DNA of 64,000 bases from contig NC_014002.1 of the NCBI RefSeq assembly GCF_000025865.1, forward strand, positions 1,426,001 through 1,490,000. The letters run 5' to 3'. The stretch comes from Methanohalophilus mahii DSM 5219 (lineage in GTDB: Archaea > Halobacteriota > Methanosarcinia > Methanosarcinales > Methanosarcinaceae). The notes under the pieces are model-generated. The model ran no database searches. It was not told the origin of the DNA and saw only the letters and a list, made by a program, of their open reading frames with translations. Each line of letters begins with the position of its first letter. Positions within the stretch are counted from its first letter, which is position 1. Positions 1-64,000 of the stretch are shown here, in pieces. Made by a program: the position numbers and the translations under genes.

Positions 1-546
1 TAGGCTGTCATCCGTGGTCGCCACAAGGCCTTCTTCTATAAATGAATTAACTTTTTTATTGGTATTTCCAAGCATCATAGCATGATGTGCATATGCTGCA
101 ATTCCTTTGATACCAAAGATTAACAGTTCTCTTAATGACCGGATATCTTCGTCCTCTGTCGCAAGTATGCCGGTATTCCTGTCCCTGAGATTTTGCGGGT
201 TCACAGTTGCTATATCGGGCAGATCATTCTCGTCAAGTGCATTGTTATCCAGAAGTTTCTGCTTGATCTCATTCTGAAGTTCAAATCCCCTATCAATACG
301 TTCCTGAATACCGGTTGCTCTGAAATCGGTATTCGTTATGGTTGAGAACAATGCATCGAACATAAAATCATCAGTGCTCGCCTCAGAAATGCCTGCCTTT
401 CTTGCTTTCTGGTTGTAGTATGAAATGCTTTTAAGCACATAGATGAGATCGTCCTGAAGATCTGCAACTTCCCCCTTCTTCCCGCACATACCATTCTTAG
501 TGCAACCTTCCCCGTTCATTGTTTCTTCACATTGATAGCAGAACAT
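1..546 (-). CDS. hcp: Hybrid cluster protein (Hcp), N-terminal part, cut by window edge
   Basis: The frame runs without a stop from the window edge to an ATG at 544-546, giving the first 182 residues. The N-terminus MFCYQCEET followed by CTKNGMCGK is the four-cysteine iron-sulfur motif (CX2CX8CX5C) of strictly anaerobic class I Hcp. The family carries an iron-sulfur-oxygen hybrid cluster and acts as a cytoplasmic NO or hydroxylamine reductase in nitrosative and oxidative stress defence. An AGGTGA ribosome site lies at 551-556. The protein is paralogous to the complete Hcp at 3839-5530; both share the ATE(D/N)[10 protein letters not shown] stretch. The C-terminal half with the hybrid-cluster ligands is outside the window, so activity cannot be judged. 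Confidence 0.93.
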   Translation of the reverse strand, partial: MFCYQCEETMNGEGCTKNGMCGKKGEVADLQDDLIYVLKSISYYNQKARKAGISEASTDDFMFDALFSTITNTDFRATGIQERIDRGFELQNEIKQKLLDNNALDENDLPDIATVNPQNLRDRNTGILATEDEDIRSLRELLIFGIKGIAAYAHHAMMLGNTNKKVNSFIEEGLVATTDDSL

Positions 547-570
547 TTTGTCACCTTTATTTTTAGTTAC

Positions 571-584
571 GATTGTATATATGC
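571..584 (-). promoter_or_regulatory. TATA box for the edge hcp gene
   Basis: On the minus strand the sequence reads GCATATATACAATC, an archaeal TATA element centred about 30 bases upstream of the ATG at 546. This spacing would put the transcription start only a few bases before the AGGTGA site, so the leader would be very short. The rest of 585-838 holds no recognisable gene or RNA. Confidence 0.5.
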
Positions 585-838
585 AACCATTTAGCCGTCT
601 GAGATTGTAGTCGCCACCTTATAAGTCAACACTGACATATCTGAGATAGGACTATTTATAGAGATAGTTTCCACTTCGATACTCAAAAACAAATAATGCT
701 AAACCTCACTCCTCGATAGGTGAATAAATTTCAAAGCAGTTTTTGTATCGTACCACCATATCCCCAACTGCTTTTAATATCAACTTTATTCATCATTACC
801 ATAGAAGATTCAGATGAGGATTCCTCAGTCCTAATATA

Positions 839-1078
839 TTACAGGTTATTTGCATTGAGTTTTGTGGCCGATGTGTAGGCGTCATACATTGAATATAACC
901 AGAACAGAGGATAAAGGACAATTCCAATAAGTATGTACATCATCAGGACCAGGCATATTCCGATAACTATGAATAAAACACCTTTTTGTTGCTGGCCAAT
1001 ATAGATTTGCCCCAGTCCAGGGAATATGAATGATAAAATAATAGCAATAAGCGGGCTTTTCTGTTGATTCTGCTCCAT
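839..1078 (-). CDS. Small TM2-like membrane protein
   Basis: A protein of 79 residues starting MEQNQQKSPL. It has two hydrophobic segments (about residues 10-25 and 34-58) separated by a PGLGQIYIGQ turn. The glycine-rich hairpin between two membrane helices, the lysine after it and the YDAY near the end resemble the TM2 / DUF5683 family of small membrane proteins of unknown function. I chose the ATG at 1076-1078 over an upstream in-frame start at 1096 because AGGGGAG sits just upstream of it. Its role cannot be deduced. It lies downstream of the decayed rhodanese on the same strand. Confidence 0.72.
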   Translation of the reverse strand: MEQNQQKSPLIAIILSFIFPGLGQIYIGQQQKGVLFIVIGICLVLMMYILIGIVLYPLFWLYSMYDAYTSATKLNANNL

Positions 1079-1131
1079 GAAAACTCCCCTGTGCATAAAT
1101 TTTTACAATTATTGTGATTTACGATCGATTT

Positions 1132-1721
1132 TCAACAATATTCATCTCCTGAAAGGAAATAATCCACAAGTTGTGATATTTCACTTATTGCCAATTGACC
1201 CCCCAGATAATCATCTATTGAAGCTGATATTTCTTCAATATCTATCAAGTAATTTTTGTTTTCATCATAAATATCATATGTCACAACAGGATACCTGCAG
1301 CCTTCCAGGCATTGATACCTCCTTCCATGTTGTACACATCGATGTAACCAGCACCTATCAACGTGCTGCTTGCACTGGCGCTGCGCGTTCCACTTTTACA
1401 GTATACCAGTACTGTTTCTTTATTCGGCACTTCATCAAGTCGGGAAGGCAGCAGGGTGACACCTATCAGATTTGCATACTTGATATGGCCTTCATCAAAT
1501 TCACTTTGTGTCCTTACATCCAGCAGAAAAAGATCTTCAGTATCAAGCATCTGTTTTGCCTGATTTACACCTACATCCGTATATCCGTTTACACTAATAT
1601 CAAATGCAGCTACATTGCTCTGTGTTTGGCGATCTACAGAAGCAGAACCTGCTGTAATTGCTCCCAGTAGAACTAAAATGACCAGGAAAATTACTGTTTT
1701 ATTATACCCTACATATTTTAT
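1132..1721 (-). pseudogene. Exported rhodanese with C-terminal EF-hand-like domain, frameshifted
   Basis: The intact core (1281-1550, 89 residues from ATG 1550) is a rhodanese domain with active-site loop CKSGTRS (CXXGXR type) and the DVR near its start. The same frame continues upstream to about 1721 and encodes a typical export signal (a long run of I, V, L ending AGSAS) plus a linker, but I find no ATG, GTG or TTG there. Downstream the frame ends in TGA at 1281-1283. One frame over, from about 1290 to 1132, it continues as PVVTYDIYDENKNYLIDIEE, an EF-hand calcium loop (DxNxNxxIDxxE), and ends DYFLSGDEYC. A single missing base near 1288-1290 would restore one protein: signal, rhodanese, calcium-binding tail. 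Either the gene is decaying or the base is an assembly error. Confidence 0.7.
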
Positions 1722-1939
1722 TCAAATACCCCCATTTAAATCGTATGCATTGGCTTTATTCTTTCAAAAATTGTTATGGAATACTCTATCCAAATAGTTT
1801 ATATCATTTTTGAACCCTGGGTTAGGAACACTAATCCTGACCATTGGCAGGTTCTTGATATTTTATCAAATACCAGATGAAAATAAGGACAACTATTTAA
1901 TCATAAAAAATCCAGTTTTATGAGGAGAAAAGCGATATT

Positions 1940-3334
1940 ATGGTAATAAATACTCGATACGATGTAATCATTATCGGAGCCGGGCCTGCCGGGATGTTTG
2001 CGGCCAATGAACTTTCCGGGCATGGTTTGAAAATCCTGGTAATCGACAAGGGTAGAGATGTCGAAAAAAGACATTGTCCAATGGAATCCGTTCAGCACTG
2101 TATGCACTGTGCTCCCTGCAATATTATGTGTGGAGTTGGCGGAGCGGGGACATTTTCTGACGGGACCCTGAATTTAAGACCGGATATCGGAGGGGACCTT
2201 TTAGAATTCACTCATGATCAGGAAAAGGCATGGGAACTTGTGGATTATGTGGATAATATATTCCTGCAGCATGGAGCCACAGAAAAAGTGATTTCACCGA
2301 AGGGAGAAGATGTAGAGCAACTTCAACGCCGGGCTGCGTCTGTAGGAGCAAAATTCATCAATATCAAACAACGGCATATAGGAAGCGACAATGCACCTGC
2401 TGTTATTGGTAAATTTAAAAAGAAACTGGATGAAAATGGAGTGGATTTTCTTCTAAACACTGATGTAAAAGACCTCTGGATTGAGAACAATGTATGCAGA
2501 GGTGTTTTCCTGAATAACGGCAGGACAATAGAAGGTAGTTATACACTTCTGGCACCAGGCCGGATAGGGGGAAAATGGGTCAATGAAATTGTTGATAAAC
2601 ATTCAATTGATGCCCGTTATGCAGGAGTGGACATCGGGGTTCGTGTTGAAGTTCCCGGAATTATAATGGACCCTGTGACCAGAATAAACCGTGATCCGAA
2701 ATTCCATATCCAGACCCGTAAATATGACGATTTTGTACGCACTTTCTGTACCAATGAACACGGTTTTGTAGTCAGGGAAGAGTATGAAGGATTCATTGCC
2801 ACCAACGGACATTCAATGCATGACACGGTTTCTGAGAATACCAATTTCGCATTTCTGGTACACATCGAACTGACAGAACCCATTGAGAATACAATCAAGT
2901 ATGCAAGGTCGGTGGCAAAACTGGCAACTACCATAGGGGGTGGCAAACCTGTCCTCCAGCGAATGGGAGACCTGAGAAGAGGACGGCGTTCCACCGAAGC
3001 GCGTCTTGTAAGGAATCCAGTGGTGAATACTCTAAAAGATGTAACTCCCGGGGATATTTCGATGGCCATGCCGCACAGGATAGTTATGGATATCATCGAG
3101 GGACTGGAAACCCTTGACAGGATCATTCCCGGCGTGGCTTGCGACTCCACCCTTCTCTATGCCCCGGAGGTCAAGTTCTATTCCATGAAAATACAGGTTG
3201 ACGGGAATATGCAATCAAATATCAGGAACCTGTTTGCAGCCGGGGATGGAGCAGGATTGTCCAGGGACATTGTTAATGCTTCTGCAACCGGTATCCTGGC
3301 AGCAAGGGGAATATTGGAAATTTCTGCCCGATAA
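1940..3334 (+). CDS. FAD-dependent dehydrogenase (COG2509-like)
   Basis: A protein of 464 residues. The N-terminal dinucleotide fold is clear: DVIIIGAGPAGM with the acidic end of the second strand at VIDKG. A cysteine-rich stretch follows (CPMESVQHCMHCAPCNIMCG, about residues 46-65), with a GGAGTFSDG loop typical of uncharacterised FAD dehydrogenases of the COG2509 type. Near the C-terminus LFAAGDGAGLSRDIVNA is the second FAD contact. The cysteine cluster could bind iron-sulfur or be redox active (inference). The start has TGAGGAG about a dozen bases upstream. The substrate is unknown; proximity to hcp genes gives only weak support for a redox or stress role. Confidence 0.85.
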   Translation: MVINTRYDVIIIGAGPAGMFAANELSGHGLKILVIDKGRDVEKRHCPMESVQHCMHCAPCNIMCGVGGAGTFSDGTLNLRPDIGGDLLEFTHDQEKAWELVDYVDNIFLQHGATEKVISPKGEDVEQLQRRAASVGAKFINIKQRHIGSDNAPAVIGKFKKKLDENGVDFLLNTDVKDLWIENNVCRGVFLNNGRTIEGSYTLLAPGRIGGKWVNEIVDKHSIDARYAGVDIGVRVEVPGIIMDPVTRINRDPKFHIQTRKYDDFVRTFCTNEHGFVVREEYEGFIATNGHSMHDTVSENTNFAFLVHIELTEPIENTIKYARSVAKLATTIGGGKPVLQRMGDLRRGRRSTEARLVRNPVVNTLKDVTPGDISMAMPHRIVMDIIEGLETLDRIIPGVACDSTLLYAPEVKFYSMKIQVDGNMQSNIRNLFAAGDGAGLSRDIVNASATGILAARGILEISAR

Positions 3335-3345
3335 AGATTACACTT

Positions 3346-3720
3346 TCAGTTATCGATTGCTTTTGCAACACCGCAATACTTACAATCGGAAACACTACAA
3401 AGAGGATTGTCAAATTTCCATTTGAGTCCCCACCCCTTGATTTCCTTGATTATTTCGATAAATTCCTGACCGCTTTCACTTAAGGAATAAAAAGATTTTA
3501 CAGGAATAGCCGAGGAATCAAGTTCCTTTTCAACAAGCCCATGTGCCTCAAGTTCCTTCAAACGTGTAGACAGCATTTTTGGTGTGATATCCCCCAACAT
3601 TGATTTGAGTTCATTGAACTGTTTCTGGTATTTATCTCCTTTATGCAATTCCAGTAGGATACACAGGGTCCAGCGCTTGCCAATTATATCCATCATCTTG
3701 TAGAGGGTGCAATCTTTCAT
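3346..3720 (-). CDS. HxlR-family winged-helix regulator
   Basis: A DNA-binding protein of 124 residues. MKDCTLYKMMDIIGKRWTL is the HxlR signature, followed by ITPKMLSTRLKELEAHGLV, the recognition helix and wing. There is a cysteine near the N-terminus (residue 4) and three in the tail CSVSDCKYCG, which could form a thiol or metal switch; HxlR relatives such as HypR and QorR are cysteine redox sensors (family knowledge). It is transcribed divergently from the complete hcp gene across a 118-base region with repeated GTATC half-sites, so it probably controls hcp and itself (inference). A TATA-like element at 3741-3752 would start transcription almost at the ATG, suggesting a leaderless mRNA. Confidence 0.88.
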   Translation of the reverse strand: MKDCTLYKMMDIIGKRWTLCILLELHKGDKYQKQFNELKSMLGDITPKMLSTRLKELEAHGLVEKELDSSAIPVKSFYSLSESGQEFIEIIKEIKGWGLKWKFDNPLCSVSDCKYCGVAKAIDN

Positions 3721-3838
3721 AGTATCTAGTTAGAAACCTTCTATTATATAAACCAGTATCCTAATAATACTTGGTATCTATAAGATACTTTGATAGATAT
3801 AAGTGTTGCAAAATATCTATAAAGTGTGGAGGAAGAAT
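3721..3838. promoter_or_regulatory. Divergent promoter and candidate operator between hxlR-type gene and hcp
   Basis: The region holds repeated half-sites: AGTAT at 3755-3759 facing ATACT at 3767-3771, and GTATC at 3774-3778 facing GATAC at 3784-3788, with a further AGTATC at 3721-3726. TATA-like elements lie at 3795-3803 (AGATATAAG, for hcp) and 3741-3752 (minus strand, for the regulator). GGAGG at 3828-3832 serves hcp. Inverted half-sites next to both TATA elements fit a repressor operator for the winged-helix protein, but binding is inference. Confidence 0.5.
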
Positions 3839-5530
3839 ATGTTCTGTTACCAATGTGAAGAAACAGCAAAAGGAGAAGCCTGTACAAAGGGTGGAGTATG
3901 CGGGAAATCAAATGAAGTTGCAGATCTGCAGGACCAGCTTATTTATATTCTTAAAGGTCTTGCCGCTGTCAACCAGAAAGCAAGGGACACAGTACCCGAA
4001 AATCCGGGCCTGAAAACCCGACTAATAAATGCACTGAAAAGAAACCAGCAAGCAAAGGAAGGGGAACCGGAAGATTATATTGATTCCGGTTTCATGGAAG
4101 AAGCCCTTTTCTCGACAGTAACCAATGTAAACTTCAGTGCTACTGATTTCAAGAACTGGATCCAGGATGCGTATGATAAAAGGGAACAACTCAAATCCGA
4201 ACTTCAGGCACATGGAGTAGGTCTTAATGATCTTCCACAGGCTGCAAGTGTCAAGCCAGCTGAACTTGGAGACATTGATTCAGTCAGCATCCTGGCAACT
4301 GAAAATGAAGATATCAGATCCCTGAGAGAATTACTGGTATATGGCCTAAAAGGTATGGCTGCTTATGCATATCATGCCCGTGTGCTTGGGCACAAAGATA
4401 AAGATATTGCAGCTTTTGTTGACAGGGCACTGGTAGCCACTCTGGATGACTCCCTCTCCGTAGATGATCTCACCGGCCTGGTGCTGGAATGTGGAAGTTT
4501 CGGTGTTAAGACAATGGCAATGCTGGATGAAGCCAACACTGCAACCTATGGCCATCCGGAACCCACAGAGATTAATATTGGAACCGGGAACAACCCGGGT
4601 ATCCTTATCAGTGGGCATGATCTGAAGGACATGGACCAGCTCCTGAAGCAGACCGAAGGCACCGGGGTTGACGTATATACCCACGGTGAGATGCTGCCTG
4701 CCAATGCCTATCCAGAATTCAAGAAGTACGAACATCTGGTGGGCAACTATGGTGGGTCATGGTGGCAACAGAAAACCGAGTTTGAAAAATTCAATGGTCC
4801 AGTGCTTATGACCACAAACTGTCTTGTACCTCCCGGGGATTCCTATTCTAACCGGGTATTCACAACAGCAATGGTCGGATTTAAAGGACTCAAACACATC
4901 GAAGAGAAAGAAGACGGTACAAAAGACTTCTCTGAAATCATTGAAATGGCAAAACAATCCAGACCACCCGAACAACTGGAAAATGGCGCAATACCTGCCG
5001 GATTTGCACACAATGCCGCCCTTTCAGTTGCCGACAAGATCGTGGATGCAGTCAAAGCCGGCCAGATATCCCGGTTTATTGTAATGGCGGGTTGTGACGG
5101 GAGACAGCATGACAGGGAATATTACACTGAATTTGCAAAACAACTGCCACAGGATGCGGTAATTCTTACAGCAGGTTGTGCCAAGTATCGATACAATAAA
5201 CTGGATCTGGGAGACATCGGCGGTATCCCCAGAATACTGGATGCAGGACAATGCAATGATTCCTACTCACTGGTTGTCATTGCCCAGAAGCTGGCTGAAG
5301 CCTTTGAACTGGATGACATAAACGATCTGCCGGTTTCCTACAATATTGCCTGGTATGAGCAAAAGGCAGTCCTTGTATTGCTTGCACTGCTAAGCCTTGG
5401 TGTCAAGAACATTGTACTGGGACCGAGATTGCCGGCGTTTGTTTCCCCGAATGTGTTGAACGTGCTGGTTGAAAATTTCAACATAAGCAAGAACACAACT
5501 GTAGAAAATGACTTGGAGAGGCTGCTTTAA
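3839..5530 (+). CDS. hcp: Hybrid cluster protein (hydroxylamine/NO reductase)
   Basis: A complete protein of 563 residues. The N-terminus [19 protein letters not shown] contains the CX2CX8CX5C iron-sulfur motif of class I Hcp. Later the ligands of the hybrid cluster are visible: [37 protein letters not shown] and DAGQCND. The family reduces NO to N2O or hydroxylamine to ammonia in the cytoplasm of anaerobes. I used the ATG at 3839 rather than an upstream in-frame start at 3803 because GGAGG lies just before it and the paralogue at the window edge starts identically. It is followed after 32 bases by a cupin gene, probably one transcription unit. Confidence 0.96.
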
Positions 5531-5562
5531 AGCCTCCCATCCCCTCTTTAGGAGAATTTAAT

Positions 5563-5901
5563 ATGCAAATCAGATACGTAAAAGATGCCGAGCAAAAAAA
5601 GAATCCGCATGGTGCAGATGTGCGAAAGATGTATGCATCAGACCATGGTCAGGCAATGCACATAACTCTTGAACCCAAACAGTCCCTAAAAAAACATATT
5701 ACTCCGGTGGATGTGTTTTTCTATATACTTGAAGGCAAGGCCAGGGTGGAGATCGGAGATGAGACCGAGATTGTGGAGAAGGATTCAATTGTTGAGAGTC
5801 CTGCAAAGATCCCCCATCTGGTAGGTAACGCAGGTGACGGGATTCTGCGTTTTTTGGTTGTGAAAATGCAAAAGCAGGAAGAATCTACCCAGCTCCTGTA
5901 A
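5563..5901 (+). CDS. Small cupin-domain protein
   Basis: A single-domain protein of 112 residues with the cupin fold pattern: histidines in MHITLEP and KKHITPVDVFFYILEGKARVEIG (motif 1), and PAKIPHLVGN (motif 2) supplying the last metal-binding histidine. Metal binding is likely; substrate is unknown. AGGAGAATTTAAT precedes the ATG. It lies 32 bases downstream of hcp on the same strand, so it may belong to the same stress response (inference). Confidence 0.85.
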   Translation: MQIRYVKDAEQKKNPHGADVRKMYASDHGQAMHITLEPKQSLKKHITPVDVFFYILEGKARVEIGDETEIVEKDSIVESPAKIPHLVGNAGDGILRFLVVKMQKQEESTQLL

Positions 5902-5909
5902 TTTCTTTT

Positions 5910-6266
5910 TTAGATATAATACTCCACTGAAAACCTGTATATTACGTGTAACTTTTCCATGGAGCGCACTTCTATTGATGGCATGTCACTATCAGGCGTA
6001 AAACCTGTTTCTTCAAAATCCACGAAAATTACTTTACATTTGATGTTTTCATGAAGTTTTTCCATGAAATAGCTTGCTTTTTCCATAATTCTGTGTATCA
6101 GTTCCTCAACCTGGTCTTTTGTAAAACTATCACAGCAGGCTGGCACATATTTAACTTCAGTGCTCAAATGTTCACGGTCATGCAGCATCATGGAGAATCC
6201 ATCAATCTGTGCTCCTTTTATTGCATAATCCTCAAGTCCAAAACTCCTGGTAATAATATTTTTCAT
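5910..6266 (-). CDS. Conserved hypothetical protein of 118 residues
   Basis: I do not recognise the family. The protein is soluble and acidic, with a PACCDSF double cysteine near residue 44 and a central helix-like stretch KDQVEELIHRIMEKASYFMEKL. The start is well supported by AGGAGGGTAAGA directly before the ATG. It ends only 8 bases from the end of the convergent cupin gene. No neighbour indicates its job. Confidence 0.6.
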   Translation of the reverse strand: MKNIITRSFGLEDYAIKGAQIDGFSMMLHDREHLSTEVKYVPACCDSFTKDQVEELIHRIMEKASYFMEKLHENIKCKVIFVDFEETGFTPDSDMPSIEVRSMEKLHVIYRFSVEYYI

Positions 6267-6451
6267 TCTTACCCTCCTGGCTTTACTATGTATGTTTTAC
6301 ATTAAATTGCTTTTCAAAAGAATTACATCCTGAGCGATCCATTTCTGCTCCATGTGATACTAAGGACTATAAATCGACAGATTATCTATTTATATAATAA
6401 AGTTCTCATATATTTCAAGTAGTTATTATACACAATTCCAGGAGATCATTT

Positions 6452-7069
6452 ATGGATTATGAGAAAATATTTTCAGACACATGGGAGGTTTTCAAAGAAA
6501 ACTTCGTGACATACCTTATTGCTACATTGGTTGCTATGATAGGTTCGATTCTTATTGTGACAATTGCCCCGCTACTCTACGGTCTGGTAGAAATGGCTGT
6601 CAGGGGTGTAAAAGGTGAGCCTATAGATTACAAAGATGTATTCAGTGGTTTTGATAACTTCGTGAGAAGCTGGGTTTTTGTTCTTGTAGCTGTGATTTTA
6701 TTGGCCATAGGTTATATGCTTCTTATAATTCCGGGACTTATCCTTTCCATCCTGCTACTGTATGCTTTTCCATTACTTGTCATCAGGGGCTACAGTGGAA
6801 TTGATGCCATCAAGGAAAGTATAGAGATCGGAAAGAACAATTTCCTGGATACGGCAATCATCTCCGTTATCCTCTGGATTATCAGTGGCATTGGCAGCTA
6901 TGTAATTTTTGGTTCCCTAATTACCACACCGATTGTTGTGATAGCATCTGTGGTAGTTACATATCGTATGATCGAGAATCATGAAACAGCATACACCTAT
7001 GTGGCAGATTTCGAAGAAGTTAATGACACATCATCTGATGCAAATGAAGGGGTACATAGGCCCCTTTAA
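6452..7069 (+). CDS. DUF4013-like multi-pass membrane protein
   Basis: A protein of 205 residues with about five hydrophobic segments (roughly 18-42, 69-92, 93-112, 131-150 and 153-170). The opening MDYEKIFSDTWEVFKENF and the later conserved GIDAIKESIEIGKNNF match the archaeal DUF4013 pattern, in which membrane helices alternate with such amphipathic repeats. Function is unknown. Its acidic hydrophilic tail is cytoplasmic or external depending on helix count. It stands alone with its own TATA-rich upstream region (TTATATAATAAAG near 6390). Confidence 0.72.
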   Translation: MDYEKIFSDTWEVFKENFVTYLIATLVAMIGSILIVTIAPLLYGLVEMAVRGVKGEPIDYKDVFSGFDNFVRSWVFVLVAVILLAIGYMLLIIPGLILSILLLYAFPLLVIRGYSGIDAIKESIEIGKNNFLDTAIISVILWIISGIGSYVIFGSLITTPIVVIASVVVTYRMIENHETAYTYVADFEEVNDTSSDANEGVHRPL

Positions 7070-7240
7070 TTTTTTTGAATTTTTCGTTTACATAAATCTT
7101 ACATATTAGTACATACAGGATCTGCTTATGATATCATTAATCCATCACCATATTTTTATAATTAAAATTATTAAATAAATGTGCTTAGGGAAATCAATAA
7201 TATATAGCCATATTCTGGCACCTTTTGAATGGACTGAAAT

Positions 7241-7747
7241 ATGATGACACGCAGGTCAAGGAAAGATAATACACTTAAAACAGGCTCGGATGGTCAGATT
7301 ACAATCGATTACCTGGCCGCAATTACAATATTTATATTTGTAATTTTTTTTGTGTTCAATTATACTTCTGGGTTATTTACACCATTCCATTCTGAATCAG
7401 ATGAAGTGACACTGATTGCAGATCGTGTGTCAGTAACTATCACTGAAAAAGAAATGAGTTCAGGAGATATGACCACAACCAACCTCATCAGCAGCGAAAA
7501 TACAGAAACTTTTTTTTTATTGCTAAATAACAGTTATGATACGACTTTGTCCTCTCTCGGATTAAAAGGGGAATTTAGCAGTTATGATCTGAATGTAACT
7601 ATCGAAAATAGTTCATCGACAATGTACATGGGTGGAAAGACCCTGCCTTCGGTTGGAAATATAGGACAAACAAAAAGAACTGTTCTTTTTGAAAATTCCG
7701 ATACCAATAATTTACAAACAGCCACAATGTCTGTCAGGGTGTGGTAA
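7241..7747 (+). CDS. Pilin-like secreted protein, first gene of pilin-like cluster
   Basis: A protein of 168 residues with a short positive N-terminus, then DGQITIDYLAAITIF leading a hydrophobic helix (about residues 22-45) and an extracellular-type domain rich in S, T and N with several N-x-S/T sites. This is the class III (type IV pilin) signal layout processed by an archaeal prepilin peptidase. It resembles the DUF7287 pilin-like group of haloarchaea and Methanosarcinales (recalled, not searched). A TATA element near 7197-7205 could drive the whole cluster. The next gene overlaps its end. Confidence 0.75.
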   Translation: MMTRRSRKDNTLKTGSDGQITIDYLAAITIFIFVIFFVFNYTSGLFTPFHSESDEVTLIADRVSVTITEKEMSSGDMTTTNLISSENTETFFLLLNNSYDTTLSSLGLKGEFSSYDLNVTIENSSSTMYMGGKTLPSVGNIGQTKRTVLFENSDTNNLQTATMSVRVW

Positions 7748-8360
7748 ACTGGCACTGAAATTTATTTTTCATAATAATGATTCGGCACAACTTCACACCC
7801 TTGAAGCCATAATGGCAGCTATGGTAATGATCGGTGTACTCATATTTGCTGTTCAGGCAACCACAATTACTCCTTTGACATCGTCTACAGCAAATGCACA
7901 TATTGAATCCCAGCTATATACCCTGGGCCAGGATATGGTAATGACACTTGATCATTCACAATATGATCAGGACTCTCAACTAAAACAAGAGATCATAGGC
8001 TGGAGTGGTGATGAATATGTCTGGAATGCTACTCATTATATCTCCATGAGTCCAAACAGCAGTGATACTATCAGTGGTCCGGTCAAGGAATTACTGCAAC
8101 AAACTCTGGTAGCAAAAGGAATCGCCCACAATATGGAATTCAAATTCAGGCTGGATTCAGGGAATACTCTAACATCACCTTACATATACAACGGTGACCC
8201 CTCTGATAATGCTGTGATTGTTTCAAGGAAAGTTGTACTTTCAAATAGCGATCTTGAAAATCCCTCTTCCTTTGAGAACAAAACTTCAATTCCAGATATG
8301 GACAATACAACGGATTTCTACAATATAGTTGATGTAAAACTCACAATGTGGCGTATGTAA
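7689..8360 (+). CDS. Pilin-like secreted protein (DUF7288-like)
   Basis: The frame of 223 residues opens at a TTG inside the preceding gene. The recognisable start of the domain is SAQLHTLEAIMAAMVMIGVL, a class III signal with a glutamate at the usual position followed by a hydrophobic helix. The rest is a hydrophilic exported domain ending DVKLTMWRM. No ATG occurs before the signal, so the TTG at 7689, with a 59-base overlap, is the only standard start I find; this start is uncertain. Co-directional with its neighbours, it is probably a minor pilin of the same structure. Confidence 0.7.
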   Translation: MKIPIPIIYKQPQCLSGCGKLALKFIFHNNDSAQLHTLEAIMAAMVMIGVLIFAVQATTITPLTSSTANAHIESQLYTLGQDMVMTLDHSQYDQDSQLKQEIIGWSGDEYVWNATHYISMSPNSSDTISGPVKELLQQTLVAKGIAHNMEFKFRLDSGNTLTSPYIYNGDPSDNAVIVSRKVVLSNSDLENPSSFENKTSIPDMDNTTDFYNIVDVKLTMWRM

Positions 8361-8373
8361 AAGAGGAAGTGAG

Positions 8374-9186
8374 ATGGATAAGTATAAAGATTCAGGACAG
8401 ATGTTGCTGCTTGCTGCATTTACCATAGGATTTATGGTTGTAGTTTCAACTGTAATGCTAAATAATATTATTTATGCAAGTAACATGGCCTCTGAATCCA
8501 ATAATGATATCAGTTATTTTGAGGTATCAAATATTGCCCGTATGACCGATGAAGCTACAAAAGCAGCCTACTACAATGCCACCATAGGTTCTTCTTTCAA
8601 TCATACCGTCTTCGGTCACTATCTTGAAAATTATTCCCATGAAGTTACGATATTATATGCATATCAGGGGGTATCATTTTCATTCACCAACAGTACTCTC
8701 CAAGATGCATATTTTACAAAAAACGGTTTATCGTCAGGACAGGAGAACTGGACAGTAATCGATAATGTGAACAATGTGTCTAATTTTACAATGGAAGAAA
8801 TTGATACCAGTAATCTGGGGAATGTATCCGAACCTTTCGAGGTGCATGCCTTAAATCAATCCGGTTCATCCATCTGGTTTATGAAAATATACGATGACAG
8901 TGGTGATATAATGGCCAATGTTTCAAATCAAACCTATAACATCAACCCGTCCTTCATAGATATCAAAGGCAATATAACTTACCAGTTTGACAGCAATACA
9001 GCAGGGGAAACATACAGCCTGAAATATTTTAATTCAAGTAATCTTATTGGACTGTATTCACTATCCGGAGAACTCACTAACGGTGATTCTTTCAGGTGCG
9101 ATAGATACAAGGTAATCAATGCAACGGCAGACATCTCTACGAGTAAAAACAAAATCAATGTGACCTTCCCGGTAACAGTCCCCTGA
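8374..9186 (+). CDS. Pilin-like secreted protein (DUF7261-like)
   Basis: A protein of 270 residues. MDKYKDSGQMLLLAAFTIGFM is a class III signal with a GQ cleavage context and a single hydrophobic helix. The remaining 230 residues are rich in N, S and T, with many potential N-glycosylation sites, as expected outside the cell. GAGGAAGTGAG lies directly before the ATG. The resemblance to DUF7261 is from memory. It is 13 bases downstream of the previous gene, in the same transcription unit. Confidence 0.75.
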   Translation: MDKYKDSGQMLLLAAFTIGFMVVVSTVMLNNIIYASNMASESNNDISYFEVSNIARMTDEATKAAYYNATIGSSFNHTVFGHYLENYSHEVTILYAYQGVSFSFTNSTLQDAYFTKNGLSSGQENWTVIDNVNNVSNFTMEEIDTSNLGNVSEPFEVHALNQSGSSIWFMKIYDDSGDIMANVSNQTYNINPSFIDIKGNITYQFDSNTAGETYSLKYFNSSNLIGLYSLSGELTNGDSFRCDRYKVINATADISTSKNKINVTFPVTVP

Positions 9187-9201
9187 GTGATTATATTGTA
9201 T

Positions 9202-9675
9202 ATGAAAAAAATATACCATAACAGAGATGCAGTTTCTACAGCTGTTGGTTTTATATTGACATTTGCAATAACGATCATGGTATTTATGTTTGTGATGAAT
9301 TCTTCCTATGTAATGATGGACCGGAATGAACAGTCAGTTATGCGGGAGCAATTCGAAATACATGGCAATAGCATTGCCCTTCAGCTTACTAAAATCGATA
9401 CAACAATAAATCTTACCAGAAGATCCGGAGGTAATGTCGAAGAAATACAATCCAATATTGTGTTACCTCCGAAAATAGCGGATGAATATTATTATATGCA
9501 AATTTCAAACCAGACACAGGAAATAATATTTGAATCCGACGGCATAGCTGAAACCAGGGTCCAGATACCATATGAATTGACAACAACAGATATAGAATCC
9601 GCTACTATAAACAGTGTAGGCGGTGGGCATTACTTCTTTTACAATAGTACTACGGATATAATAGAAGTCCACTGA
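9202..9675 (+). CDS. Pilin-like secreted protein (DUF7266-like)
   Basis: A protein of 157 residues starting MKKIYHNRDAVSTAVGFIL, the archaeal pilin pattern in which a basic head precedes A-V-S-x-A-V-G-F and the hydrophobic helix. I preferred ATG 9202 over the GTG at 9187 because GTGATT then serves as a ribosome site. A cluster of N-x-S/T sites and a C-terminal YNSTTDIIEVH follow. It is probably a minor pilin in the same complex. Confidence 0.74.
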   Translation: MKKIYHNRDAVSTAVGFILTFAITIMVFMFVMNSSYVMMDRNEQSVMREQFEIHGNSIALQLTKIDTTINLTRRSGGNVEEIQSNIVLPPKIADEYYYMQISNQTQEIIFESDGIAETRVQIPYELTTTDIESATINSVGGGHYFFYNSTTDIIEVH

Positions 9676-9689
9676 AAAATGGCGATATT

Positions 9690-10478
9690 ATGCATATTGT
9701 TCCAAAAAAACTCTTCAGATCGGAAAATGCAGTATCGGAAGTAGTCGATACAATATTGATACTTGGAATAATGCTAATAGCCATATCTATTATAGGAGTT
9801 GCAGGTTATCCTGCTCTTCAAAATATTCAGGAGCATGCCCATACCGAAAATATAAAGCAAAGTCATATTGTACTGTGTGAAAATATCAATAAAGTAGTTT
9901 TCGATATAGCTCCTTCACAATCAGTTGAACTAAAAATGTATGGAGGGAGTGTCCTGACTAGCGGCACCAGTACCATCAATGTAACAATGCAAACCTGGAA
10001 TTCTTCATCAGATCCTGCAGGTTTGGAGAATCAAACATTTAAGAGGCAAATGCGAGAAATCAAGCATTTTTATGAGGAAACTGCAGTAGCTTATGAAAAT
10101 ACAGGTGTCTGGGCAAGATATGGAAATGGAGGCACAATTATAGTCAAAAAACCCAGTTTTGTCCTTTCTGACAACAATATGATAATACCTGTTGCTGCAG
10201 TAATGGGTTCAAATGGAATTTCGGGAGAGGGATTGATCAGGGTTATTGCAGATGGAGGGGATTCATCAGTATTTTCTTATGAAAATGTTTCATCTGTAGA
10301 CATTACTGTGAAAAGTGATTATTATGCTGGCTGGGAAAATTACCTGAATGAAACAATGGGTATGCAGGTAATAAACAAAGACGAAACAAATACAACTGTA
10401 CATTTAAGGAAAGATGATTTTTCCGAAAATATAGATGTATATATAACTCATTCACCTATGAAGGTGAGAGTGGAATAA
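9690..10478 (+). CDS. Pilin-like secreted protein (DUF7289-like)
   Basis: A protein of 262 residues with signal FRSENAVSEVVDTILILGIM and one membrane helix at residues 12-38. The body contains GSVLTSGTSTINV, GVWARYGNGGTIIVKKP and SDYYAGWENYLNETM, which recur in similar form in the next gene (WSKYRSNGGSVMVSPP, SEYYDAWANYAESM), so the two are tandem paralogues. Paralogous large pilin-like subunits side by side suggest a heteropolymer or a surface adhesin (inference). Confidence 0.76.
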   Translation: MHIVPKKLFRSENAVSEVVDTILILGIMLIAISIIGVAGYPALQNIQEHAHTENIKQSHIVLCENINKVVFDIAPSQSVELKMYGGSVLTSGTSTINVTMQTWNSSSDPAGLENQTFKRQMREIKHFYEETAVAYENTGVWARYGNGGTIIVKKPSFVLSDNNMIIPVAAVMGSNGISGEGLIRVIADGGDSSVFSYENVSSVDITVKSDYYAGWENYLNETMGMQVINKDETNTTVHLRKDDFSENIDVYITHSPMKVRVE

Positions 10479-10488
10479 TGGTGGATGT

Positions 10489-11922
10489 ATGATACGAATG
10501 AAAAATTTATCCGTCTCCTGCAAGGCAGTCTCTTCTGTTATTGGAATACTCCTCATGTTTGCTCTTACTGTGGGATCCATCAGTGCAATGATGGTCTACA
10601 GCGTCCCTGTAATCGATGAACTGAAGGATAATTCAAAATCGCAAAAAGTAGAACAGGCTTTTACAATTCTTGACTCCCGTATAAGTAAAGTGGCCCTTGG
10701 GGAATCTCCTCTCCAGACTATATCCTTTTCCCTCATGGGAGGCGAAGTTAGTGTTGACGATGAATCTAATTCCGATAGCAGTAATATAAAAATCGTCGTC
10801 CAGAATATTACAAATTCTACTCCTGCAGAGGAGTTTAATTGCTCATTGGGTACCTTCGAATATACCCTCGATGAGAGACAGGTTGCCTATGAAGGTGGCG
10901 GTATCTGGTCAAAATATAGGAGTAATGGCGGTTCTGTGATGGTTTCACCTCCGGAATTTCATTACAACGGGGAAACACTCACTTTACCTATAATGACGAT
11001 CAACGGCTCCTCCTCAACGGCAGGGAAAGGAGAAGTAAACATTGCCGTAACATCGGACAACAGGCCTTTTGTCTTGTATCCCAACACATCCATATCGACA
11101 TCAAGAACAAATCCTGTGACCTCGGATAAGATCTATATCTATATTGAAAGTGAATATTATGATGCGTGGGCCAATTATGCAGAGTCAATGGTCTATACCA
11201 ATGCGGAAAAGGATGATGTCAATAAAACCGCAATTATTGAATTGGACGTGGTTCCTCCCATGGGAACAACAACCCTTACAAACCAGATTAAAATTGGGGC
11301 TGTAAATGCATCAAATCCTCTGCCTATCGATGATTTTCATCTGGACCTTGAAGCCGAAGATTCCAACAGTGATGGCTTAAATCCATCTAAATATGAGATA
11401 GAGGCAACTTCAGGAACTAAAAGCCTGATATACAATATTGCAAAAAAAAATAATAACCAGCTGCAAATTGAAGTTACATATAAAGATACATCCGTGGGAC
11501 CGGAGCATATAGAACACTGGGATGGAGTAGATTATTTCCAGATAAATGGCACTAAATCCGAAGCTGAAAGTACCATTGATTTTTTGAACAGCTCTTTTGT
11601 AATGGAATATACACCCCCTAATACCAACCAAAACGGTGCAGATCCGGATTTCTCATGGAACGACTCCCAGGAGGATACAACCGAACTTCCCGATGTTGTC
11701 ATCGAGGAAGGGAACACATCATTTTATCTGAATGATCTCACACAGCATTATTTGAAATTACTGACAAAAGATGGTTCTGTGGTTTTTAATATCGATGGTG
11801 GCTCACAGGACCCGGTGGATTATGAAAATTCTGCTGTAACTATAAATTATGATGAGAGAGCCGGAGCAATCACATATTTGCATGTAACGCAGAATGAACT
11901 TGAAATAGATATAACAAACTGA
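10489..11922 (+). CDS. Large pilin-like secreted protein (DUF7289-like)
   Basis: The largest protein of the cluster, 477 residues. MKNLSVSCKAVSSVIGILL is the class III signal, followed by a membrane helix and a long exported region. The first half is paralogous to the upstream gene; the second half (about 270-477) is an additional domain rich in D, E, N and S without recognised motifs. GGTGGATGT precedes the ATG. It ends the pilin-like cluster; no secretion ATPase, platform protein or prepilin peptidase is in the window, so assembly genes must be elsewhere. Confidence 0.76.
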   Translation: MIRMKNLSVSCKAVSSVIGILLMFALTVGSISAMMVYSVPVIDELKDNSKSQKVEQAFTILDSRISKVALGESPLQTISFSLMGGEVSVDDESNSDSSNIKIVVQNITNSTPAEEFNCSLGTFEYTLDERQVAYEGGGIWSKYRSNGGSVMVSPPEFHYNGETLTLPIMTINGSSSTAGKGEVNIAVTSDNRPFVLYPNTSISTSRTNPVTSDKIYIYIESEYYDAWANYAESMVYTNAEKDDVNKTAIIELDVVPPMGTTTLTNQIKIGAVNASNPLPIDDFHLDLEAEDSNSDGLNPSKYEIEATSGTKSLIYNIAKKNNNQLQIEVTYKDTSVGPEHIEHWDGVDYFQINGTKSEAESTIDFLNSSFVMEYTPPNTNQNGADPDFSWNDSQEDTTELPDVVIEEGNTSFYLNDLTQHYLKLLTKDGSVVFNIDGGSQDPVDYENSAVTINYDERAGAITYLHVTQNELEIDITN

Positions 11923-12114
11923 ATAATATGGACTTTAATTATCTTCATTATGACCCGTAGATTTCCGTGCCGTTCTTGAGTTTCTTTATATTTTTTCCAC
12001 AACAGAAAGTTTGTTCCGGTCCACTTCAAGTCCGGCAAGTTTTTCCATGAACCAGATGTATCTCACATGTTCATCGGGAGACATTTTTCAGTCGGTTTTT
12101 TCGATATATATTAC

Positions 12115-12945
12115 TCAGATGTGCTTGTACCATACATTCATATTTTCAAGATTGCCAGAGATATTGGTATTTTGAACAAGTTTTCCGGTAAATTCATACC
12201 CCAGTCTTGCAAAAACCGTATTCATACCATAGGACGCGGCCCGGGCGATGGTATACAGTGTAAGGATACCTTTCTTGTTCATTTCTTTTTCCATTTTTGA
12301 GAGGAGATGAGTGGACAAACCCATTCCCCTGAATTGAGGGAGTGTAGCAAAGTCGGTCATTTCTGCATTCCGGTTTTCAAAATCGATCTCGGAAGAGGAA
12401 AGGGCAACTATGCCACCTTCATTTTCAACTGCGAAATATGCAACATTATCTTCCATGGTTTCTTTCAGGTATGTCGGATCCTGGATAGGAAAAGGATATG
12501 TAGGGAACACCTCGGCGTATATCCTGGCCATTGCGGGCAAATCCGCTTCCGTACACATCCGGATCAGAAAGCCTTCGGGTAATTCATGTTTCCTGATATC
12601 TCCTGCCTTATCCCTGGCTGTGGAGATGATCCGGTCGTCTTCAGCCTGTGTGTCCTCTTTTCTGCGCTCTGAGAAATACTTACACATGAACAGGGCTTCC
12701 ATCTTGCCAGAATAATAGCCCGGTACACCGGCCTCCTTTACATATCCCTTTGCTTCAAAAGTTGCTCTGGAATCTGCAGGGATTTTTGCAAATATCTTGC
12801 TGTAGCCGCGTTTTTCTGCCAACCTATCCATTTCAGGTATAAGATCAGGGAGGTCCCCGGTATCCAGTTTCATAAGGTAAATACGATCGTTGTATGTACC
12901 GTGCTGGATGAGGGAGTTGCCAAATTTTTCGATTATATCACTCAA
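12115..12945 (-). CDS. ablB: Beta-lysine N-epsilon-acetyltransferase
   Basis: A GNAT acetyltransferase of 276 residues. It acetylates beta-lysine on the epsilon amino group to give the compatible solute N-epsilon-acetyl-beta-lysine used by methanogens at high salt. The acetyl-CoA loop is visible as [20 protein letters not shown] (Q/RxxGxG/A type). The start is the TTG at 12943-12945, which overlaps the stop of ablA (TTGAGTGA) and has GGAGAGAAGG upstream; this gives the usual family length. Translational coupling with ablA ensures paired expression of the two pathway steps. Confidence 0.92.
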
Positions 12946-14251
12946 CGTCCCTTCTCTCCATTCTATCGGTATCCTCCGGTACAAGACTTACAGCTTCATC
13001 ATAATCTGCAAGCAGTTTTGCAATACCTGTAGATTTATATTCAGCTGCATCATCAAGTTTGAGCTGTAGTTTGCATTCCTCACATTTACGATCACAGTAT
13101 ATCGGCTCGTAGGAATCCGGTTCCTTGTATGAGGTGATGACTCCCTCATAGTTACGCAGGATTACCCTGTTGGTTGACCAGGATATAAGATAGGAAGGCA
13201 TAACTGGTATTTTGCCACCTCCGTGGGGGGCATCTATAACATAAGTGGGTACTGCAAAACCGCTTGTATGGCCTATCAGGTGTTCCATAATTTCAATACC
13301 CTTACCTACCGGTGTCCGGAAATGGGAGAGGCCTTCGGACAGGTCGCACTGGTAGAGATAATAAGGACGTACACGATTTTGCACAAGTTTATGTACAAGA
13401 CTTTTCATAATCCTGTGACAGTCATTCACTCCTGAAAGCAACACCGTCTGGTTCCCGAGAGGAATTCCTGCATCCGCAAGTTTGCGCAGGGCCTCTCTGG
13501 AAGATGCTGTTACCTCACGTGGATGGTTGAAATGGGTGTTGATCCAGAGAGGATGATGCTTTTTGAGTATTTCTACAAGATCATCAGTTACCCTGTAAGG
13601 AAGCACCACAGGCATCCTTGTACCGATACGAATTATCTCAACATGAGGAATTTCCCTCAATTTTGTCAGGATCCAGTCCAGATAAGCATCAGGAAGCATA
13701 AAAGGATCTCCACCTGAAAGCAGTACATCGCGTACATGGGGCGTATTTCTGATGTATTCCAGTCCTTCAGAGACTGCATCCCTGGTAGGAATGGAATCCA
13801 CATCTCCCACCTTTCTCTTACGTGTGCAATGCCTGCAGTACATCGAACAGGTGTTACTTATATGGAACAGTACCCTGTCCGGATACCTGTGTGTGATTCC
13901 CTCTACAGGACTGTCCTCATCCTCTGAAAGAGGATCTTCAAGATCATCTTCATCGATGTCCAGCTCCTTTGGTGAAGGGAAGGCTTGCAGGAATATGGGA
14001 TCATTCCTGAAATCATCGGTATCTATGAGGGACAGATAATAAGGAGTTACAGATAATGGGAATTTTTCCAGGGTTTGTTTGAGTTTATCCTTTTCCTCGG
14101 CTTTGAATTTGATGCCAAGTAAGGTTTCAAATGTATCAACATCACCGATGGAATGCTTGAGTTGCCATCTCCAGTCCTTCCAGTTGGCAATAACAGTATC
14201 AGAATCGATTTTTTTAGCTATTTCTTTTTGTGCTTGTGTATGCTGTGTCAT
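12938..14251 (-). CDS. ablA: Lysine 2,3-aminomutase
   Basis: A protein of 437 residues converting L-lysine to beta-lysine, the first step of N-epsilon-acetyl-beta-lysine synthesis. The radical SAM cluster motif [15 protein letters not shown] (CX3CX2C) lies near residue 133, and GGDPFMLPD is the SAM-binding GGE-like motif. The C-terminal [10 protein letters not shown] is the zinc or structural cysteine motif of this family. It overlaps ablB by eight bases. Its presence marks salt adaptation. An inverted repeat and TATA elements in the 235-base region upstream are candidate control sites. Confidence 0.96.
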
Positions 14252-14401
14252 AAAAGTACCACATTTTTAGTTTATATTGCTTATTGAATGAATTTGCCTG
14301 CAAAAGTTGCATAAGAACATACGCACAGCTAAAAAATAAAGCAGGCAAAATGAAATCAAATAGGTATATCACCTTTGTTGAACAAAATATCACAACTAAT
14401 A

Positions 14402-14456
14402 GAACCGTATGTTGTTTATTTAACGGTTCATATATAGTGGAAGAAGATATATATAC
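14402..14456 (-). promoter_or_regulatory. ablA: Candidate promoter and inverted repeat upstream of ablA
   Basis: GAACCGT at 14402-14408 faces ACGGTTC at 14423-14429 (7-base arms, 14-base spacer). Immediately upstream on the minus strand are TATA-like runs at 14429-14437 and 14443-14456. The repeat sits where transcription would begin, giving a leader of about 160 bases to ablA. A nearer TATA-like element at 14271-14280 would give a nearly leaderless message. Which is used is unknown. Confidence 0.4.
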
Positions 14457-14486
14457 TTTACTGACTGGTTCCGATCAATTATTTCA

Positions 14487-14660
14487 TCAGATATTCAAGT
14501 ACTCTGAAATCCTGAAATAAATGATAAGATAACCAAATACCAGCATCATAAGGGATATTAACCATGCCCAGCGCAAAATACGCGCAAGGTTATTGGGTTG
14601 GGTGATTTTTAAAAAAAGTCTGTCGGCCATCCCTGGCCGATCAGGTTCTGTGTTAGGCAT
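14487..14660 (-). CDS. ahaG: A1AO ATP synthase operon small membrane protein AhaG
   Basis: A 57-residue protein, MPNTEPDRPGMADRL at the start, with one membrane helix (about WAWLISLMMLVFGYLIIYF). Its ATG overlaps the TAA of ahaD (TAATG), so it is translationally coupled to the operon. Position, size and single helix match ahaG, the last gene of ahaHIKECFABDG in Methanosarcina mazei (established operon order). Its role in the enzyme is not settled. Confidence 0.8.
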   Translation of the reverse strand: MPNTEPDRPGMADRLFLKITQPNNLARILRWAWLISLMMLVFGYLIIYFRISEYLNI

Positions 14661-15277
14661 TATGCCTTAATCCTCTTTAAGCGGAAGGTATTTTCACGTT
14701 CCATCTCATCCAGCCGGAAACGGATGAAATCCATTGCTTCCTGCATTTCGGGAATTACTTTGAATTCAAGGGCATTTACACGTCTTTTTGTTTTCTCGAT
14801 GTCTTCAAGTAACCTTTTCATAGTGGTCTCGATCTCTGCTGCAAGAATAATCTTGTCAACAAGAATCTCATATGAATCGACAGCTTCATCGATATAGGAG
14901 CTTGTCCCGAGAATACCGTATCCCCTTTTGTTGATGGGTTTATGCACACTGGATGCTTCAATCTTAGGGACCACCACACCCATAATGTTGTGGCTTTCGA
15001 GACTTATTTCAGGTCCATCTTTGAGAGCAAGAGCAGTGGATTTTATTACCATTCTGCCCTCGACCGCCTCAGCAATCCCTATTTTTTCAGTGGCATTGTT
15101 ATAGGCGTCATCCAGTTCGTTCCTTACACCCTTGGCCTGGTTCAAAATCTCAAAGAATTCCAGGATAAGACCATCCCTTTTCATTTTCAGCAGTTTATGA
15201 CCGCTCTGGGACAGTTTTATCTTTTTCTTCAGTTCAATGAGTTCGGAACGAGTTGGTTTAACATCCTTTGTGCCCAT
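14660..15277 (-). CDS. ahaD: A1AO ATP synthase subunit D (central stalk)
   Basis: A protein of 205 residues. The opening TKDVKPTRSELIELKKKIKLSQ and a C-terminal coiled coil ending MERENTFRLKRIKA are the antiparallel helices of V/A-type subunit D, which form the rotor shaft with F and link A3B3 to the membrane ring. It follows ahaB by 17 bases and overlaps ahaG. Confidence 0.96.
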   Translation of the reverse strand: MGTKDVKPTRSELIELKKKIKLSQSGHKLLKMKRDGLILEFFEILNQAKGVRNELDDAYNNATEKIGIAEAVEGRMVIKSTALALKDGPEISLESHNIMGVVVPKIEASSVHKPINKRGYGILGTSSYIDEAVDSYEILVDKIILAAEIETTMKRLLEDIEKTKRRVNALEFKVIPEMQEAMDFIRFRLDEMERENTFRLKRIKA

Positions 15278-15294
15278 AGTGGATCACTCTTTGT

Positions 15295-16677
15295 TCATTC
15301 TGCATTTTGATGTGCAGGATGGTATTTATCGATATACTTGTTGTCTATCCTGGTGAGCTGTGCTTCCGGAAGTTCGGAAAGGATTTCCCATGCTATATTC
15401 AGGGTATCTTCGATATTCCTATCTTCATCTTTTGCCTGTCTTACAAAGCGATCTTCGAAAAGATCGGCAAATTCCAGGATTCTCTGGTCTCTTTCGGAAA
15501 GGGATTCCTTACCGACAATTGCAACCAATCCACGAAGGTCACGTCCTTCTGCATACCCGGCATACAACTGGTCAGATACTGCTTTGTGGTCTTCCCTTGT
15601 TTTTCCTTCTCCGATACCGGAGTTCATTAGGCGGGAAAGGGATGGGAGCACATTGATTGGTGGATAGATACCCTTCCTGTGAAGTTCACGGGATACTACA
15701 ATCTGGCCTTCGGTAATATAACCGGAAAGATCAGGGATTGGGTGGGTAATATCGTCACCTGGCATGGTCAGGATAGAGAACTGGGTCACAGATCCCTTGT
15801 TACCCTTGATGACACCGGCACGTTCATAGAGGGATGCAAGGTCAGTATACATATAACCGGGATATCCACGTCTACCGGGCACTTCTTCACGGGCTGCACC
15901 CATCTGACGGAGTGCTTCACAGTAGTTTGTGATATCAGTCAGGATTACAAGTACATGCATATCGTGTTCGTATGCAAGATACTCTGCTGCTGTCAGTGCC
16001 ATCCTCGGGGTAATGATACGCTCGACTGCAGGGTCATCTGCAAGATTAAGGAAAACTGTCGCTCTTTCAAGAGCACCTGTCTTCTCAAAGTCTTCCATGA
16101 ATGACTGGGCTTCCTCATTGGTAATACCCATTGCAGCAAATACCACAGCAAAATCTTCTTCAGAACCGGGTACTTTTGCCTGTCTTGCAATCTGAAGAGC
16201 AATCTCATTGTGTGGCAGACCTGATCCAGAGAAGATAGGAAGTTTCTGTCCTCTTACAAGAGTATTTGTACCGTCAATAGTGGATATTCCTGTCTGGATA
16301 AATTCATCAGGTGGTCTCCTGGAAAAAGGGTTCATTGAAGCTCCATTCACATCTACCCTTTTTTCGGGGATAATTCTTGGACCACCGTCAAGGGGTTCTC
16401 CAGAACCGGAAAGGATACGACCAAGAAGATCTTTTGCAACAGGAAGTTTGATGGTTTCTCCACTGAATACTACACCGGATTCATCATTAAGTCCCTGTGT
16501 ACCTTCGAAAACCTGGATGACAACCATGTCTGCAGAGGTATCAAGAACCTGACCTCTCTTGGTGGTCCCATCAGGAAGGTTTACCTGAACAAGTTCCCCA
16601 TATCCTACAGGCTCGGTTTTTTCAAGAAATATGAGTGGTCCTGCAATATCTACAATGGTTTTGTATTCTTTGGTCAT
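15295..16677 (-). CDS. ahaB: A1AO ATP synthase subunit B
   Basis: The non-catalytic nucleotide-binding subunit, 460 residues. The P-loop region is degenerate ([13 protein letters not shown]), as in all B subunits of V/A-ATPases, while the family signatures [13 protein letters not shown] and [21 protein letters not shown] are intact. It alternates with subunit A in the cytoplasmic A3B3 head. It starts 3 bases after the stop of ahaA. Confidence 0.98.
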
Positions 16678-16679
16678 TT

Positions 16680-18416
16680 TCAGTTGCCTCCAATCTGTGT
16701 GAACTCTTCATCCATCTTTGCCATGATTGCTTCAAGGGCTGCATCAAAGTCTTCTTCATATTTGACCTTGGCAAGTTCATCCTTGGACTTCATTTCCATG
16801 ATCTTGGTGATGGGGACACCATTTTCCATCTTCTCGGTTGCTTTTTCCCCAAACGTGGATACGGATTTCAGAAGTTTGTATTGCCTATCAAATGGGCAGA
16901 ATGTGTCCACAGGATGGAAAGCGTTCTGCTGCAGGAAGTATTCACGAAGCATCCTGGCAATTTCAAGAGTAAGCTGCTGGTCCTCAGGGAGTGCATCCGA
17001 ACCCACGAGTTGCACGATTTCCTGAAGTTCAGCTTCTTCCTGAAGAATATCCATTGCATTATCCCTTAGTTCATTCCAGTCACTTCCGACATTTTCTGTA
17101 AACCAGCCTGCAAGCCTGTCATTGTAAAGACTGTAACTGGTAAGCCAGTTAATTGCAGGGAAGTGTCTCTTCTGGGAGAGTTTTGCATCCAGTGCCCAGA
17201 ATACCTTTACGATACGCAGGGTATTCTGTGTAACTGGTTCGGAGAAGTCACCACCAGGAGGTGAAACTGCACCTATGACAGTAATGGAACCATCAAGGCC
17301 TGCAAGGGAATGAACTGCACCTGCACGTTCATAGAATTCAGAAAGCCTGGCGGACAGATATGCCGGATATCCTTCCTCACCAGGCATCTCTTCAAGCCTG
17401 GAGGAAATTTCCCTCATTGCTTCTGCCCATCTGGAGGTTGAATCTGCCATGAGGGAGACATCATATCCCATGTCACGGTAATACTCCGCGATGGTAATTC
17501 CTGTATAAACAGATGCTTCACGGGCAGCCACAGGCATATTGGATGTATTTGCGATAAGAACTGTCCGTTCCATCAGTGGCCTTCCGGTCTTTGGGTCTTC
17601 CAGTTCCGGGAATTCATTCAGTACATCGGCCATTTCGTTTCCACGTTCCCCACATCCGATGTAAACCACAATATCAGTGTCACTCCACTTTGCAAGTTGC
17701 TGCTGGGTAACAGTTTTTCCTGATCCGAAAGGACCGGGGATCGCTGCTGTACCACCTTTTGCCACAGGGAACATCCCATCAAGGATCCTCTGTCCTGTTA
17801 CAAGGGGTCTTGTTGGAGAGAGTTTCTTGCCCACCGGCCTGGGACCTCTTACAGGCCATTTCTGCATCAGAGATAGTTCAGAGCCGTCAGAAAGTACACA
17901 AACCGTTTCATCCACTACAAATTTACCACTTTTGATATCTTCTACAGTTCCTGACTTTCTTGGGGGGACCATTATCTTGTGTTCGAGGTTGGGTGTTTCC
18001 TGTACAACACCGATTATATCTCCACCTTTAACACTGTCTCCTTTGGATACTGTAGGGGTAAATTCCCACTTCTTCTCCCTGGTAAGACCGTTTGCTGTTA
18101 CTCCTCTTTCAATGAAATCTCCCATCTTTTGCTGGAGAACTTCCAGAGGTCTCTGTATACCATCGTAAATACTTTCCAGGAGGCCTGGACCCAGTTCTAC
18201 TGAAAGAGGCATTCCCGTATTTTCTACAGGCTCTCCCGGTTTTATGCCGGATGTGTCTTCGTATACCTGAACTGTAGCTTTTTCACCCTCGATACGGATT
18301 ACTTCACCCATCAGTCCTTCATGACCTACTTTTACCACATCATACATCTTCGGCTTGATACCGGTGACTGTGACAACAGGTCCTGCCACTCGATAAATTT
18401 CACCATTCATTTCCAC
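16680..18416 (-). CDS. ahaA: A1AO ATP synthase catalytic subunit A
   Basis: The catalytic subunit, 578 residues. The A-type P-loop GPFGSGKTV lies near residue 234 and the Walker B/arginine region [18 protein letters not shown] follows. The bulge (non-homologous) region of about 90 residues between the N-terminal barrel and the P-loop is present ([20 protein letters not shown]). It makes ATP from the ion gradient built by methanogenesis. Its start overlaps the end of ahaF by 10 bases. Confidence 0.98.
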
Positions 18417-18709
18417 AAATCTACACCTACCGCTTGTTTTATTTTATCCCGTAAGTTAGAGCTTTGTCCGGTTCCGCCCAGGGTTACCAATGTTGGTTCG
18501 ACGGATTCACTCAGAGTATCTCTCAAGGTCTCCGGTAGCTTATCAAAATCATTACTATGCATTACAAGGATACCTATGGAGGAATCGTTGAAGATCTCTT
18601 TTACTGTTTCCTCCAGCTTAGGTTCATCATTAACCTCATACACTTTCTGCACACCGGCTAATCGAAAGCCGGTAACAAATTCGCCATCTCCTACAACTGC
18701 CAGATCCAT
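18407..18709 (-). CDS. ahaF: A1AO ATP synthase subunit F
   Basis: A Rossmann-like rotor subunit of 100 residues; [20 protein letters not shown] is the family start. It binds subunit D in the central stalk. It overlaps ahaC by one base and ahaA by ten, showing tight translational coupling. Confidence 0.95.
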
Positions 18710-19782
18710 CAGATCACCAACTGGTTTTTGATAATATCTTCTCCCAGATTAGCTGCCTTTCCTCTCGCAATTATCCTCAGGTTGTTGACCTCGTTTTTTT
18801 TGCTGATCATGTAATCCATGATCGGAACAATTGAAAGGGGATACACATGTGAAAAACTGGAAGCAGACTTTATTGTGTACTTGGTGAGGCTTGTTTCCAG
18901 ATCAACAAGAGATTCCATTTCAGGATCAGCAAAATCTGATATCGAGTCCCAGTATGGATACTTTTCAAGTGAATTTATAAAATCTGCAAAAGGCAGAGGA
19001 ACCAATGAATTTATTTCCTTCAGACTAAGCCGGAGCCCACCGTCCAGAACCAGATCTTCAAGTTCATCACCTTCGACACCTTCTTTCTTCATCCTGAACA
19101 TTGTTTTAATATTCTTTATGTCAATCTCAGTACGAATAAGCTTGGAGAAAAGTTTACGATCACTTGACTTTGGTGTACCAATAGCATTGAACAGCCTCTG
19201 ATAATATAACTTATCAAGCTGATTTTCTATATCTGGAAGGTTTGTACCGTCATAATTCATAAGAATTGGATAATAATCAGTATTGCTGAGTGCATCTATA
19301 ACATATTCATAAGATTGTTTTTCAGCAATTTCAGACAGGAAATTGTACTTGAATTGACCTGCAGAAACAAGATTATCCTTTATCTCTTCGAGAGTTGCAT
19401 TGTAGTACTTGCCCCTGAGAATTGTTTTGATATTCCAGATATCATAATTCTTCAGATATTCCGTGATGAGATAGTTAAGTTCACCCTCTGAAATATCAAT
19501 CAATTTAGAGAATGTGACTGCAAGGTTCCTGTTCAATGCATGCTCTATAAGATCTACTCCGCTAAATTTCCGCGCAAGTTCATCTACATCCTGCTGATAC
19601 TGGGTTTCTCCGATAAAACGAGTGATTTCGTCGAGATCCATGTTCATAAGCCGTGAATATGTCTCTTTTGGAAGCAGATTGCTCTTCATTGCACGTACAC
19701 GCGCAGTGACATAAGCATAATTTGAGCCCCCGCTACTTGTTGAAGAGGAACTCTTATTCCGGAGTCTCTGGAAAAGCCTCAT
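18709..19782 (-). CDS. ahaC: A1AO ATP synthase subunit C (V-type d-like)
   Basis: A protein of 357 residues that sits as a funnel-shaped adaptor between the central stalk and the c ring. [18 protein letters not shown] and the three repeated helical segments with [15 protein letters not shown] at the C-terminus are family features. It starts 7 bases after ahaE. Confidence 0.95.
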
Positions 19783-19789
19783 TTTGATA

Positions 19790-20341
19790 TCACCCGAATA
19801 AGATATCTGAAATCTGTTTCAGGTTCTGCTCATACACGCTGTCAAGAATTCCTTCATAAGTATAGTCAAGCCTGATACTTCCATCCTCATTCTCTATAAC
19901 AACGCCTCCAATACAATCGATGTTACCTGCATACTCTAAAGAGGACAGTTTTTTCACAATATCTTCTGATTCCTTATTGGAATAGATACGGCTACCTTTA
20001 GATTCATGACTTTCTATGATGTTCTTAAGAAGTGATTCCTGCTTATCCGCAGATAACCCTGCAATCTCATCGAATGCCCGGTTATAGGCCTTTTCAAGCA
20101 CTTCTTTGCGCGCATTGAGCATTGTCCTTTTGACTTCGAGATTTGCACTGGATAATTCTTGCCTTTGCATACGCTGAATTTCATCTTCCGCTTTGGCAAG
20201 ACGTTTCCCTTTGATTTCTTTGGCGGATTGCTTTGCATCCTCTATAATACGGGACGCTTCGGCATCTGCCTCTGCATTGATTTCAGAGACCGTCGCCTGC
20301 GCAACATCCATGACGTCTTTGATTACTGTTTCGAGTCCCAT
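19790..20341 (-). CDS. ahaE: A1AO ATP synthase subunit E (peripheral stalk)
   Basis: A protein of 183 residues. Its N-terminal half is a charged coiled coil rich in A, E and K (SEINAEADAEASRIIEDAKQ), which pairs with subunit H; the C-terminal half is globular and binds the A3B3 head. It acts as stator. Confidence 0.95.
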   Translation of the reverse strand: MGLETVIKDVMDVAQATVSEINAEADAEASRIIEDAKQSAKEIKGKRLAKAEDEIQRMQRQELSSANLEVKRTMLNARKEVLEKAYNRAFDEIAGLSADKQESLLKNIIESHESKGSRIYSNKESEDIVKKLSSLEYAGNIDCIGGVVIENEDGSIRLDYTYEGILDSVYEQNLKQISDILFG

Positions 20342-20397
20342 GCTCTCACACCTTAAAAAGAATTTAAGAGCATTTCTTTAATGCTCTTATACCGCGC

Positions 20398-20634
20398 TTA
20401 GCTTATCAACAGTGCAACCACAAGTCCGAAAATGACAATGGTTTCAGGAATTACAGTCATAATCAGACCCTTACCGAAAAGTCCTTCATTTTCAGCCATT
20501 GCTCCGATAGCTGCAGCACCAATGTCCTTTTCAGCAATACCGGATGCAAGTCCTGTAAGTCCTACTGCAAGTCCTGCTCCTATTGCTTTAAGTCCTGCCG
20601 GATCCATCATTGTTATTGCTTCTTCTCCTACCAT
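20398..20634 (-). CDS. ahaK: A1AO ATP synthase rotor ring subunit c (K)
   Basis: A hairpin proteolipid of 78 residues with two membrane helices: GLKAIGAGLAVGLTGLASGI and GLIMTVIPETIVIFGLVVAL. The ion-binding carboxylate is Glu64 in PETIV of helix 2. The conserved polar loop is IAEKDIGAAAIG. Whether it carries Na+ or H+ cannot be decided by eye; related Methanosarcina enzymes have been reported to use both. It lies 4 bases after ahaI. Confidence 0.95.
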   Translation of the reverse strand: MVGEEAITMMDPAGLKAIGAGLAVGLTGLASGIAEKDIGAAAIGAMAENEGLFGKGLIMTVIPETIVIFGLVVALLIS

Positions 20635-20638
20635 ATTA

Positions 20639-22651
20639 TTATTCCTCCGTGTATTTTCTTATATATCCAAATGGACTGTACTTTTTGCCCCCACCTTCAT
20701 AGAATTTATTGAAGAATTCGACATACTGAAGCCTTAAAGCATGTAAACCGGGGGCAATTATGCTTAAGACTGAATTTAATGCATGTCCGAATATGAATAC
20801 TATCAGCGCAAAGATCGCCATTATGCCAAGAGAATCTGGCATCAACATCTCAAACGCTATCTGGTTTACGGTGTAGCCAATATATATTGATGACAATCCT
20901 ACTGCACCTATACGTGTGTATGATAACACATTACTGAGAAGGGATGGAAGTTCAATAGGGCCTTTGATCCCTTCCCCTTTCACCAGCATTAAGACGCCAA
21001 TCAGGAATATTGCTGCACCAATTGCTATCGGAAGGTAGTCGAGATATCCAAGTACTGTAAGTACAATACCGATTTCTATAACTATCCAGCTACCTTTTTC
21101 CAATAACGCAGCCATAAACCCGTGCTTATTATTCTCATTAATAAATCCAAGAATGTATCCCAGATTTATATGCATGACACCTATGATTGAACTAATCACC
21201 AAAAGTGTCATTACCGCATCAGGTCTATGGTATGGGAATGTAACCATTTCTCCACTTATAGGCGATTCGAAAAGATGTATCGTTTCAAATCCTGGTATTA
21301 AACCTGGTGCGTATCCCGGGTCTAAATGTACAGTGTTTGCTAGAGATATACCAAACACGTCATTTAATAGCGGCTCTGGTGACCATGGTGGGACGCCTAT
21401 ATGAGTGGTTGCAAGTGAAATTGCAAAAGCTTCCCCATACAATATACCAAATATAAGAGCTGATATCTGACAATATATTAAGATATCCATCAGGGGCCTT
21501 AATGACTCTATATTCACGTATTTCTTTATTCCAAGTGCTAATGCAAGAAGCACCAATGCATATCCTACATCACCTAGTATCATTCCATAGAAGAGGGGGA
21601 AAAAGATAAAAATTAATGAAGTGGGATCGAGCTCTTTATAATTTGGCCTTGTGTACAAATTCATTATTGATTCGAAAGGCTTTGTGGTCCCTGAGTTATT
21701 ATACTCTACCGGGACGTCCTCTTCCTCCTCTTCTGATACTTCCTGCTTGGAAACAAATACTCTTCCACCAGTAGAGGATTCGAGTGTCCGGGTCAATTTG
21801 TTATACTCATCAGATGGAACCCATCCGTCGATTACAAAAGTATGCTCTGATGTGGCAATCCTCAGAGGTACTTCGGATTTCTGAGATTCGATGGACAGAA
21901 TTTCATCACTTGCAAGTATGAAATCAGAATAACGTTCTTTTATGTCAGAAATACTCTTTTCAAGTGAGGAAATTTTCTCATTGATAGTGTTTTTTTCACT
22001 TTCTAAATCAGCGATTATTTCCGAAGATATGCCATCCATATCGGGAACACGGATCTCACGGAACTCGTTATCAGCCAACATCTCAGCCACGATATCTTCT
22101 TTGTCTTTCCTGACAAACAGGGCAATGGCGAGTGTATCTGGATCAAATTCGAGTTCATAATCATTTGTAATTGCAGATAGTTCAGAACTAATATCTCCCT
22201 TTACAGTACCTGCAAAAACAGATAGATTCTCGTAACCTCTGTAATTTTTAAGGTCTATGGGGATTGAAACAAATGGTTTGAGATCTTTTATGAGGGAATC
22301 CAGTTCCTTTAATCTTGTTTCATAGCTGTTCTTCTCTTCGGTCTTTTCATCAATCTCATTTTCCAGGGTAGCCAGTTTTTCATCGAGTTCAGCCCACAGA
22401 ACTTTTGTGTCCTGTTTTGGTACTTCTTTTGGCTTGATACCAAGAAAACTGGAAATTGACCTCAGTTGAACAAGTTTTTTGGAAACATCCCCTGCATTCT
22501 CAAAGGGCTTCCCTATCTTAAAAGTAGAATCTTCTTCATTATATTCTTCAATATGGAAGATATTGATATCGTGAAGTGTCTCTACTGTTTCATCCAGGAC
22601 TTCTTTGTGTCCGACGATAACAGCACGGGTCATACTTTTTGGCTTAAGCAT
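20639..22651 (-). CDS. ahaI: A1AO ATP synthase membrane subunit a (I)
   Basis: A protein of 670 residues. The N-terminal 340 residues are cytoplasmic with coiled coils; the C-terminal half has seven or eight membrane helices. The conserved arginine of the ion channel is expected in SNVLSYTRIGAVGLSS. I chose ATG 22651 (MLKPKSMTRAVIV), which overlaps the ahaH stop by 8 bases with GAGAGGGC upstream, over an upstream start inside ahaH. Confidence 0.95.
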   Translation of the reverse strand: MLKPKSMTRAVIVGHKEVLDETVETLHDINIFHIEEYNEEDSTFKIGKPFENAGDVSKKLVQLRSISSFLGIKPKEVPKQDTKVLWAELDEKLATLENEIDEKTEEKNSYETRLKELDSLIKDLKPFVSIPIDLKNYRGYENLSVFAGTVKGDISSELSAITNDYELEFDPDTLAIALFVRKDKEDIVAEMLADNEFREIRVPDMDGISSEIIADLESEKNTINEKISSLEKSISDIKERYSDFILASDEILSIESQKSEVPLRIATSEHTFVIDGWVPSDEYNKLTRTLESSTGGRVFVSKQEVSEEEEEDVPVEYNNSGTTKPFESIMNLYTRPNYKELDPTSLIFIFFPLFYGMILGDVGYALVLLALALGIKKYVNIESLRPLMDILIYCQISALIFGILYGEAFAISLATTHIGVPPWSPEPLLNDVFGISLANTVHLDPGYAPGLIPGFETIHLFESPISGEMVTFPYHRPDAVMTLLVISSIIGVMHINLGYILGFINENNKHGFMAALLEKGSWIVIEIGIVLTVLGYLDYLPIAIGAAIFLIGVLMLVKGEGIKGPIELPSLLSNVLSYTRIGAVGLSSIYIGYTVNQIAFEMLMPDSLGIMAIFALIVFIFGHALNSVLSIIAPGLHALRLQYVEFFNKFYEGGGKKYSPFGYIRKYTEE

Positions 22652-22970
22652 AGATCGCCCTCTCGAATTCCTCCACAAGCATTGCAACAGCTTTATCGAC
22701 ATTGGATTCTGCGTTGCTTATCAGCTCTTCTGCATCCTTCTTGCCTTTATTGACGATTTCTTCGTGCTCTTTCTGGAGGTCTTCCTGTGCAGATTTGAGT
22801 GCATTATTTGCAGATTTCTCTGCATCTAATTCTGCCTCTTTAATTATTTCTCTGGCTTCTGCACGAGCCCTGGCGATTTTGTCCTCCTTCTCCTTCAGGC
22901 CTGCTTCCACCTTTTTGGCAGCACTTTGTTCTGCTTCTTTTATCTCGGATAAGATTTTGTCCTTGGCCAT
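22644..22970 (-). CDS. ahaH: A1AO ATP synthase subunit H (peripheral stalk)
   Basis: A protein of 108 residues, almost entirely an A/E/K-rich right-handed coiled coil (AEAREIIKEAELDAEKSANN). It forms the peripheral stalk with subunit E. The ATG at 22970 follows GAGGATTCAT. It is the first gene of the ten-gene operon, preceded by a 260-base region with two similar promoter-like elements. Confidence 0.95.
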   Translation of the reverse strand: MAKDKILSEIKEAEQSAAKKVEAGLKEKEDKIARARAEAREIIKEAELDAEKSANNALKSAQEDLQKEHEEIVNKGKKDAEELISNAESNVDKAVAMLVEEFERAIYA

Positions 22971-23034
22971 ATGAATCCTCATCGCGTCTGTGAATTATTA
23001 AGCAGCGTGATTTTATGCCCCTTATAGCAACCTC

Positions 23035-23156
23035 GCATATAAGTTATTCGGTTTCAGGCGATTGCTATTGAATAACCATAATGAATAATCATTCGGATAG
23101 GGGTTCAAGTTACCAGCAGGTACTCATAAACAACTTTACATATAAGCCATTCGGTT
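23035..23156 (-). promoter_or_regulatory. Duplicated promoter-like element upstream of the aha operon
   Basis: Two 19-base near-repeats at 23035-23053 and 23138-23156 read on the minus strand AACCGAATAACTTATATGC and AACCGAATGGCTTATATGT. Each contains a TATA-like CTTATATG with a purine-rich BRE-like CGAAT just upstream, so the operon appears to have two tandem promoters about 103 bases apart. Only three positions differ between the copies. Confidence 0.55.
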
Positions 23157-23232
23157 CTTATCGGTTCGCAATCTGTCGATTATAATAATTATTCATGAAA
23201 AATACGATCGCTTTTAGGAATATGACACAAAT

Positions 23233-24417
23233 TTATTCATTTCTTACTCTATATGGTAATATCTCATCTTTGGGTATCGTATGGATGTATTTTTCCCTGA
23301 ATTCAGGATTCCTCATCATGCAATAATCGGAATTGGACCGATATGCCTGATGTTTGCCCATATTATCCCATATCGACGAAAGTCTTTCTTCCTTTATATT
23401 CCCAAAGGACAGCGGTGTATATGCACAGGGCATGACCTCACCTGCAGGTGTGACATGCATCCATCGTCTTCCGGCAAAGCAACCAAACATATCCGGACCC
23501 ATGAAATACGGGAATGAAGTAACACGTGGTCCGTCCCCTCCACTGTTCATTCTTTTTTGGAAACGTGCCGTGGCCTTCACATCCTTTTGAGTGATGACTT
23601 CATCTTCATGTTCAAGCCAGCGACCCACAGCAACTATCTCATAAATAGACATTTCCTGCATACCCATATCTGCAGCAAGACCATAGAAATCTTCAAGGTC
23701 ATCTATATTATCAGGAGAGACAACCACAAACATATCTGCCAGTATATCAGCTCCCAGGGTGTTCTTAATACCCTCAATAGCATCCCTGTATGCCCCATCC
23801 CTGCCACGAATGCGGTCATGTTCCTTTTCGAAAGGACTGTCTACACTTATTCTCATGGCATACATGCCCGCATCCTTCAACTGTGCAGCCCTTTCAGGTG
23901 TAAGCCCAAAGCCAGAAGTAAAACAGGTTGTAATGCACCTTTCTTTATCGACCTCCCTTACCATTTCGGGGAGATCTTTTCGAAGCATTGTTTCCCCGCC
24001 ATCGAAAGAAATTAGATAGGCTCCAAGGTCAAGGGACTGCTCGATAGCATTGTTGATTTGCTCGGTAGTTAGTTCTTCCTCAGTAAGGAAACCCGCAGCT
24101 CCGCAGTGGATACAATTATTCGGACATCTATCGGTAATAGCTATTGAGAATTGATCAGGTACACGTTTTTTCATGATGGCTGCGATCTGGGAACTGATCA
24201 TCCTGTTGAATGCATTGCTGGGAATCGGGGGTGTCCATGTCGAAAATATGATCTCTTCTTCATTAAATGCAATAGGTTTTTCTTCCTGAAAAATCCGGTT
24301 AATACGTTTCAGAATTGGTTTTGCAATGGTGGAAAATGGACCCTCACTGGTGAGTACAACTTTATCATCTTCCACATTTGCATCAACTTTTATCATAGGT
24401 TTTTCATATACTCTCAT
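23233..24417 (-). CDS. Radical SAM protein with SPASM-like C-terminus
   Basis: A protein of 394 residues. TDRCPNNCIHCGAAG is the CX3CX2C motif for the SAM-binding cluster, and SFDGGETMLRKDLPEM is the GGE motif. C-terminal cysteines (CFAGRRW, PCAYTPLSFGNI, CMMRN) suggest an auxiliary cluster. An N-terminal region of about 90 residues precedes the radical SAM core. The start has AGGTGA upstream. It is transcribed after ccmD, ccmE and a polyprenyl diphosphate synthase, so a role in a membrane electron carrier such as methanophenazine is conceivable, but substrate is unknown. Confidence 0.85.
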   Translation of the reverse strand: MRVYEKPMIKVDANVEDDKVVLTSEGPFSTIAKPILKRINRIFQEEKPIAFNEEEIIFSTWTPPIPSNAFNRMISSQIAAIMKKRVPDQFSIAITDRCPNNCIHCGAAGFLTEEELTTEQINNAIEQSLDLGAYLISFDGGETMLRKDLPEMVREVDKERCITTCFTSGFGLTPERAAQLKDAGMYAMRISVDSPFEKEHDRIRGRDGAYRDAIEGIKNTLGADILADMFVVVSPDNIDDLEDFYGLAADMGMQEMSIYEIVAVGRWLEHEDEVITQKDVKATARFQKRMNSGGDGPRVTSFPYFMGPDMFGCFAGRRWMHVTPAGEVMPCAYTPLSFGNIKEERLSSIWDNMGKHQAYRSNSDYCMMRNPEFREKYIHTIPKDEILPYRVRNE

Positions 24418-24429
24418 AAATTCACCTTT

Positions 24430-25332
24430 TTAGCATTTCCTTGTTCCAACTTCAGGAAGGAGGTCACTTGTGGCATGGTTGGTAATCTCATGTAATTTAT
24501 TTCTGGATTGGGAAGAAGGGAATTGATTGATGATTTCATGTGCCTCAGAAACAAGTTGTTCAACAACTCCCCTGGTTTTTTCTATTGCTTTTGCATCCGC
24601 CATGTCCTGTCTGTATATGTCTACCAGCGAAGGGGATATGTGTATTGATTCCTTGTTGTTTACCTTAGTGGTGTATTCCAGCATATCATCAACGATTTGA
24701 TAGGCAGTTCCGAGTTTATTGCCAAATAGTCTGAACTTAGAAACTGTATCCTCGTCTGCTCCTGCAACATAGGCCCCCATTACTGCCGAAGCAGCAAAAA
24801 GTGAAGCGGTCTTCTTTTCAATACAGTTAAAATACTCGACACGGTTGTTGATGTTCTTTTCCAGCAAATCTACATCCATAGCCTCGCCTTCGGCCATTTC
24901 CATACCTGCCCTGCCAAATTCCGTGCCTATTTCTTTGCCATATGAAGATATTAGTTCAATGGACTTGGATATCAGGTAATCTCCCGCAAGCATTGCTGCA
25001 GCGGTGCCATATACCTCATGGGCAGTCTTAACTCCCCTTCTCAACACTCCCCTGTCAAGCAGGTCATCGTGTATAAGGGATGCAGAGTGGATAAGTTCAA
25101 TTGCCAGGGCAGCATCAAGGGCATTTTCAATTTCGCTGCCGCATATACGGGATGACAGCAGGAGGATCACAGGACGTGTTTTTTTCCCGCCGGATTGACA
25201 TATGTGGGCAACTACTTTTTTCATATTGGAACCGTTGTCAATTTCTTCCACAAAGTCAATTAATGCTTTGTTTATACTCCGGCATTCATCCCATTTTTCA
25301 AAATCCATCGATGGCCTCTTTGAGATAGACAT
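24430..25332 (-). CDS. Polyprenyl diphosphate synthase (long-chain prenyl transferase)
   Basis: A protein of 300 residues. SLIHDDLLDRGVLRRG is the first aspartate-rich motif, and the second site is IVDDMLEY, where the usual final Asp is Glu. GGKKTRP and the KKTASLFAASA stretch are also typical. It extends isoprenoid diphosphates; candidates are geranylgeranyl (archaeal lipid) or geranylfarnesyl (methanophenazine side chain) products, and the sequence alone does not decide. ATG 25308, preceded by AGAGG, is an alternative start. It lies 3 bases after ccmE. Confidence 0.9.
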   Translation of the reverse strand: MSISKRPSMDFEKWDECRSINKALIDFVEEIDNGSNMKKVVAHICQSGGKKTRPVILLLSSRICGSEIENALDAALAIELIHSASLIHDDLLDRGVLRRGVKTAHEVYGTAAAMLAGDYLISKSIELISSYGKEIGTEFGRAGMEMAEGEAMDVDLLEKNINNRVEYFNCIEKKTASLFAASAVMGAYVAGADEDTVSKFRLFGNKLGTAYQIVDDMLEYTTKVNNKESIHISPSLVDIYRQDMADAKAIEKTRGVVEQLVSEAHEIINQFPSSQSRNKLHEITNHATSDLLPEVGTRKC

Positions 25333-25335
25333 AGG

Positions 25336-25716
25336 TCATTCGGAGTATTTGGAAGGGCAACCCATAACAATTTTTTCCGCTTTGAGATTGCCCTGTCTAT
25401 CTATTTTTCCTTCAATACTCAGTTCTTTACCTTCTTCAAGATTGGGTGGCAGGTCACCGGTATATTCAACTTCAATGTACTTTTCAGGTTGCTCTATGTC
25501 CTGAAGCATGAAAGTTATATTACCGGGTTTTACATCCAATGTTCCTTGCTTGATAGCACCCATTGTGTTGATATCATTCCCTTCAAAATCATCTATATTT
25601 TCCTTAATTTCAGATACCATGTAATAATTCTGGCCGGTATCTATGCCCCACAGGCCCAGGATAGCAAAGGAAAGTATTGTAATAACTGCAAGAATTTGTT
25701 TTTGTTTTTTATCCAT
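25336..25716 (-). CDS. ccmE: Cytochrome c maturation heme chaperone CcmE, Cys type
   Basis: A membrane-anchored OB-fold protein of 126 residues: one N-terminal helix (about 8-26), then VEYTGDLPPNLEEGKELSIEG, a clear CcmE signature. The heme-binding site at the C-terminus reads GCPSKY, i.e. CXXXY instead of bacterial HXXXY; this variant is known from archaea and some sulfate reducers. It carries heme to c-type cytochromes on the outer face. ATG 25716 has AGGGA upstream. It follows ccmD closely. Confidence 0.92.
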   Translation of the reverse strand: MDKKQKQILAVITILSFAILGLWGIDTGQNYYMVSEIKENIDDFEGNDINTMGAIKQGTLDVKPGNITFMLQDIEQPEKYIEVEYTGDLPPNLEEGKELSIEGKIDRQGNLKAEKIVMGCPSKYSE

Positions 25717-25726
25717 CAATGTCCCT

Positions 25727-25846
25727 TCATTCAGGATTTAACCTTTTAAATTCACGAAGAAGCTGTGAACGTTTTCGAATCAGGAATATTGTATATGAAA
25801 CTATTGCCATGATCACAATCAAAAATGCTGTATTCAGTGGATCCAT
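25727..25846 (-). CDS. ccmD: CcmD-like small membrane protein
   Basis: A 39-residue protein starting MDPLNTAFLIVIMAIVSY: one membrane helix followed by a basic tail (RKRSQLLREFKRL). Size, topology and position 10 bases before ccmE match CcmD, which holds CcmE in the heme-handling complex. It is too short for ordinary gene calling. The remaining Ccm genes are not in this window. Confidence 0.78.
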   Translation of the reverse strand: MDPLNTAFLIVIMAIVSYTIFLIRKRSQLLREFKRLNPE

Positions 25847-25986
25847 ATTTCACACCACAACTCATTTACAAATAACTAAATTGCCCATCTCTTATATGTG
25901 TCATGTGGTCCTTACAAATTATCTATATATTTGATTTATGGTACAATCAGTATACCATTACTTAAATAAATTGAAATGACTGTGAT

Positions 25987-27042
25987 ATGACTATGTCAGA
26001 AAAACCCAACCCACCAAGATTAATTGCATGGGAGTTGACATCCAGATGCAACCTTTCCTGTGTGCATTGCAGAGGTGCATCCACCGATGAAGAAGCTATT
26101 GGTGAACTTGACACATTCGAGGCAAAAACATTCATTGACCAGGTCGCTTCCCTCGGGTCACCAATATTAATTCTCAGTGGAGGCGAACCACTTGTTCGCC
26201 CTGATGTATATGAACTTGCCCACTATGGCACAAATAAAGGCCTCAGAGTGGTACTTGCTACCAATGGAACACTGCTTGAAAGGGAAACTGTAAGAAAACT
26301 CAAAGAAGTGGGAATAAAAAGAGTAAGTATAAGTCTTGATGGGGCAGACTCTGCAACCCATGATGGATTTAGAGGAGTTGAAGGTGCCTTTGACAAAGCC
26401 ATGGAAGGAATTGAAGCTCTCAAGGCAGAAGGCATGGATTTTCAGATCAATACTACGATAACCAAAAGAAACCTGGGAGAGATTCCACGTATCCTTAAAA
26501 TGGCTACTTCCCTGAAAGCCGATGCCCTACATATTTTTTTGCTTGTACCTACAGGCAGAGGGGAAAACCTTGCAGATGAGGAGATACCTCCGGCAGAGTA
26601 TGAAAGGATACTGCACTGGTTCTATGAACAGAAAAAGCATACTTCCCTTGAACTCAAAGCTACCTGTGCACCACATTATTTCAGGATCATGCGCCAGTGT
26701 GCGGAAAAAGAAGGCATGGAAGTTTCAATCAACACCCATGGTTTTGATGCTGTAAGCAGAGGATGTCTGGGCGGGACTGCCTTTTGTTTTGTTTCAAGTA
26801 CTGGTGATGTGCAGCCCTGCGGCTATCTTCCTGTGATTGCCGGCAATATAAGAAACCAGTCATTCGGGGAAATCTGGAACAATTCAACTTTGTTCAATGA
26901 ACTCAGAGATTTCAGTCTCCTAAAGGGAAAATGCGGCAAATGTGAATACAAGAACGTGTGCGGTGGCTGCCGTGCCCGTGCATATGCAGCGACCGGGGAT
27001 TATCTGGAAGAAGAGCCTTATTGTATCTACCACCCGAGATAA
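25987..27042 (+). CDS. ahbD: Radical SAM heme synthase AhbD (Fe-coproporphyrin III decarboxylase)
   Basis: A protein of 351 residues. TSRCNLSCVHCRGAS is the CX3CX2C motif and LSGGEPLVRPD the GGE motif. The C-terminal cysteine set CGKCEYKNVCGGCRAR is the auxiliary cluster site seen in AhbD/NirJ proteins. It converts Fe-coproporphyrin III to heme b in the archaeal siroheme-dependent route. It heads a run of tetrapyrrole genes in the order known from Methanosarcina barkeri. AhbC, the preceding radical SAM step, is not recognisable in this operon. Confidence 0.88.
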   Translation: MTMSEKPNPPRLIAWELTSRCNLSCVHCRGASTDEEAIGELDTFEAKTFIDQVASLGSPILILSGGEPLVRPDVYELAHYGTNKGLRVVLATNGTLLERETVRKLKEVGIKRVSISLDGADSATHDGFRGVEGAFDKAMEGIEALKAEGMDFQINTTITKRNLGEIPRILKMATSLKADALHIFLLVPTGRGENLADEEIPPAEYERILHWFYEQKKHTSLELKATCAPHYFRIMRQCAEKEGMEVSINTHGFDAVSRGCLGGTAFCFVSSTGDVQPCGYLPVIAGNIRNQSFGEIWNNSTLFNELRDFSLLKGKCGKCEYKNVCGGCRARAYAATGDYLEEEPYCIYHPR

Positions 27043-27219
27043 ACTTTAATCCGTTAGTATGACTTTTCCATACCTCTTTTTTATATTTTATGCCGGCCAA
27101 TATACCCTTTTTTTCTAAAAGCATAATCGTAAATATTTGCTCAATCCCAAAAGAAAACATTATAATCCATGATTACATCTCGTAACCTATTCTATTCTCA
27201 GTAATGAATGTGATTGCCT

Positions 27220-27675
27220 ATGATTGATCTTGATGAAACGGACAAAAGGATATTGAACGAAATCCAGCTTGGATTTCCCCTCTCGATACATCCCTATGCT
27301 GCTCTGGCTGAAAGGCTGGGTATTCCTGAAGAAGAATTACTGAAACGTCTCGAGAGGCTTAACAGGCAGGGGGCTGTAAGGCGCATAGGTCCTGTGATAA
27401 ATACGCGCAAAGCCGGAGGCACAAGTACTCTCATAGCCCTGAAAGCTCCTGACTCAAGGATTCATGAAATAGGAGAAATCATTAGCAGGCATCCGGAAGT
27501 CTCTCACAATTATTTGCGCCCGGCGGAGTATAACATATGGTTTACCATCTCAGCAGCAGATCGTGAGCGCCTTGATACCATAATCAAACAGATTGTTGAT
27601 GAAACCGATTGTCCCATCCTGGACCTGCCCACAAAACGTCTTTTCAAGATTGGGGTGAAATTCGATGTACGATAA
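27220..27675 (+). CDS. ahbA: Siroheme decarboxylase subunit AhbA
   Basis: An Lrp-fold protein of 151 residues (DETDKRILNEIQ, then PEEELLKRLERLNRQGAVRRIG). With AhbB it decarboxylates siroheme to 12,18-didecarboxysiroheme. Despite the helix-turn-helix look it is an enzyme subunit in this context. ATG 27220 is preferred to TTG 27214 (GTGATTG lies upstream). Its end overlaps ahbB by 11 bases. Confidence 0.93.
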   Translation: MIDLDETDKRILNEIQLGFPLSIHPYAALAERLGIPEEELLKRLERLNRQGAVRRIGPVINTRKAGGTSTLIALKAPDSRIHEIGEIISRHPEVSHNYLRPAEYNIWFTISAADRERLDTIIKQIVDETDCPILDLPTKRLFKIGVKFDVR

Positions 27676-28135
27676 ACTTGATCCACTTTCTCGCAAAATC
27701 CTGGAATTGACACAGCAGGGGATTGAATTTACACATTCTCCGTTCAAGAAAATAGCAGAAGAAACGGATTTAAGTGAACAGGAAATTGTAGATCGGCTAA
27801 AGGAGATGCAAAGACAGGGAATCATACGTCGTTTTGGTGCATCAATAGGCCATCGTACCATCGGCATAACTGCCAATGCCATGTGTATCTGGAATGTACC
27901 GGATGAGCAGGTCGAAGACGCAGGCAAAATTATGTCCGGTTTTAACGAAGTAACTCATTGTTACGAGCGACCCAGATATCCCGATTGGCCGTACAATCTT
28001 TTTACAATGGTCCATTCTTACAGTAAAAAAGAGTGTGAGGAAATTGCCGGAAAAATTGCAGATGCAACCGGGATATATGACTATCGTCTTTTGTTCAGTG
28101 AGCACGAGTTCAAGAAAACAGGTGTAAGGCTGTAA
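27665..28135 (+). CDS. ahbB: Siroheme decarboxylase subunit AhbB
   Basis: A protein of 156 residues, paralogous to AhbA (LSRKILELTQQGI; RLKEMQRQGIIRRFGASIGH). HCYERPRYPDWPYNLFTMVH contains the conserved histidine, arginine and tyrosine region of the decarboxylase active site. It starts inside ahbA, consistent with a stoichiometric AhbAB complex. Confidence 0.93.
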   Translation: MYDKLDPLSRKILELTQQGIEFTHSPFKKIAEETDLSEQEIVDRLKEMQRQGIIRRFGASIGHRTIGITANAMCIWNVPDEQVEDAGKIMSGFNEVTHCYERPRYPDWPYNLFTMVHSYSKKECEEIAGKIADATGIYDYRLLFSEHEFKKTGVRL

Positions 28136-28156
28136 ATGTAATAAGAGGTTCCTATA

Positions 28157-28873
28157 ATGTATGATCGCCGATATATGCCACTTTTTCTTGATTTATCTTC
28201 CCAGAAGGTGGTAATTTTTGGAGCAGGGAATGTAGGACAACGCAAAGCATCACTGTTTTACAAGTTTGCTGAAGTGACCATTATAAGCGAAGAATTTTCC
28301 GAAGACATCCTTGCTATGTATGAATCCAATAAAATCGATATTGTGCAAATAAATATAAGGGAAATATCTTCTGATATGATTCGCAATTATCTGGATGGAG
28401 CATTTTTGGCCATACCTGCCACCAGCGACCGAGACCTGAACCTGAAGATACACCTGATAGCCTCTGATATGGATATATTCGTTAATTCTGTAGATTCGAG
28501 AGGGGATGTTATAGTTCCTTCTGTAATAAAACGCGGACCGGTTACAATAGGCATTTCCACACTAGGGCACAGTCCAGCTCTCTCAAAATACACCCGCATA
28601 AAGCTTGAGCATACCATTACCCCGGAATACGGGAAAATGGCCTATCTACAGGATGAATTGCGCACTGAATTGAAAAAGCATATTGCCGACCAGTCACTTC
28701 GTAGACAGATCTTATGGAAAGTACTGGACAGGAGAGAAATATGGGATGCTTTTGAGGAATCCTACGAAAAAGCGTATAATATAGCATACGATATAATGTT
28801 GGAGCAGATTGAGAATAGCGCAGATGAAGATTCAAAAGAACAGCGGGATCACTGCTCGAATAATGGAGGATAA
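28157..28873 (+). CDS. Precorrin-2 dehydrogenase / sirohydrochlorin ferrochelatase-like protein
   Basis: A protein of 238 residues. YMPLFLDLSSQKVVIFGAGN is the family start with the GxGNVG NAD-binding loop. It oxidises precorrin-2 to sirohydrochlorin, the branch point to siroheme, heme b, F430 and cobalamin; the bacterial CysG homologues also chelate iron. GLSTLGHSPAL-like FSTLGHSPALSKYTR (here ISTLGHSPALSKYTRIKLEH) is present. It lies between ahbB and hemA, with 2 bases to hemA. Confidence 0.9.
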   Translation: MYDRRYMPLFLDLSSQKVVIFGAGNVGQRKASLFYKFAEVTIISEEFSEDILAMYESNKIDIVQINIREISSDMIRNYLDGAFLAIPATSDRDLNLKIHLIASDMDIFVNSVDSRGDVIVPSVIKRGPVTIGISTLGHSPALSKYTRIKLEHTITPEYGKMAYLQDELRTELKKHIADQSLRRQILWKVLDRREIWDAFEESYEKAYNIAYDIMLEQIENSADEDSKEQRDHCSNNGG

Positions 28874-28875
28874 CA

Positions 28876-30147
28876 TTGACTGAAATATCTAGCATGGTTA
28901 TTTCCCATGCAAAGGCAACAGTGGAGGAAATGGAAGATGCCTGGCAGGGTGAAATCGAGGATATACTTTCCCAGCTAAGTTCCCATGAGCTCGTATACGA
29001 ATGTGCAGTCCTCAAGACATGCAACCGACTGGAAATGTATGTGGTATCCCCCAGAGGAAGCAGTGTCCTTTTTCATTTTGCAAAAAGCATGGGTGTTTCT
29101 TCCCGAATTGTCGAATTTTATGACCATGAAGAATCCTTATATCACCTTTTAAAACTCTCCTGCGGCCTTGAATCCATGATCATAGGAGAAGACCAGATCC
29201 TGGGACAGATAAAGGACCTGTTCACTTTCTCCCGGAATGCAGGTACCATGGGCAAAATCCTGGAGACCGCTTTTAGCAAGGCAATCCAGGTAGGTAAAAG
29301 GGCCCGTACGGAAACAAACATCAATAGGGGTTCCGTATCGATTGCGTCTGCCGCAGTGGATCTTGCCGATGAAATGTTAAAAGGTCTGCAAGGACGTAAT
29401 ATACTTGTAATTGGCACCGGTGAGATGGGCACTCTTGTGACCCGGGCATTATCGCACAGGGACATGAATGTTGTGTATCTGGCAAACCGCACATATGAAA
29501 AGGCAAAGGTACTTGCAGACGAGTTGGGAGGCGAGGCCGTGGATTTCATGAGCCTTGATCGCTATACACAACAGGCCGATGTCATAATCAGTGCTACATC
29601 TGCTCCGCATTATGTCCTGAAGAAAGCAACAGTGGAAAGATCCTTAAAGAACAGGAGCGATAATCTTCTGCTGATAGATATCGCCAGCCCCCGGGACATA
29701 GACCCCGAGGTTGAAATCCTTCCCGGAGTTATCCTGCGTAACATCGATAACCTCAGGGTTATTAATGAGCGCAATCTCCAGATGAGAATGGAAGAGGCAA
29801 AGAAAGTTGAAACTATAATTGATGAAGAATATAAAATGCTGATTAACCAGTATAAGAGACAGAAAGCAGATGCTCTTTTATCCGAACTTTACAGCCAAAT
29901 ATATACCCTCCGAAAACAAGAGATGGATAGGGCTGTGAACAGGCTGGGAACTTATCACACGATCGGGGATGTGGAATGCAAGGTCCTTGATGACCTGACA
30001 AGGGCCATAGCAAACAAGGTCCTGGCGGAACCTACCAAGGTGTTGCGTAATGCAGCTGAATACAATGATGAGGCTTTCCTTGATTCGGCCTGCAAACTTT
30101 TTAACATCAAACCCTATGCTAAAAAAGAAAAGGAAAATTGCAAATAA
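28876..30147 (+). CDS. hemA: Glutamyl-tRNA reductase
   Basis: A protein of 423 residues. KTCNRLEMYVVS holds the catalytic cysteine and GLESMIIGEDQILGQIK is the family signature. The NADPH fold starts at ILVIGTGEMGTLV. It reduces glutamyl-tRNA(Glu) to glutamate-1-semialdehyde, the first committed step of C5 tetrapyrrole synthesis. The start is a TTG with GGAGGATAAC directly upstream. Confidence 0.97.
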   Translation: MTEISSMVISHAKATVEEMEDAWQGEIEDILSQLSSHELVYECAVLKTCNRLEMYVVSPRGSSVLFHFAKSMGVSSRIVEFYDHEESLYHLLKLSCGLESMIIGEDQILGQIKDLFTFSRNAGTMGKILETAFSKAIQVGKRARTETNINRGSVSIASAAVDLADEMLKGLQGRNILVIGTGEMGTLVTRALSHRDMNVVYLANRTYEKAKVLADELGGEAVDFMSLDRYTQQADVIISATSAPHYVLKKATVERSLKNRSDNLLLIDIASPRDIDPEVEILPGVILRNIDNLRVINERNLQMRMEEAKKVETIIDEEYKMLINQYKRQKADALLSELYSQIYTLRKQEMDRAVNRLGTYHTIGDVECKVLDDLTRAIANKVLAEPTKVLRNAAEYNDEAFLDSACKLFNIKPYAKKEKENCK

Positions 30148-30153
30148 GGACTT

Positions 30154-31140
30154 GTGATACCAATGTACCCAAATACTCGAATGCGCAGGCTCAGGAACGG
30201 AAAGATAGGTAATCTTATACGTGAAACTTCCCTGGGGCTAGATGACCTCATATACCCCATGTTTGTTGACGAAACCGCAGAATCCACAGTCGAAGTACCA
30301 TCCATGGAAGGTGTCCTGAGGTTGCCCCTTTCCGAGGTTGTCAATGAGGCCAGGAATGTGGCGGACCTGGGCATCAGTTCATTGATCCTTTTTGGAATTC
30401 CTTCAAACAAGGACGAAAAGGGAAGCAGTGCTTGTGGGGACGAGGATATTGTCCAGCAGGCCACGCGTGCTATCAAGGAGGAACTTGGTGACGATATGGT
30501 TGTGATTACGGATGTCTGCATGTGTGAATACACATCCCACGGCCATTGCGGCATTATTGATAATGAAACCCATGATGTGATTAATGATGAGACCCTGCCC
30601 CTTTTGGGTGAGATTGCGGCAAGCCATGCCAGGGCAGGCGCAGATATGGTAGCCCCCTCGGGTATGATGGACGGCATGGTGGGTGCAATCAGGCAATCCC
30701 TGGATCAGGAAAATTTCAGTGATGTGCCCATTATGTCCTATGCTGCAAAATACTGTTCCGCATTTTACGGCCCCTTCAGGGATGCTGCTGATTCATGCTA
30801 TTGTTTCGGAGATCGCTCTACATACCAGATGGACCCTGCAAATTCGGATGAGGCCCTGAGGGAAGTAGAACTGGATATCATGGAAGGTGCCGACATCGTC
30901 ATGGTAAAACCGGCTCTTCCCTACCTTGATATCATCTACCGGATAAAACAGGAGTTTGGTATGCCAACTGCAGCTTACAATGTCAGCGGGGAATACTCCA
31001 TGTTAAAGGCAGCCGCCCAGCAGGGTTGGCTGGATGAGAAAAAGGTCATGTACGAATCCCTTATGTCAATAAAAAGAGCTGGAGCGGATATGATAATTAC
31101 TTACTTTGCCAAGGAAATGGCACAATTACTGAATGAATAA
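30154..31140 (+). CDS. hemB: Delta-aminolevulinic acid dehydratase (porphobilinogen synthase)
   Basis: A protein of 328 residues. [14 protein letters not shown] carries the zinc-binding cysteines, so this is the Zn-type enzyme. The Schiff-base lysines lie in [16 protein letters not shown] and [10 protein letters not shown]. It condenses two aminolevulinates to porphobilinogen. It begins 6 bases after hemA. Confidence 0.97.
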
Positions 31141-31159
31141 ATTTTATTGGTGTGATTAC

Positions 31160-32422
31160 ATGGTCAATCTGGAAAAATCAAAATCAATGTTTGAAAAGGC
31201 CAGGGAATATCTCCCTGGTGGTGTTAGCAGTCCGGTACGAGCAATCAAACCCCATCCATTCTACACCGAGAAAGCTTCCGGATGCCGTATTACAGACGTT
31301 GACGGTAATGAATACATCGATTACTGCCTCGGTTACGGCCCAAATATGCTGGGTCATGCAAATCCCGTGGTCAAGCAAGCAATAAGTGATCAACTTGAAA
31401 AGGGATGGCTCTATGGAACCCCTACCGAATCCGAATTCAAACTGGCCGAAAGGATTGCAGCCGCATATCCAGGCATCGATATGCTTCGCTTTGTATCCAC
31501 AGGTACCGAGGCCACAATGAGTGCCCTGCGGGCAGCACGTGGTTACACAGGAAAGAACAAATTCGTTAAGATAGAAGGTGGTTTTCACGGTGCTCACGAT
31601 TCGGTACTTGTCAAGGCTGGTTCAGGTGCTTCCACATTAGGTAAACCCGATTCCCTGGGTGTACCACAGGATTTCACCAAGCACACTCTCCAGACACCCT
31701 ATAATGATATCGAGGCCATGACAGAACTGCTTGAATCAAGCGATGATATAGCAGCTGTCATCATGGAACCGGTAATGGGTAATGTCGGACCGGTATTGCC
31801 ACAGGAAGGTTACCTGGAAGAGGTCAGGAAACTTACAAAGGAATACGACACCCTGCTCATATTCGATGAAGTAATTACCGGCTTCAGACTTGCAATGGGC
31901 GGCGCACAGGAGTATTATGGTGTGACACCTGACCTGACAACGCTGGGTAAAATTATCGGTGGAGGAATGCCCATAGGGGTTTTCGGAGGCAGGAAGGATA
32001 TTATCGAAATGATTGCACCTTCCGGTTCGGTATACCAGGCAGGGACTTTTAGTGGCCATCCGGCATCTGTTGCTGCAGGGCATGCAGTGCTTGATGTACT
32101 TGAGAAGGAAAATGCCCATGATAAACTCAATGCCATGGGACAAAATGTACGCAGCAGACTTTCCGAGATTGTCACGGATAAGGGACTGGATTACAGTGTT
32201 TCAGGCGTTGGTTCAATGTTCAAGATCTTCTTTGGGGATATGCCAGCAAATTATCAGGATGTTCTCAAATGTGACAAGGAAGGCTATTTTAACTTCTTCC
32301 ATAAAATGCTGGATCAGGGAATTTTCATACCGCCTTCCCAGTTTGAGACGAATTTCCTCTCTCTGGCACATACCGAAGATGATCTGGAAGCGACCTTTGA
32401 AACTTATGAAGCCTGCCTGTAA
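31160..32422 (+). CDS. hemL: Glutamate-1-semialdehyde 2,1-aminomutase
   Basis: A PLP enzyme of 420 residues. The PLP lysine is in [19 protein letters not shown] and [16 protein letters not shown] is the class III aminotransferase signature. It makes 5-aminolevulinate. I chose ATG 31160 ([14 protein letters not shown]), which follows GGTGTGATTAC, over the longer frame beginning inside hemB. Confidence 0.97.
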
Positions 32423-32436
32423 TAGGATGTGTTGAT

Positions 32437-33363
32437 TTGATAATTGGTACAAGGGGAAGTGACCTGGCTCTTGCACAGGCAAAAACCGTAGAGGGCCTTC
32501 TGGATAGCCGGGGTTTCCCCACTACCCGCAAGATCATAAAGACAAGCGGTGATACCTTCACTGACCGCCCCCTCCACGAGGTAGAGGGTGTGGGTGCCTT
32601 TGTGCGGGAACTGGATGACCGGATGCTTTCCGGGGAGATCGATATTGCAGTCCATTCGATGAAGGATCTGCCCACTGAAAGACCCGCAGAACTTTCCATC
32701 GCAGCAGTAATTGAACGTGATTCCCCTCATGACTTACTTCTTACGAATGATGGTTCAACCCTTGACGAATTGCCTGAAGGGGCGATTGTAGGGACAACAT
32801 CCATGCGCAGGCGGGCTCAGTTCTTGCGCTATCGTCCGGATCTGGATGTCCAGGACCTGCGTGGCAACATAAATACCCGTCTTAAAAAACTTGAATCCGG
32901 GATGTATGACGCAATTATACTGGCAGAAGCGGGCTTGCAGCGAATGGGATGGGACATTGAATGCCACAGGCTGGATGGCGATAACTTCTGTCCGTCGGCA
33001 AATCAGGGAACCATTGCCGTAGTCACTCTGGCAGGCGGGGAAGCGGAATTGCTCTGCTCTCAGATCGATCATACAGAATCCCGCATCGCTACAGAGGTAG
33101 AGAGACTGGTGATCAGGGATGTGGAAGGTGGATGTATAGTACCGGTTGGCTCCTTTGCAGAATTTGTGGATAACGGCAACAAGATACACATACGTGCCGA
33201 GATATTATCCCTCGATGGAAAAAGGGACATCCGTCTGGACGAGATTATTCCGGTGGATAATTATCGGGAGCATGCTGAGAAACTGGGCAAGAAACTTGTT
33301 GCCATGGGTGGAAAAGAACTGGTAAAAGAAGCCGTTTCACAATTATCTCCCAAAAATAACTGA
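32437..33363 (+). CDS. hemC: Hydroxymethylbilane synthase (porphobilinogen deaminase)
   Basis: A protein of 308 residues. IIGTRGSDLALAQA is the substrate loop, and VEGGCIVPVGS holds the cysteine that carries the dipyrromethane cofactor. It links four porphobilinogens. The start is TTG at 32437. A uroporphyrinogen III synthase (hemD) is not recognisable next to it. Confidence 0.96.
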   Translation: MIIGTRGSDLALAQAKTVEGLLDSRGFPTTRKIIKTSGDTFTDRPLHEVEGVGAFVRELDDRMLSGEIDIAVHSMKDLPTERPAELSIAAVIERDSPHDLLLTNDGSTLDELPEGAIVGTTSMRRRAQFLRYRPDLDVQDLRGNINTRLKKLESGMYDAIILAEAGLQRMGWDIECHRLDGDNFCPSANQGTIAVVTLAGGEAELLCSQIDHTESRIATEVERLVIRDVEGGCIVPVGSFAEFVDNGNKIHIRAEILSLDGKRDIRLDEIIPVDNYREHAEKLGKKLVAMGGKELVKEAVSQLSPKNN

Positions 33364-33369
33364 TCATAC

Positions 33370-34269
33370 ATGAAGATAGCAGGCATAGAACTAAAAAATC
33401 CTACAATCCTGGCTTCAGGTATAATGGGAACCACAGGAGCAGCCCTTGCAAGAATGAGCCGCAACGGTGCCGGTGCAGTGGTTACCAAGTCAATTGGGCC
33501 CGTTCCCAACAAAGGCCATAATAACCCTTCAATGGTGGAGCTGGAATGCGGATACATTAACGCGATGGGACTCCCCAATCCTTCCTACTCAGGTTTCTGT
33601 GAGGAAATCGGAATTGCGAAAAGCAAAACGGATGCACCGTTAATTGCCAGCATATTCGGCGGAGATGCTGCAGAATTCACCGAAGTTGCGAATGGGTTGC
33701 TTTCCTCAAAACCTGATTGCTTTGAACTTAATGTAAGCTGTCCCCATGCTGAAGGTTATGGGGCTTCGGTGGGAACTGATCCTGATCTTGTACATGAAAT
33801 CACAGCCTCGGTAGTTGATGCTGTGGATGTACCCGTATGGGTGAAACTCACACCCAATGTTACGGATATCACTTCCATCGGCAGAGCAGCAGAATCCGCA
33901 GGTGCCTCGGCAGTAGTTGCTATCAATACGGTCCGGGGAATGGCTATTGACATCCATTCCGGGTATCCCATACTAGGCAACCGTTTTGGAGGGCTGTCCG
34001 GTCCTGCAGTAAAACCTGTGGCCGTAAAATGTGTTTATGACCTGTATGAAGCACTTGATATACCCGTGATTGGCGTGGGAGGTATTACCTGCCCACAAGA
34101 CGCAATTGAAATGATACTTGCCGGGGCAAGTGCTGTTGAGATCGGATCTGCCGTACATGATGATACGCAAATTTTTGAAACAATAAGCAAAGGTATCGAT
34201 ACATACCTGCAAAAATACGGTTATTCAAAAACTGAAGATATAACAGGCCTATCACACGAGATGATCTGA
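33370..34269 (+). CDS. pyrD: Dihydroorotate dehydrogenase, catalytic subunit (PyrDB type)
   Basis: A protein of 299 residues. [13 protein letters not shown] holds the catalytic cysteine of the class 1B enzyme, and [19 protein letters not shown] is the FMN phosphate site. It oxidises dihydroorotate to orotate and passes electrons to PyrK and NAD+. Its stop overlaps the start of pyrK. Confidence 0.96.
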
Positions 34270-35045
34270 TGCGCCCCATTCATTCAAAAATCACTGAAAT
34301 TACCGAAGAATCACCCAATGTGCGTACTTTTTTCTTTGACACACAATTCAATGAAGCCACTCCCGGCCAATTCGTAATGGTCTGGGTACATGGCACCGAT
34401 GAAGTCCCTATGACCCTGTCCGGGAAAAACTCGATTACCGTCCAGAAAGTAGGGGATGCCACATCCCGTATGTTCGAACTTGGAATAGGTGACCATATGG
34501 GGCTCAGGGGACCTTTTGGCAGAGGTTTCACCATACCCAGAAATGATGAAAACGTGCTTTTCATTGCAGGAGGAGTAGGAGCCGCGCCGATTGCCCCCCT
34601 TGCAGATATTGTTAAGGCAAGAGGAATTGAAGGCCGCACAATACTGGGCTCCAGATGTTGTGATGAAATTTTGTTCAGGGAACGGTTTGCCTGTGGCAGG
34701 GTGGATATTACCACTGATGATGGTTCCGAAGGCAGGGGCGGTTTTGTGACCGACCAGCTTGCAGAAACGGACACCTCTGATTATGACAGGATATATGTGT
34801 GTGGCCCGGAGATTATGATGTATAAGGTCTTTGAAATTTTGAAAGCACGCGACGGTCATGTGAAGACAGAGTTCAGTCTGCACCGCTATTTCAAATGCGG
34901 TATCGGAGTTTGCGGAGCCTGCAGTATGGATCCTGAAGGCCTGTGTGTCTGCAGGGACGGCCCCGTATTCAATGGCGGTGAACTTGAAGGATCTGAGTTT
35001 GGACATTATGAACGTGATTCTTCAGGTTGCAAGTGCCGTTTTTAA
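34269..35045 (+). CDS. pyrK: Dihydroorotate dehydrogenase electron transfer subunit
   Basis: A protein of 258 residues. The FAD/NAD ferredoxin-reductase module has [14 protein letters not shown] and [16 protein letters not shown]; the C-terminal [2Fe-2S] site is [19 protein letters not shown]. It starts with an ATG that overlaps the pyrD stop (TGATG). Confidence 0.96.
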
Positions 35046-35048
35046 TAT

Positions 35049-35375
35049 TCAGGCAGCAGGAATTTGTGCCTTTACCTTTTCATAGAGCAGGTTAAACAGA
35101 AACAGCAATTCCCCCTCCAGAAAAATAATTCCTGAATTGGTCCTGTCTTCTTTTTTGGCAAAAAGGATTGTTAGTTCAAGATCCCTTTCCGCTGCCTGTT
35201 TTACCGACATATCAGATACATCGTTTGTACTTGAAAGGCGTTTTTCAACATTTTCTTCATCAAGATAAGTATTTATCCATCGTACCAGTTCGGTCCGATA
35301 TCTACCCGAAATCGGAATGTTATTCACATACCTGAGTACATGACTTTTTTCTTCTATGCAGTAAATATCGTTCAT
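35049..35375 (-). CDS. Hypothetical protein of 108 residues
   Basis: I do not recognise this protein. It starts MNDIYCIEEKSHVLRYVNN after GGGGAGTGGAT, which is why I prefer ATG 35375 to an upstream start at 35435. It looks soluble and helical, with a hydrophobic C-terminal helix (EGELLFLFNLLYEKVKAQ). It lies convergent to pyrK and divergent from the fumarylacetoacetase-family gene. Confidence 0.55.
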   Translation of the reverse strand: MNDIYCIEEKSHVLRYVNNIPISGRYRTELVRWINTYLDEENVEKRLSSTNDVSDMSVKQAAERDLELTILFAKKEDRTNSGIIFLEGELLFLFNLLYEKVKAQIPAA

Positions 35376-35556
35376 ATCCACTCCCCAATAAAGTATTCTT
35401 TCCAAACAGTAAAATAAGTTTTCCCTATTGGTCATAATCTGGCAAACCGGCGCTCATTTGCCGGAATTGATAAGAAAAAGGATTTATATTTATACCATAT
35501 CTTCATAATTTGTCTGCTAGGACAATGCATCTCCTTATTATCAGCAAGTGGATAAC

Positions 35557-36282
35557 ATGATCGGAAAATTCAAACACGGTACTGAGATATTTGAGGGTAA
35601 TGTGCAGGATGAAAGAGTAATATCTCCCGGGGGAGATGTTTATGATGTTAATTCACTTGATATACTTCCGCCCTCAAGTCCTTCCAAAATTATCTGTGTG
35701 GGACTTAATTATATTGATCACGCCAAAGAACTGGATATGGACATCCCGGATGAACCGATAATTTTCATGAAGCCCCCATCTTCTGTAACCGGTCATGGAA
35801 CTAAAATAATCTATCCTTCCTGCAGCAACCGTGTTGATTATGAAGCAGAACTTGCTGTTATCATAGGAAAGCAATGCCATGGCATTCATGCCGAAAGTGC
35901 ACAAAGTGTCATTGAAGGGTACACATGTTTTAATGATGTAACAGCCCGTGATATTCAGCAAAAAGATGGACAGTGGACCAGGGCAAAGAGTTTTGATACT
36001 TTTTCTCCGATTGGCCCTTTCATATCTCCTGCAGATGATTTCGATGCCTCTGCAGCAAATATTAAGTGCAGTATTAATGGCATGAGCAGACAGAATTCAT
36101 CAACTTCCAGATTGATATTCGATGTTGATTTTCTGATAGAATTCATATCCTCCGTCATGACCCTTGAAAAAGGGGACGTAATTGCCACAGGTACCCCTCC
36201 GGGTGTGGGTGAACTTAATTGCGGTGATTGCGTAGATGTAACCATTGAGGGCATAGGCACATTATCCAATGAGGTTTCATAA
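35557..36282 (+). CDS. Fumarylacetoacetate hydrolase family protein
   Basis: A protein of 241 residues with the FAH fold: ICVGLNYIDHAKEL, IIFMKPPSSVTGHG, VDYEAELAVIIGK (metal-binding glutamates), and DVIATGTPPGVG near the end. Members hydrolyse or decarboxylate acylpyruvates or oxaloacetate; the substrate here is unknown. ATG 35557 is chosen over GTG 35548. A TATA-like element lies near 35482-35492. Its stop overlaps the following regulator gene. Confidence 0.88.
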   Translation: MIGKFKHGTEIFEGNVQDERVISPGGDVYDVNSLDILPPSSPSKIICVGLNYIDHAKELDMDIPDEPIIFMKPPSSVTGHGTKIIYPSCSNRVDYEAELAVIIGKQCHGIHAESAQSVIEGYTCFNDVTARDIQQKDGQWTRAKSFDTFSPIGPFISPADDFDASAANIKCSINGMSRQNSSTSRLIFDVDFLIEFISSVMTLEKGDVIATGTPPGVGELNCGDCVDVTIEGIGTLSNEVS

Positions 36283-36581
36283 TGCTTTTTGATCAAATTT
36301 ACAGGGAACTTGAACTAACTGAGAGACATCTCATCGTTCTCAGGAAGGTTCTTGAAGAAGGGCCGATTGGTATCCTTAAACTTTCAGATGAAACCGGGAT
36401 GCCAACCCATAAAGTGAGGTATTCATTGCGGGTACTTGAACAGGAACATCTCATCAAGCCTTCATCACACGGAGCGGTTGCCGGTGAGAATACAGAAAAG
36501 TTCCTTGAAGAATTTGACGGGCAAATATCCGACATCATTGCAAAAGCATCTCACATCCAGCAGATAAGAAATTCAATTTAA
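36282..36581 (+). CDS. Small winged-helix transcriptional regulator
   Basis: A protein of 99 residues. GPIGILKLSDETGMPTHKVR followed by YSLRVLEQEHLIKPS is a winged helix-turn-helix, and the tail is a short helix. Its ATG shares one base with the TAA of the FAH gene (TAATG), so the two are co-expressed. The target is unknown; it could control its own operon or gltX downstream. Confidence 0.78.
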   Translation: MLFDQIYRELELTERHLIVLRKVLEEGPIGILKLSDETGMPTHKVRYSLRVLEQEHLIKPSSHGAVAGENTEKFLEEFDGQISDIIAKASHIQQIRNSI

Positions 36582-36629
36582 TTGTATTTGTGTATTTGTA
36601 TCAGTTTTACTTTTATAGAGGTCAGCCAG

Positions 36630-38342
36630 ATGACATTAGAGGATGAAGACATAAAAACGATTGAAAAGTTTGCATTGCAGAATGCTGTAAAATATGGACA
36701 ACCCCCCCAGGTTGGAGCTGTCATGGGTCGAGTGATGGGACAGTGTCCCCATCTGCGTCCCAAAGCCAAAGACGTTACGGCAGAAGTACAGAAAATCATA
36801 GACCAGGTTGCAGAAGGCAAGCCGGATGTATGGCAGCAGAGACTTGAGGAGATCGCACCTGAACTTATTGAAGAACTAAATACAAAGAAGGAACCTGAAA
36901 AAGGTCTCAAACCCCTTGATGTTACAGAAGGGGAAAGGGTTGTTATGCGTTTTGCCCCAAATCCCAACGGGCCCGCTACCCTGGGTAGTGCAAGAGGTAT
37001 GGTAATCAACTCCGAATATGTCAAAATGTATGGAGGGGATTTCATAATACGTTTTGACGATACCGATCCCCAGACCAAGCGCCCCCTCCTTGAAGCCTAT
37101 GAATGGTACCTGGATGACTGTAAGTGGCTGGGTATCGAGCCTGACAGGGTGGTAAAGGCCTCAGACAGAATAACCCTTTACTACGAGTATGCCCGCAAAC
37201 TTATCGAAATGGGGCATGCTTATGTCTGTTTCTGTGAAGGGGCTGATTTCAAGAAGTATAAAGACTCATGTACCCCATGTCCTGATCGTGATAGGAACCC
37301 TGCTGAGAATCTGGAACACTGGCACAAGATGATTGAGGGTGCTTACGAAGAAAAATCTGCTGTATTGCGTATCAAGACAGATATCAACCATAAAGACCCT
37401 GCACTGAGGGATTTCGGTGCTTTCAGGATAGTAAAAGCCACACATCCCAGACCGGAAGTGGGTGATAAATACGTAGTATGGCCGCTTCTTGACTTTGAAG
37501 GTGCCATCGAGGACCATGAACTTGGCATGACCCATATCATCCGGGGCAAAGACCTGATGGACAGTGAAAAGCGCCAGAAGTATATCTATGATTACCTGGG
37601 CTGGGAATATCCAAAGACCACCCACTGGGGCCGCATTAAAATGCACGAATTCGGCAAATTCAGCACCAGTGCACTCAGGAAGTCTATAGAAGAAGGCGAA
37701 TACACCGGCTGGGATGACCCACGGCTTCCAACAATAAGGGCAATTCGCAGACGTGGCATCAAACCACAGGCCCTGCGTAAATTTATGGTAGACATGGGTG
37801 TTGGGGAAACCGATGTCAGTATAAGCATGGATTCCCTTTATTCTGAAAACCGTAAACTCATTGACTCAAAGGCAAAGCGTTTCTTCTTTGTTCCCGACCC
37901 TCAAAAGATTGAGATTATAGACGGAAAACACACTGTTGCCAACCCACCTCTGCATCCCGTGGAAAATATGGGAAACAGGAGTATAAAGGTGGACAATATC
38001 GTATATATTAGTCGTGAGGATGCAAAGGAACTATCTATAGGGTCTCTATTAAGACTCAAGGACCTGTACAACATTGAAATTGTGTCAACCCAACCTCTCC
38101 GGGCAAAACATATTGGTGATTCAATGGATGAAGCCAGGGAAAAACGTCCTCCTATTGTCCAGTGGGTAGCAGAAGACAACCTGCATGTGGAAGTCCTGTC
38201 TCCTGAAGGTGTATTCACAGGAATAGGGGAGTTACAAATTGCAGATGAGATTGATAAAGTTGTGCAGTTTGAACGCTTTGGCTTCTGCAGGATAGATAAT
38301 GTAAAAGAAAAGGAAGTAGTAGCCTATTTCACTCATAAGTGA
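36630..38342 (+). CDS. gltX: Glutamyl-tRNA synthetase (archaeal type)
   Basis: A protein of 570 residues. The class I catalytic start is RFAPNPNGPATLGSARG, where the HIGH motif reads TLGS, as I recall for Methanosarcinales/Methanobacteriales enzymes. The second motif is KFSTSALRKSI. The C-terminus is the archaeal GlnRS-like beta barrel rather than the bacterial helical domain. ATG 36630 has AGAGGTCAG upstream. It also feeds hemA with glutamyl-tRNA. Confidence 0.96.
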   Translation: MTLEDEDIKTIEKFALQNAVKYGQPPQVGAVMGRVMGQCPHLRPKAKDVTAEVQKIIDQVAEGKPDVWQQRLEEIAPELIEELNTKKEPEKGLKPLDVTEGERVVMRFAPNPNGPATLGSARGMVINSEYVKMYGGDFIIRFDDTDPQTKRPLLEAYEWYLDDCKWLGIEPDRVVKASDRITLYYEYARKLIEMGHAYVCFCEGADFKKYKDSCTPCPDRDRNPAENLEHWHKMIEGAYEEKSAVLRIKTDINHKDPALRDFGAFRIVKATHPRPEVGDKYVVWPLLDFEGAIEDHELGMTHIIRGKDLMDSEKRQKYIYDYLGWEYPKTTHWGRIKMHEFGKFSTSALRKSIEEGEYTGWDDPRLPTIRAIRRRGIKPQALRKFMVDMGVGETDVSISMDSLYSENRKLIDSKAKRFFFVPDPQKIEIIDGKHTVANPPLHPVENMGNRSIKVDNIVYISREDAKELSIGSLLRLKDLYNIEIVSTQPLRAKHIGDSMDEAREKRPPIVQWVAEDNLHVEVLSPEGVFTGIGELQIADEIDKVVQFERFGFCRIDNVKEKEVVAYFTHK

Positions 38343-38357
38343 AAGGCTACTTTTTTA
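38319..38357 (+). terminator. Hairpin plus T-run at end of gltX
   Basis: GTAGCCTATTTCACT pairs with AGTGAAAGGCTAC across a CATA loop (one two-base bulge), followed by TTTTTT. The gltX stop codon lies inside the stem. It lies between the convergent gltX and rps3ae genes. Confidence 0.7.
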
Positions 38358-38366
38358 TTTTTAATT

Positions 38367-38969
38367 TCAGGCTGCTGCGGAAGCATTAGCCTTTACAGGA
38401 AGAACTTCGGTCTTGCGTATTTCTACCCTTCTTATTGGATAGATGGTTTTTGCATTCCTGTAAATATTGGCTGCAAGTTTACCGGTTACGATTTCCTCGA
38501 CAATGTGTTCAAAGTCAAGTTCTGCAGCTCTTTCAAGGACGATTTTTGCCATGATTTCCCGGATTGCTCTTATCTGGCTGCTTCTTGCCCTCTTTACAGT
38601 AAATGCAATGGGCTTGATGCGGAGCTTACGTCCGTCCTTGGTAGTTACTTCAAGATTGTTATCAATACGGGATGTCTGGCGTTTTACAATGGAACGCAGG
38701 TAATCTGTAGTGATCTCGTGACCAATGAAAGCAGTGTTTGCAGTGTCGCCGGTTACGCTGTCGATAGCCAGACGCAGTTTGATGTTCTGTTTTGAGAAAT
38801 CATTGGTAATGTCCCCTACAGTAGTCTCAATCGTCCTTCCAACCAGTTTCTCACTTTCATCAGTAGTGGTAGTTCCAATAACGGTCCTGCCAATAAATTC
38901 AGGGGTCTCAATGTTATACCAGGTTTTGTTCTTCCATTTATCCAGTTTTCTCTGTACTTTTCTTGCCAA
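38367..38969 (-). CDS. rps3ae: 30S ribosomal protein S3Ae (eS1)
   Basis: A protein of 200 residues: KWKNKTWYNIETPEFIGRTV at the start and IYPIRRVEIRKTEVLP at the end are the S3Ae/eS1 signatures. In many archaea it follows rps15, recJ-like and pcc1; here serS and udg lie in between on the same strand. Confidence 0.97.
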   Translation of the reverse strand: MARKVQRKLDKWKNKTWYNIETPEFIGRTVIGTTTTDESEKLVGRTIETTVGDITNDFSKQNIKLRLAIDSVTGDTANTAFIGHEITTDYLRSIVKRQTSRIDNNLEVTTKDGRKLRIKPIAFTVKRARSSQIRAIREIMAKIVLERAAELDFEHIVEEIVTGKLAANIYRNAKTIYPIRRVEIRKTEVLPVKANASAAA

Positions 38970-39099
38970 TAAATTTCCTCCAGTGTGAGTGTGATATTTC
39001 TCTGTCGGTGATCAATGTAATTAATAAATTCTATAGTATAGGCTATTAGTGGCCCTCTATACTATACATGTCCATATATAAACAAATCGGTTACCCATT

Positions 39100-40608
39100 T
39101 TAGAAGAAACTTATTCCATCGGGCATTTCTCCAAAACGCTTACGGAATTCTTCCGGCCAGTTTTCCGGGTCCAGGCCTTTCTGGGCAAGGAAAGCCGAGG
39201 TCCATCTTTCCAGTCCAACACCCGAACATCCGGACCAGAGCTCCTCTCCTGACTGATTTTTCACATTAAAACCGGAAGGATATTTATTCCCGTTGACACT
39301 CACGTTCTGGAACTCAAGCCATTCGCCGTCCTCTCCCCTGTATGGCAGGGGCGCCTCATAGTCTGTAGTGCCGGCACTTTGTTCATCCGATACACCTGCA
39401 AGCCCCTCCTGTGCCATGAACCATGGTGTGACCCAGGCTTTTCTCCATTCAAGGTCCAGGATCTCATTGAAGATATGCATATAACGTTCATGGAGCTCTT
39501 CTGAGGCTTTGACTACCTGTTCCTTTGTACCCAGCCAGACAATCTCGATACGATGGAATTCATCAACACGCTCCATGCCGTGGATGCCGCCACTTTCATA
39601 CCTGTGGGATGTCCCGGAGCGGTCAAAGACTTTCAGGGGGAATGATTCTGTAGGTATGGTTTCGCCCTGTAAATACATCCAGAATGGAGGGCACTGGGCA
39701 TAGCACAGGCCACCTATAGGATCACCGATCTTTTCCTTGATTAGTTCAGTAGGTACTTCTTTTGTAACCTTGTAGTGGTCAGCGACCTCTTCCCAGTATT
39801 CAGGATCGCGGGTCTTCGGGGGACATACATAGTATATTTCGGGATAGACCCCTTTGGCATGGCCGGATTTCTTCCATACATCCCAGGGAACAAGTTTCGG
39901 GAAAATCATTTCCTGGTATCCCAGCGGTTCAAGAAGTTCTTCAAGAACTATCTTTTCAAAAGTGCGGAACAATTTCGTAGACTGTGGACCGTGAATCCAC
40001 TGGCCTCTGCTGGCTCCTCTTTTGATCCAGCCTTTTTCTAACATTTCCTGGGTAGGGTCCTTCTCAAATGGGTGTGCTTTTTTTTCACTCTGCCATAGAA
40101 GGTTCCAGTGTTCGGTCTTGCCGCCATAGACCTTTTCCCTTATCTTATCCTCCATAAGGGTCAGTATTCTGTCAGGAACACGGTTTTCAAGTTCTGCCTC
40201 TCCAACATCCAGATTGAGTGTGATGCATTCGCCGTCATAATCCATTGAACGGACATGAGGTAACTTCAGATCTCCGACTGATTTTTCGGAAGGCATTTTT
40301 ATGACAAACTCATCAACATCAATACCCCGGATACCCAGATGGTATTCCTTTCCAATTTTGCCAGCAAGAGGTTTACGCAGCCGGATAAGTGCATCGTGGG
40401 ATCGAACATACCTGCCGGAGACAATCTCAATGTCTATCCGGTTATCCTTTACATTCCAGCTCTTAATTTTTGCCTCTTCGCCTTCCGGTGCCCCCTTGGC
40501 AAGTACCTTTAAGGCTTGTCCCTCAAGAAACTCCTGAATAGCATCCATGGCGGGTGTGGGGTCCCCGCTTGTCCTGAAGGCAGCTTTTAACCTGAATTCC
40601 AAATCCAT
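39100..40608 (-). CDS. serS: Seryl-tRNA synthetase, methanogen type 2
   Basis: A protein of 502 residues. It is the rare atypical SerRS found in methanogens: [15 protein letters not shown] and [13 protein letters not shown] contain the cysteines that bind the active-site zinc, and [10 protein letters not shown] the glutamate region. The N-terminal domain (about 1-165) differs from the coiled-coil arm of ordinary SerRS. It strongly supports a methanogen. Confidence 0.97.
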
Positions 40609-40731
40609 TGTATTTCCTCGAAATGATTAAATAATGATTAATAAAGTCCTTACAGCGACTCAGTTATTGTTACTAATTATTATAAGTTTTACCTGATGGC
40701 ACAAACCAACGTGTTGGAAGGAATAATTGTC

Positions 40732-41268
40732 TTACCATAGTGCACTGTTTTTTTCTATAAACTCTTGCTGTTCAGGCTGGCGGCTTTTGGTATATATAAG
40801 GGCTGCTGGGTGATAGAATTTTACCACATTTTTCCCATCTATATCCCTGCATTCCCCCCACTGAAGTTGCCTGTTTCCCAAAAAAGCTTCCTCAGCAGTA
40901 TTTCCGAGCAGGATTATCACATCAGGCTCAAGCATTTCTATTTGCTGCTCAAAAAAAGCCCGGCATGCAGCAAGTTCTTCTTTACGGGGCCTGCGATTAT
41001 TGGGAGGTCTGCATTTGACTGTATTAATCACAGCCCAATCGCTCTGCTGGAGATCCATATCTTCTATCATACCATCCAGGATTTTGCCGGCCCTGCCACA
41101 GAAAGGTATTCCGCTTGCATCCTCTTTCTTGCCGGGGGCTTCACCTATGAAAAGTACTTTTGGATTTTGCCCCCCTTTCATGATTACTTTGTGAATTGCG
41201 GAATCATGGAGCTGGCATGCAGTACAGGAATTTATTTCCTCCTCTAAATCTTCGAATGAATCAACCAT
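40732..41268 (-). CDS. udg: Family 4-like uracil-DNA glycosylase
   Basis: A protein of 178 residues. FIGEAPGKKEDASGIPFCGR is motif A with the family 4/5 GEAPG, and FYHPAALIYTKS is the C-terminal motif with the catalytic-region histidine. Cysteines in CTACQL and later (FCGRAG, KCRPPNNR, AACRAF) are the source of the [4Fe-4S] ligands. It removes uracil from DNA. ATG 41268, after AGGAGCAAGA, overlaps pcc1 by 8 bases. Confidence 0.9.
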   Translation of the reverse strand: MVDSFEDLEEEINSCTACQLHDSAIHKVIMKGGQNPKVLFIGEAPGKKEDASGIPFCGRAGKILDGMIEDMDLQQSDWAVINTVKCRPPNNRRPRKEELAACRAFFEQQIEMLEPDVIILLGNTAEEAFLGNRQLQWGECRDIDGKNVVKFYHPAALIYTKSRQPEQQEFIEKNSALW

Positions 41269-41497
41269 TTCTTGCTCCTTTGATATCCAGGTCTTCGGCA
41301 ATTTTGGCATTCATAAGAAGATCGTCCATAACAGATATCAGGGAAGAAAGTTTTTCTGTCCTCAAAGTTATGGAATTTTCATCGGAGAGGGTTTTACTTT
41401 CCATATTCGCAAGATTGTCCGGTCTTAATGACTCAATAATTGTTTTGCCCCTTTGGTCGGCAGGCAGGTTAAGTGTACTTTTAATTTTCATCTGCAT
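41261..41497 (-). CDS. pcc1: KEOPS complex subunit Pcc1
   Basis: A protein of 78 residues. It has the two-strand, two-helix Pcc1 layout: KIKSTLNLPADQRGKTIIES, then SKTLSDENSITLRTEKLSSL, and a final helix SVMDDLLMNAKIAEDL. It dimerises the KEOPS complex that makes t6A37 in tRNA. ATG 41497 lies inside the recJ-like gene (17-base overlap). The gene order rps15-recJ-pcc1 is common in archaea. Confidence 0.88.
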   Translation of the reverse strand: MQMKIKSTLNLPADQRGKTIIESLRPDNLANMESKTLSDENSITLRTEKLSSLISVMDDLLMNAKIAEDLDIKGARNG

Positions 41498-42803
41498 TGT
41501 TTCCCATCTGTTTTGCGATAATAGTATCCAGGGCTTCCAGGAACTCTTCTTCACTTCCCGGAGGTATAGCTGCACCTGATGCTATGTTATGTCCCCCTCC
41601 GTTACCTCCTACTCCGGATGCTGCCTCTCTTAAGGCAACTGCAAGATCCAGTCCGCTGTCTACAAGTTTGCGGGTTCCTCTTCCTGAAATTTTAACAACA
41701 TCGTCAACTTTGTTCAGGGCAATGAAAGGCAGATCAGGGTGTATGTACCTGATAACAACACCTGCGATCATACCTGTGGCTTCCATGTCTTCTCCCTGAA
41801 TATACCTGAGATGCTGCCGTTTTTGAACCTTTTTCTCTGCCTTTTTGATTTGTCCCATCAAAACTTTTTGGTATTGTTCCGCAAGTTTCCAGCCTTCTTC
41901 TGCAGCCTTTTTGTCCCTCAGACAGGCAGTAAGGGCAAGACCGCCACGTTCAAGTTTGCCACAACAATTGAGGAGAGTTACCATATCGTAAACATTCGGT
42001 ATTGCCTCATGATTGAGGATGCAGACTTCACCGATGCTGGCATCAATGGCTTCAGGACTGGCTTTTTTTGTCAGCTTAAGTGCAACTGCAGAAGTCAGTT
42101 TTTTCATCTGGTTTTCATCAAGTTCTTCGATTGGGCCACTGATACCCAGGATATTAAGGAAGTTTGCGATCTTTTCTTTTTCACCTGTTATGTCGAGGTA
42201 GGGTTCAGGTGTTCTTTCCAGCACTTCTGCCAGCTCACCATCTCCGATCTTTAACCCTTTCCTTATGGAAACAGAGCCGCTTTCAATTCCTTCTTTCAGA
42301 ATCAGGCCATTTTCCCTGTCAAAAAGTTGTTTATCCCCTATAGCACCTGCAATTGCAAGTCCTGCAAGCTCTTTATTTTCGGGATTCATTTCTGTTGCGA
42401 CCACATAAGCAGTTGTTGAGGCGCACATATAATAAGCACCATCTATGTCTGCAAGATGAGGGTTTACCATTACATATGCCGTTGTTTCACCCACGGGTGC
42501 GTGATGGTCTATTATAATGGTGTCATTTTTGACTTTTTCAATCAATTCAGGCTGGCCGCTCCCCATGTCACAGAAAAGTACGAGATCACCATTATCAGTG
42601 CTGTTGTTAACTGTTTCCACAACATTTTCATCCAGCCGGCTTACAATGCTTGCATGGAAAACTATGTCTTCTCTCAGCAGGGCATGGCACATTACAGCTG
42701 CTGCGGTAATCCCGTCTGCATCATTATGGGATATGAGTCTTACACGTGAGTATTCACTGATTTTTTCAGATGCCATTTTTGCAATGGGTCGCAATTTTTC
42801 CAA
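41481..42803 (-). CDS. Archaeal RecJ-like DHH-family exonuclease
   Basis: A protein of 440 residues. The DHH motifs are ISHNDADGITAA, LFCDMGSGQ, IIDHHAPVGE and, in the C-terminal DHHA1 domain, GGNGGGHNIASGAAIPPG. Archaeal RecJ homologues (including GAN) bind GINS at replication forks. Context between rps15 and pcc1 is conserved in archaea. Confidence 0.92.
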   Translation of the reverse strand: MEKLRPIAKMASEKISEYSRVRLISHNDADGITAAAVMCHALLREDIVFHASIVSRLDENVVETVNNSTDNGDLVLFCDMGSGQPELIEKVKNDTIIIDHHAPVGETTAYVMVNPHLADIDGAYYMCASTTAYVVATEMNPENKELAGLAIAGAIGDKQLFDRENGLILKEGIESGSVSIRKGLKIGDGELAEVLERTPEPYLDITGEKEKIANFLNILGISGPIEELDENQMKKLTSAVALKLTKKASPEAIDASIGEVCILNHEAIPNVYDMVTLLNCCGKLERGGLALTACLRDKKAAEEGWKLAEQYQKVLMGQIKKAEKKVQKRQHLRYIQGEDMEATGMIAGVVIRYIHPDLPFIALNKVDDVVKISGRGTRKLVDSGLDLAVALREAASGVGGNGGGHNIASGAAIPPGSEEEFLEALDTIIAKQMGNNADEN

Positions 42804-42975
42804 AAACTTTCACCTGCCAGTACACATATGCTAATTATAGATGGAGTGATTTTGATATTAAAGGATTCATTATGTAGCACACATTTATACTTCTATTGAT
42901 TTGTGTGAGTTTGTTTTCATATTGCCTTAAGTAAATGGCAATAAACAAAGATATACAGCAGGAAAAAAGAACTAA

Positions 42976-43009
42976 ATTAAAAAAGTTGGGGAATTATGCA
43001 AATCCCCGT
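42976..43009 (-). terminator. Hairpin plus T-run after rps15
   Basis: Just past the rps15 stop on the minus strand, GGGGA and TCCCC (42988-43007) form a stem around an AT-rich loop, followed by AACTTTTTT. The recJ-like gene starts 170 bases further on, so rps15 may be terminated or attenuated here. Confidence 0.55.
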
Positions 43010-43468
43010 TTACTTAGTAATAAGCATTTCTGCGGTTTCTGGTTTATATTTCCATTCGGCTGGAAGGACTTTGTTTGCCTTATAATATTTAACCAGTCTG
43101 CGAATTTTGGATTCGGTAAGCTGAAGAGGGCGCTTGTTATGTACATCCTTGTTATTGGCTGCAACATGTTTTCTCAGGCCAATAGCTTTTACGATAAGAT
43201 TGTACAGGTCTTCAGGAACACCAGGTGATACTTCATTTTCTTTCAGGATAGCAGTGAGCTTCTTTCCTGTCGCGAGTTTGACATCAGGAACTCCATAGTT
43301 ATCCCTCAACTTCATTCCGATGACACAGGTGGGATTGCCTTGCTTCCACAAGTCAAGGACCACCTTTTCGATCTCTTCTGCATCCTGCAAAGACCATGCG
43401 GGTACTTCTGTACGAATGGGTTTTGTGGACCCTGCCTGGCCTTTTCTGCGAGTGTGCATTTTTGCCAT
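43010..43468 (-). CDS. rps15: 30S ribosomal protein S15 (uS15, archaeal)
   Basis: A protein of 152 residues: [17 protein letters not shown] is the archaeal/eukaryotic S13e start, and [19 protein letters not shown] the S15 core that binds 16S rRNA. It is the first gene of the rps15-recJ-pcc1 group. Confidence 0.98.
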
Positions 43469-43652
43469 TATGATTACTCCTTATTATTTTAATTTGAATT
43501 TAAAGTGGCGATAAAGTTACAGGTATGAACGTTTGGGAGATTTCCTGTATTGGCGAATTGATGCTAATTAAAGGCACATGGGTTATATATTTTGTGCCAT
43601 TACGGCCGTATGCATGGAAAAATAGGGGCAATAGATTACCCATTTTGTGGTC

Positions 43653-45233
43653 TTACCCTGGCAACTTCACATGAACTGTTGTCCCCACGTTTTCTTCACT
43701 TTCTACCCAAATATTCCCATTATGAGCATCAACAATTGTCTTGCAGATATACAGCCCCAGTCCGGTTCCTCCATATTTGCGCCTTATTGACGGGTCTACC
43801 TGGTAGAACTTCTGGAACAGCTTTGGGATCACATCTCTGGCAACACCTATTCCAGTGTCTGAAACTTTTATGTGTATTCCATCCTCCACTTCATGGGCTT
43901 CAACAGTTATTACACCAGAGGGAGTGAACTTGACCGCATTATCGATAAGATGAGTGAAAAGATCGGTCAGTTTATCTCTGTCTCCTTTTATATCAGGCAG
44001 ACCATCAGGCACATCTTTCCTAATAGTCAGATTCTTCTCATTTACCAATGGAATCATGTCTGTGATCGCATCATCTATGATCTCTGCGATCTGAACGGGT
44101 TTAAATACATATTCAATAGCCCCTACTTGCGCAAGGCTCATGTGCAAAAGGGAGTCAACAAGACGTCTTAACCGCTTAGAATTTCGCAGGACCGTCTCCA
44201 GAGCCAGCTTCTGCTAATCATTCACCCCTCCAAGCGTGCCTTCGTTAACAAGTTCACTGTAACCTATAATGGACACAAGAGGTGTCTTAAGTTCATGGCT
44301 CACATTTGAAATGATATCATCTTTCATCTTATCAAGGGATTTTAGCTCTTCATTTGCCCGGGTAAGTTCCGTGTTTATCCTTGAAAGCTCATTTGAGTAC
44401 TCTTTAAGTGAATCAGCTGCCAACTTGCGCTGGATATGTGACCACATGCCCTGCATCAACAATGTCAATTGGCGCACATCAGATTCGTCGTACTCCTCTT
44501 CCTTGTTCCCGACCCCTGCAACAGCAACAATCCGATCACCATCAAATACCGGAACATTCATGTGTCTTGTCAACTTCACGTGCCCTCGTGGATACCCTTT
44601 TTTAAGAGGATTTGCTTCCTGATAATTGTTGGTTATTATTGGTTTTCTCTGCCTTACGGCTTCTCCCCAGAGACCTGTAGTCTCCAGAGGATATTCTATG
44701 GGTTTGTCCCTGATCTTGCACCCTTCCATTGCAACTTTGGACCAGGAATGCATAGTAAGAACCGTTTCGTCCTCATTTAAAAATGAAAGATAGCCCACCT
44801 TGCTCCGGGTGAGTCTAACACCCTCTTCACGGGCAAAATCTGTAATCTCAAGCATTGATGCATCCATCATCTGATTGAGTTTCAAAAGCCCTTCGAGTCG
44901 GGATTCATCAAGAAGAAGGGTCTCTTTTTCCATCTTGAGTCCGGTTATGTCCTCAACAATACCAATGCCACCAAGAAGAGAACCGTTTTCAGTGATCTCT
45001 GGTTCCAGATCAACTTTTATCGGAATAAGCTTGTCATTTAAAACAGAGAGGTACTCACCCTCATAATGAACAGACCGGCCAGAGAGGGTTGCCTCAACAG
45101 CAGCCTTCATTTTTTCATCCCTGATAGAGACAAGAACATTCGAACCGATGATTTCCCTTTTTGTTGACCCTATGATGTCAAGAAAATTATCATTACAACA
45201 GGTTATGGTCCCATTCTGGTCAAAATGAAACAT
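43653..45233 (-). CDS. MsmS-like PAS-GAF sensor histidine kinase with in-frame TAG
   Basis: The frame from ATG 45233 runs to a TAG at 44214-44216 (codon 340) and continues in the same frame to TAA at 43653, 526 codons in all. Domains: PAS (1-100), GAF (about 110-270), H-box SNVSHELKTPL (His313), then after the TAG the ATPase domain with IDNAVKFTP, DTGIGVA and GGTGLGLYICK. GAF residues Cys172 and His218 are 46 apart, the spacing I recall for the heme ligands Cys656/His702 of Methanosarcina MsmS. The TAG aligns without gap to a leucine of the second kinase at 56157. The frame is open only 110 bases beyond the ATG, and a decayed PAS-GAF half lies upstream, so this may be the remaining part of a PAS-GAF-PAS-GAF-kinase. 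Confidence 0.75.
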
Positions 45234-45403
45234 CCCTATCTCCGAATTTTCAAATATGGGACAATTCTCGTTCTCAGAACAATTCCCAATCCCATGATCG
45301 GTCTTCTTAATAGCTATCCCCCCAATCCAATATAATATATGTAATCATTGATCGCTTATGTAAATTTTGAATCATGCAGAGACCACAAACCCACACAGCA
45401 AAT

Positions 45404-45780
45404 ATTCAAATATCCTTGTAAGCCGGTGAATCAAAATGATGATTCTATGTTGTTGGCCCATGAATCCTTTTAGACGCATCTTCAACCAGCTTACGCTTAA
45501 TATGGGTCCAAACCCCCTGCATGAGCAGGACCAATTGACGGACATCTGAATCATCATAATCTTCCTTTTTGTTCCCGACCTCTGCCAAAATAACGATCCT
45601 GTAAATGCCAATAATCGGAAAGTAGAGTAATCATTGGTAATCACTGGCCTCTCTAAATTTGGTCAGTATTCTGTAATCCAAGGTGAAAACTTTGTGTCCT
45701 TTTCCTTCAAAATATCTGTCAAACTTTGCCCGAACACGTTCAAGATCATCTGGATGTATGATACCAACATAGTAAACATT
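45404..45780 (-). pseudogene. Decayed PAS-GAF remnant of a sensor kinase
   Basis: Minus-strand reading from 45780 gives YYVGIIHPDDLERVRAKF and LDYRILTKF, the second half of a PAS domain, ending in TGA near 45632. From about 45620 another reading gives RIVILAEVGNKKEDYDD, SDVRQLVLLMQGVWTHI and KRKLVE, the end of a GAF domain very close to that of the kinases at 43653 and 56157. The part between (rest of PAS, first two thirds of GAF) is missing. Position directly upstream of the PAS of the 43653 kinase suggests it is that gene's lost N-terminal half (order as in MsmS). The stretch 45781-45953 shows nothing recognisable. Confidence 0.75.
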
Positions 45781-45953
45781 TCATAACCTACGATGCCCAA
45801 AGTACAATATGAACCCCTTATATTCAGATAAAAGATATTTATACTGGATTTTCTAATTAGAGTTTTAAAGTCTATGGGTTTCCGGAGCTGGTTTTGATCT
45901 CAATCAGATATTTCCCATTACGCCCTCATTTACAATCCTTATTCATAATTTTC

Positions 45954-46631
45954 TTAAATTTTTCGAAAGGTTACCCTGAAAAGCTTTCTTGGAAGCTCTC
46001 CTTCTTCAAATTCCTCCATATCAACGATATCATACCCTTGTGAAATGCGCTCCACCTTTTCCATGCTCAGGAAATGAACAATGAATCCACCCTGTATCTG
46101 CCACATGTCCTCTCCTCTGTGAACTCCTGTTCGATATTGAGGATCGTCTGTGTGTCGTGTAGTGAATATGTTCAGACCGCCTGGTTTCAGGACCCTCCTG
46201 ATCTCTTTTGAAATGAATGCAAGTTCAGATGTTTTTAGGGGCATACAGTAGAGCATATGAGAATAACAGGCATCAAAATAACCATCATCAAAAGGCAGAG
46301 GTTCCCTAACATCATGCTGCAAGGGTGTTATCGATCCAGATAGTCCCATATCCCGGGACCTCTGATCTATACATTCAATTCCCTGTCTGGAGTAATCAAG
46401 AGAATATACCTCGAAACCATTATTTGCAAAGAACAAAGTGTCCCTTCCCTGACCTGCTCCAAGTTCAAGAATCTTTGTTCTACCCTCTTCCTTGAAGAGT
46501 TCTGCTGCTTTCATGGCAGGACCACTGCATCTTTCACCGAACATCGAATTGTTCTTTAAAAATACATTTTCCCAATGACACTGCTGCTTATTCAATATTT
46601 CTTCGTCCATACATGCTTCTTCATGATTCAT
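45954..46631 (-). CDS. Class I SAM-dependent methyltransferase
   Basis: A protein of 225 residues with Rossmann motif I ILELGAGQGRDTLFFANNG, motif II VYSLDYSRQGIE and post-motif region PLPFDDGYFDACYSHMLYC. EIRRVLKPGGLNIFTTRH is motif III. The substrate is unknown. ATG 46631 follows TTGGAGAAATGG; ATG 46610 is possible. It lies downstream of a UroD-type methyltransferase on the same strand. Confidence 0.85.
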   Translation of the reverse strand: MNHEEACMDEEILNKQQCHWENVFLKNNSMFGERCSGPAMKAAELFKEEGRTKILELGAGQGRDTLFFANNGFEVYSLDYSRQGIECIDQRSRDMGLSGSITPLQHDVREPLPFDDGYFDACYSHMLYCMPLKTSELAFISKEIRRVLKPGGLNIFTTRHTDDPQYRTGVHRGEDMWQIQGGFIVHFLSMEKVERISQGYDIVDMEEFEEGELPRKLFRVTFRKI

Positions 46632-46704
46632 GGGACCATTTCTCCAATAATGTTCAATTCATTGCGAGATTGAATTTGAATATAGATCGTCCATATGACC
46701 CTTT

Positions 46705-47790
46705 TCACAAGCGAGAACTTATCGATCTCCAGAGGGTTTCCATTTCCTCGATCGGTGTGCTAAGAGGGATTTCACAGCCTGTAGAGAGTATAAAACCTTT
46801 TTCAGGTGCGGCGTCCATACAGCTTTTTACCTCGTGCTCAATATCATCTAACGAATCCCTGCAGAAGGCATTGGGATTGATGTTACCCATAAGGCAGATA
46901 CCATGCTTTTCAAGTTCCTTAAAGCAGTATCTTGGGCTGCATCCGGCCTTTTTATGGATCTTTGTACATTCAACACCATATTTCTTGCCCAGGGCTTCAA
47001 CATCACCTAAAGCGAAGTTAAGGGCATCTGGTTTTAGAGATGCTTCCATCTCATGGAATGCATGTTCAGCACAGTTATGGGATATCACATAAATGCCATT
47101 ATCTTGGATGTGGTCGTAGAGCTGTTTTGTATAAGGGAGCATGAATTCCTCAGCCATATCAGGACTGAAAAGATCTGCCGTGTTCTCCCCGTTCTCAACA
47201 AAGATACCGTCAACCCCTTCTTCAATAAGCCGGTCAGCATAAAGGATACAACTTTGTGTGAGTCTTTCAAGTAACTCATGAACATTCTCTTTTTCAGTGA
47301 GCATTTCTATGCAAAGACTGCTGGCCTCAAGTACCTGGGAAGCAAGCATCAAAGGGGAGAGCATGGCACCTTTGATGAAGACCTCGTCCTTGAGCTCCTT
47401 TTTTAGTATCCCGATAGAATTTGCAACAGTCTCTATCCTGTGGGACCTTTCAATGTCCAGGGGATCAATCCGATCATATTCATTGGCAGAACTTAGTTGA
47501 TAACCGGCTATCGTGGGATACCGATCGTCCTTGATGTTCAGCCGGGTGCCAAGTGCTTCTGCCTCAACTAGCAGACATCCCCAAGGAGACATAACATTGT
47601 CATGATGATACATCTGCCTTGCAAGTATCTGTGCCCTGGCGATCCCTTCTGCAGAATAGTAGACATCGCTCATGCAGGCATCCATGCGCCCCAGGACGCC
47701 GTTGCCTGCCCCAAACCAGAGATACCCATAAGGCATCCTATCCACATCCTTCATCTCAAGAGCATTAACAAACCGCTCCTTGGATGTCAT
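46705..47790 (-). CDS. UroD-family corrinoid:thiol methyltransferase, stand-alone
   Basis: A protein of 361 residues (frame possible from TTG 47835). ERFVNALEMKDVDRMPYG is the UroD-like start. Zinc ligands expected for the MtaA/MtbA superfamily are present: ISHNCAEHAF (His238, Cys240) and STGCEIPLSTP near the end. It is closer to the C-terminal half of the fused protein at 53047 (IIHNCADAV, STGCETPPGGP) than to MtaA. Such enzymes move methyl groups between a corrinoid protein and a thiol or another methyl acceptor; the substrate is unknown. The gene overlaps or directly follows the cysteine-rich small gene. Confidence 0.82.
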   Translation of the reverse strand: MTSKERFVNALEMKDVDRMPYGYLWFGAGNGVLGRMDACMSDVYYSAEGIARAQILARQMYHHDNVMSPWGCLLVEAEALGTRLNIKDDRYPTIAGYQLSSANEYDRIDPLDIERSHRIETVANSIGILKKELKDEVFIKGAMLSPLMLASQVLEASSLCIEMLTEKENVHELLERLTQSCILYADRLIEEGVDGIFVENGENTADLFSPDMAEEFMLPYTKQLYDHIQDNGIYVISHNCAEHAFHEMEASLKPDALNFALGDVEALGKKYGVECTKIHKKAGCSPRYCFKELEKHGICLMGNINPNAFCRDSLDDIEHEVKSCMDAAPEKGFILSTGCEIPLSTPIEEMETLWRSISSRL

Positions 47791-47827
47791 TTCCTCTGAA
47801 AATATATCGCCCCCTCGGATCCAAAAA

Positions 47828-48142
47828 TCATTCAAATTCTATACGAACATCCCCTGTCTTCTGGACCAAGGATTCCGACATCATACCTGCTTCCAGACAG
47901 CATACATGGAGGACAGCACAGGGAACAAGGCATGTAACACTGCATTTTGCTTCCTGGGCCTTTTGCATGACACAGTTGTCCTTTATATCGAAAAGGTCCA
48001 TCATAGGAACTTCTAGATGGGACATCTTCTTGATCTTTTCACAGGGTGTATCGATATCGACGATGATCTTGTCACCATCCAATTTCCCATTTATTTTATG
48101 TGTAAAATTACATACATTCGAATACACAGTTAATTCTGTCAT
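47828..48142 (-). CDS. Cysteine-rich small protein beside methyltransferases
   Basis: A protein of 104 residues that I do not recognise with certainty. It has ten cysteines, seven of them within a 26-residue span that includes AKCSVTCLVPCAVLHVCCLE, which could hold a metal or iron-sulfur cluster. A beta-rich N-terminal part (TELTVYSNVCNFTHKINGKL) precedes it. AGGAGG lies upstream of the ATG. Placed between a MtaA paralogue and a UroD methyltransferase, it may serve as redox or metal partner of these enzymes (inference). Confidence 0.72.
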   Translation of the reverse strand: MTELTVYSNVCNFTHKINGKLDGDKIIVDIDTPCEKIKKMSHLEVPMMDLFDIKDNCVMQKAQEAKCSVTCLVPCAVLHVCCLEAGMMSESLVQKTGDVRIEFE

Positions 48143-48252
48143 TTGCTTTCCTCCTTACAAATAGAGTAATGAAATTTTACAAAAAAATATTATTAGTAAA
48201 GGCCATAAATTGTTGTAATTGCATTGTTGGTCTATTTTTTGAAACGGATTGT

Positions 48253-49296
48253 TTACATTTTTGTAGAATTGAGTTTTTTGGCATAGTACTCGTCTCTTGC
48301 TCGAACAAGTGCCTTTACGTTCTCAAAAGGAGTTTTGGGATTTATTTCACTTCTTGGAGAAAGCACATCGATTCCATCTGCCAGATATTTTTTCGCCTCC
48401 TTTTTCACCTGATTATAACTTCCATTCTACATTGTCGTAGAAGTTGAGATATTTCCAATAAGACAGGACTTGTTTCCAACCATTTTTTTAATCGCCTGGA
48501 AATCTTTGACTTTTTCTTCAATACTTATGCCTTGAAATCCGCATTCTGCCAAAGAGTCTAACATTGGGTTTGCATTTCCACACATATGTACAATTTTTAT
48601 ACCTGTTGTGTTTTCACAAAATCTATGATATTGTGGTTTTACGAAGAATTCAAACATGTCTGAATTTAGTAAATCAGAACAAACATTACCTTCTGAAACA
48701 CAAATTACATCAGCTCCATGTTTGATTAGCTCATTCGCATACTCAATACATGCGGTTGTGGCAATATTCAAACATTGTGTAGCATAATCAGGGTTTAGTG
48801 TGGACCATTTAATGTAGCTGTCCACACCCGTAAGATGAGAAAAAAGGGTTAATGGTCCTTCAATTCCTGCTATTATAGGCACATTTTCACCCACCTTTTC
48901 CTTCAATAAACCTGTAGCTTTTAAAACAGCAGGAATTCTCGCTTTTTCAACAAGATTCTTTGGAGCCTCTATATTATCGGTGTCTTCTGAAAAAGGATGA
49001 GATATTACATGGGGCTGAATGAATTTTGAACCGAGGTTAACTTTACAGCCCATTGCTTCAGCAAGAACTGTTGAGCAATATGGATATCTCACAGCTTCTA
49101 ATCTTGTGAGGTCGTAAGCTGCAAAGGCTAATTCTGCCATCTTCTCAGGATCACTATGTGCTTCTGGCCATGAAGCACCTGTTGCATCCATTAGTTCAAT
49201 AATACCTGTTTGTGTTATGGAAATCACCGGAACTCTATCCACAGGTTTGCCTTTTAAGGTATTCAACAACCTTTCTTTAAATCCTAAACCACTCAT
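48253..49296 (-). CDS. MtaA-like methylcobamide:CoM methyltransferase paralogue with in-frame TAG
   Basis: From ATG 49296 the frame reaches TAG at 48427-48429 (codon 290) and continues in frame to TAA at 48253, 347 codons, the usual MtaA length. The N-terminal half is strikingly MtaA-like (GKPVDRVPVISITQTGIIEL, SWPEAHSDPEKMA). Zinc ligands His237 and Cys239 lie in VHMCGN. After the TAG the text reads NGSYNQVKKEAKKYLADGID, then LSPRSEINPKTP, where MtaA has APGCGIAP: the third zinc ligand Cys316 is Ser316 (AGT). In MtaA the codon-290 position is hydrophobic. So the gene either encodes pyrrolysine and a changed metal site, or is decaying. Confidence 0.78.
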
Positions 49297-49412
49297 GATG
49301 AATCCTCACTTTTAGAATCATTTTCAATTTACCACCCTGCTATATCGTAATTTTTATTTTACTAGACTTATATTAATCCATGATTTCACATGTTACCATA
49401 ACTTTTATAATG

Positions 49413-51023
49413 TCATTTCTTCAACAATATTTTATCGATTCTCAGCACACTGGTTGCGGTTTCAGTAGCAGAGATGACCGCTAATTTTTTGATGCTAGCT
49501 GAATCATAGACTAAAGGATTATTTTCTGTGACAGATCTGGAAGTATCAATTCTTGGATTCAATCCTTTTTTATAAAAATTTGACATTTTTACCATTGAAT
49601 CTATAACATTCATTCCTTCATTACTTGCCAGTATTCTGGGAATTTCTTCAAGTGCATTGGCATACTCGATAACCGCAAGCTGCTCCTTTCCTTTTATTGT
49701 GGTTGCATAGTTCTTCAGCATCTGCGATAATACAAATTCGATTCCGCCTCCTCCGGTAACTAACTTTTTATTCTTGAGGATAAATGCTGCAGTGTTCAGT
49801 GCGTCATCTGCAGCTTCTTCTACCTTTTCAAGAGCATATTTGAAAGGTTCCCATATCAAGATCGTCGAAATCATTTGATTTTCGACATTTATAAAAGCAA
49901 AATGTTCACCACATTTCTTTGTAACTTCAACGTCATTTGCTTTTCCAAGATGATCTGGCTCCAGATTGTCCTTTATGGACATAATTTGGGCACCTGTTGC
50001 CTTAGAAATATTTTCCAGGTCCTTATTTTTAAGTTTCTTGAACATTAGTATGTTTTGTTCCACAAGGCGTGATTCTATCTGGGAGTCTACATCACCTTCA
50101 CAAAACACAACATTAGCATTACAATTTATTATTTTATCAGCAAACCCGTCAAGTATTCTTTTATTCTCTTCATTGAACATATGAGCGGTTTCAATGCTAT
50201 CCATACTGATGTTACGTTTTGAATTTATAAATTCACTTTTGACTTTCAAATCATAATTTAGAATGAGAATATTTGGATGGGATACTGATTCTGGCATATC
50301 AAATCTTGCGGGTGTTTCATCAAGAATGACACCATTAAGATGCAATATATCAGGCCCGCCAACTTTCTTCATTATTTTTACATTTTCATCGAGATCCAGA
50401 TAACCATCAGGAGATATTGTTGCCAAATGCTCGATCACATTAACAACCATTGTTGAAAGCTTCTTTGCTTGATCAAGTTCTATACCTTTGGCAAATGAAG
50501 CACTGAGGATTGCAGCGTAGGTCTCATCATATGATTTAGCAGTTATACTGTTGAATTCGATAAGTTCATATGCCTTATTAAGAGCAATTTTATAACCCTT
50601 TATGATGGTGGTAGGGTGCACACCCATTTTTATAAGTTTAACTGCATTTACAATAAGGCTAGATGCCAGTATAACTGCGGTTTTTGTACCATCACCACAT
50701 GATCTATCCATTGATTTTGAAAGATCATTCAAAGAAGTAACTATAGGATGTAATACATCCATCTCTTTTATTATGGTTTTTCCATCGTTAGTTAAATACA
50801 CGTCACCAACATGATTTGTAATTAATTTATTTAGTCCCCAGGGGCCAAATGAAGTACTCAACAATTCTTTTATCTCAACAGATGCTTTTTCAAGGTGGTC
50901 GATAAGTTCTTTGTTCTCTACATCATTTTTCAGACCGATTTTTCTGTAAACGTTCTGCATAAGCTGATACATGTCATCTGCATTGTTCTGTTGTTGTCCT
51001 ATATTATTTACCGCTGAGTTCAT
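49413..51023 (-). CDS. Divergent group II chaperonin (thermosome-like)
   Basis: A protein of 536 residues. The group II frame is clear: TSFGPWGLNKLI, LTNDGKTIIKEMDVLHPI, CGDGTKTAVILASSL, VEEAADDALNTAAFIL, VTGGGGIEF and a C-terminal ATSVLRIDKILLKK. ATPase aspartates are present (Asp80 in NDG, Asp111 in GDGT). It is divergent: the usual GDGTTT is GDGTKT, the segment before the end (normally NAGLDPID..GVD) is reworked, and the GGM-rich tail is missing. It begins 5 bases after the hydantoinase-family gene. As I recall, M. acetivorans has an accessory chaperonin (MA4386, Hsp60-4) near its mtsF gene, so the link may be conserved. A folding or assembly role for the neighbouring enzymes is inferred. 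Confidence 0.9.
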   Translation of the reverse strand: MNSAVNNIGQQQNNADDMYQLMQNVYRKIGLKNDVENKELIDHLEKASVEIKELLSTSFGPWGLNKLITNHVGDVYLTNDGKTIIKEMDVLHPIVTSLNDLSKSMDRSCGDGTKTAVILASSLIVNAVKLIKMGVHPTTIIKGYKIALNKAYELIEFNSITAKSYDETYAAILSASFAKGIELDQAKKLSTMVVNVIEHLATISPDGYLDLDENVKIMKKVGGPDILHLNGVILDETPARFDMPESVSHPNILILNYDLKVKSEFINSKRNISMDSIETAHMFNEENKRILDGFADKIINCNANVVFCEGDVDSQIESRLVEQNILMFKKLKNKDLENISKATGAQIMSIKDNLEPDHLGKANDVEVTKKCGEHFAFINVENQMISTILIWEPFKYALEKVEEAADDALNTAAFILKNKKLVTGGGGIEFVLSQMLKNYATTIKGKEQLAVIEYANALEEIPRILASNEGMNVIDSMVKMSNFYKKGLNPRIDTSRSVTENNPLVYDSASIKKLAVISATETATSVLRIDKILLKK

Positions 51024-51028
51024 CTAAA

Positions 51029-52957
51029 TTATCTCCTTGGACTTCCAATTCCTGTTGCCACGATTTTAGTTTCAAGCCTTGCACCATATCCGTTTTTCAT
51101 GTCATTTCTGGCTATATCTAAATTTATTTTAGACATGTCCAGACCATACCCTGCCATATATCCTTCAATAAGTTTTTTACTTATACTATAAGCATAATTT
51201 ACAGAGTCCTCATACTCATCAAAAATGTTTCTTCCGTTTTCAGAAAAAACAACATACTGGTTAGTCCCAGTCCTGTCTATCCTTACAATGGATTCAGTTC
51301 TGTAGATAACATCTCCAAGGAGAGCACCAACCGCATTTCCAACTTCATGATACTCAGGAACTATTATGTCAGCATTGAGTATTTTGCAAATATCTTCCTG
51401 ATATGCTTTTACAGGTCCTCCAACAAGAACTATGGGTTGATTTACTTTGAAATTCAAAGAAGATGGGGATTCAATCATCTTTTCTATGTCTGATTTTTTG
51501 ATATCCTCTACTAAATAAGACACTATATTTACGGACATATTCTTTACTACTTGTGCTTTTATATGTGAGCAAAAACTATCTTTATCCATACCCACGTATT
51601 CACCTAGTAGCTGAGCTCCAATATCTGATGCCTCTGCATTATATCCGGTATAATCCCTCAAAACGTGAAGGGCATCTGTAGGAGTAAAACCAATTTGCTG
51701 AACATATTTTTTCTTGACAAGAGATTCAAGGTGACCGGAAAACATCAAAATGTGTTCATCTAATTTATTCGATATCTCATACAGGGATAGCGGTTTAGAA
51801 TCTAACACATCGAAGATTCGTTTCTCATTAGAGTTCAATTTAAAGTTATCTGATTCATATTTATTCAAATCACTTTTTATAAAGAAGGTTGTAGGCTGTA
51901 TTATATTATCCATAAGGCGTACGTTAGGTTTGTCAACGTTGCCAAGTTTTTCTATCAATTCAGGATGATTATATGCTGCAAGACACAGGGGTATGACCCT
52001 ATTCGATCCTATTGTTGTACGTGTCTGAACCCATACATGACTATCACCGCCAAGAGCAGACGTGTCCATCTTTATGGCTTTTACCATCGTGCTCCATCCC
52101 CCAACTTTAGCACCACTTTCACTTATCTCGGGAATTCCATTGGATATCATTGACACATCAGTGCTTGTGCCACCAACATCCATAGTCAGGCAGGTCTCAA
52201 GATTTGAAAGATGAGACGCACCAACAAGGCTGGCTGCAGGCCCTGAAAATATTGACTCAACAGGTTTTTTCAGTGCATCTTCTATTCTTACAAGGGAACC
52301 ATCACATTTCATCATCATTAGATCTGCATCAATTCCCTTTCTTTCCATTACCGAAAGAATAGATCTTATAAATTGATCAGTTACCGGGATTAATTGTGCA
52401 TTTAATAATGCTGTGACAGCTCTTTCATAAGCTCCAAGATTCATTGAAAGTTCATGTCCACATACAACTGGTTTGTCGGTCAATTTTCCAATAATATCTT
52501 TTACTGTCATCTCATGTTCAGGGTTCCTTACTCCAAAATAAGATGATACTGCAAAAGAGGAGACTTTATCTTTATTTTGCATTACAAAATTTTCAATCAA
52601 TTCAGGGTCATCGAGATTTTCTGCAACATTGCCATCAGCATCATGACCACCTTTTATGGATAGGATTTGATCGGTTGAAAGGGGTCCATTAATTGAATGG
52701 CCGATAAGGATAAGTGCAGCAGGATGCCCATTTTTTTCAAGCGTGGTATTGGTTGCAAGAGTGGTTGAAACGGATACAAATTCTATACTTTCCAGGTAAC
52801 TATCATTGAGTCCTTCAAGAGAATTCTCTATTCCCTGTATTAGATTGGAATGAGTAGTTAACGATTTATAAGCGTCCACTACATTTCCGGACGAGATGTC
52901 CATTATAATAGAATCAGTATATGTGCCTCCTGTATCAATTCCAAGTCCAAGGTACAT
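51029..52957 (-). CDS. Hydantoinase/oxoprolinase-family ATPase
   Basis: A protein of 642 residues in the ASKHA (actin-like ATPase) fold. LGIDTGGTYTDSIIMD is the phosphate-1 loop, VSTTLATNTTLEKNG the family motif, and CLTMDVGGTSTDVSMIS the second phosphate loop. Roughly residues 370-440 contain an inserted winged-helix-like segment (RIFDVLDSKPLSLYEISNKL). AGGAGGTTATAAG precedes the ATG. True hydantoinases work with a B subunit that is absent here. Beside a corrinoid protein, a role as ATP-driven activator or maintenance factor is possible, since corrinoid reactivases also use an ASKHA fold; this is inference. Confidence 0.88.
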   Translation of the reverse strand: MYLGLGIDTGGTYTDSIIMDISSGNVVDAYKSLTTHSNLIQGIENSLEGLNDSYLESIEFVSVSTTLATNTTLEKNGHPAALILIGHSINGPLSTDQILSIKGGHDADGNVAENLDDPELIENFVMQNKDKVSSFAVSSYFGVRNPEHEMTVKDIIGKLTDKPVVCGHELSMNLGAYERAVTALLNAQLIPVTDQFIRSILSVMERKGIDADLMMMKCDGSLVRIEDALKKPVESIFSGPAASLVGASHLSNLETCLTMDVGGTSTDVSMISNGIPEISESGAKVGGWSTMVKAIKMDTSALGGDSHVWVQTRTTIGSNRVIPLCLAAYNHPELIEKLGNVDKPNVRLMDNIIQPTTFFIKSDLNKYESDNFKLNSNEKRIFDVLDSKPLSLYEISNKLDEHILMFSGHLESLVKKKYVQQIGFTPTDALHVLRDYTGYNAEASDIGAQLLGEYVGMDKDSFCSHIKAQVVKNMSVNIVSYLVEDIKKSDIEKMIESPSSLNFKVNQPIVLVGGPVKAYQEDICKILNADIIVPEYHEVGNAVGALLGDVIYRTESIVRIDRTGTNQYVVFSENGRNIFDEYEDSVNYAYSISKKLIEGYMAGYGLDMSKINLDIARNDMKNGYGARLETKIVATGIGSPRR

Positions 52958-53023
52958 CTTATAACCTCCTGTGTTATAATTTAATTTGAAAGTATATTTT
53001 CATAATTTGCACGAATCAACCGT

Positions 53024-53056
53024 CTCAAAAAAAATAGGGTTTAATATCACCCTATT
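53024..53056 (-). terminator. Hairpin plus T-run at end of the fused methyltransferase gene
   Basis: AATAGGGT pairs perfectly with ACCCTATT (8 bases, 8-base loop, 53033-53056), and on the minus strand the stem is followed by TTTTTTTT. The stop codon lies in the loop. It lies between the fused methyltransferase gene and the hydantoinase-family gene, so it would lower expression of the two downstream genes relative to the enzyme. Confidence 0.7.
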
Positions 53057-54951
53057 ATGTCTTTTTGAAACTGTGGGCCAAGTTCCTTGACCTTGTCCAC
53101 CATTGCCTTGATAGGTGTCATTGGGCCTCCTGGTGGCGTCTCACATCCAGTAGACATGACATACTTAGACTGCATACCATTTTCCTTCAGGCTTTCATGA
53201 ACTCCCTTCAGTAGCACTTCTGTATCGTTTTCAATTTTCTGTATGCCTTCTGGGGAGTTGTCCATCATATCAATAGGATTTATTTCTCCCATCATACAGC
53301 ACATGTCACCATACTTTGGAATAAGGTCTGCATAGTTTTGTGAGCCTTTTTCCCTTTCACTTTCATAGTATGCATAGCTGAACAGAGCTGTTCCGAATTT
53401 CTTGATCTGAGTATCGAAATGAACAGCATCTGCACAATTGTGGATGATGTATGGTTGATCATATTTTTTGAAAACTGGAATGTGTTGATCATATACAAAC
53501 TTCCCATCAAACTTCCAATAGTCTTCTTCATCCATAATTATATTATTTGACCACAGGTTGTCAACACAAAGAGCATCACAGGCATCTTCTTCAAAGAAGG
53601 CCTCTGAAACCTGGCAGACGTAGTCGGTACATTTCTGAAGTGCTTCAAGAACAACATCCGGGTTGGTTTTCATGTCCATAAGCACACGATCTGCACCCAT
53701 AAGTTGTGTCAAAGTCAGGAGAGGACCTTCATGGAACCCAACAAATGGTGTACCAAGTTCCTTGTTTAACTTATCTTTGGCAAGTTTTGAAGCCTCAATC
53801 AATTCATAGGCACGTGTGCCTTCTTTGACTTCTGGGGTCTCAATATCTTCATAGTCCTCAAGGTGTCCTTCTGAGGAAGGTGTATCTTCTTCAGGATATT
53901 TGATAGTACATCCAAAGTCAGCTGAAGTAGCTGAAAGATCAATCAAACCTACAAACATGTCAAGGTCCATGTATTTACAACCAAGGAAAGCGCTTTCTGC
54001 AAACTTATTGGGATCTATGGCATATTCCTTGTAAGTCGCGTCTGCAAATTTTCTCAGAGCACCACATGCAAGTGGATATACTGGAAGACGGTCAACTTTC
54101 TTGTCAGCCATAGCCGCAAGAGTCCTGTCAGCATGACTCATTTCTTCCTTAGACTTGACACCAACACTTTCGAATTCTTCCATGATCTGCTTTGCAGTTT
54201 CACGCCCGATGTCTTTCTTTGATTTCACCTGTTTCTTTGCCAGAATTTCCCGATATTTCACCTTAGCAAGGTTGATTTTCTCGTCACTCCATCTTTCCTT
54301 TGAAGGTGAAAGTTTACTTACGGCATCTATTGCCCAGTTTGAGGCATGCAAAGCATCAGGTGCTGTTTTATCTGCACCGATATTCTCGGCAAAATCTTCA
54401 GATATGGGTGCTCCTCCTACCATTACGATAAGGGAATCCCTGAGTCCTTCTTCCTGAAGCATTTCGATGACTTTTTCCATTCCGGACATTGTAGTTGTCA
54501 TCAGTGCACTCATAGAGATGACATCGGCCTGGTTTTCTCTTGCTGTTTCAATGAATTTGTCCAGAGGAACGTCATTTCCAAGATCTATAGTATCAATTCC
54601 TCCTGCTGACATCATTGTTTTGACAAGGTTTTTACCGATGTCATGCACATCACCTTCTACAGTACCGATTACCATGGTTGCGGGTTTGGATGATTCTTCT
54701 GTTTCAATGTGGGGTGTTAGCACATCCATTCCAGCATACATTGCCTGTGAAGCGATCAACAGATGTGGAACGAAAGCTGTTCCTTTCTCATAGTTATCGC
54801 TAACAATTACCATTCCTTTGGCCAATCCATCAATAATAGCTTTATGTGGATCCAATCCTTCCTTTAACGCCTTTTCGGACAATTCTGCTGTTAGGTCTTT
54901 GTTTCCAGAAACCACAGCTTCCGCTAATTCTTTTAATATGTCTTGCGCCAT
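53047..54951 (-). CDS. Fused corrinoid protein / UroD-type methyltransferase (Mts-like)
   Basis: A protein of 634 residues in two parts. Residues 1-215 are a corrinoid protein: helical cap, then EGDVHDIGKNLV (His103 is the lower cobalt ligand) and VGGAPIS. A linker of about 55 residues, rich in K and E, leads to a UroD-type methyltransferase (275-634) with zinc ligands in IIHNCADAVH (His504, Cys506) and MSTGCETPPGGP (Cys603). This is the architecture of the MtsD/MtsF/MtsH methylsulfide:coenzyme M methyltransferases of Methanosarcina acetivorans. Upstream are a Msr-type regulator and a MsmS-like sensor, which supports methylsulfide use. Other methylated thiols or unknown substrates are possible. 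Confidence 0.88.
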   Translation of the reverse strand: MAQDILKELAEAVVSGNKDLTAELSEKALKEGLDPHKAIIDGLAKGMVIVSDNYEKGTAFVPHLLIASQAMYAGMDVLTPHIETEESSKPATMVIGTVEGDVHDIGKNLVKTMMSAGGIDTIDLGNDVPLDKFIETARENQADVISMSALMTTTMSGMEKVIEMLQEEGLRDSLIVMVGGAPISEDFAENIGADKTAPDALHASNWAIDAVSKLSPSKERWSDEKINLAKVKYREILAKKQVKSKKDIGRETAKQIMEEFESVGVKSKEEMSHADRTLAAMADKKVDRLPVYPLACGALRKFADATYKEYAIDPNKFAESAFLGCKYMDLDMFVGLIDLSATSADFGCTIKYPEEDTPSSEGHLEDYEDIETPEVKEGTRAYELIEASKLAKDKLNKELGTPFVGFHEGPLLTLTQLMGADRVLMDMKTNPDVVLEALQKCTDYVCQVSEAFFEEDACDALCVDNLWSNNIIMDEEDYWKFDGKFVYDQHIPVFKKYDQPYIIHNCADAVHFDTQIKKFGTALFSYAYYESEREKGSQNYADLIPKYGDMCCMMGEINPIDMMDNSPEGIQKIENDTEVLLKGVHESLKENGMQSKYVMSTGCETPPGGPMTPIKAMVDKVKELGPQFQKDIIG

Positions 54952-54994
54952 CTAATGTTTCCTCCAACATTATGTTGCTGTATATTTTTAGAGG

Positions 54995-55038
54995 AAATGG
55001 ACAAATTATGTCCATTTCTCAATTTGCACATATATAGA
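54995..55038 (-). promoter_or_regulatory. TATA box and palindrome in the leader of the fused methyltransferase gene
   Basis: CTATATATGTG at 55028-55038 (minus strand) is a TATA element. About 20 bases downstream lies a perfect 9-10 base palindrome, AAATGGACA at 54995-55003 facing TGTCCATTT at 55009-55017 with an AATTA centre, right where transcription should start. It could be an operator or form a hairpin in the 5' leader before ATG 54951. Confidence 0.5.
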
Positions 55039-55149
55039 TGGAAGTCAGAAACATATAACATAACCTGTGAAATCAGATTTACAAAAATGATATCAATAGA
55101 GATCTATTATTATATCATACACATCAATTATAGGAGAAGGTGCTGCTAA

Positions 55150-55200
55150 GTTAACATCGTTAACCGTGAATGAATGTGTTATTGTGTTAACGCTGTTATC
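55150..55200. repeat. Cluster of GTTAAC motifs upstream of the fused methyltransferase gene
   Basis: Three copies of the palindrome GTTAAC occur at 55150-55155, 55159-55164 and 55186-55191, with a related GTTATC at 55195-55200. The spacing of the first two is nine bases. Placed upstream of the TATA element, they are candidate binding sites for the Msr-type regulator encoded at 55376. The rest of the 424-base region 54952-55375 is AT-rich without a gene. Confidence 0.4.
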
Positions 55201-55375
55201 ATGAAATATTGCATATCTGAATATCAAAAGATTTGATCAAATCAAAGCCTCTGATTACATTTGCACTATTCAGAATCTAACTGTAAGTTACATTCATAAC
55301 TAGTAAAAAATAAAATATTTAATCCACAAATTAAGTGTATGTATATATGAGAATTATTTATGACAGTCTGGTCCT

Positions 55376-56176
55376 TTATATGTCTTTGTCTGTGATTGGA
55401 GTTGAATTATTAAGATAATATCTAAATAAATCCTCCCCCCATTTCAAAGCACTATTATCAAAACTCATGATTACATGGTTGTGATAAATTCCTGTATTAT
55501 AAAAGAGTGAGATTGCTGTGAATTTATCCGTTACAGTACCTGATGCAATTTCAATCTTGTCTCCAAAAACAAAAAGATTTCCACACTCCATATTCACAAA
55601 TTCTCTTGTTTCTTCTTGATAGTCATTTTGAAGTCTTTCAAATACTGGTTTTGTTATTATTACTGAAACGTCAACGCCTTTTTTCGCAAGTTCAATATAG
55701 ACTTTTGGGTATGCTGGACTGAAATATGAAGAAACTTCATGTACGTAAGTCGATTGATTAAGATATTCTACCATTTTTTCTGGTAACTCATACATCCTAT
55801 TAAGGCTAGGTTCGAGCAATTCACAGTTTCCCATTTCTTCTATTCTTTCTAAAAGACAAGAAGGTATTGCATTGAGGTTGTGGTTTTCCCAATAATTTTT
55901 ATTATCCGTATATACGGATAATACATCCAGTAGTGGTTGCATCTTTTTTACAATTACTCTGCCCATGCCTGATAATTTATATACATCATCGTCATAAACG
56001 ATTAACCCATGACTTAAAAGTATCTTAATTTGGGTCATTATTGCACTTGAATTCACATCAAGTATATCTTTTATCTCATCAATGTCCCTGGGTTTTTTTA
56101 CCAGCAAAAGAAGGAGATCTTTTCTTTTTTCTGATAGGAAGAGGGTTCCTAATAACTCAGATTTCATACTCTTCAC
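55376..56176 (-). CDS. Msr-type methyltransferase regulator (winged helix + DUF1724-like)
   Basis: A protein of 266 residues. The N-terminal winged helix is SEKRKDLLLLLVKKPRDIDE followed by NSSAIMTQIKILLSHGLIVY. The remaining 180 residues match the layout of methanogen Msr proteins, which control corrinoid methyltransferase genes such as mtaCB and mts. Start is GTG 56176, or ATG 56167. It overlaps the preceding sensor gene by about 20 bases, so sensor and regulator are made together, as in the msmS-msrG arrangement of M. acetivorans. The natural target is the fused methyltransferase gene just downstream. Confidence 0.88.
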   Translation of the reverse strand: MKSMKSELLGTLFLSEKRKDLLLLLVKKPRDIDEIKDILDVNSSAIMTQIKILLSHGLIVYDDDVYKLSGMGRVIVKKMQPLLDVLSVYTDNKNYWENHNLNAIPSCLLERIEEMGNCELLEPSLNRMYELPEKMVEYLNQSTYVHEVSSYFSPAYPKVYIELAKKGVDVSVIITKPVFERLQNDYQEETREFVNMECGNLFVFGDKIEIASGTVTDKFTAISLFYNTGIYHNHVIMSFDNSALKWGEDLFRYYLNNSTPITDKDI

Positions 56177-57830
56177 CCAATTGTTTTTTTGAGGAGAAAT
56201 CTATTTTTGGAATCCAAATGTGGACTTCTGTCCCCACATCTATTTTGCTCTCAATCTTTATGCTGCCTTTATGAGCATCAGCTATCTGTTTACATATATA
56301 GAGGCCGGATTCTATACCTTCCGAATTGTTTTTTGTTTGGGAATCAATCTCATAAAAACGCTGGAACATATGGGGAATTATATTTTCTGGGATACCGGCC
56401 CCATTATCTTTCAATATAACATGAATATAATTCATTTCTTCATCAACAATTATTGTCACTTTTCCTCTATAAGGAGTAAACCGAATGGCACTATCCATCA
56501 AAACTGTAAACATATCAGTCAGCTTTTCTTCATCTCCATTGATTAAAGGAAGAGATTTTGGTATTGTTTTTTCCAATACTATTTCTTTTTCTTCTATCAT
56601 GAAAATGGTGTCTACAAGGGAATGTTCCAGTGGCACAGAAATATCAATTGGCTTAAAATTGTATTCTATCTTGCCTGCTTCTTCCATACTCGTATAAATG
56701 AAAGAATTTACTATACGCCTTAATCTTTGAGAATGATGTATTACATTTTCAATGGCTTTTTTTTCAAGGTCATTGATAATCTCAAGAGTTTCATCATCGA
56801 TCATCTTTCCTTGTTCATTTGCAGGTTTAGTCCCCTTATTGTCTGATAGGATTTCGGCTTTCATTCTATCAAAAGATTTAAGTTCCATTTCTGCCATTGA
56901 AAGCTCAGTTGAACTTTTCTGAAGAGCATCTTCCATTTGCTTACGTTGGATTAGCCTCCACATTTCCTGTATGAGTAGAATCAATTGTCTCAAATCTGCT
57001 TCATCATAATCTTCTTCTTTATTACCAACCCCCGCTACAGCCACAATCCTGTTCCCATCAAATATTGGAACATTCATGTGTCTTGTCAACTTCACATGTC
57101 CTCGAGGATACCCTTTTTTAAGAGGATTTGCCTCCTGATAATTGTTGGTTATTATTGGTTTTCTCTGCCTTACAGCTTCTCCCCAGAGACCGGTGGTCTC
57201 GATAGGATATATGAATTTTCTATCTTTTACATTACATTCTTTCATCGCATGATTTGACCACGAATACATGATAAGGGAACCCTCATCTGGACTCATAAAA
57301 GCAAGATAACCCAATTTGCTTTTAGTTAGTTTGACTGCCTCTTCATGAGCAAAATCTGTAATTTCCTGTAATGATGAACCCGTCATTTGATTGAGTTTCA
57401 AAAGGGCCTCAAGCCGAGATTCGTCAAGATACAAATTTTCTTCTGCCTTTTTGCGTTCTGTAATATCTATTATGATTCCCTGGTAATGCGTAATCTTATT
57501 GTTATTATCACGCCGGATAAATGTCCTGTCATCTACCCACCGGACATCACCAGATTTTGTTAGTACTCTATACTCCTAGGTATATTCTGTATTTCCTTCT
57601 TCTGAATTCCTCGAAACCTCGGAGCGTACATAGTTTAAATCCTGTGGATGTACAATATCAGCATATTTTATCGATCCCGACTCAAAATCTTCTACAGTGT
57701 AACCTAACTTTACAACATTATCTGATACAAATTCCACAGGCCAATCCTGTTCAGTTTTGCAGAGAAATACTATGGCAGGACTGTTGTTGATGACTTTTTC
57801 TAATTCTGCCTTATCCTCGAATTGTGCCAT
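56157..57830 (-). CDS. MsmS-like PAS-GAF sensor with in-frame TAG and degenerate kinase domain
   Basis: From ATG 57830 the frame meets TAG at 57576-57578 (codon 85) and continues without a break to TGA at 56157, 557 codons. The TAG lies inside a PAS domain: NTEYT before it and EYRVLTKSGDVRWVDDRTF after it are contiguous PAS text. GAF domain about 133-300 has Cys199 and His245, again 46 apart as in the heme site of MsmS. The H-box histidine is absent (ILSDNKGTKPANEQ replaces the SNVSHELKTPL of the other kinase). The ATPase domain lacks the N-box Asn (LMDSAIRFTP) and the second glycine box reads EGIESGLYICK. It may be a pseudokinase sensor that works through the overlapping regulator gene. Confidence 0.78.
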
Positions 57831-58146
57831 AAATCCTCTTTCCTGCGTTTTTTAGTAAAGTATAAATATTATTTATGCCCGTTTTCCATACATAAAATTC
57901 ATTTAGATAGTAAACAGCGTGAAAAATAGCTTGGGACTTCAAGCTATTTATTATTTTGCTTTTTTACTATCGGTTTTGCGTAATATTTAATTGGTCACCA
58001 TTACTGCTTTTCTATGAATTACAAATATTCCAAAAGGTAATTTGCAGTATTTACAACTTATGATACTATATTTCAAAGTTAATGGAATTAGTATTATCAA
58101 TACAATACATAATCAGTATTTGTTATCATATATTAGGTGATAGCAG
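57831..58146. other. 316-base intergenic region between sensor gene and hisS
   Basis: AT-rich. It holds a perfect 10-base hairpin, AAATAGCTTG and CAAGCTATTT at 57924-57949; on the minus strand the stem is followed by TTTTT, so it may end the hisS transcript. A TATA-like run at 57862-57876 (minus strand) is placed to drive the sensor gene. I see no gene or structural RNA. Confidence 0.5.
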
Positions 58147-59388
58147 TTACCATCCACTTTTGAGAATGTGCTCTCTGGCCTCTTCAACGGTCAACTGGTG
58201 TTGTTCGCCGGATCCCATATCCTTCAGAGTGACTTTGCCAGCCTCCATTTCCCTCTTGCCCACTATTACCACATACCTGGCACCGATGTTATTGGCGTGA
58301 GACAGCTGGCCCTTGAAGTTTCTCTTCATTATATCGAGATATACCGGCACTTTCCGACGTAACTCACGCGCAATCCCTATTGCATCCAGACGGGTGTCAT
58401 CTGTTGCCACAAGCACAACTTCCTTTTTTTGTTCAGGTTCAAGTTCGCATATTTCCATTATACGATCAAAACCAAGTCCAAACCCAGTTGAAGGAACATC
58501 CCCTCCACCGAAAAGATGTATCAACTGGTAGGAGCCACCGCCACATATCTGGTTCTGGGCACCGAGATTGCTGGCATATATCTCAAAAACCATGCCTGTG
58601 TAATAGTCAAGACCCCTGGCAATGCCAAAGTCCATGGAATACTCCACATTATAGGCATCCAGTATTTGAGTCAGTTCTTCAAATTTATGGAGTTCTTCAA
58701 TATCCCCCACAATTTGCCTTGCCTTTTCTATTGCATCTTCTCCGGTGATGCTGACAAGTTCAAACAGCTCATTGCGAAGCTCTATTGATGCATTGATCTG
58801 TTCAAGATAATCATCAAGCCCGGTGTCATCCTTTTTATCCACAAGCCTCATGATTTTTGTCTGCTGCTCTGCCTCGAGTTCTTTTAGAATATGACGAATT
58901 ATCCCCAGATGCCCTACACGCAAATCTCCCTTAATCCCCACAGATTCGATCATTTCTTCTGCAAGAGCTATTACTTCGGCATCAGCATCAGGACGGCTGC
59001 TACCAATGGTCTCAACCCCAAATTGCCAGAATTCCCTGAAACGCCCTTTTTGGGGTCTTTCATAACGGAAACAATTCTCGAAATAGAAGAGTTTTAACGG
59101 ACGAGGGGTTGCCTGCATTTCGTTTACATACATCCGCATGACAGGTGCGGTGAGTTCCGGACGCAGGGCAAGCTCCCTGTCACCCTTATCGGAAAAATTG
59201 TATATCTCACCGGTAACTCCCTCTCCGGACTTGAGGGTGAAAAGTTCGAGATTTTCGAAGGTAGGAGTGATTATTTCATGATAACCCCATCTGGAAACTA
59301 CATCTCTCATTCTGTTTTCAACAAAACGTCTCAATCGCGTATTCTCAGGAAGGAAATCCCTGGTTCCTCTTGGTCTGCTGATTTTCAT
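58147..59388 (-). CDS. hisS: Histidyl-tRNA synthetase
   Basis: A protein of 413 residues. Class II motif 1 is near [17 protein letters not shown]; motif 2 is [21 protein letters not shown]; histidine signatures are [15 protein letters not shown] and the [11 protein letters not shown] loop; motif 3 is [11 protein letters not shown]. The C-terminal anticodon-binding domain follows. It is a stand-alone housekeeping gene. Confidence 0.97.
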
Positions 59389-59526
59389 CGTATCTAACCT
59401 GATATGAATTAATGATTGTAATGAATAGATTGAGTAGGTTACATCATTGTTAAATATATTTTTTGTTTTAGATGCCTGAATAACAGATTGTTAATTTCAA
59501 ATAAGAAAAAAGCCAATCTATCTCAC

Positions 59527-59857
59527 ATGAGAATATGGGATTTACCACCATCTGACCTTTGCAGACAGCATCTTCTGGGAGAACACAGGGAATTGCATGC
59601 TCTCTGGTCCATTCTAACTAATAACAAGAAGGCTTATTCCAATCATCCTGAAACACTTCGCTGGAAGGGCAAATTACACGCCCTGTACCTGCGACATGAA
59701 GCCCTTGTCAGGGAAATGCAGACGCGGGGATATAAATCACCACAGCCCCCTTGACCCTGTCCTTGCAGATGGTGAGTCCAGACAGGACACTCTTGTAACA
59801 TCCATTGATGGGCAAAAAGACGCTCTCAGGAAAAAGGGCTGTAACTGCAAAATTTAA
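59527..59857 (+). pseudogene. Pyrimidine-dimer DNA glycosylase, frameshifted
   Basis: MRIWDLPPSDLCRQHLLGEH starts a T4 endonuclease V-like (PF03013) protein; the invariant QHLxxEHRE segment is present. The frame ends early at TGA 59752-59754 after RGYKSPQPP. Shifting one base at the AAA of 59734-59736 gives RGYNHHSPLDPVLADGESRQ and a natural end KKGCNCKI at TAA 59857, exactly the family's RGYxHHSPL pattern. One extra A thus breaks the gene, or it is a sequencing error. The intact enzyme would nick DNA at UV dimers. Confidence 0.75.
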
Positions 59858-59912
59858 ATAAGATATATCCAGCGTTAATTTTTTAATTATTAATACATAT
59901 GGATAAAGGATT

Positions 59913-61022
59913 ATGTCCTCAATGGCCCATGAACAGGTTATTTATGGCAACATCCTCTACGGTGAGGATTTGTCATTGGTTAAAGGTTATGTATGTATCC
60001 GGGATGGTATAATACATGAAGTGTGTGAGGAGCCGACATCTTCTGAAAACATTATTGCTCCCTGTTTTACCAACTGTCACACCCATATCGGTGACTCGGT
60101 TTGTAAAGACCCCTGCATAGGCCCGGCCGAGGATTTTGTGGTAAAAAGAGACCTGAACAGTCTGGTCAGGCCGCCTGACGGTCTGAAACACCGCATTCTT
60201 GCAAAAACTTCTGACAGGGAACTTGTAGAATACATGAGAACTTCCATCAGGGACATGCTTGCCACAGGAACCACCGGTTTTGCAGATTTCCGGGAGGGGG
60301 GATACAGAGGTGTGTTGGCACTGAAGGATGCATTAAAAGCTATGGATATTGATTCCAGAATATTTGCAAGACCTGACAGCAGGGAATACAATATGCCTGT
60401 GCATGAGGGAATTTCCTTACTCCTTTCCCAGGCCGATGGTATAGGAATGAGCGGTGCACATGATATCGATTTGAATCTATTGACACAGATTGCTGATAGC
60501 TGTCACAAATCCGGACGCCCTTTTTGTATACATGCCGGTGAAAAATCCCGCCACGATATCAAAGATGCACTATCTCTGCAGCCGGATATGCTTGTCCATC
60601 TGACACAGGCAGTACAGTCAGACCTCAAAAACGTTGCCGATGCATCTATCCCGGTGGTTGTCTGCCCCAGATCCAATTTCCTTACAGGGGTGGGGATTGC
60701 ACCTGTTGCTGAAATGTTGAAAGCCGGTATAAATGTGGGCGTAGGTACTGACAATGTTATGCTGAATTCTGTAAATATGTTCTCTGAGATGGAGTTCCTT
60801 TCAAAGGTATTTGGACTTGAGGATAGACAAGTATTTAAAATGTGCACACTTAATGGGGCATCAATATTGGAGATGGAGGGAAAAGGCCCTCTGCTGGAAG
60901 GGGATAAGGCAAACCTGATGGTATTGGATGGCACGTCAAATAATCTAAAAGGAATACAGGATGTATTAAGTGGTCTTGTTCGTCGGGCAAGGCCAGACGA
61001 TATTTTATCAATAATCCATTAA
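59913..61022 (+). CDS. Amidohydrolase-family metal-dependent hydrolase
   Basis: A protein of 369 residues. The metal site of the deaminase/chlorohydrolase-type amidohydrolases is visible: CHTHIGD, FCIHAGEK, MLVHLTQ and GVGTDNVMLN (final Asp). Substrates in related methanogen proteins include adenosine-type compounds, but this one is shorter and its substrate is open. ATG 59913 follows AAAGGATT. It is the first of a co-directional run with USP, CBS and arfC. Confidence 0.88.
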   Translation: MSSMAHEQVIYGNILYGEDLSLVKGYVCIRDGIIHEVCEEPTSSENIIAPCFTNCHTHIGDSVCKDPCIGPAEDFVVKRDLNSLVRPPDGLKHRILAKTSDRELVEYMRTSIRDMLATGTTGFADFREGGYRGVLALKDALKAMDIDSRIFARPDSREYNMPVHEGISLLLSQADGIGMSGAHDIDLNLLTQIADSCHKSGRPFCIHAGEKSRHDIKDALSLQPDMLVHLTQAVQSDLKNVADASIPVVVCPRSNFLTGVGIAPVAEMLKAGINVGVGTDNVMLNSVNMFSEMEFLSKVFGLEDRQVFKMCTLNGASILEMEGKGPLLEGDKANLMVLDGTSNNLKGIQDVLSGLVRRARPDDILSIIH

Positions 61023-61049
61023 TCTATTCATTTATTCGAGAGATCAAAT

Positions 61050-61499
61050 ATGGCAAGTGAAATCTACAAAAAGATACTGATCGCTACCGATGGTTCCACA
61101 GAGAACAAAAAAGCGGTCTCTTACGGAATTGAACTGGCAAAACTCAGTGGTGCCAGAGTATACGTGACCTATGTCGTGGATACCGCATCATTTGATTCCA
61201 TTCCCATGGATGGCGGATGGGAAATGATGTATGAGCTTCTTGAAAAGGAAGGGAAAGAAATAACCGATAAAGTGATATCTGACACCGGAGAAGATATCGA
61301 AATAGAATCAAAATTGCTTGAAGGCCATCCAGGTCATGAGATAATTGATTTTGCTGAAAACAATGGAATTGACCTTATAGTCATGGGTACCCACGGTAAA
61401 AGTGGACTTGACAGATTCCTTCTTGGAAGCGTTGCAGAAAAGGTCACCCGCAACTCACATGTTCCTGTTATGGTAGTAAGGGGAAATGGAGAAGAATAA
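61050..61499 (+). CDS. Universal stress protein (UspA family)
   Basis: A protein of 149 residues with the USP fold: KILIATDGSTENKKAVSYGI at the start and the ATP-binding loop MGTHGKSGLDRFLLGSVAEK. It is probably an ATP-binding, dimeric stress protein. It lies 27 bases after the amidohydrolase. Confidence 0.95.
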   Translation: MASEIYKKILIATDGSTENKKAVSYGIELAKLSGARVYVTYVVDTASFDSIPMDGGWEMMYELLEKEGKEITDKVISDTGEDIEIESKLLEGHPGHEIIDFAENNGIDLIVMGTHGKSGLDRFLLGSVAEKVTRNSHVPVMVVRGNGEE

Positions 61500-61534
61500 A
61501 AATCAATAAAAGATTTTATTGAGGTTATTTAAAA

Positions 61535-62392
61535 ATGCCAGAAAAAACCCTTATAAAGGACATCATGGTGACTGATGTCGCCGCAGCCACTCTGCCCGGT
61601 TCACGAGATGAAGTGCTGAATATCCTGAAAGATAAAAAGGTATCCGGTGTGCCGGTGCTCAAAGATAATCGGGTGGTTGGTATCGTTAGTAGAAGTAATC
61701 TTCTGAGCAATCCTGAAGAAGAACAGATTGCTTTGCTCATGACACGGGACCCTCTAAAGATTAAACCTGAAGATAACATCAAAAAAGCCGCGCAATACCT
61801 GATGGAATATGGTTTCAGAAGGTTGCCGGTTGTGGATGATGACGATAAACTTGAAGGTATGATAACAGTTGCCGATATTGTTGCAAGTATGGCCTCCCTA
61901 CAACTCGATGACCCAATAAGTAAATATCTGGGCAGGAAAGGCATTGGTCCGGTATGGTGTGAAACACCTTTGCCATTAGTTGCCAGGAATATGGAACTTG
62001 CACACATAAAAGCAGTTCCGATTCTGAATTCTGAACTTGATCTGGTAGGTATAATATCCGACCGTGACATTATCAGTGCAAGTGTCATAGAAGATTCCCT
62101 TGAAATGTCTGATATGTCTGCTGGTTCTGGCGATGACGAATGGACCTGGGAATCCATGCGAGATACTCTCAGCATATATTATAGTGTGTCCAGAATAAAA
62201 GTTCCGGATGTGCCTGTAAAAGAAGTGATGGTCACCGATCTGATCAAGGCGTCCAGTAATATGAGTGTTAGTGAATGTGCTCTTAAAATGAAAAGAAACA
62301 GGGTCGATCAGGTTCCTGTGGTGGATGCAAACGGTACATTCATTGGTCTGTTGAGAGACCGTTATCTCATGAAAGCACTGATAGATAGCTGA
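61535..62392 (+). CDS. Protein with four CBS domains
   Basis: A protein of 285 residues built of two CBS pairs: IKDIMVTDVAAATLPGSRDE, TRDPLKIKPEDNIKKAAQYL, a third domain around TPLPLVARNMELAHIKAVPI, and VKEVMVTDLIKASSNMSVSE. CBS pairs bind adenine nucleotides and act as energy sensors. There is no attached catalytic domain, so its partner is unknown. It lies 35 bases after the USP gene. Confidence 0.93.
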   Translation: MPEKTLIKDIMVTDVAAATLPGSRDEVLNILKDKKVSGVPVLKDNRVVGIVSRSNLLSNPEEEQIALLMTRDPLKIKPEDNIKKAAQYLMEYGFRRLPVVDDDDKLEGMITVADIVASMASLQLDDPISKYLGRKGIGPVWCETPLPLVARNMELAHIKAVPILNSELDLVGIISDRDIISASVIEDSLEMSDMSAGSGDDEWTWESMRDTLSIYYSVSRIKVPDVPVKEVMVTDLIKASSNMSVSECALKMKRNRVDQVPVVDANGTFIGLLRDRYLMKALIDS

Positions 62393-62419
62393 TCTTATAA
62401 TTGAAACTGAAGGGATTTC

Positions 62420-63100
62420 ATGCCCACTCCCTTTACATTTATAAATGCTGCAATGTCCATTGACGGGAAAATATCCACCCGACAGAGGCGCCAGGTAAGG
62501 ATATCAGGTGATGTGGATTTTGAAAGAATGGACGAGTTACGAGCAAGTTCTGATGCAGTAATGGTAGGTATTGGAACTGTTCTTGCTGATGACCCCAGCC
62601 TCACTGTCAAATCCGATGAAAGGCGGGCTAAAAGGCTTGCAAAAGGACTTGATGAAAATCCCGTACGAATCGTGGTAGACAGTAAAGCACGTATTCCAAC
62701 AAATGCTGACATATTCAGGAAGGGTGCTGGCAAAATAATAATTGCAGTTTCTGAAAGTGCAGCTTTTGACAGGGTCGAATCACTGAGAAAAAAGGCTATG
62801 GTCATAATGGCTGGCGGAAATCAGGTGGACCTTCCTGAATTGTTATCCATACTTGATGAAATGGGTATACACAGGCTTATGGTTGAAGGTGGTGCAGGCC
62901 TCAACTGGGGACTTGTCAAAAACGGGCTTGTGGATGAAATATATTCTTTTATAGGAAATCTCATAATAGGAGGGGGAACCGCTCCTACTCTTATTGATGG
63001 AGAAGGTTTTGATGAAGCAAACATGCCCACATGTTCTCTTATAAGTGCCGAAAAGATGGAGGGTGGGGTGCTGTTGAAGTGGAAACTCAAAAATGCCTGA
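62420..63100 (+). CDS. arfC: Archaeal diaminohydroxyphosphoribosylaminopyrimidine reductase (ArfC)
   Basis: A protein of 226 residues. TFINAAMSIDGKISTRQRRQ and RASSDAVMVGIGTVLADDPS are the RibD C-terminal reductase signatures; VEGGAGLNWGLVKNGLVDEI completes the NADPH/substrate site. It reduces the ribose of the pyrimidine intermediate in riboflavin and F420 synthesis. Confidence 0.93.
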   Translation: MPTPFTFINAAMSIDGKISTRQRRQVRISGDVDFERMDELRASSDAVMVGIGTVLADDPSLTVKSDERRAKRLAKGLDENPVRIVVDSKARIPTNADIFRKGAGKIIIAVSESAAFDRVESLRKKAMVIMAGGNQVDLPELLSILDEMGIHRLMVEGGAGLNWGLVKNGLVDEIYSFIGNLIIGGGTAPTLIDGEGFDEANMPTCSLISAEKMEGGVLLKWKLKNA

Positions 63101-63200
63101 TTTTTTACATCTGGGTTTTGTATAAATTTGGGGATACCATGCATAACACTTATATTTTAATGTACCACTCTCTTAATGGATGATAGCAGGTAACAGAATT

Positions 63201-63683
63201 ATGTATGGATTTGTGCTGATTGTGATGTTACTGGCATTTATGGCTGCTGGCTGCACGACTCCTGAAGTTAACCAGCAACAGGAAACTATTGTACAGGAAT
63301 CAAACACTAAAGATATCGAGCAACTGAACACCATATTGGAAGAGGAACCTGTGCTAATCAAGTTCGGTTCACCGACATGTGCCCCTTGTAGGGACCAGGA
63401 TATTATTCTGGATAGCATTGCAGATGATTATGAAGGAAAGGCCTCTGTGATCATGGTCAACATTAATGAAGAGCGTGATGCAGCCTCGTTTTTCGGAGTG
63501 TATTCAATACCCGATATGAGTGTCATTGCAGGAATCAAGGATGACAGGTACCTGTTCATGGGACCTGATGGCAATGTTTCCTTTGACCGGAGATCCACGC
63601 GCTATGTGGGGTTGACGGATGGTAATATCCTCAGGCAGACACTGGACAATGCTATAGCCTACAGGCAGAATAATACATCATAA
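63201..63683 (+). CDS. Thioredoxin-like lipoprotein
   Basis: A protein of about 160 residues. After a membrane signal, MAAGCTTPEV is a lipobox with the lipidated cysteine, so the protein is anchored outside. The thioredoxin domain has KFGSPTCAPCRDQD with a CXXC active site, and a cis-proline region SIPDMS. ATG 63201 follows AGGTAAC; ATG 63180 is an alternative. With the CcdA-like gene 19 bases downstream it forms a disulfide-reducing pair, useful for cytochrome c maturation (inference). Confidence 0.88.
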   Translation: MYGFVLIVMLLAFMAAGCTTPEVNQQQETIVQESNTKDIEQLNTILEEEPVLIKFGSPTCAPCRDQDIILDSIADDYEGKASVIMVNINEERDAASFFGVYSIPDMSVIAGIKDDRYLFMGPDGNVSFDRRSTRYVGLTDGNILRQTLDNAIAYRQNNTS

Positions 63684-63701
63684 TATAAAGGCGGTTTACA
63701 G

Positions 63702-64000
63702 GTGATTACCGATAACATAACTCCCATTGCAATCTTTGTTGCAGGTATTGTTAGCATTGCCTCCCCCTGCATCTTTCCCCTGCTACCCGCCCTCTTCGCC
63801 TCCTCCACAGACAGAGGTCGTTTCAGGCCCCTTGTCATTGTTCTGGGATTGTGCATATCCTTTGTATTGATGGGGATTGTAACTTCTGCATTTGGTTATG
63901 CTCTGCGCGACTACCTTACCTACCTGAATATCCTGGCTGCTGCTGTCATTATTGGTTTTGGCATCGTTATGGTAAGCAATGTAGAAATATTCAATATCTT
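63702..64000 (+). CDS. CcdA/DsbD-like transmembrane protein, N-terminal part
   Basis: From GTG 63702 the frame is open to the window edge (99 codons). VAGIVSIASPCIFPLLPALF is the CcdA/DsbD signature, in which the first redox cysteine follows S-P. Three hydrophobic segments are visible. CcdA moves reducing power across the membrane to thioredoxin-like partners. AAAGGCGG is the ribosome site. The rest is outside the window. Confidence 0.9.
   Translation, partial: MITDNITPIAIFVAGIVSIASPCIFPLLPALFASSTDRGRFRPLVIVLGLCISFVLMGIVTSAFGYALRDYLTYLNILAAAVIIGFGIVMVSNVEIFNI

Follow-up and report, generated by a model that had tools for sequence, protein, structure and literature searches.

Why should a methanogen keep a gene for a chaperonin in one directional unit with the genes for a methyltransferase and an ATPase? 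This question is raised by a locus of Methanohalophilus mahii lying in a 64-kb stretch of DNA, called the window below. The first-pass annotation had described a fused corrinoid methyltransferase, an ATPase lacking its B partner and, 5 bases behind it, a divergent group II chaperonin. The genes of the unit and its neighbours are the following:

56157–57434, minus strand: histidine kinase with a GAF domain, lying upstream in loci of the MtsD type (Pfam).
55376–56176, minus strand: Msr-like regulator of HTH/FilR1 type, upstream of the three core genes here and similarly placed in most homologous loci (Pfam FilR1_middle).
53047–54951, minus strand: fused corrinoid/URO-D methyltransferase, MtsD-type, 634 aa (Pfam, invariant motifs, dN/dS 0.085).
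51029–52957, minus strand: HyuA-like ASKHA ATPase of 642 aa that lacks a HyuB partner (Pfam, alignment, predicted fold, dN/dS 0.12).
49413–51023, minus strand: divergent group II chaperonin of a methyltransferase-linked subfamily, 536 aa (Pfam, tree, residues, co-occurrence, dN/dS 0.107).
48427–49296, minus strand: MtaA-like methylcobamide:CoM methyltransferase, interrupted by an in-frame TAG, decaying and outside the core.
47828–48142, minus strand: small DUF6951 protein with Cys residues, an accessory gene that some relatives also have nearby (L080, L082, L222).
46705–47835, minus strand: second MtaA/URO-D-family protein, accessory neighbour (Pfam, dN/dS).

The ORF coordinates and Pfam domains place the three core genes exactly as annotated and on the same strand, with 89 nt between methyltransferase and ATPase and 5 nt from the ATPase stop to the chaperonin start. 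As dN/dS is about 0.1 for each of them in a pair of congeneric genomes, we conclude that all three are maintained. The kinase, at 425 aa, is shorter than in several relatives. Scanning the window for Rfam families and tRNAs gave no match. The MtaA-like gene carries its TAG at codon 290; this TAG is common to two species, and the reading frame remains open. Its dN/dS is 0.375 ahead of the TAG and 0.545 behind it, and the Zn ligands are lost, for which reasons we regard the gene as decaying; the same observations disfavour pyrrolysine read-through.

Fused Mts enzymes are two-in-one vitamin-B12 proteins that break down methyl sulfides. The M. mahii methyltransferase is a true fusion, in which one ORF holds B12-binding_2 (PF02607, residues 6–78), B12-binding (PF02310, 93–196) and URO-D (PF01208, 274–623) domains in the order typical of MtsD, MtsF and MtsH. 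The corrinoid His motif DxHxxG is found in the N-terminal B12-binding part, a helical cap with a Rossmann domain (D101-H103-G106, GDVHDIG at 100–106) and the Zn ligands HxC...C in the C-terminal URO-D TIM barrel (H504, C506, C603). Both are invariant in 13 homologues, including the probable Archaeoglobaceae ones. Over the whole protein the enzyme is 73% identical to MtsD, 68% to MtsH and 55% to MtsF of Methanosarcina acetivorans, where we take the protein at 1.019 Mb to be probably MtsD by its position and that at 5.412 Mb to be MtsF. On these identities an "MtsF-like" assignment was rejected in favour of an MtsD-type enzyme, with putative dimethylsulfide/methanethiol:CoM activity.

The chaperonin contains a complete group II domain (PF00118, Cpn60_TCP1, residues 51–535, 398 bits against a cut-off of 34.3). 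It falls below all three curated NCBIfam thermosome cut-offs (357.9 vs. 671.1, 351.5 vs. 450 and 345.5 vs. 400; TIGR02339, NF041082 and NF041083), and the description "divergent" is therefore correct. In a phylogenetic tree, 40 linked chaperonins from Methanosarcinaceae and probable Archaeoglobaceae form one clade over the two families, apart from the thermosomes (support 100/100, stem 1.54, a long branch with limited outgroup sampling). Pfam and NCBIfam scores and the tree all identify the protein as group II, not GroEL-like (group I). The clade has its own ATP-site change: the Thr of the ATP-loop GDGTT is replaced by Lys (GDGTK, K114 in M. mahii) in all 40. The catalytic Asp residues (GroEL D52, D87 and D398; here D80, D111 and D407) are kept in 38 of 38 Methanosarcinaceae copies, and the M. 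mahii protein has no C-terminal tail. In the Archaeoglobaceae pair two of the three catalytic Asp are gone, as is the sensor Lys, which is odd for an ATP-driven folding cycle.

We then turned to gene neighbourhoods, the survey by which the annotation had proposed to check its claim. Of 112 Methanosarcinaceae genomes, 47 carry members of the chaperonin subfamily. Every one of these also has the fused enzyme, and the subfamily is absent from all 59 of the surveyed genomes that lack the enzyme. This all-or-none co-occurrence has a Fisher p of 2.5e-25 over the 112 genomes, a statistic that ignores phylogeny. The surveyed genomes are related, so the counts are not independent. In each of five genera (g1, g4, g5, g6 and g8) there are near-complete genomes in either state. 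Where an enzyme-bearing genome lacks the chaperonin, the enzyme or ATPase gene lies near a contig edge on the expected side, and in G057 the chaperonin ends are split. The linkage is conserved as well: 58 of 60 chaperonin copies adjoin an enzyme gene with the same orientation, and the remaining two are on broken contigs. Among 55 genomes of probable Archaeoglobaceae the enzyme occurs in two, and the same two carry the chaperonin 8–12 bp behind it. Gene order varies (the chaperonin comes first in G128 C1 and G178, and the ATPase is present or not), and thus the association is not one frozen block. Chaperonin copies of the same genome are ∼97% identical, their enzymes 55%. The suggestion that the association could be conserved is thus borne out for the enzyme-chaperonin pair, which is conserved over the Methanosarcinaceae and turns up again in another family; that these genes are neighbours only in this genome is clearly contradicted. 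The association that the annotation named for M. acetivorans is present there, at two loci: one chaperonin gene stands by mtsD and the other, MA4386, by mtsF. We found no published link between the linked chaperonins and Mts enzymes; mention in the key Mts genetics papers is possible.

The ATPase has a HyuA-type domain (Hydant_A_N 103.4 bits, Hydantoinase_A 106.5 bits, both above cut-offs) and keeps the phosphate motifs GIDTGGTYTD and DVGGTSTD in the alignment. In accordance with the annotation, a Pfam scan of nine genes in its surroundings detected no HyuB partner. Its predicted fold, modelled on 5 sequences, matches acetone carboxylase beta (5svc; VIA-align Z 32.8, rmsd 4.1, 518 residues). 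Residues 376–423 look like a winged-helix insert in this model, a candidate we rejected since the surrounding region is the HyuA fold. Neither the middle or C-terminal domain of RACo nor an Fe-S domain gave a Pfam match in the ATPase. Given this lack, and given that a RamA-type protein shares the cluster in one genome (G009), we consider the ATPase an unlikely reductive activator and rejected it as a RamA replacement. In L087, L088 and L082 a RamA-type gene stands beside the enzyme-chaperonin pair, and these neighbours do show RACo/Fe-S domains.

The idea of an enzyme with its own maturation kit consequently fares unevenly: its enzyme-chaperonin part stands as a conserved association, but the part in which the ATPase reactivates or loads the corrinoid is weak, the RACo/Fe-S domains being absent and the linked ATPase being confined to MtsD-type loci and missing from MtsF-type and Archaeoglobaceae ones. 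The ATPase could plausibly be a metabolic enzyme unrelated to the methyltransferase, acting as an ATP-dependent amidase or in carboxylase-like small-molecule activation. Its best structural matches are subunits of acetone carboxylase, acetophenone carboxylase, N-methylhydantoinase and caprolactamase, and some of its several paralogues elsewhere adjoin unrelated genes (a helicase at L208). Against this, neither HyuB nor a carboxylase partner is encoded at the locus, and relatives lie near corrinoid proteins in M. acetivorans, Methanomassiliicoccus (two copies), Paradesulfitobacterium and a Lysobacterales MAG; a hydantoinase is also drawn in the glycine-betaine methyltransferase clusters of acetogens (PMC9768040). 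Our guess, a tentative one, is that the ATPase serves the MtsD type as a second, optional helper that would load or release cobamide at the corrinoid domain.

That the chaperonin is found only where the fused enzyme is suggests dedication to folding or assembling that enzyme. We consider it probable, on this genomic pattern, that the linked chaperonin is a dedicated folding/assembly chaperonin with the Mts-type fused corrinoid/methyltransferase as its client. Made from the enzyme's own gene cluster, it would fold or assemble a protein of 70 kDa, made up of a Rossmann-type B12 domain and a TIM barrel, with which the general thermosome presumably copes poorly. The fusion of MtsB- and MtsA-like proteins may have created this need, as judged from one unfused locus and the literature on M. 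barkeri. At that locus, in Methanomassiliicoccus, MtsB- and MtsA-like proteins are separate genes with no chaperonin near. This locus, like the gene neighbours of ATPase relatives, came from a search of genome contigs with the enzyme alignment, which mostly gave bacterial corrinoid-only matches. The near-identical chaperonin copies at MtsD and MtsF loci may be interchangeable.

Several points count against the dedicated-chaperonin reading, among them the residues lost by the Archaeoglobaceae chaperonins and the relatedness of the genomes counted. No chaperonin adjoins the MtsH-type copies, whose enzymes could use one in trans. In G130 MtsD and ATPase are kept with no chaperonin beside them; the genome has one elsewhere. 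Finally, one unfused locus and the M. barkeri literature stand behind the fusion idea.

We also considered that this chaperonin lineage might have given up general folding for the private maturation of one B12 enzyme family, its lysine-fixed ATP loop and, in the Archaeoglobaceae forms, the loss of catalytic residues serving an assembly or cofactor-loading chamber instead of an ordinary ATP-cycling folding cage, which we think rather unlikely. An unlikely relative of this idea is a scaffold or chamber for cobamide insertion, holding the enzyme open and partnered by either the HyuA-like ATPase or a protein of RamA type. The invariant Thr-to-Lys change, the catalytic residues lost in the Archaeoglobaceae forms, the RamA-type genes by the pair and the ATPase immediately preceding the chaperonin at MtsD-type loci fit such a chamber. 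Every catalytic Asp is kept in Methanosarcinaceae, however, the ATPase is missing from the other locus types, and a chaperonin of this kind is missing from L210, the mtaCB-like locus in the same genome. Passive linkage, by which horizontal transfer moved a block whose chaperonin is not specifically tied to the enzyme, is already disfavoured and seems improbable to us: the patchy distribution within genera is that of a mobile catabolic island, but the chaperonin never occurs without the enzyme in the 112 and 55 genomes, its linkage survives different gene orders and two paralogous enzyme types, and it is under purifying selection while the MtaA-like neighbour decays. That it is a further thermosome-like subunit, for general stress or co-expressed, which joins thermosome rings upon induction of the methyl-sulfide genes is very improbable. 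M. acetivorans is described with five thermosome-type subunits capable of mixing (PMC6420498), and its mtsF to mtaCB2 stretch, MA4384–MA4394, is co-regulated on HdrED repression (PMC11619418). Against this, the subfamily has low identity to thermosomes, clade-specific changes and no C-terminal tail, and is missing from every genome without the enzyme.

The known enzyme-dedicated chaperonins are a few GroEL-like ones of bacteria. If the dedicated-chaperonin reading is true, an archaeal group II chaperonin tied to one enzyme family would offer a clean natural system for the question of private folding machines. It would explain two extra thermosome-type genes of M. acetivorans, those linked to the mtsD and mtsF loci; this species is said to be unique in having five such genes, and the subfamily is widespread beyond it. 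The reading predicts that dimethylsulfide methyltransferases are hard to express without the linked chaperonin, which could serve as a marker gene for methyl-sulfide methanogenesis. As M. acetivorans is genetically tractable and its mtsD is inducible, ∼100-fold under MCR limitation (PMC11267899), the idea is directly testable.

Among known systems, MtsD, MtsF and MtsH of M. acetivorans share domain order, length and ligands with the M. mahii enzyme, and their loci likewise have an Msr-type regulator and a GAF kinase upstream. HyuA and acetone carboxylase beta ATPases have the fold and phosphate motifs of the M. mahii ATPase, which differs in being a solo subunit with a large set of paralogues in Methanosarcinaceae. 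RamA/RACE activators are also ASKHA ATPases near corrinoid methyltransferases, but they carry RACo and Fe-S domains, and true RamA-type genes co-occur with the ATPase. With thermosome subunits the Methanosarcinaceae linked chaperonins share the full TCP-1/cpn60 domain, the helical protrusion region and the catalytic Asp; they differ in their low identity (∼30–35%), separate long-stem clade, GDGTK loop, missing C-terminal tail, sub-cut-off scores and restriction to genomes with the fused enzyme. The linked chaperonin is encoded with its enzyme and co-occurs with it, as are MmoG of soluble methane monooxygenase and the MimG-type mycobacterial chaperonin, each encoded by its own enzyme's locus; MmoG and the chaperonin of the mycobacterial binuclear iron monooxygenase are reported to be needed for functional enzyme (PMC7994243). 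Those are bacterial and GroEL-like (group I), whereas the M. mahii protein is archaeal and group II, and its dedication to the enzyme is putative. The best reading is that it would be their archaeal counterpart.

The source genome is one contig of 2,012,424 bp, of which the window covers 1426001-1490000. ORF calling placed the three genes as described in the first-pass annotation. All are minus-strand genes; the methyltransferase comes first, the ATPase follows after 89 nt and the chaperonin after a further 5 nt:

54951-53047, minus strand, methyltransferase (Pfam B12-binding_2, B12-binding and URO-D)
52957-51029, minus strand, ATPase (Pfam Hydant_A_N and Hydantoinase_A)
51023-49413, minus strand, chaperonin (Pfam Cpn60_TCP1)

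The unit is preceded by genes for a GAF kinase and an Msr-like regulator. Behind it come an MtaA-like gene that is interrupted, DUF6951, another URO-D protein and a SAM methyltransferase. The GAF histidine kinase (56157-57434) is possibly truncated; with 425 aa it is shorter than most of its counterparts at related loci, which reach ∼1000 aa, and a short separate PAS-like ORF (57576-57830) lies upstream. The N-terminal part of the SAM methyltransferase (45954-46631) resembles the MduS selenoprotein family, and its homologue is broken into two in G037, the sole other congeneric genome with the unit. With G037 as reference, dN/dS was 0.085 for the enzyme, 0.12 for the ATPase, 0.107 for the chaperonin and 0.375 for the MtaA-like gene (48427-49296). 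The latter carries an in-frame TAG at codon 290, common to G037, and the frame is open for ∼58 codons beyond. Pyrrolysine read-through is disfavoured, as relaxed selection and the missing Zn ligands point to a decaying gene.

The enzyme-chaperonin pair is not confined to the window's genome, the outcome that would have refuted the idea of the first-pass annotation, but occurs in 47 Methanosarcinaceae genomes and in two genomes of a second archaeal family, presumably Archaeoglobaceae. Of 112 Methanosarcinaceae genomes, 53 have the fused enzyme and 47 the chaperonin (subfamily cut-off, at least 45% identity), and all 47 chaperonin-bearing genomes have the enzyme. Of the 60 chaperonin copies, 58 have an enzyme gene no more than ∼3 kb away, always on the same strand; the other two (G166 C40 and G138 C71) are on short or edge-broken contigs. 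Six genomes have the enzyme without a full-length chaperonin. In one (G057) the chaperonin ends sit at contig edges, and in five (G075, G115, G139, G165, G179) the enzyme or ATPase gene runs out near a contig edge on the side where the chaperonin is expected, so loss is not established there. Presence and absence are both found among near-complete genomes in at least five genera, and six other genomes of the window's genus have neither gene. Among 393 genomes sampled across the phylum, no family besides Methanosarcinaceae passed E 1e-90. In the second family, 2 of 55 genomes have the enzyme (52 and 54% identity) and exactly these two have the chaperonin, 8–12 bp behind the enzyme and 33–35% identical to that of the window; a RamA-type gene adjoins each pair on the opposite strand.

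Some copies are interrupted. Two linked chaperonins are truncated (G103 C1 645622-646581; G123 C27 43312-44409) in genomes that keep a second intact copy. One internal TAG is seen in an MtsD-type gene (G120 C16 12281-14170) and one in a linked chaperonin gene (G127 C6 23638-25212), which may represent pyrrolysine, a pseudogene or a sequencing error.

Genome G133, which we take to be M. acetivorans C2A, has three fused enzymes at 1.019, 5.412 and 5.613 Mb, consistent with MtsD, MtsF and MtsH, respectively. With 73, 55 and 68% identity to these, the window enzyme is MtsD-type; the family shows no variation in its corrinoid and zinc ligands. The association that the first-pass annotation gave for M. 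acetivorans was recovered: one subfamily copy lies at 1.014 Mb, on the side of mtsD, and another at 5.415 Mb, on the side of mtsF, and the mtsH locus has no subfamily chaperonin. The M. acetivorans gene names are MA0859 (MtsD), MA4384 (MtsF) and MA4558 (MtsH) (PMC7374477).

The window's genome encodes three thermosome subunits, the linked chaperonin and one GroEL-like protein. The linked chaperonin is indeed divergent, scoring below NCBIfam thermosome cut-offs and falling in its own clade. Maximum-likelihood analysis with 17 thermosome sequences united the 40 linked chaperonins of the two families in a single, separate clade (support 100/100, stem 1.54), a grouping limited by long branches and few outgroups. 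The clade has lost the C-terminal tail and has K for T at GroEL position 90 (40/40 vs 0/17 thermosomes; numbering set by motif). None of the 38 Methanosarcinaceae copies has lost a catalytic Asp or the sensor Lys. Both probable Archaeoglobaceae copies (L087:2022-3617, L088:8045-9586) carry K in place of D52, G in place of the sensor Lys, and N or S in place of D398, which suggests that ATP hydrolysis is altered or lost in them.

In three genomes (L071, L072, L074, L076, L077) the chaperonin of the MtsD locus matches the one of the MtsF locus with ∼97% protein and 95–96% DNA identity, while their partner enzymes are only 55% identical and linked chaperonins of different species 81–84%. Judged from these sequences, gene conversion or recent copying would therefore be what keeps them so similar, a pattern to be expected of one chaperonin shared by MtsD and MtsF. 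Two of the three genomes carry an additional copy that is less similar (G079, 89%; G128, 55%).

The ATPase gene is next to that of the chaperonin at 31 of the 35 MtsD-type loci (the remaining four belong to genomes outside the ATPase search) and at none of the 19 MtsF-type loci. The window's genome has five more full-length paralogues (45–51% identity) and one distant relative; one paralogue lies in an mtaCB-like cluster and others beside a pterin-binding/DUF5981 cluster, a CbiQ gene, a helicase and a small methyltransferase. Relatives near corrinoid proteins were found in Methanomassiliicoccus (two copies), Paradesulfitobacterium and a Lysobacterales MAG. Structure prediction from 5 sequences (pLDDT 78) gave a fold that best matches acetone carboxylase beta (Z 32.8, rmsd 4.1, 518 residues), with dehydratase activators and diol dehydratase reactivase ranked lower. 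Of the earlier proposal that the ATPase reactivates or loads the corrinoid, a putative role as corrinoid-domain helper stays plausible; reductive activation does not, as Pfam finds no RACo or Fe-S domain and G009 has a RamA-type gene (L082:2924-4768) in one cluster with an MtsD-type enzyme, ATPase and chaperonin.

In Methanomassiliicoccus (L092:7989-9752, 12904-17023) the corrinoid and URO-D proteins are separate genes, with a stop codon, a GGAGG site and an ATG at the boundary and two HyuA-like ATPases after them. These are possibly an unfused relative of the Mts enzyme, and no chaperonin lies within ∼8 kb. M. barkeri has a two-subunit MtsAB (PMC10689795) and three group II chaperonin genes, vs five in M. 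acetivorans (PMC6420498). These few cases fit a possible need of the fused form for the linked chaperonin.

Taken together, the enzyme-chaperonin association is real, specific and old. Its best explanation is probably dedicated folding or assembly, in which the linked chaperonin would fold or assemble the fused corrinoid/URO-D enzyme. A literature search, with the main Mts genetics papers outside its reach, found no published chaperonin-Mts link. Reviews count the additional M. acetivorans chaperonins among the thermosome subunits, as numbers 4 and 5 (PMC6420498). Among the clusters regulated upon repression of HdrED, MA4384-MA4394 is the longest (PMC11619418); judging from gene position, it should contain the MA4386 chaperonin. 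Chaperonins encoded at enzyme loci are required for activity of methane and mycobacterial monooxygenases (PMC7994243), although these are GroEL-like, unlike the group II form of the window.
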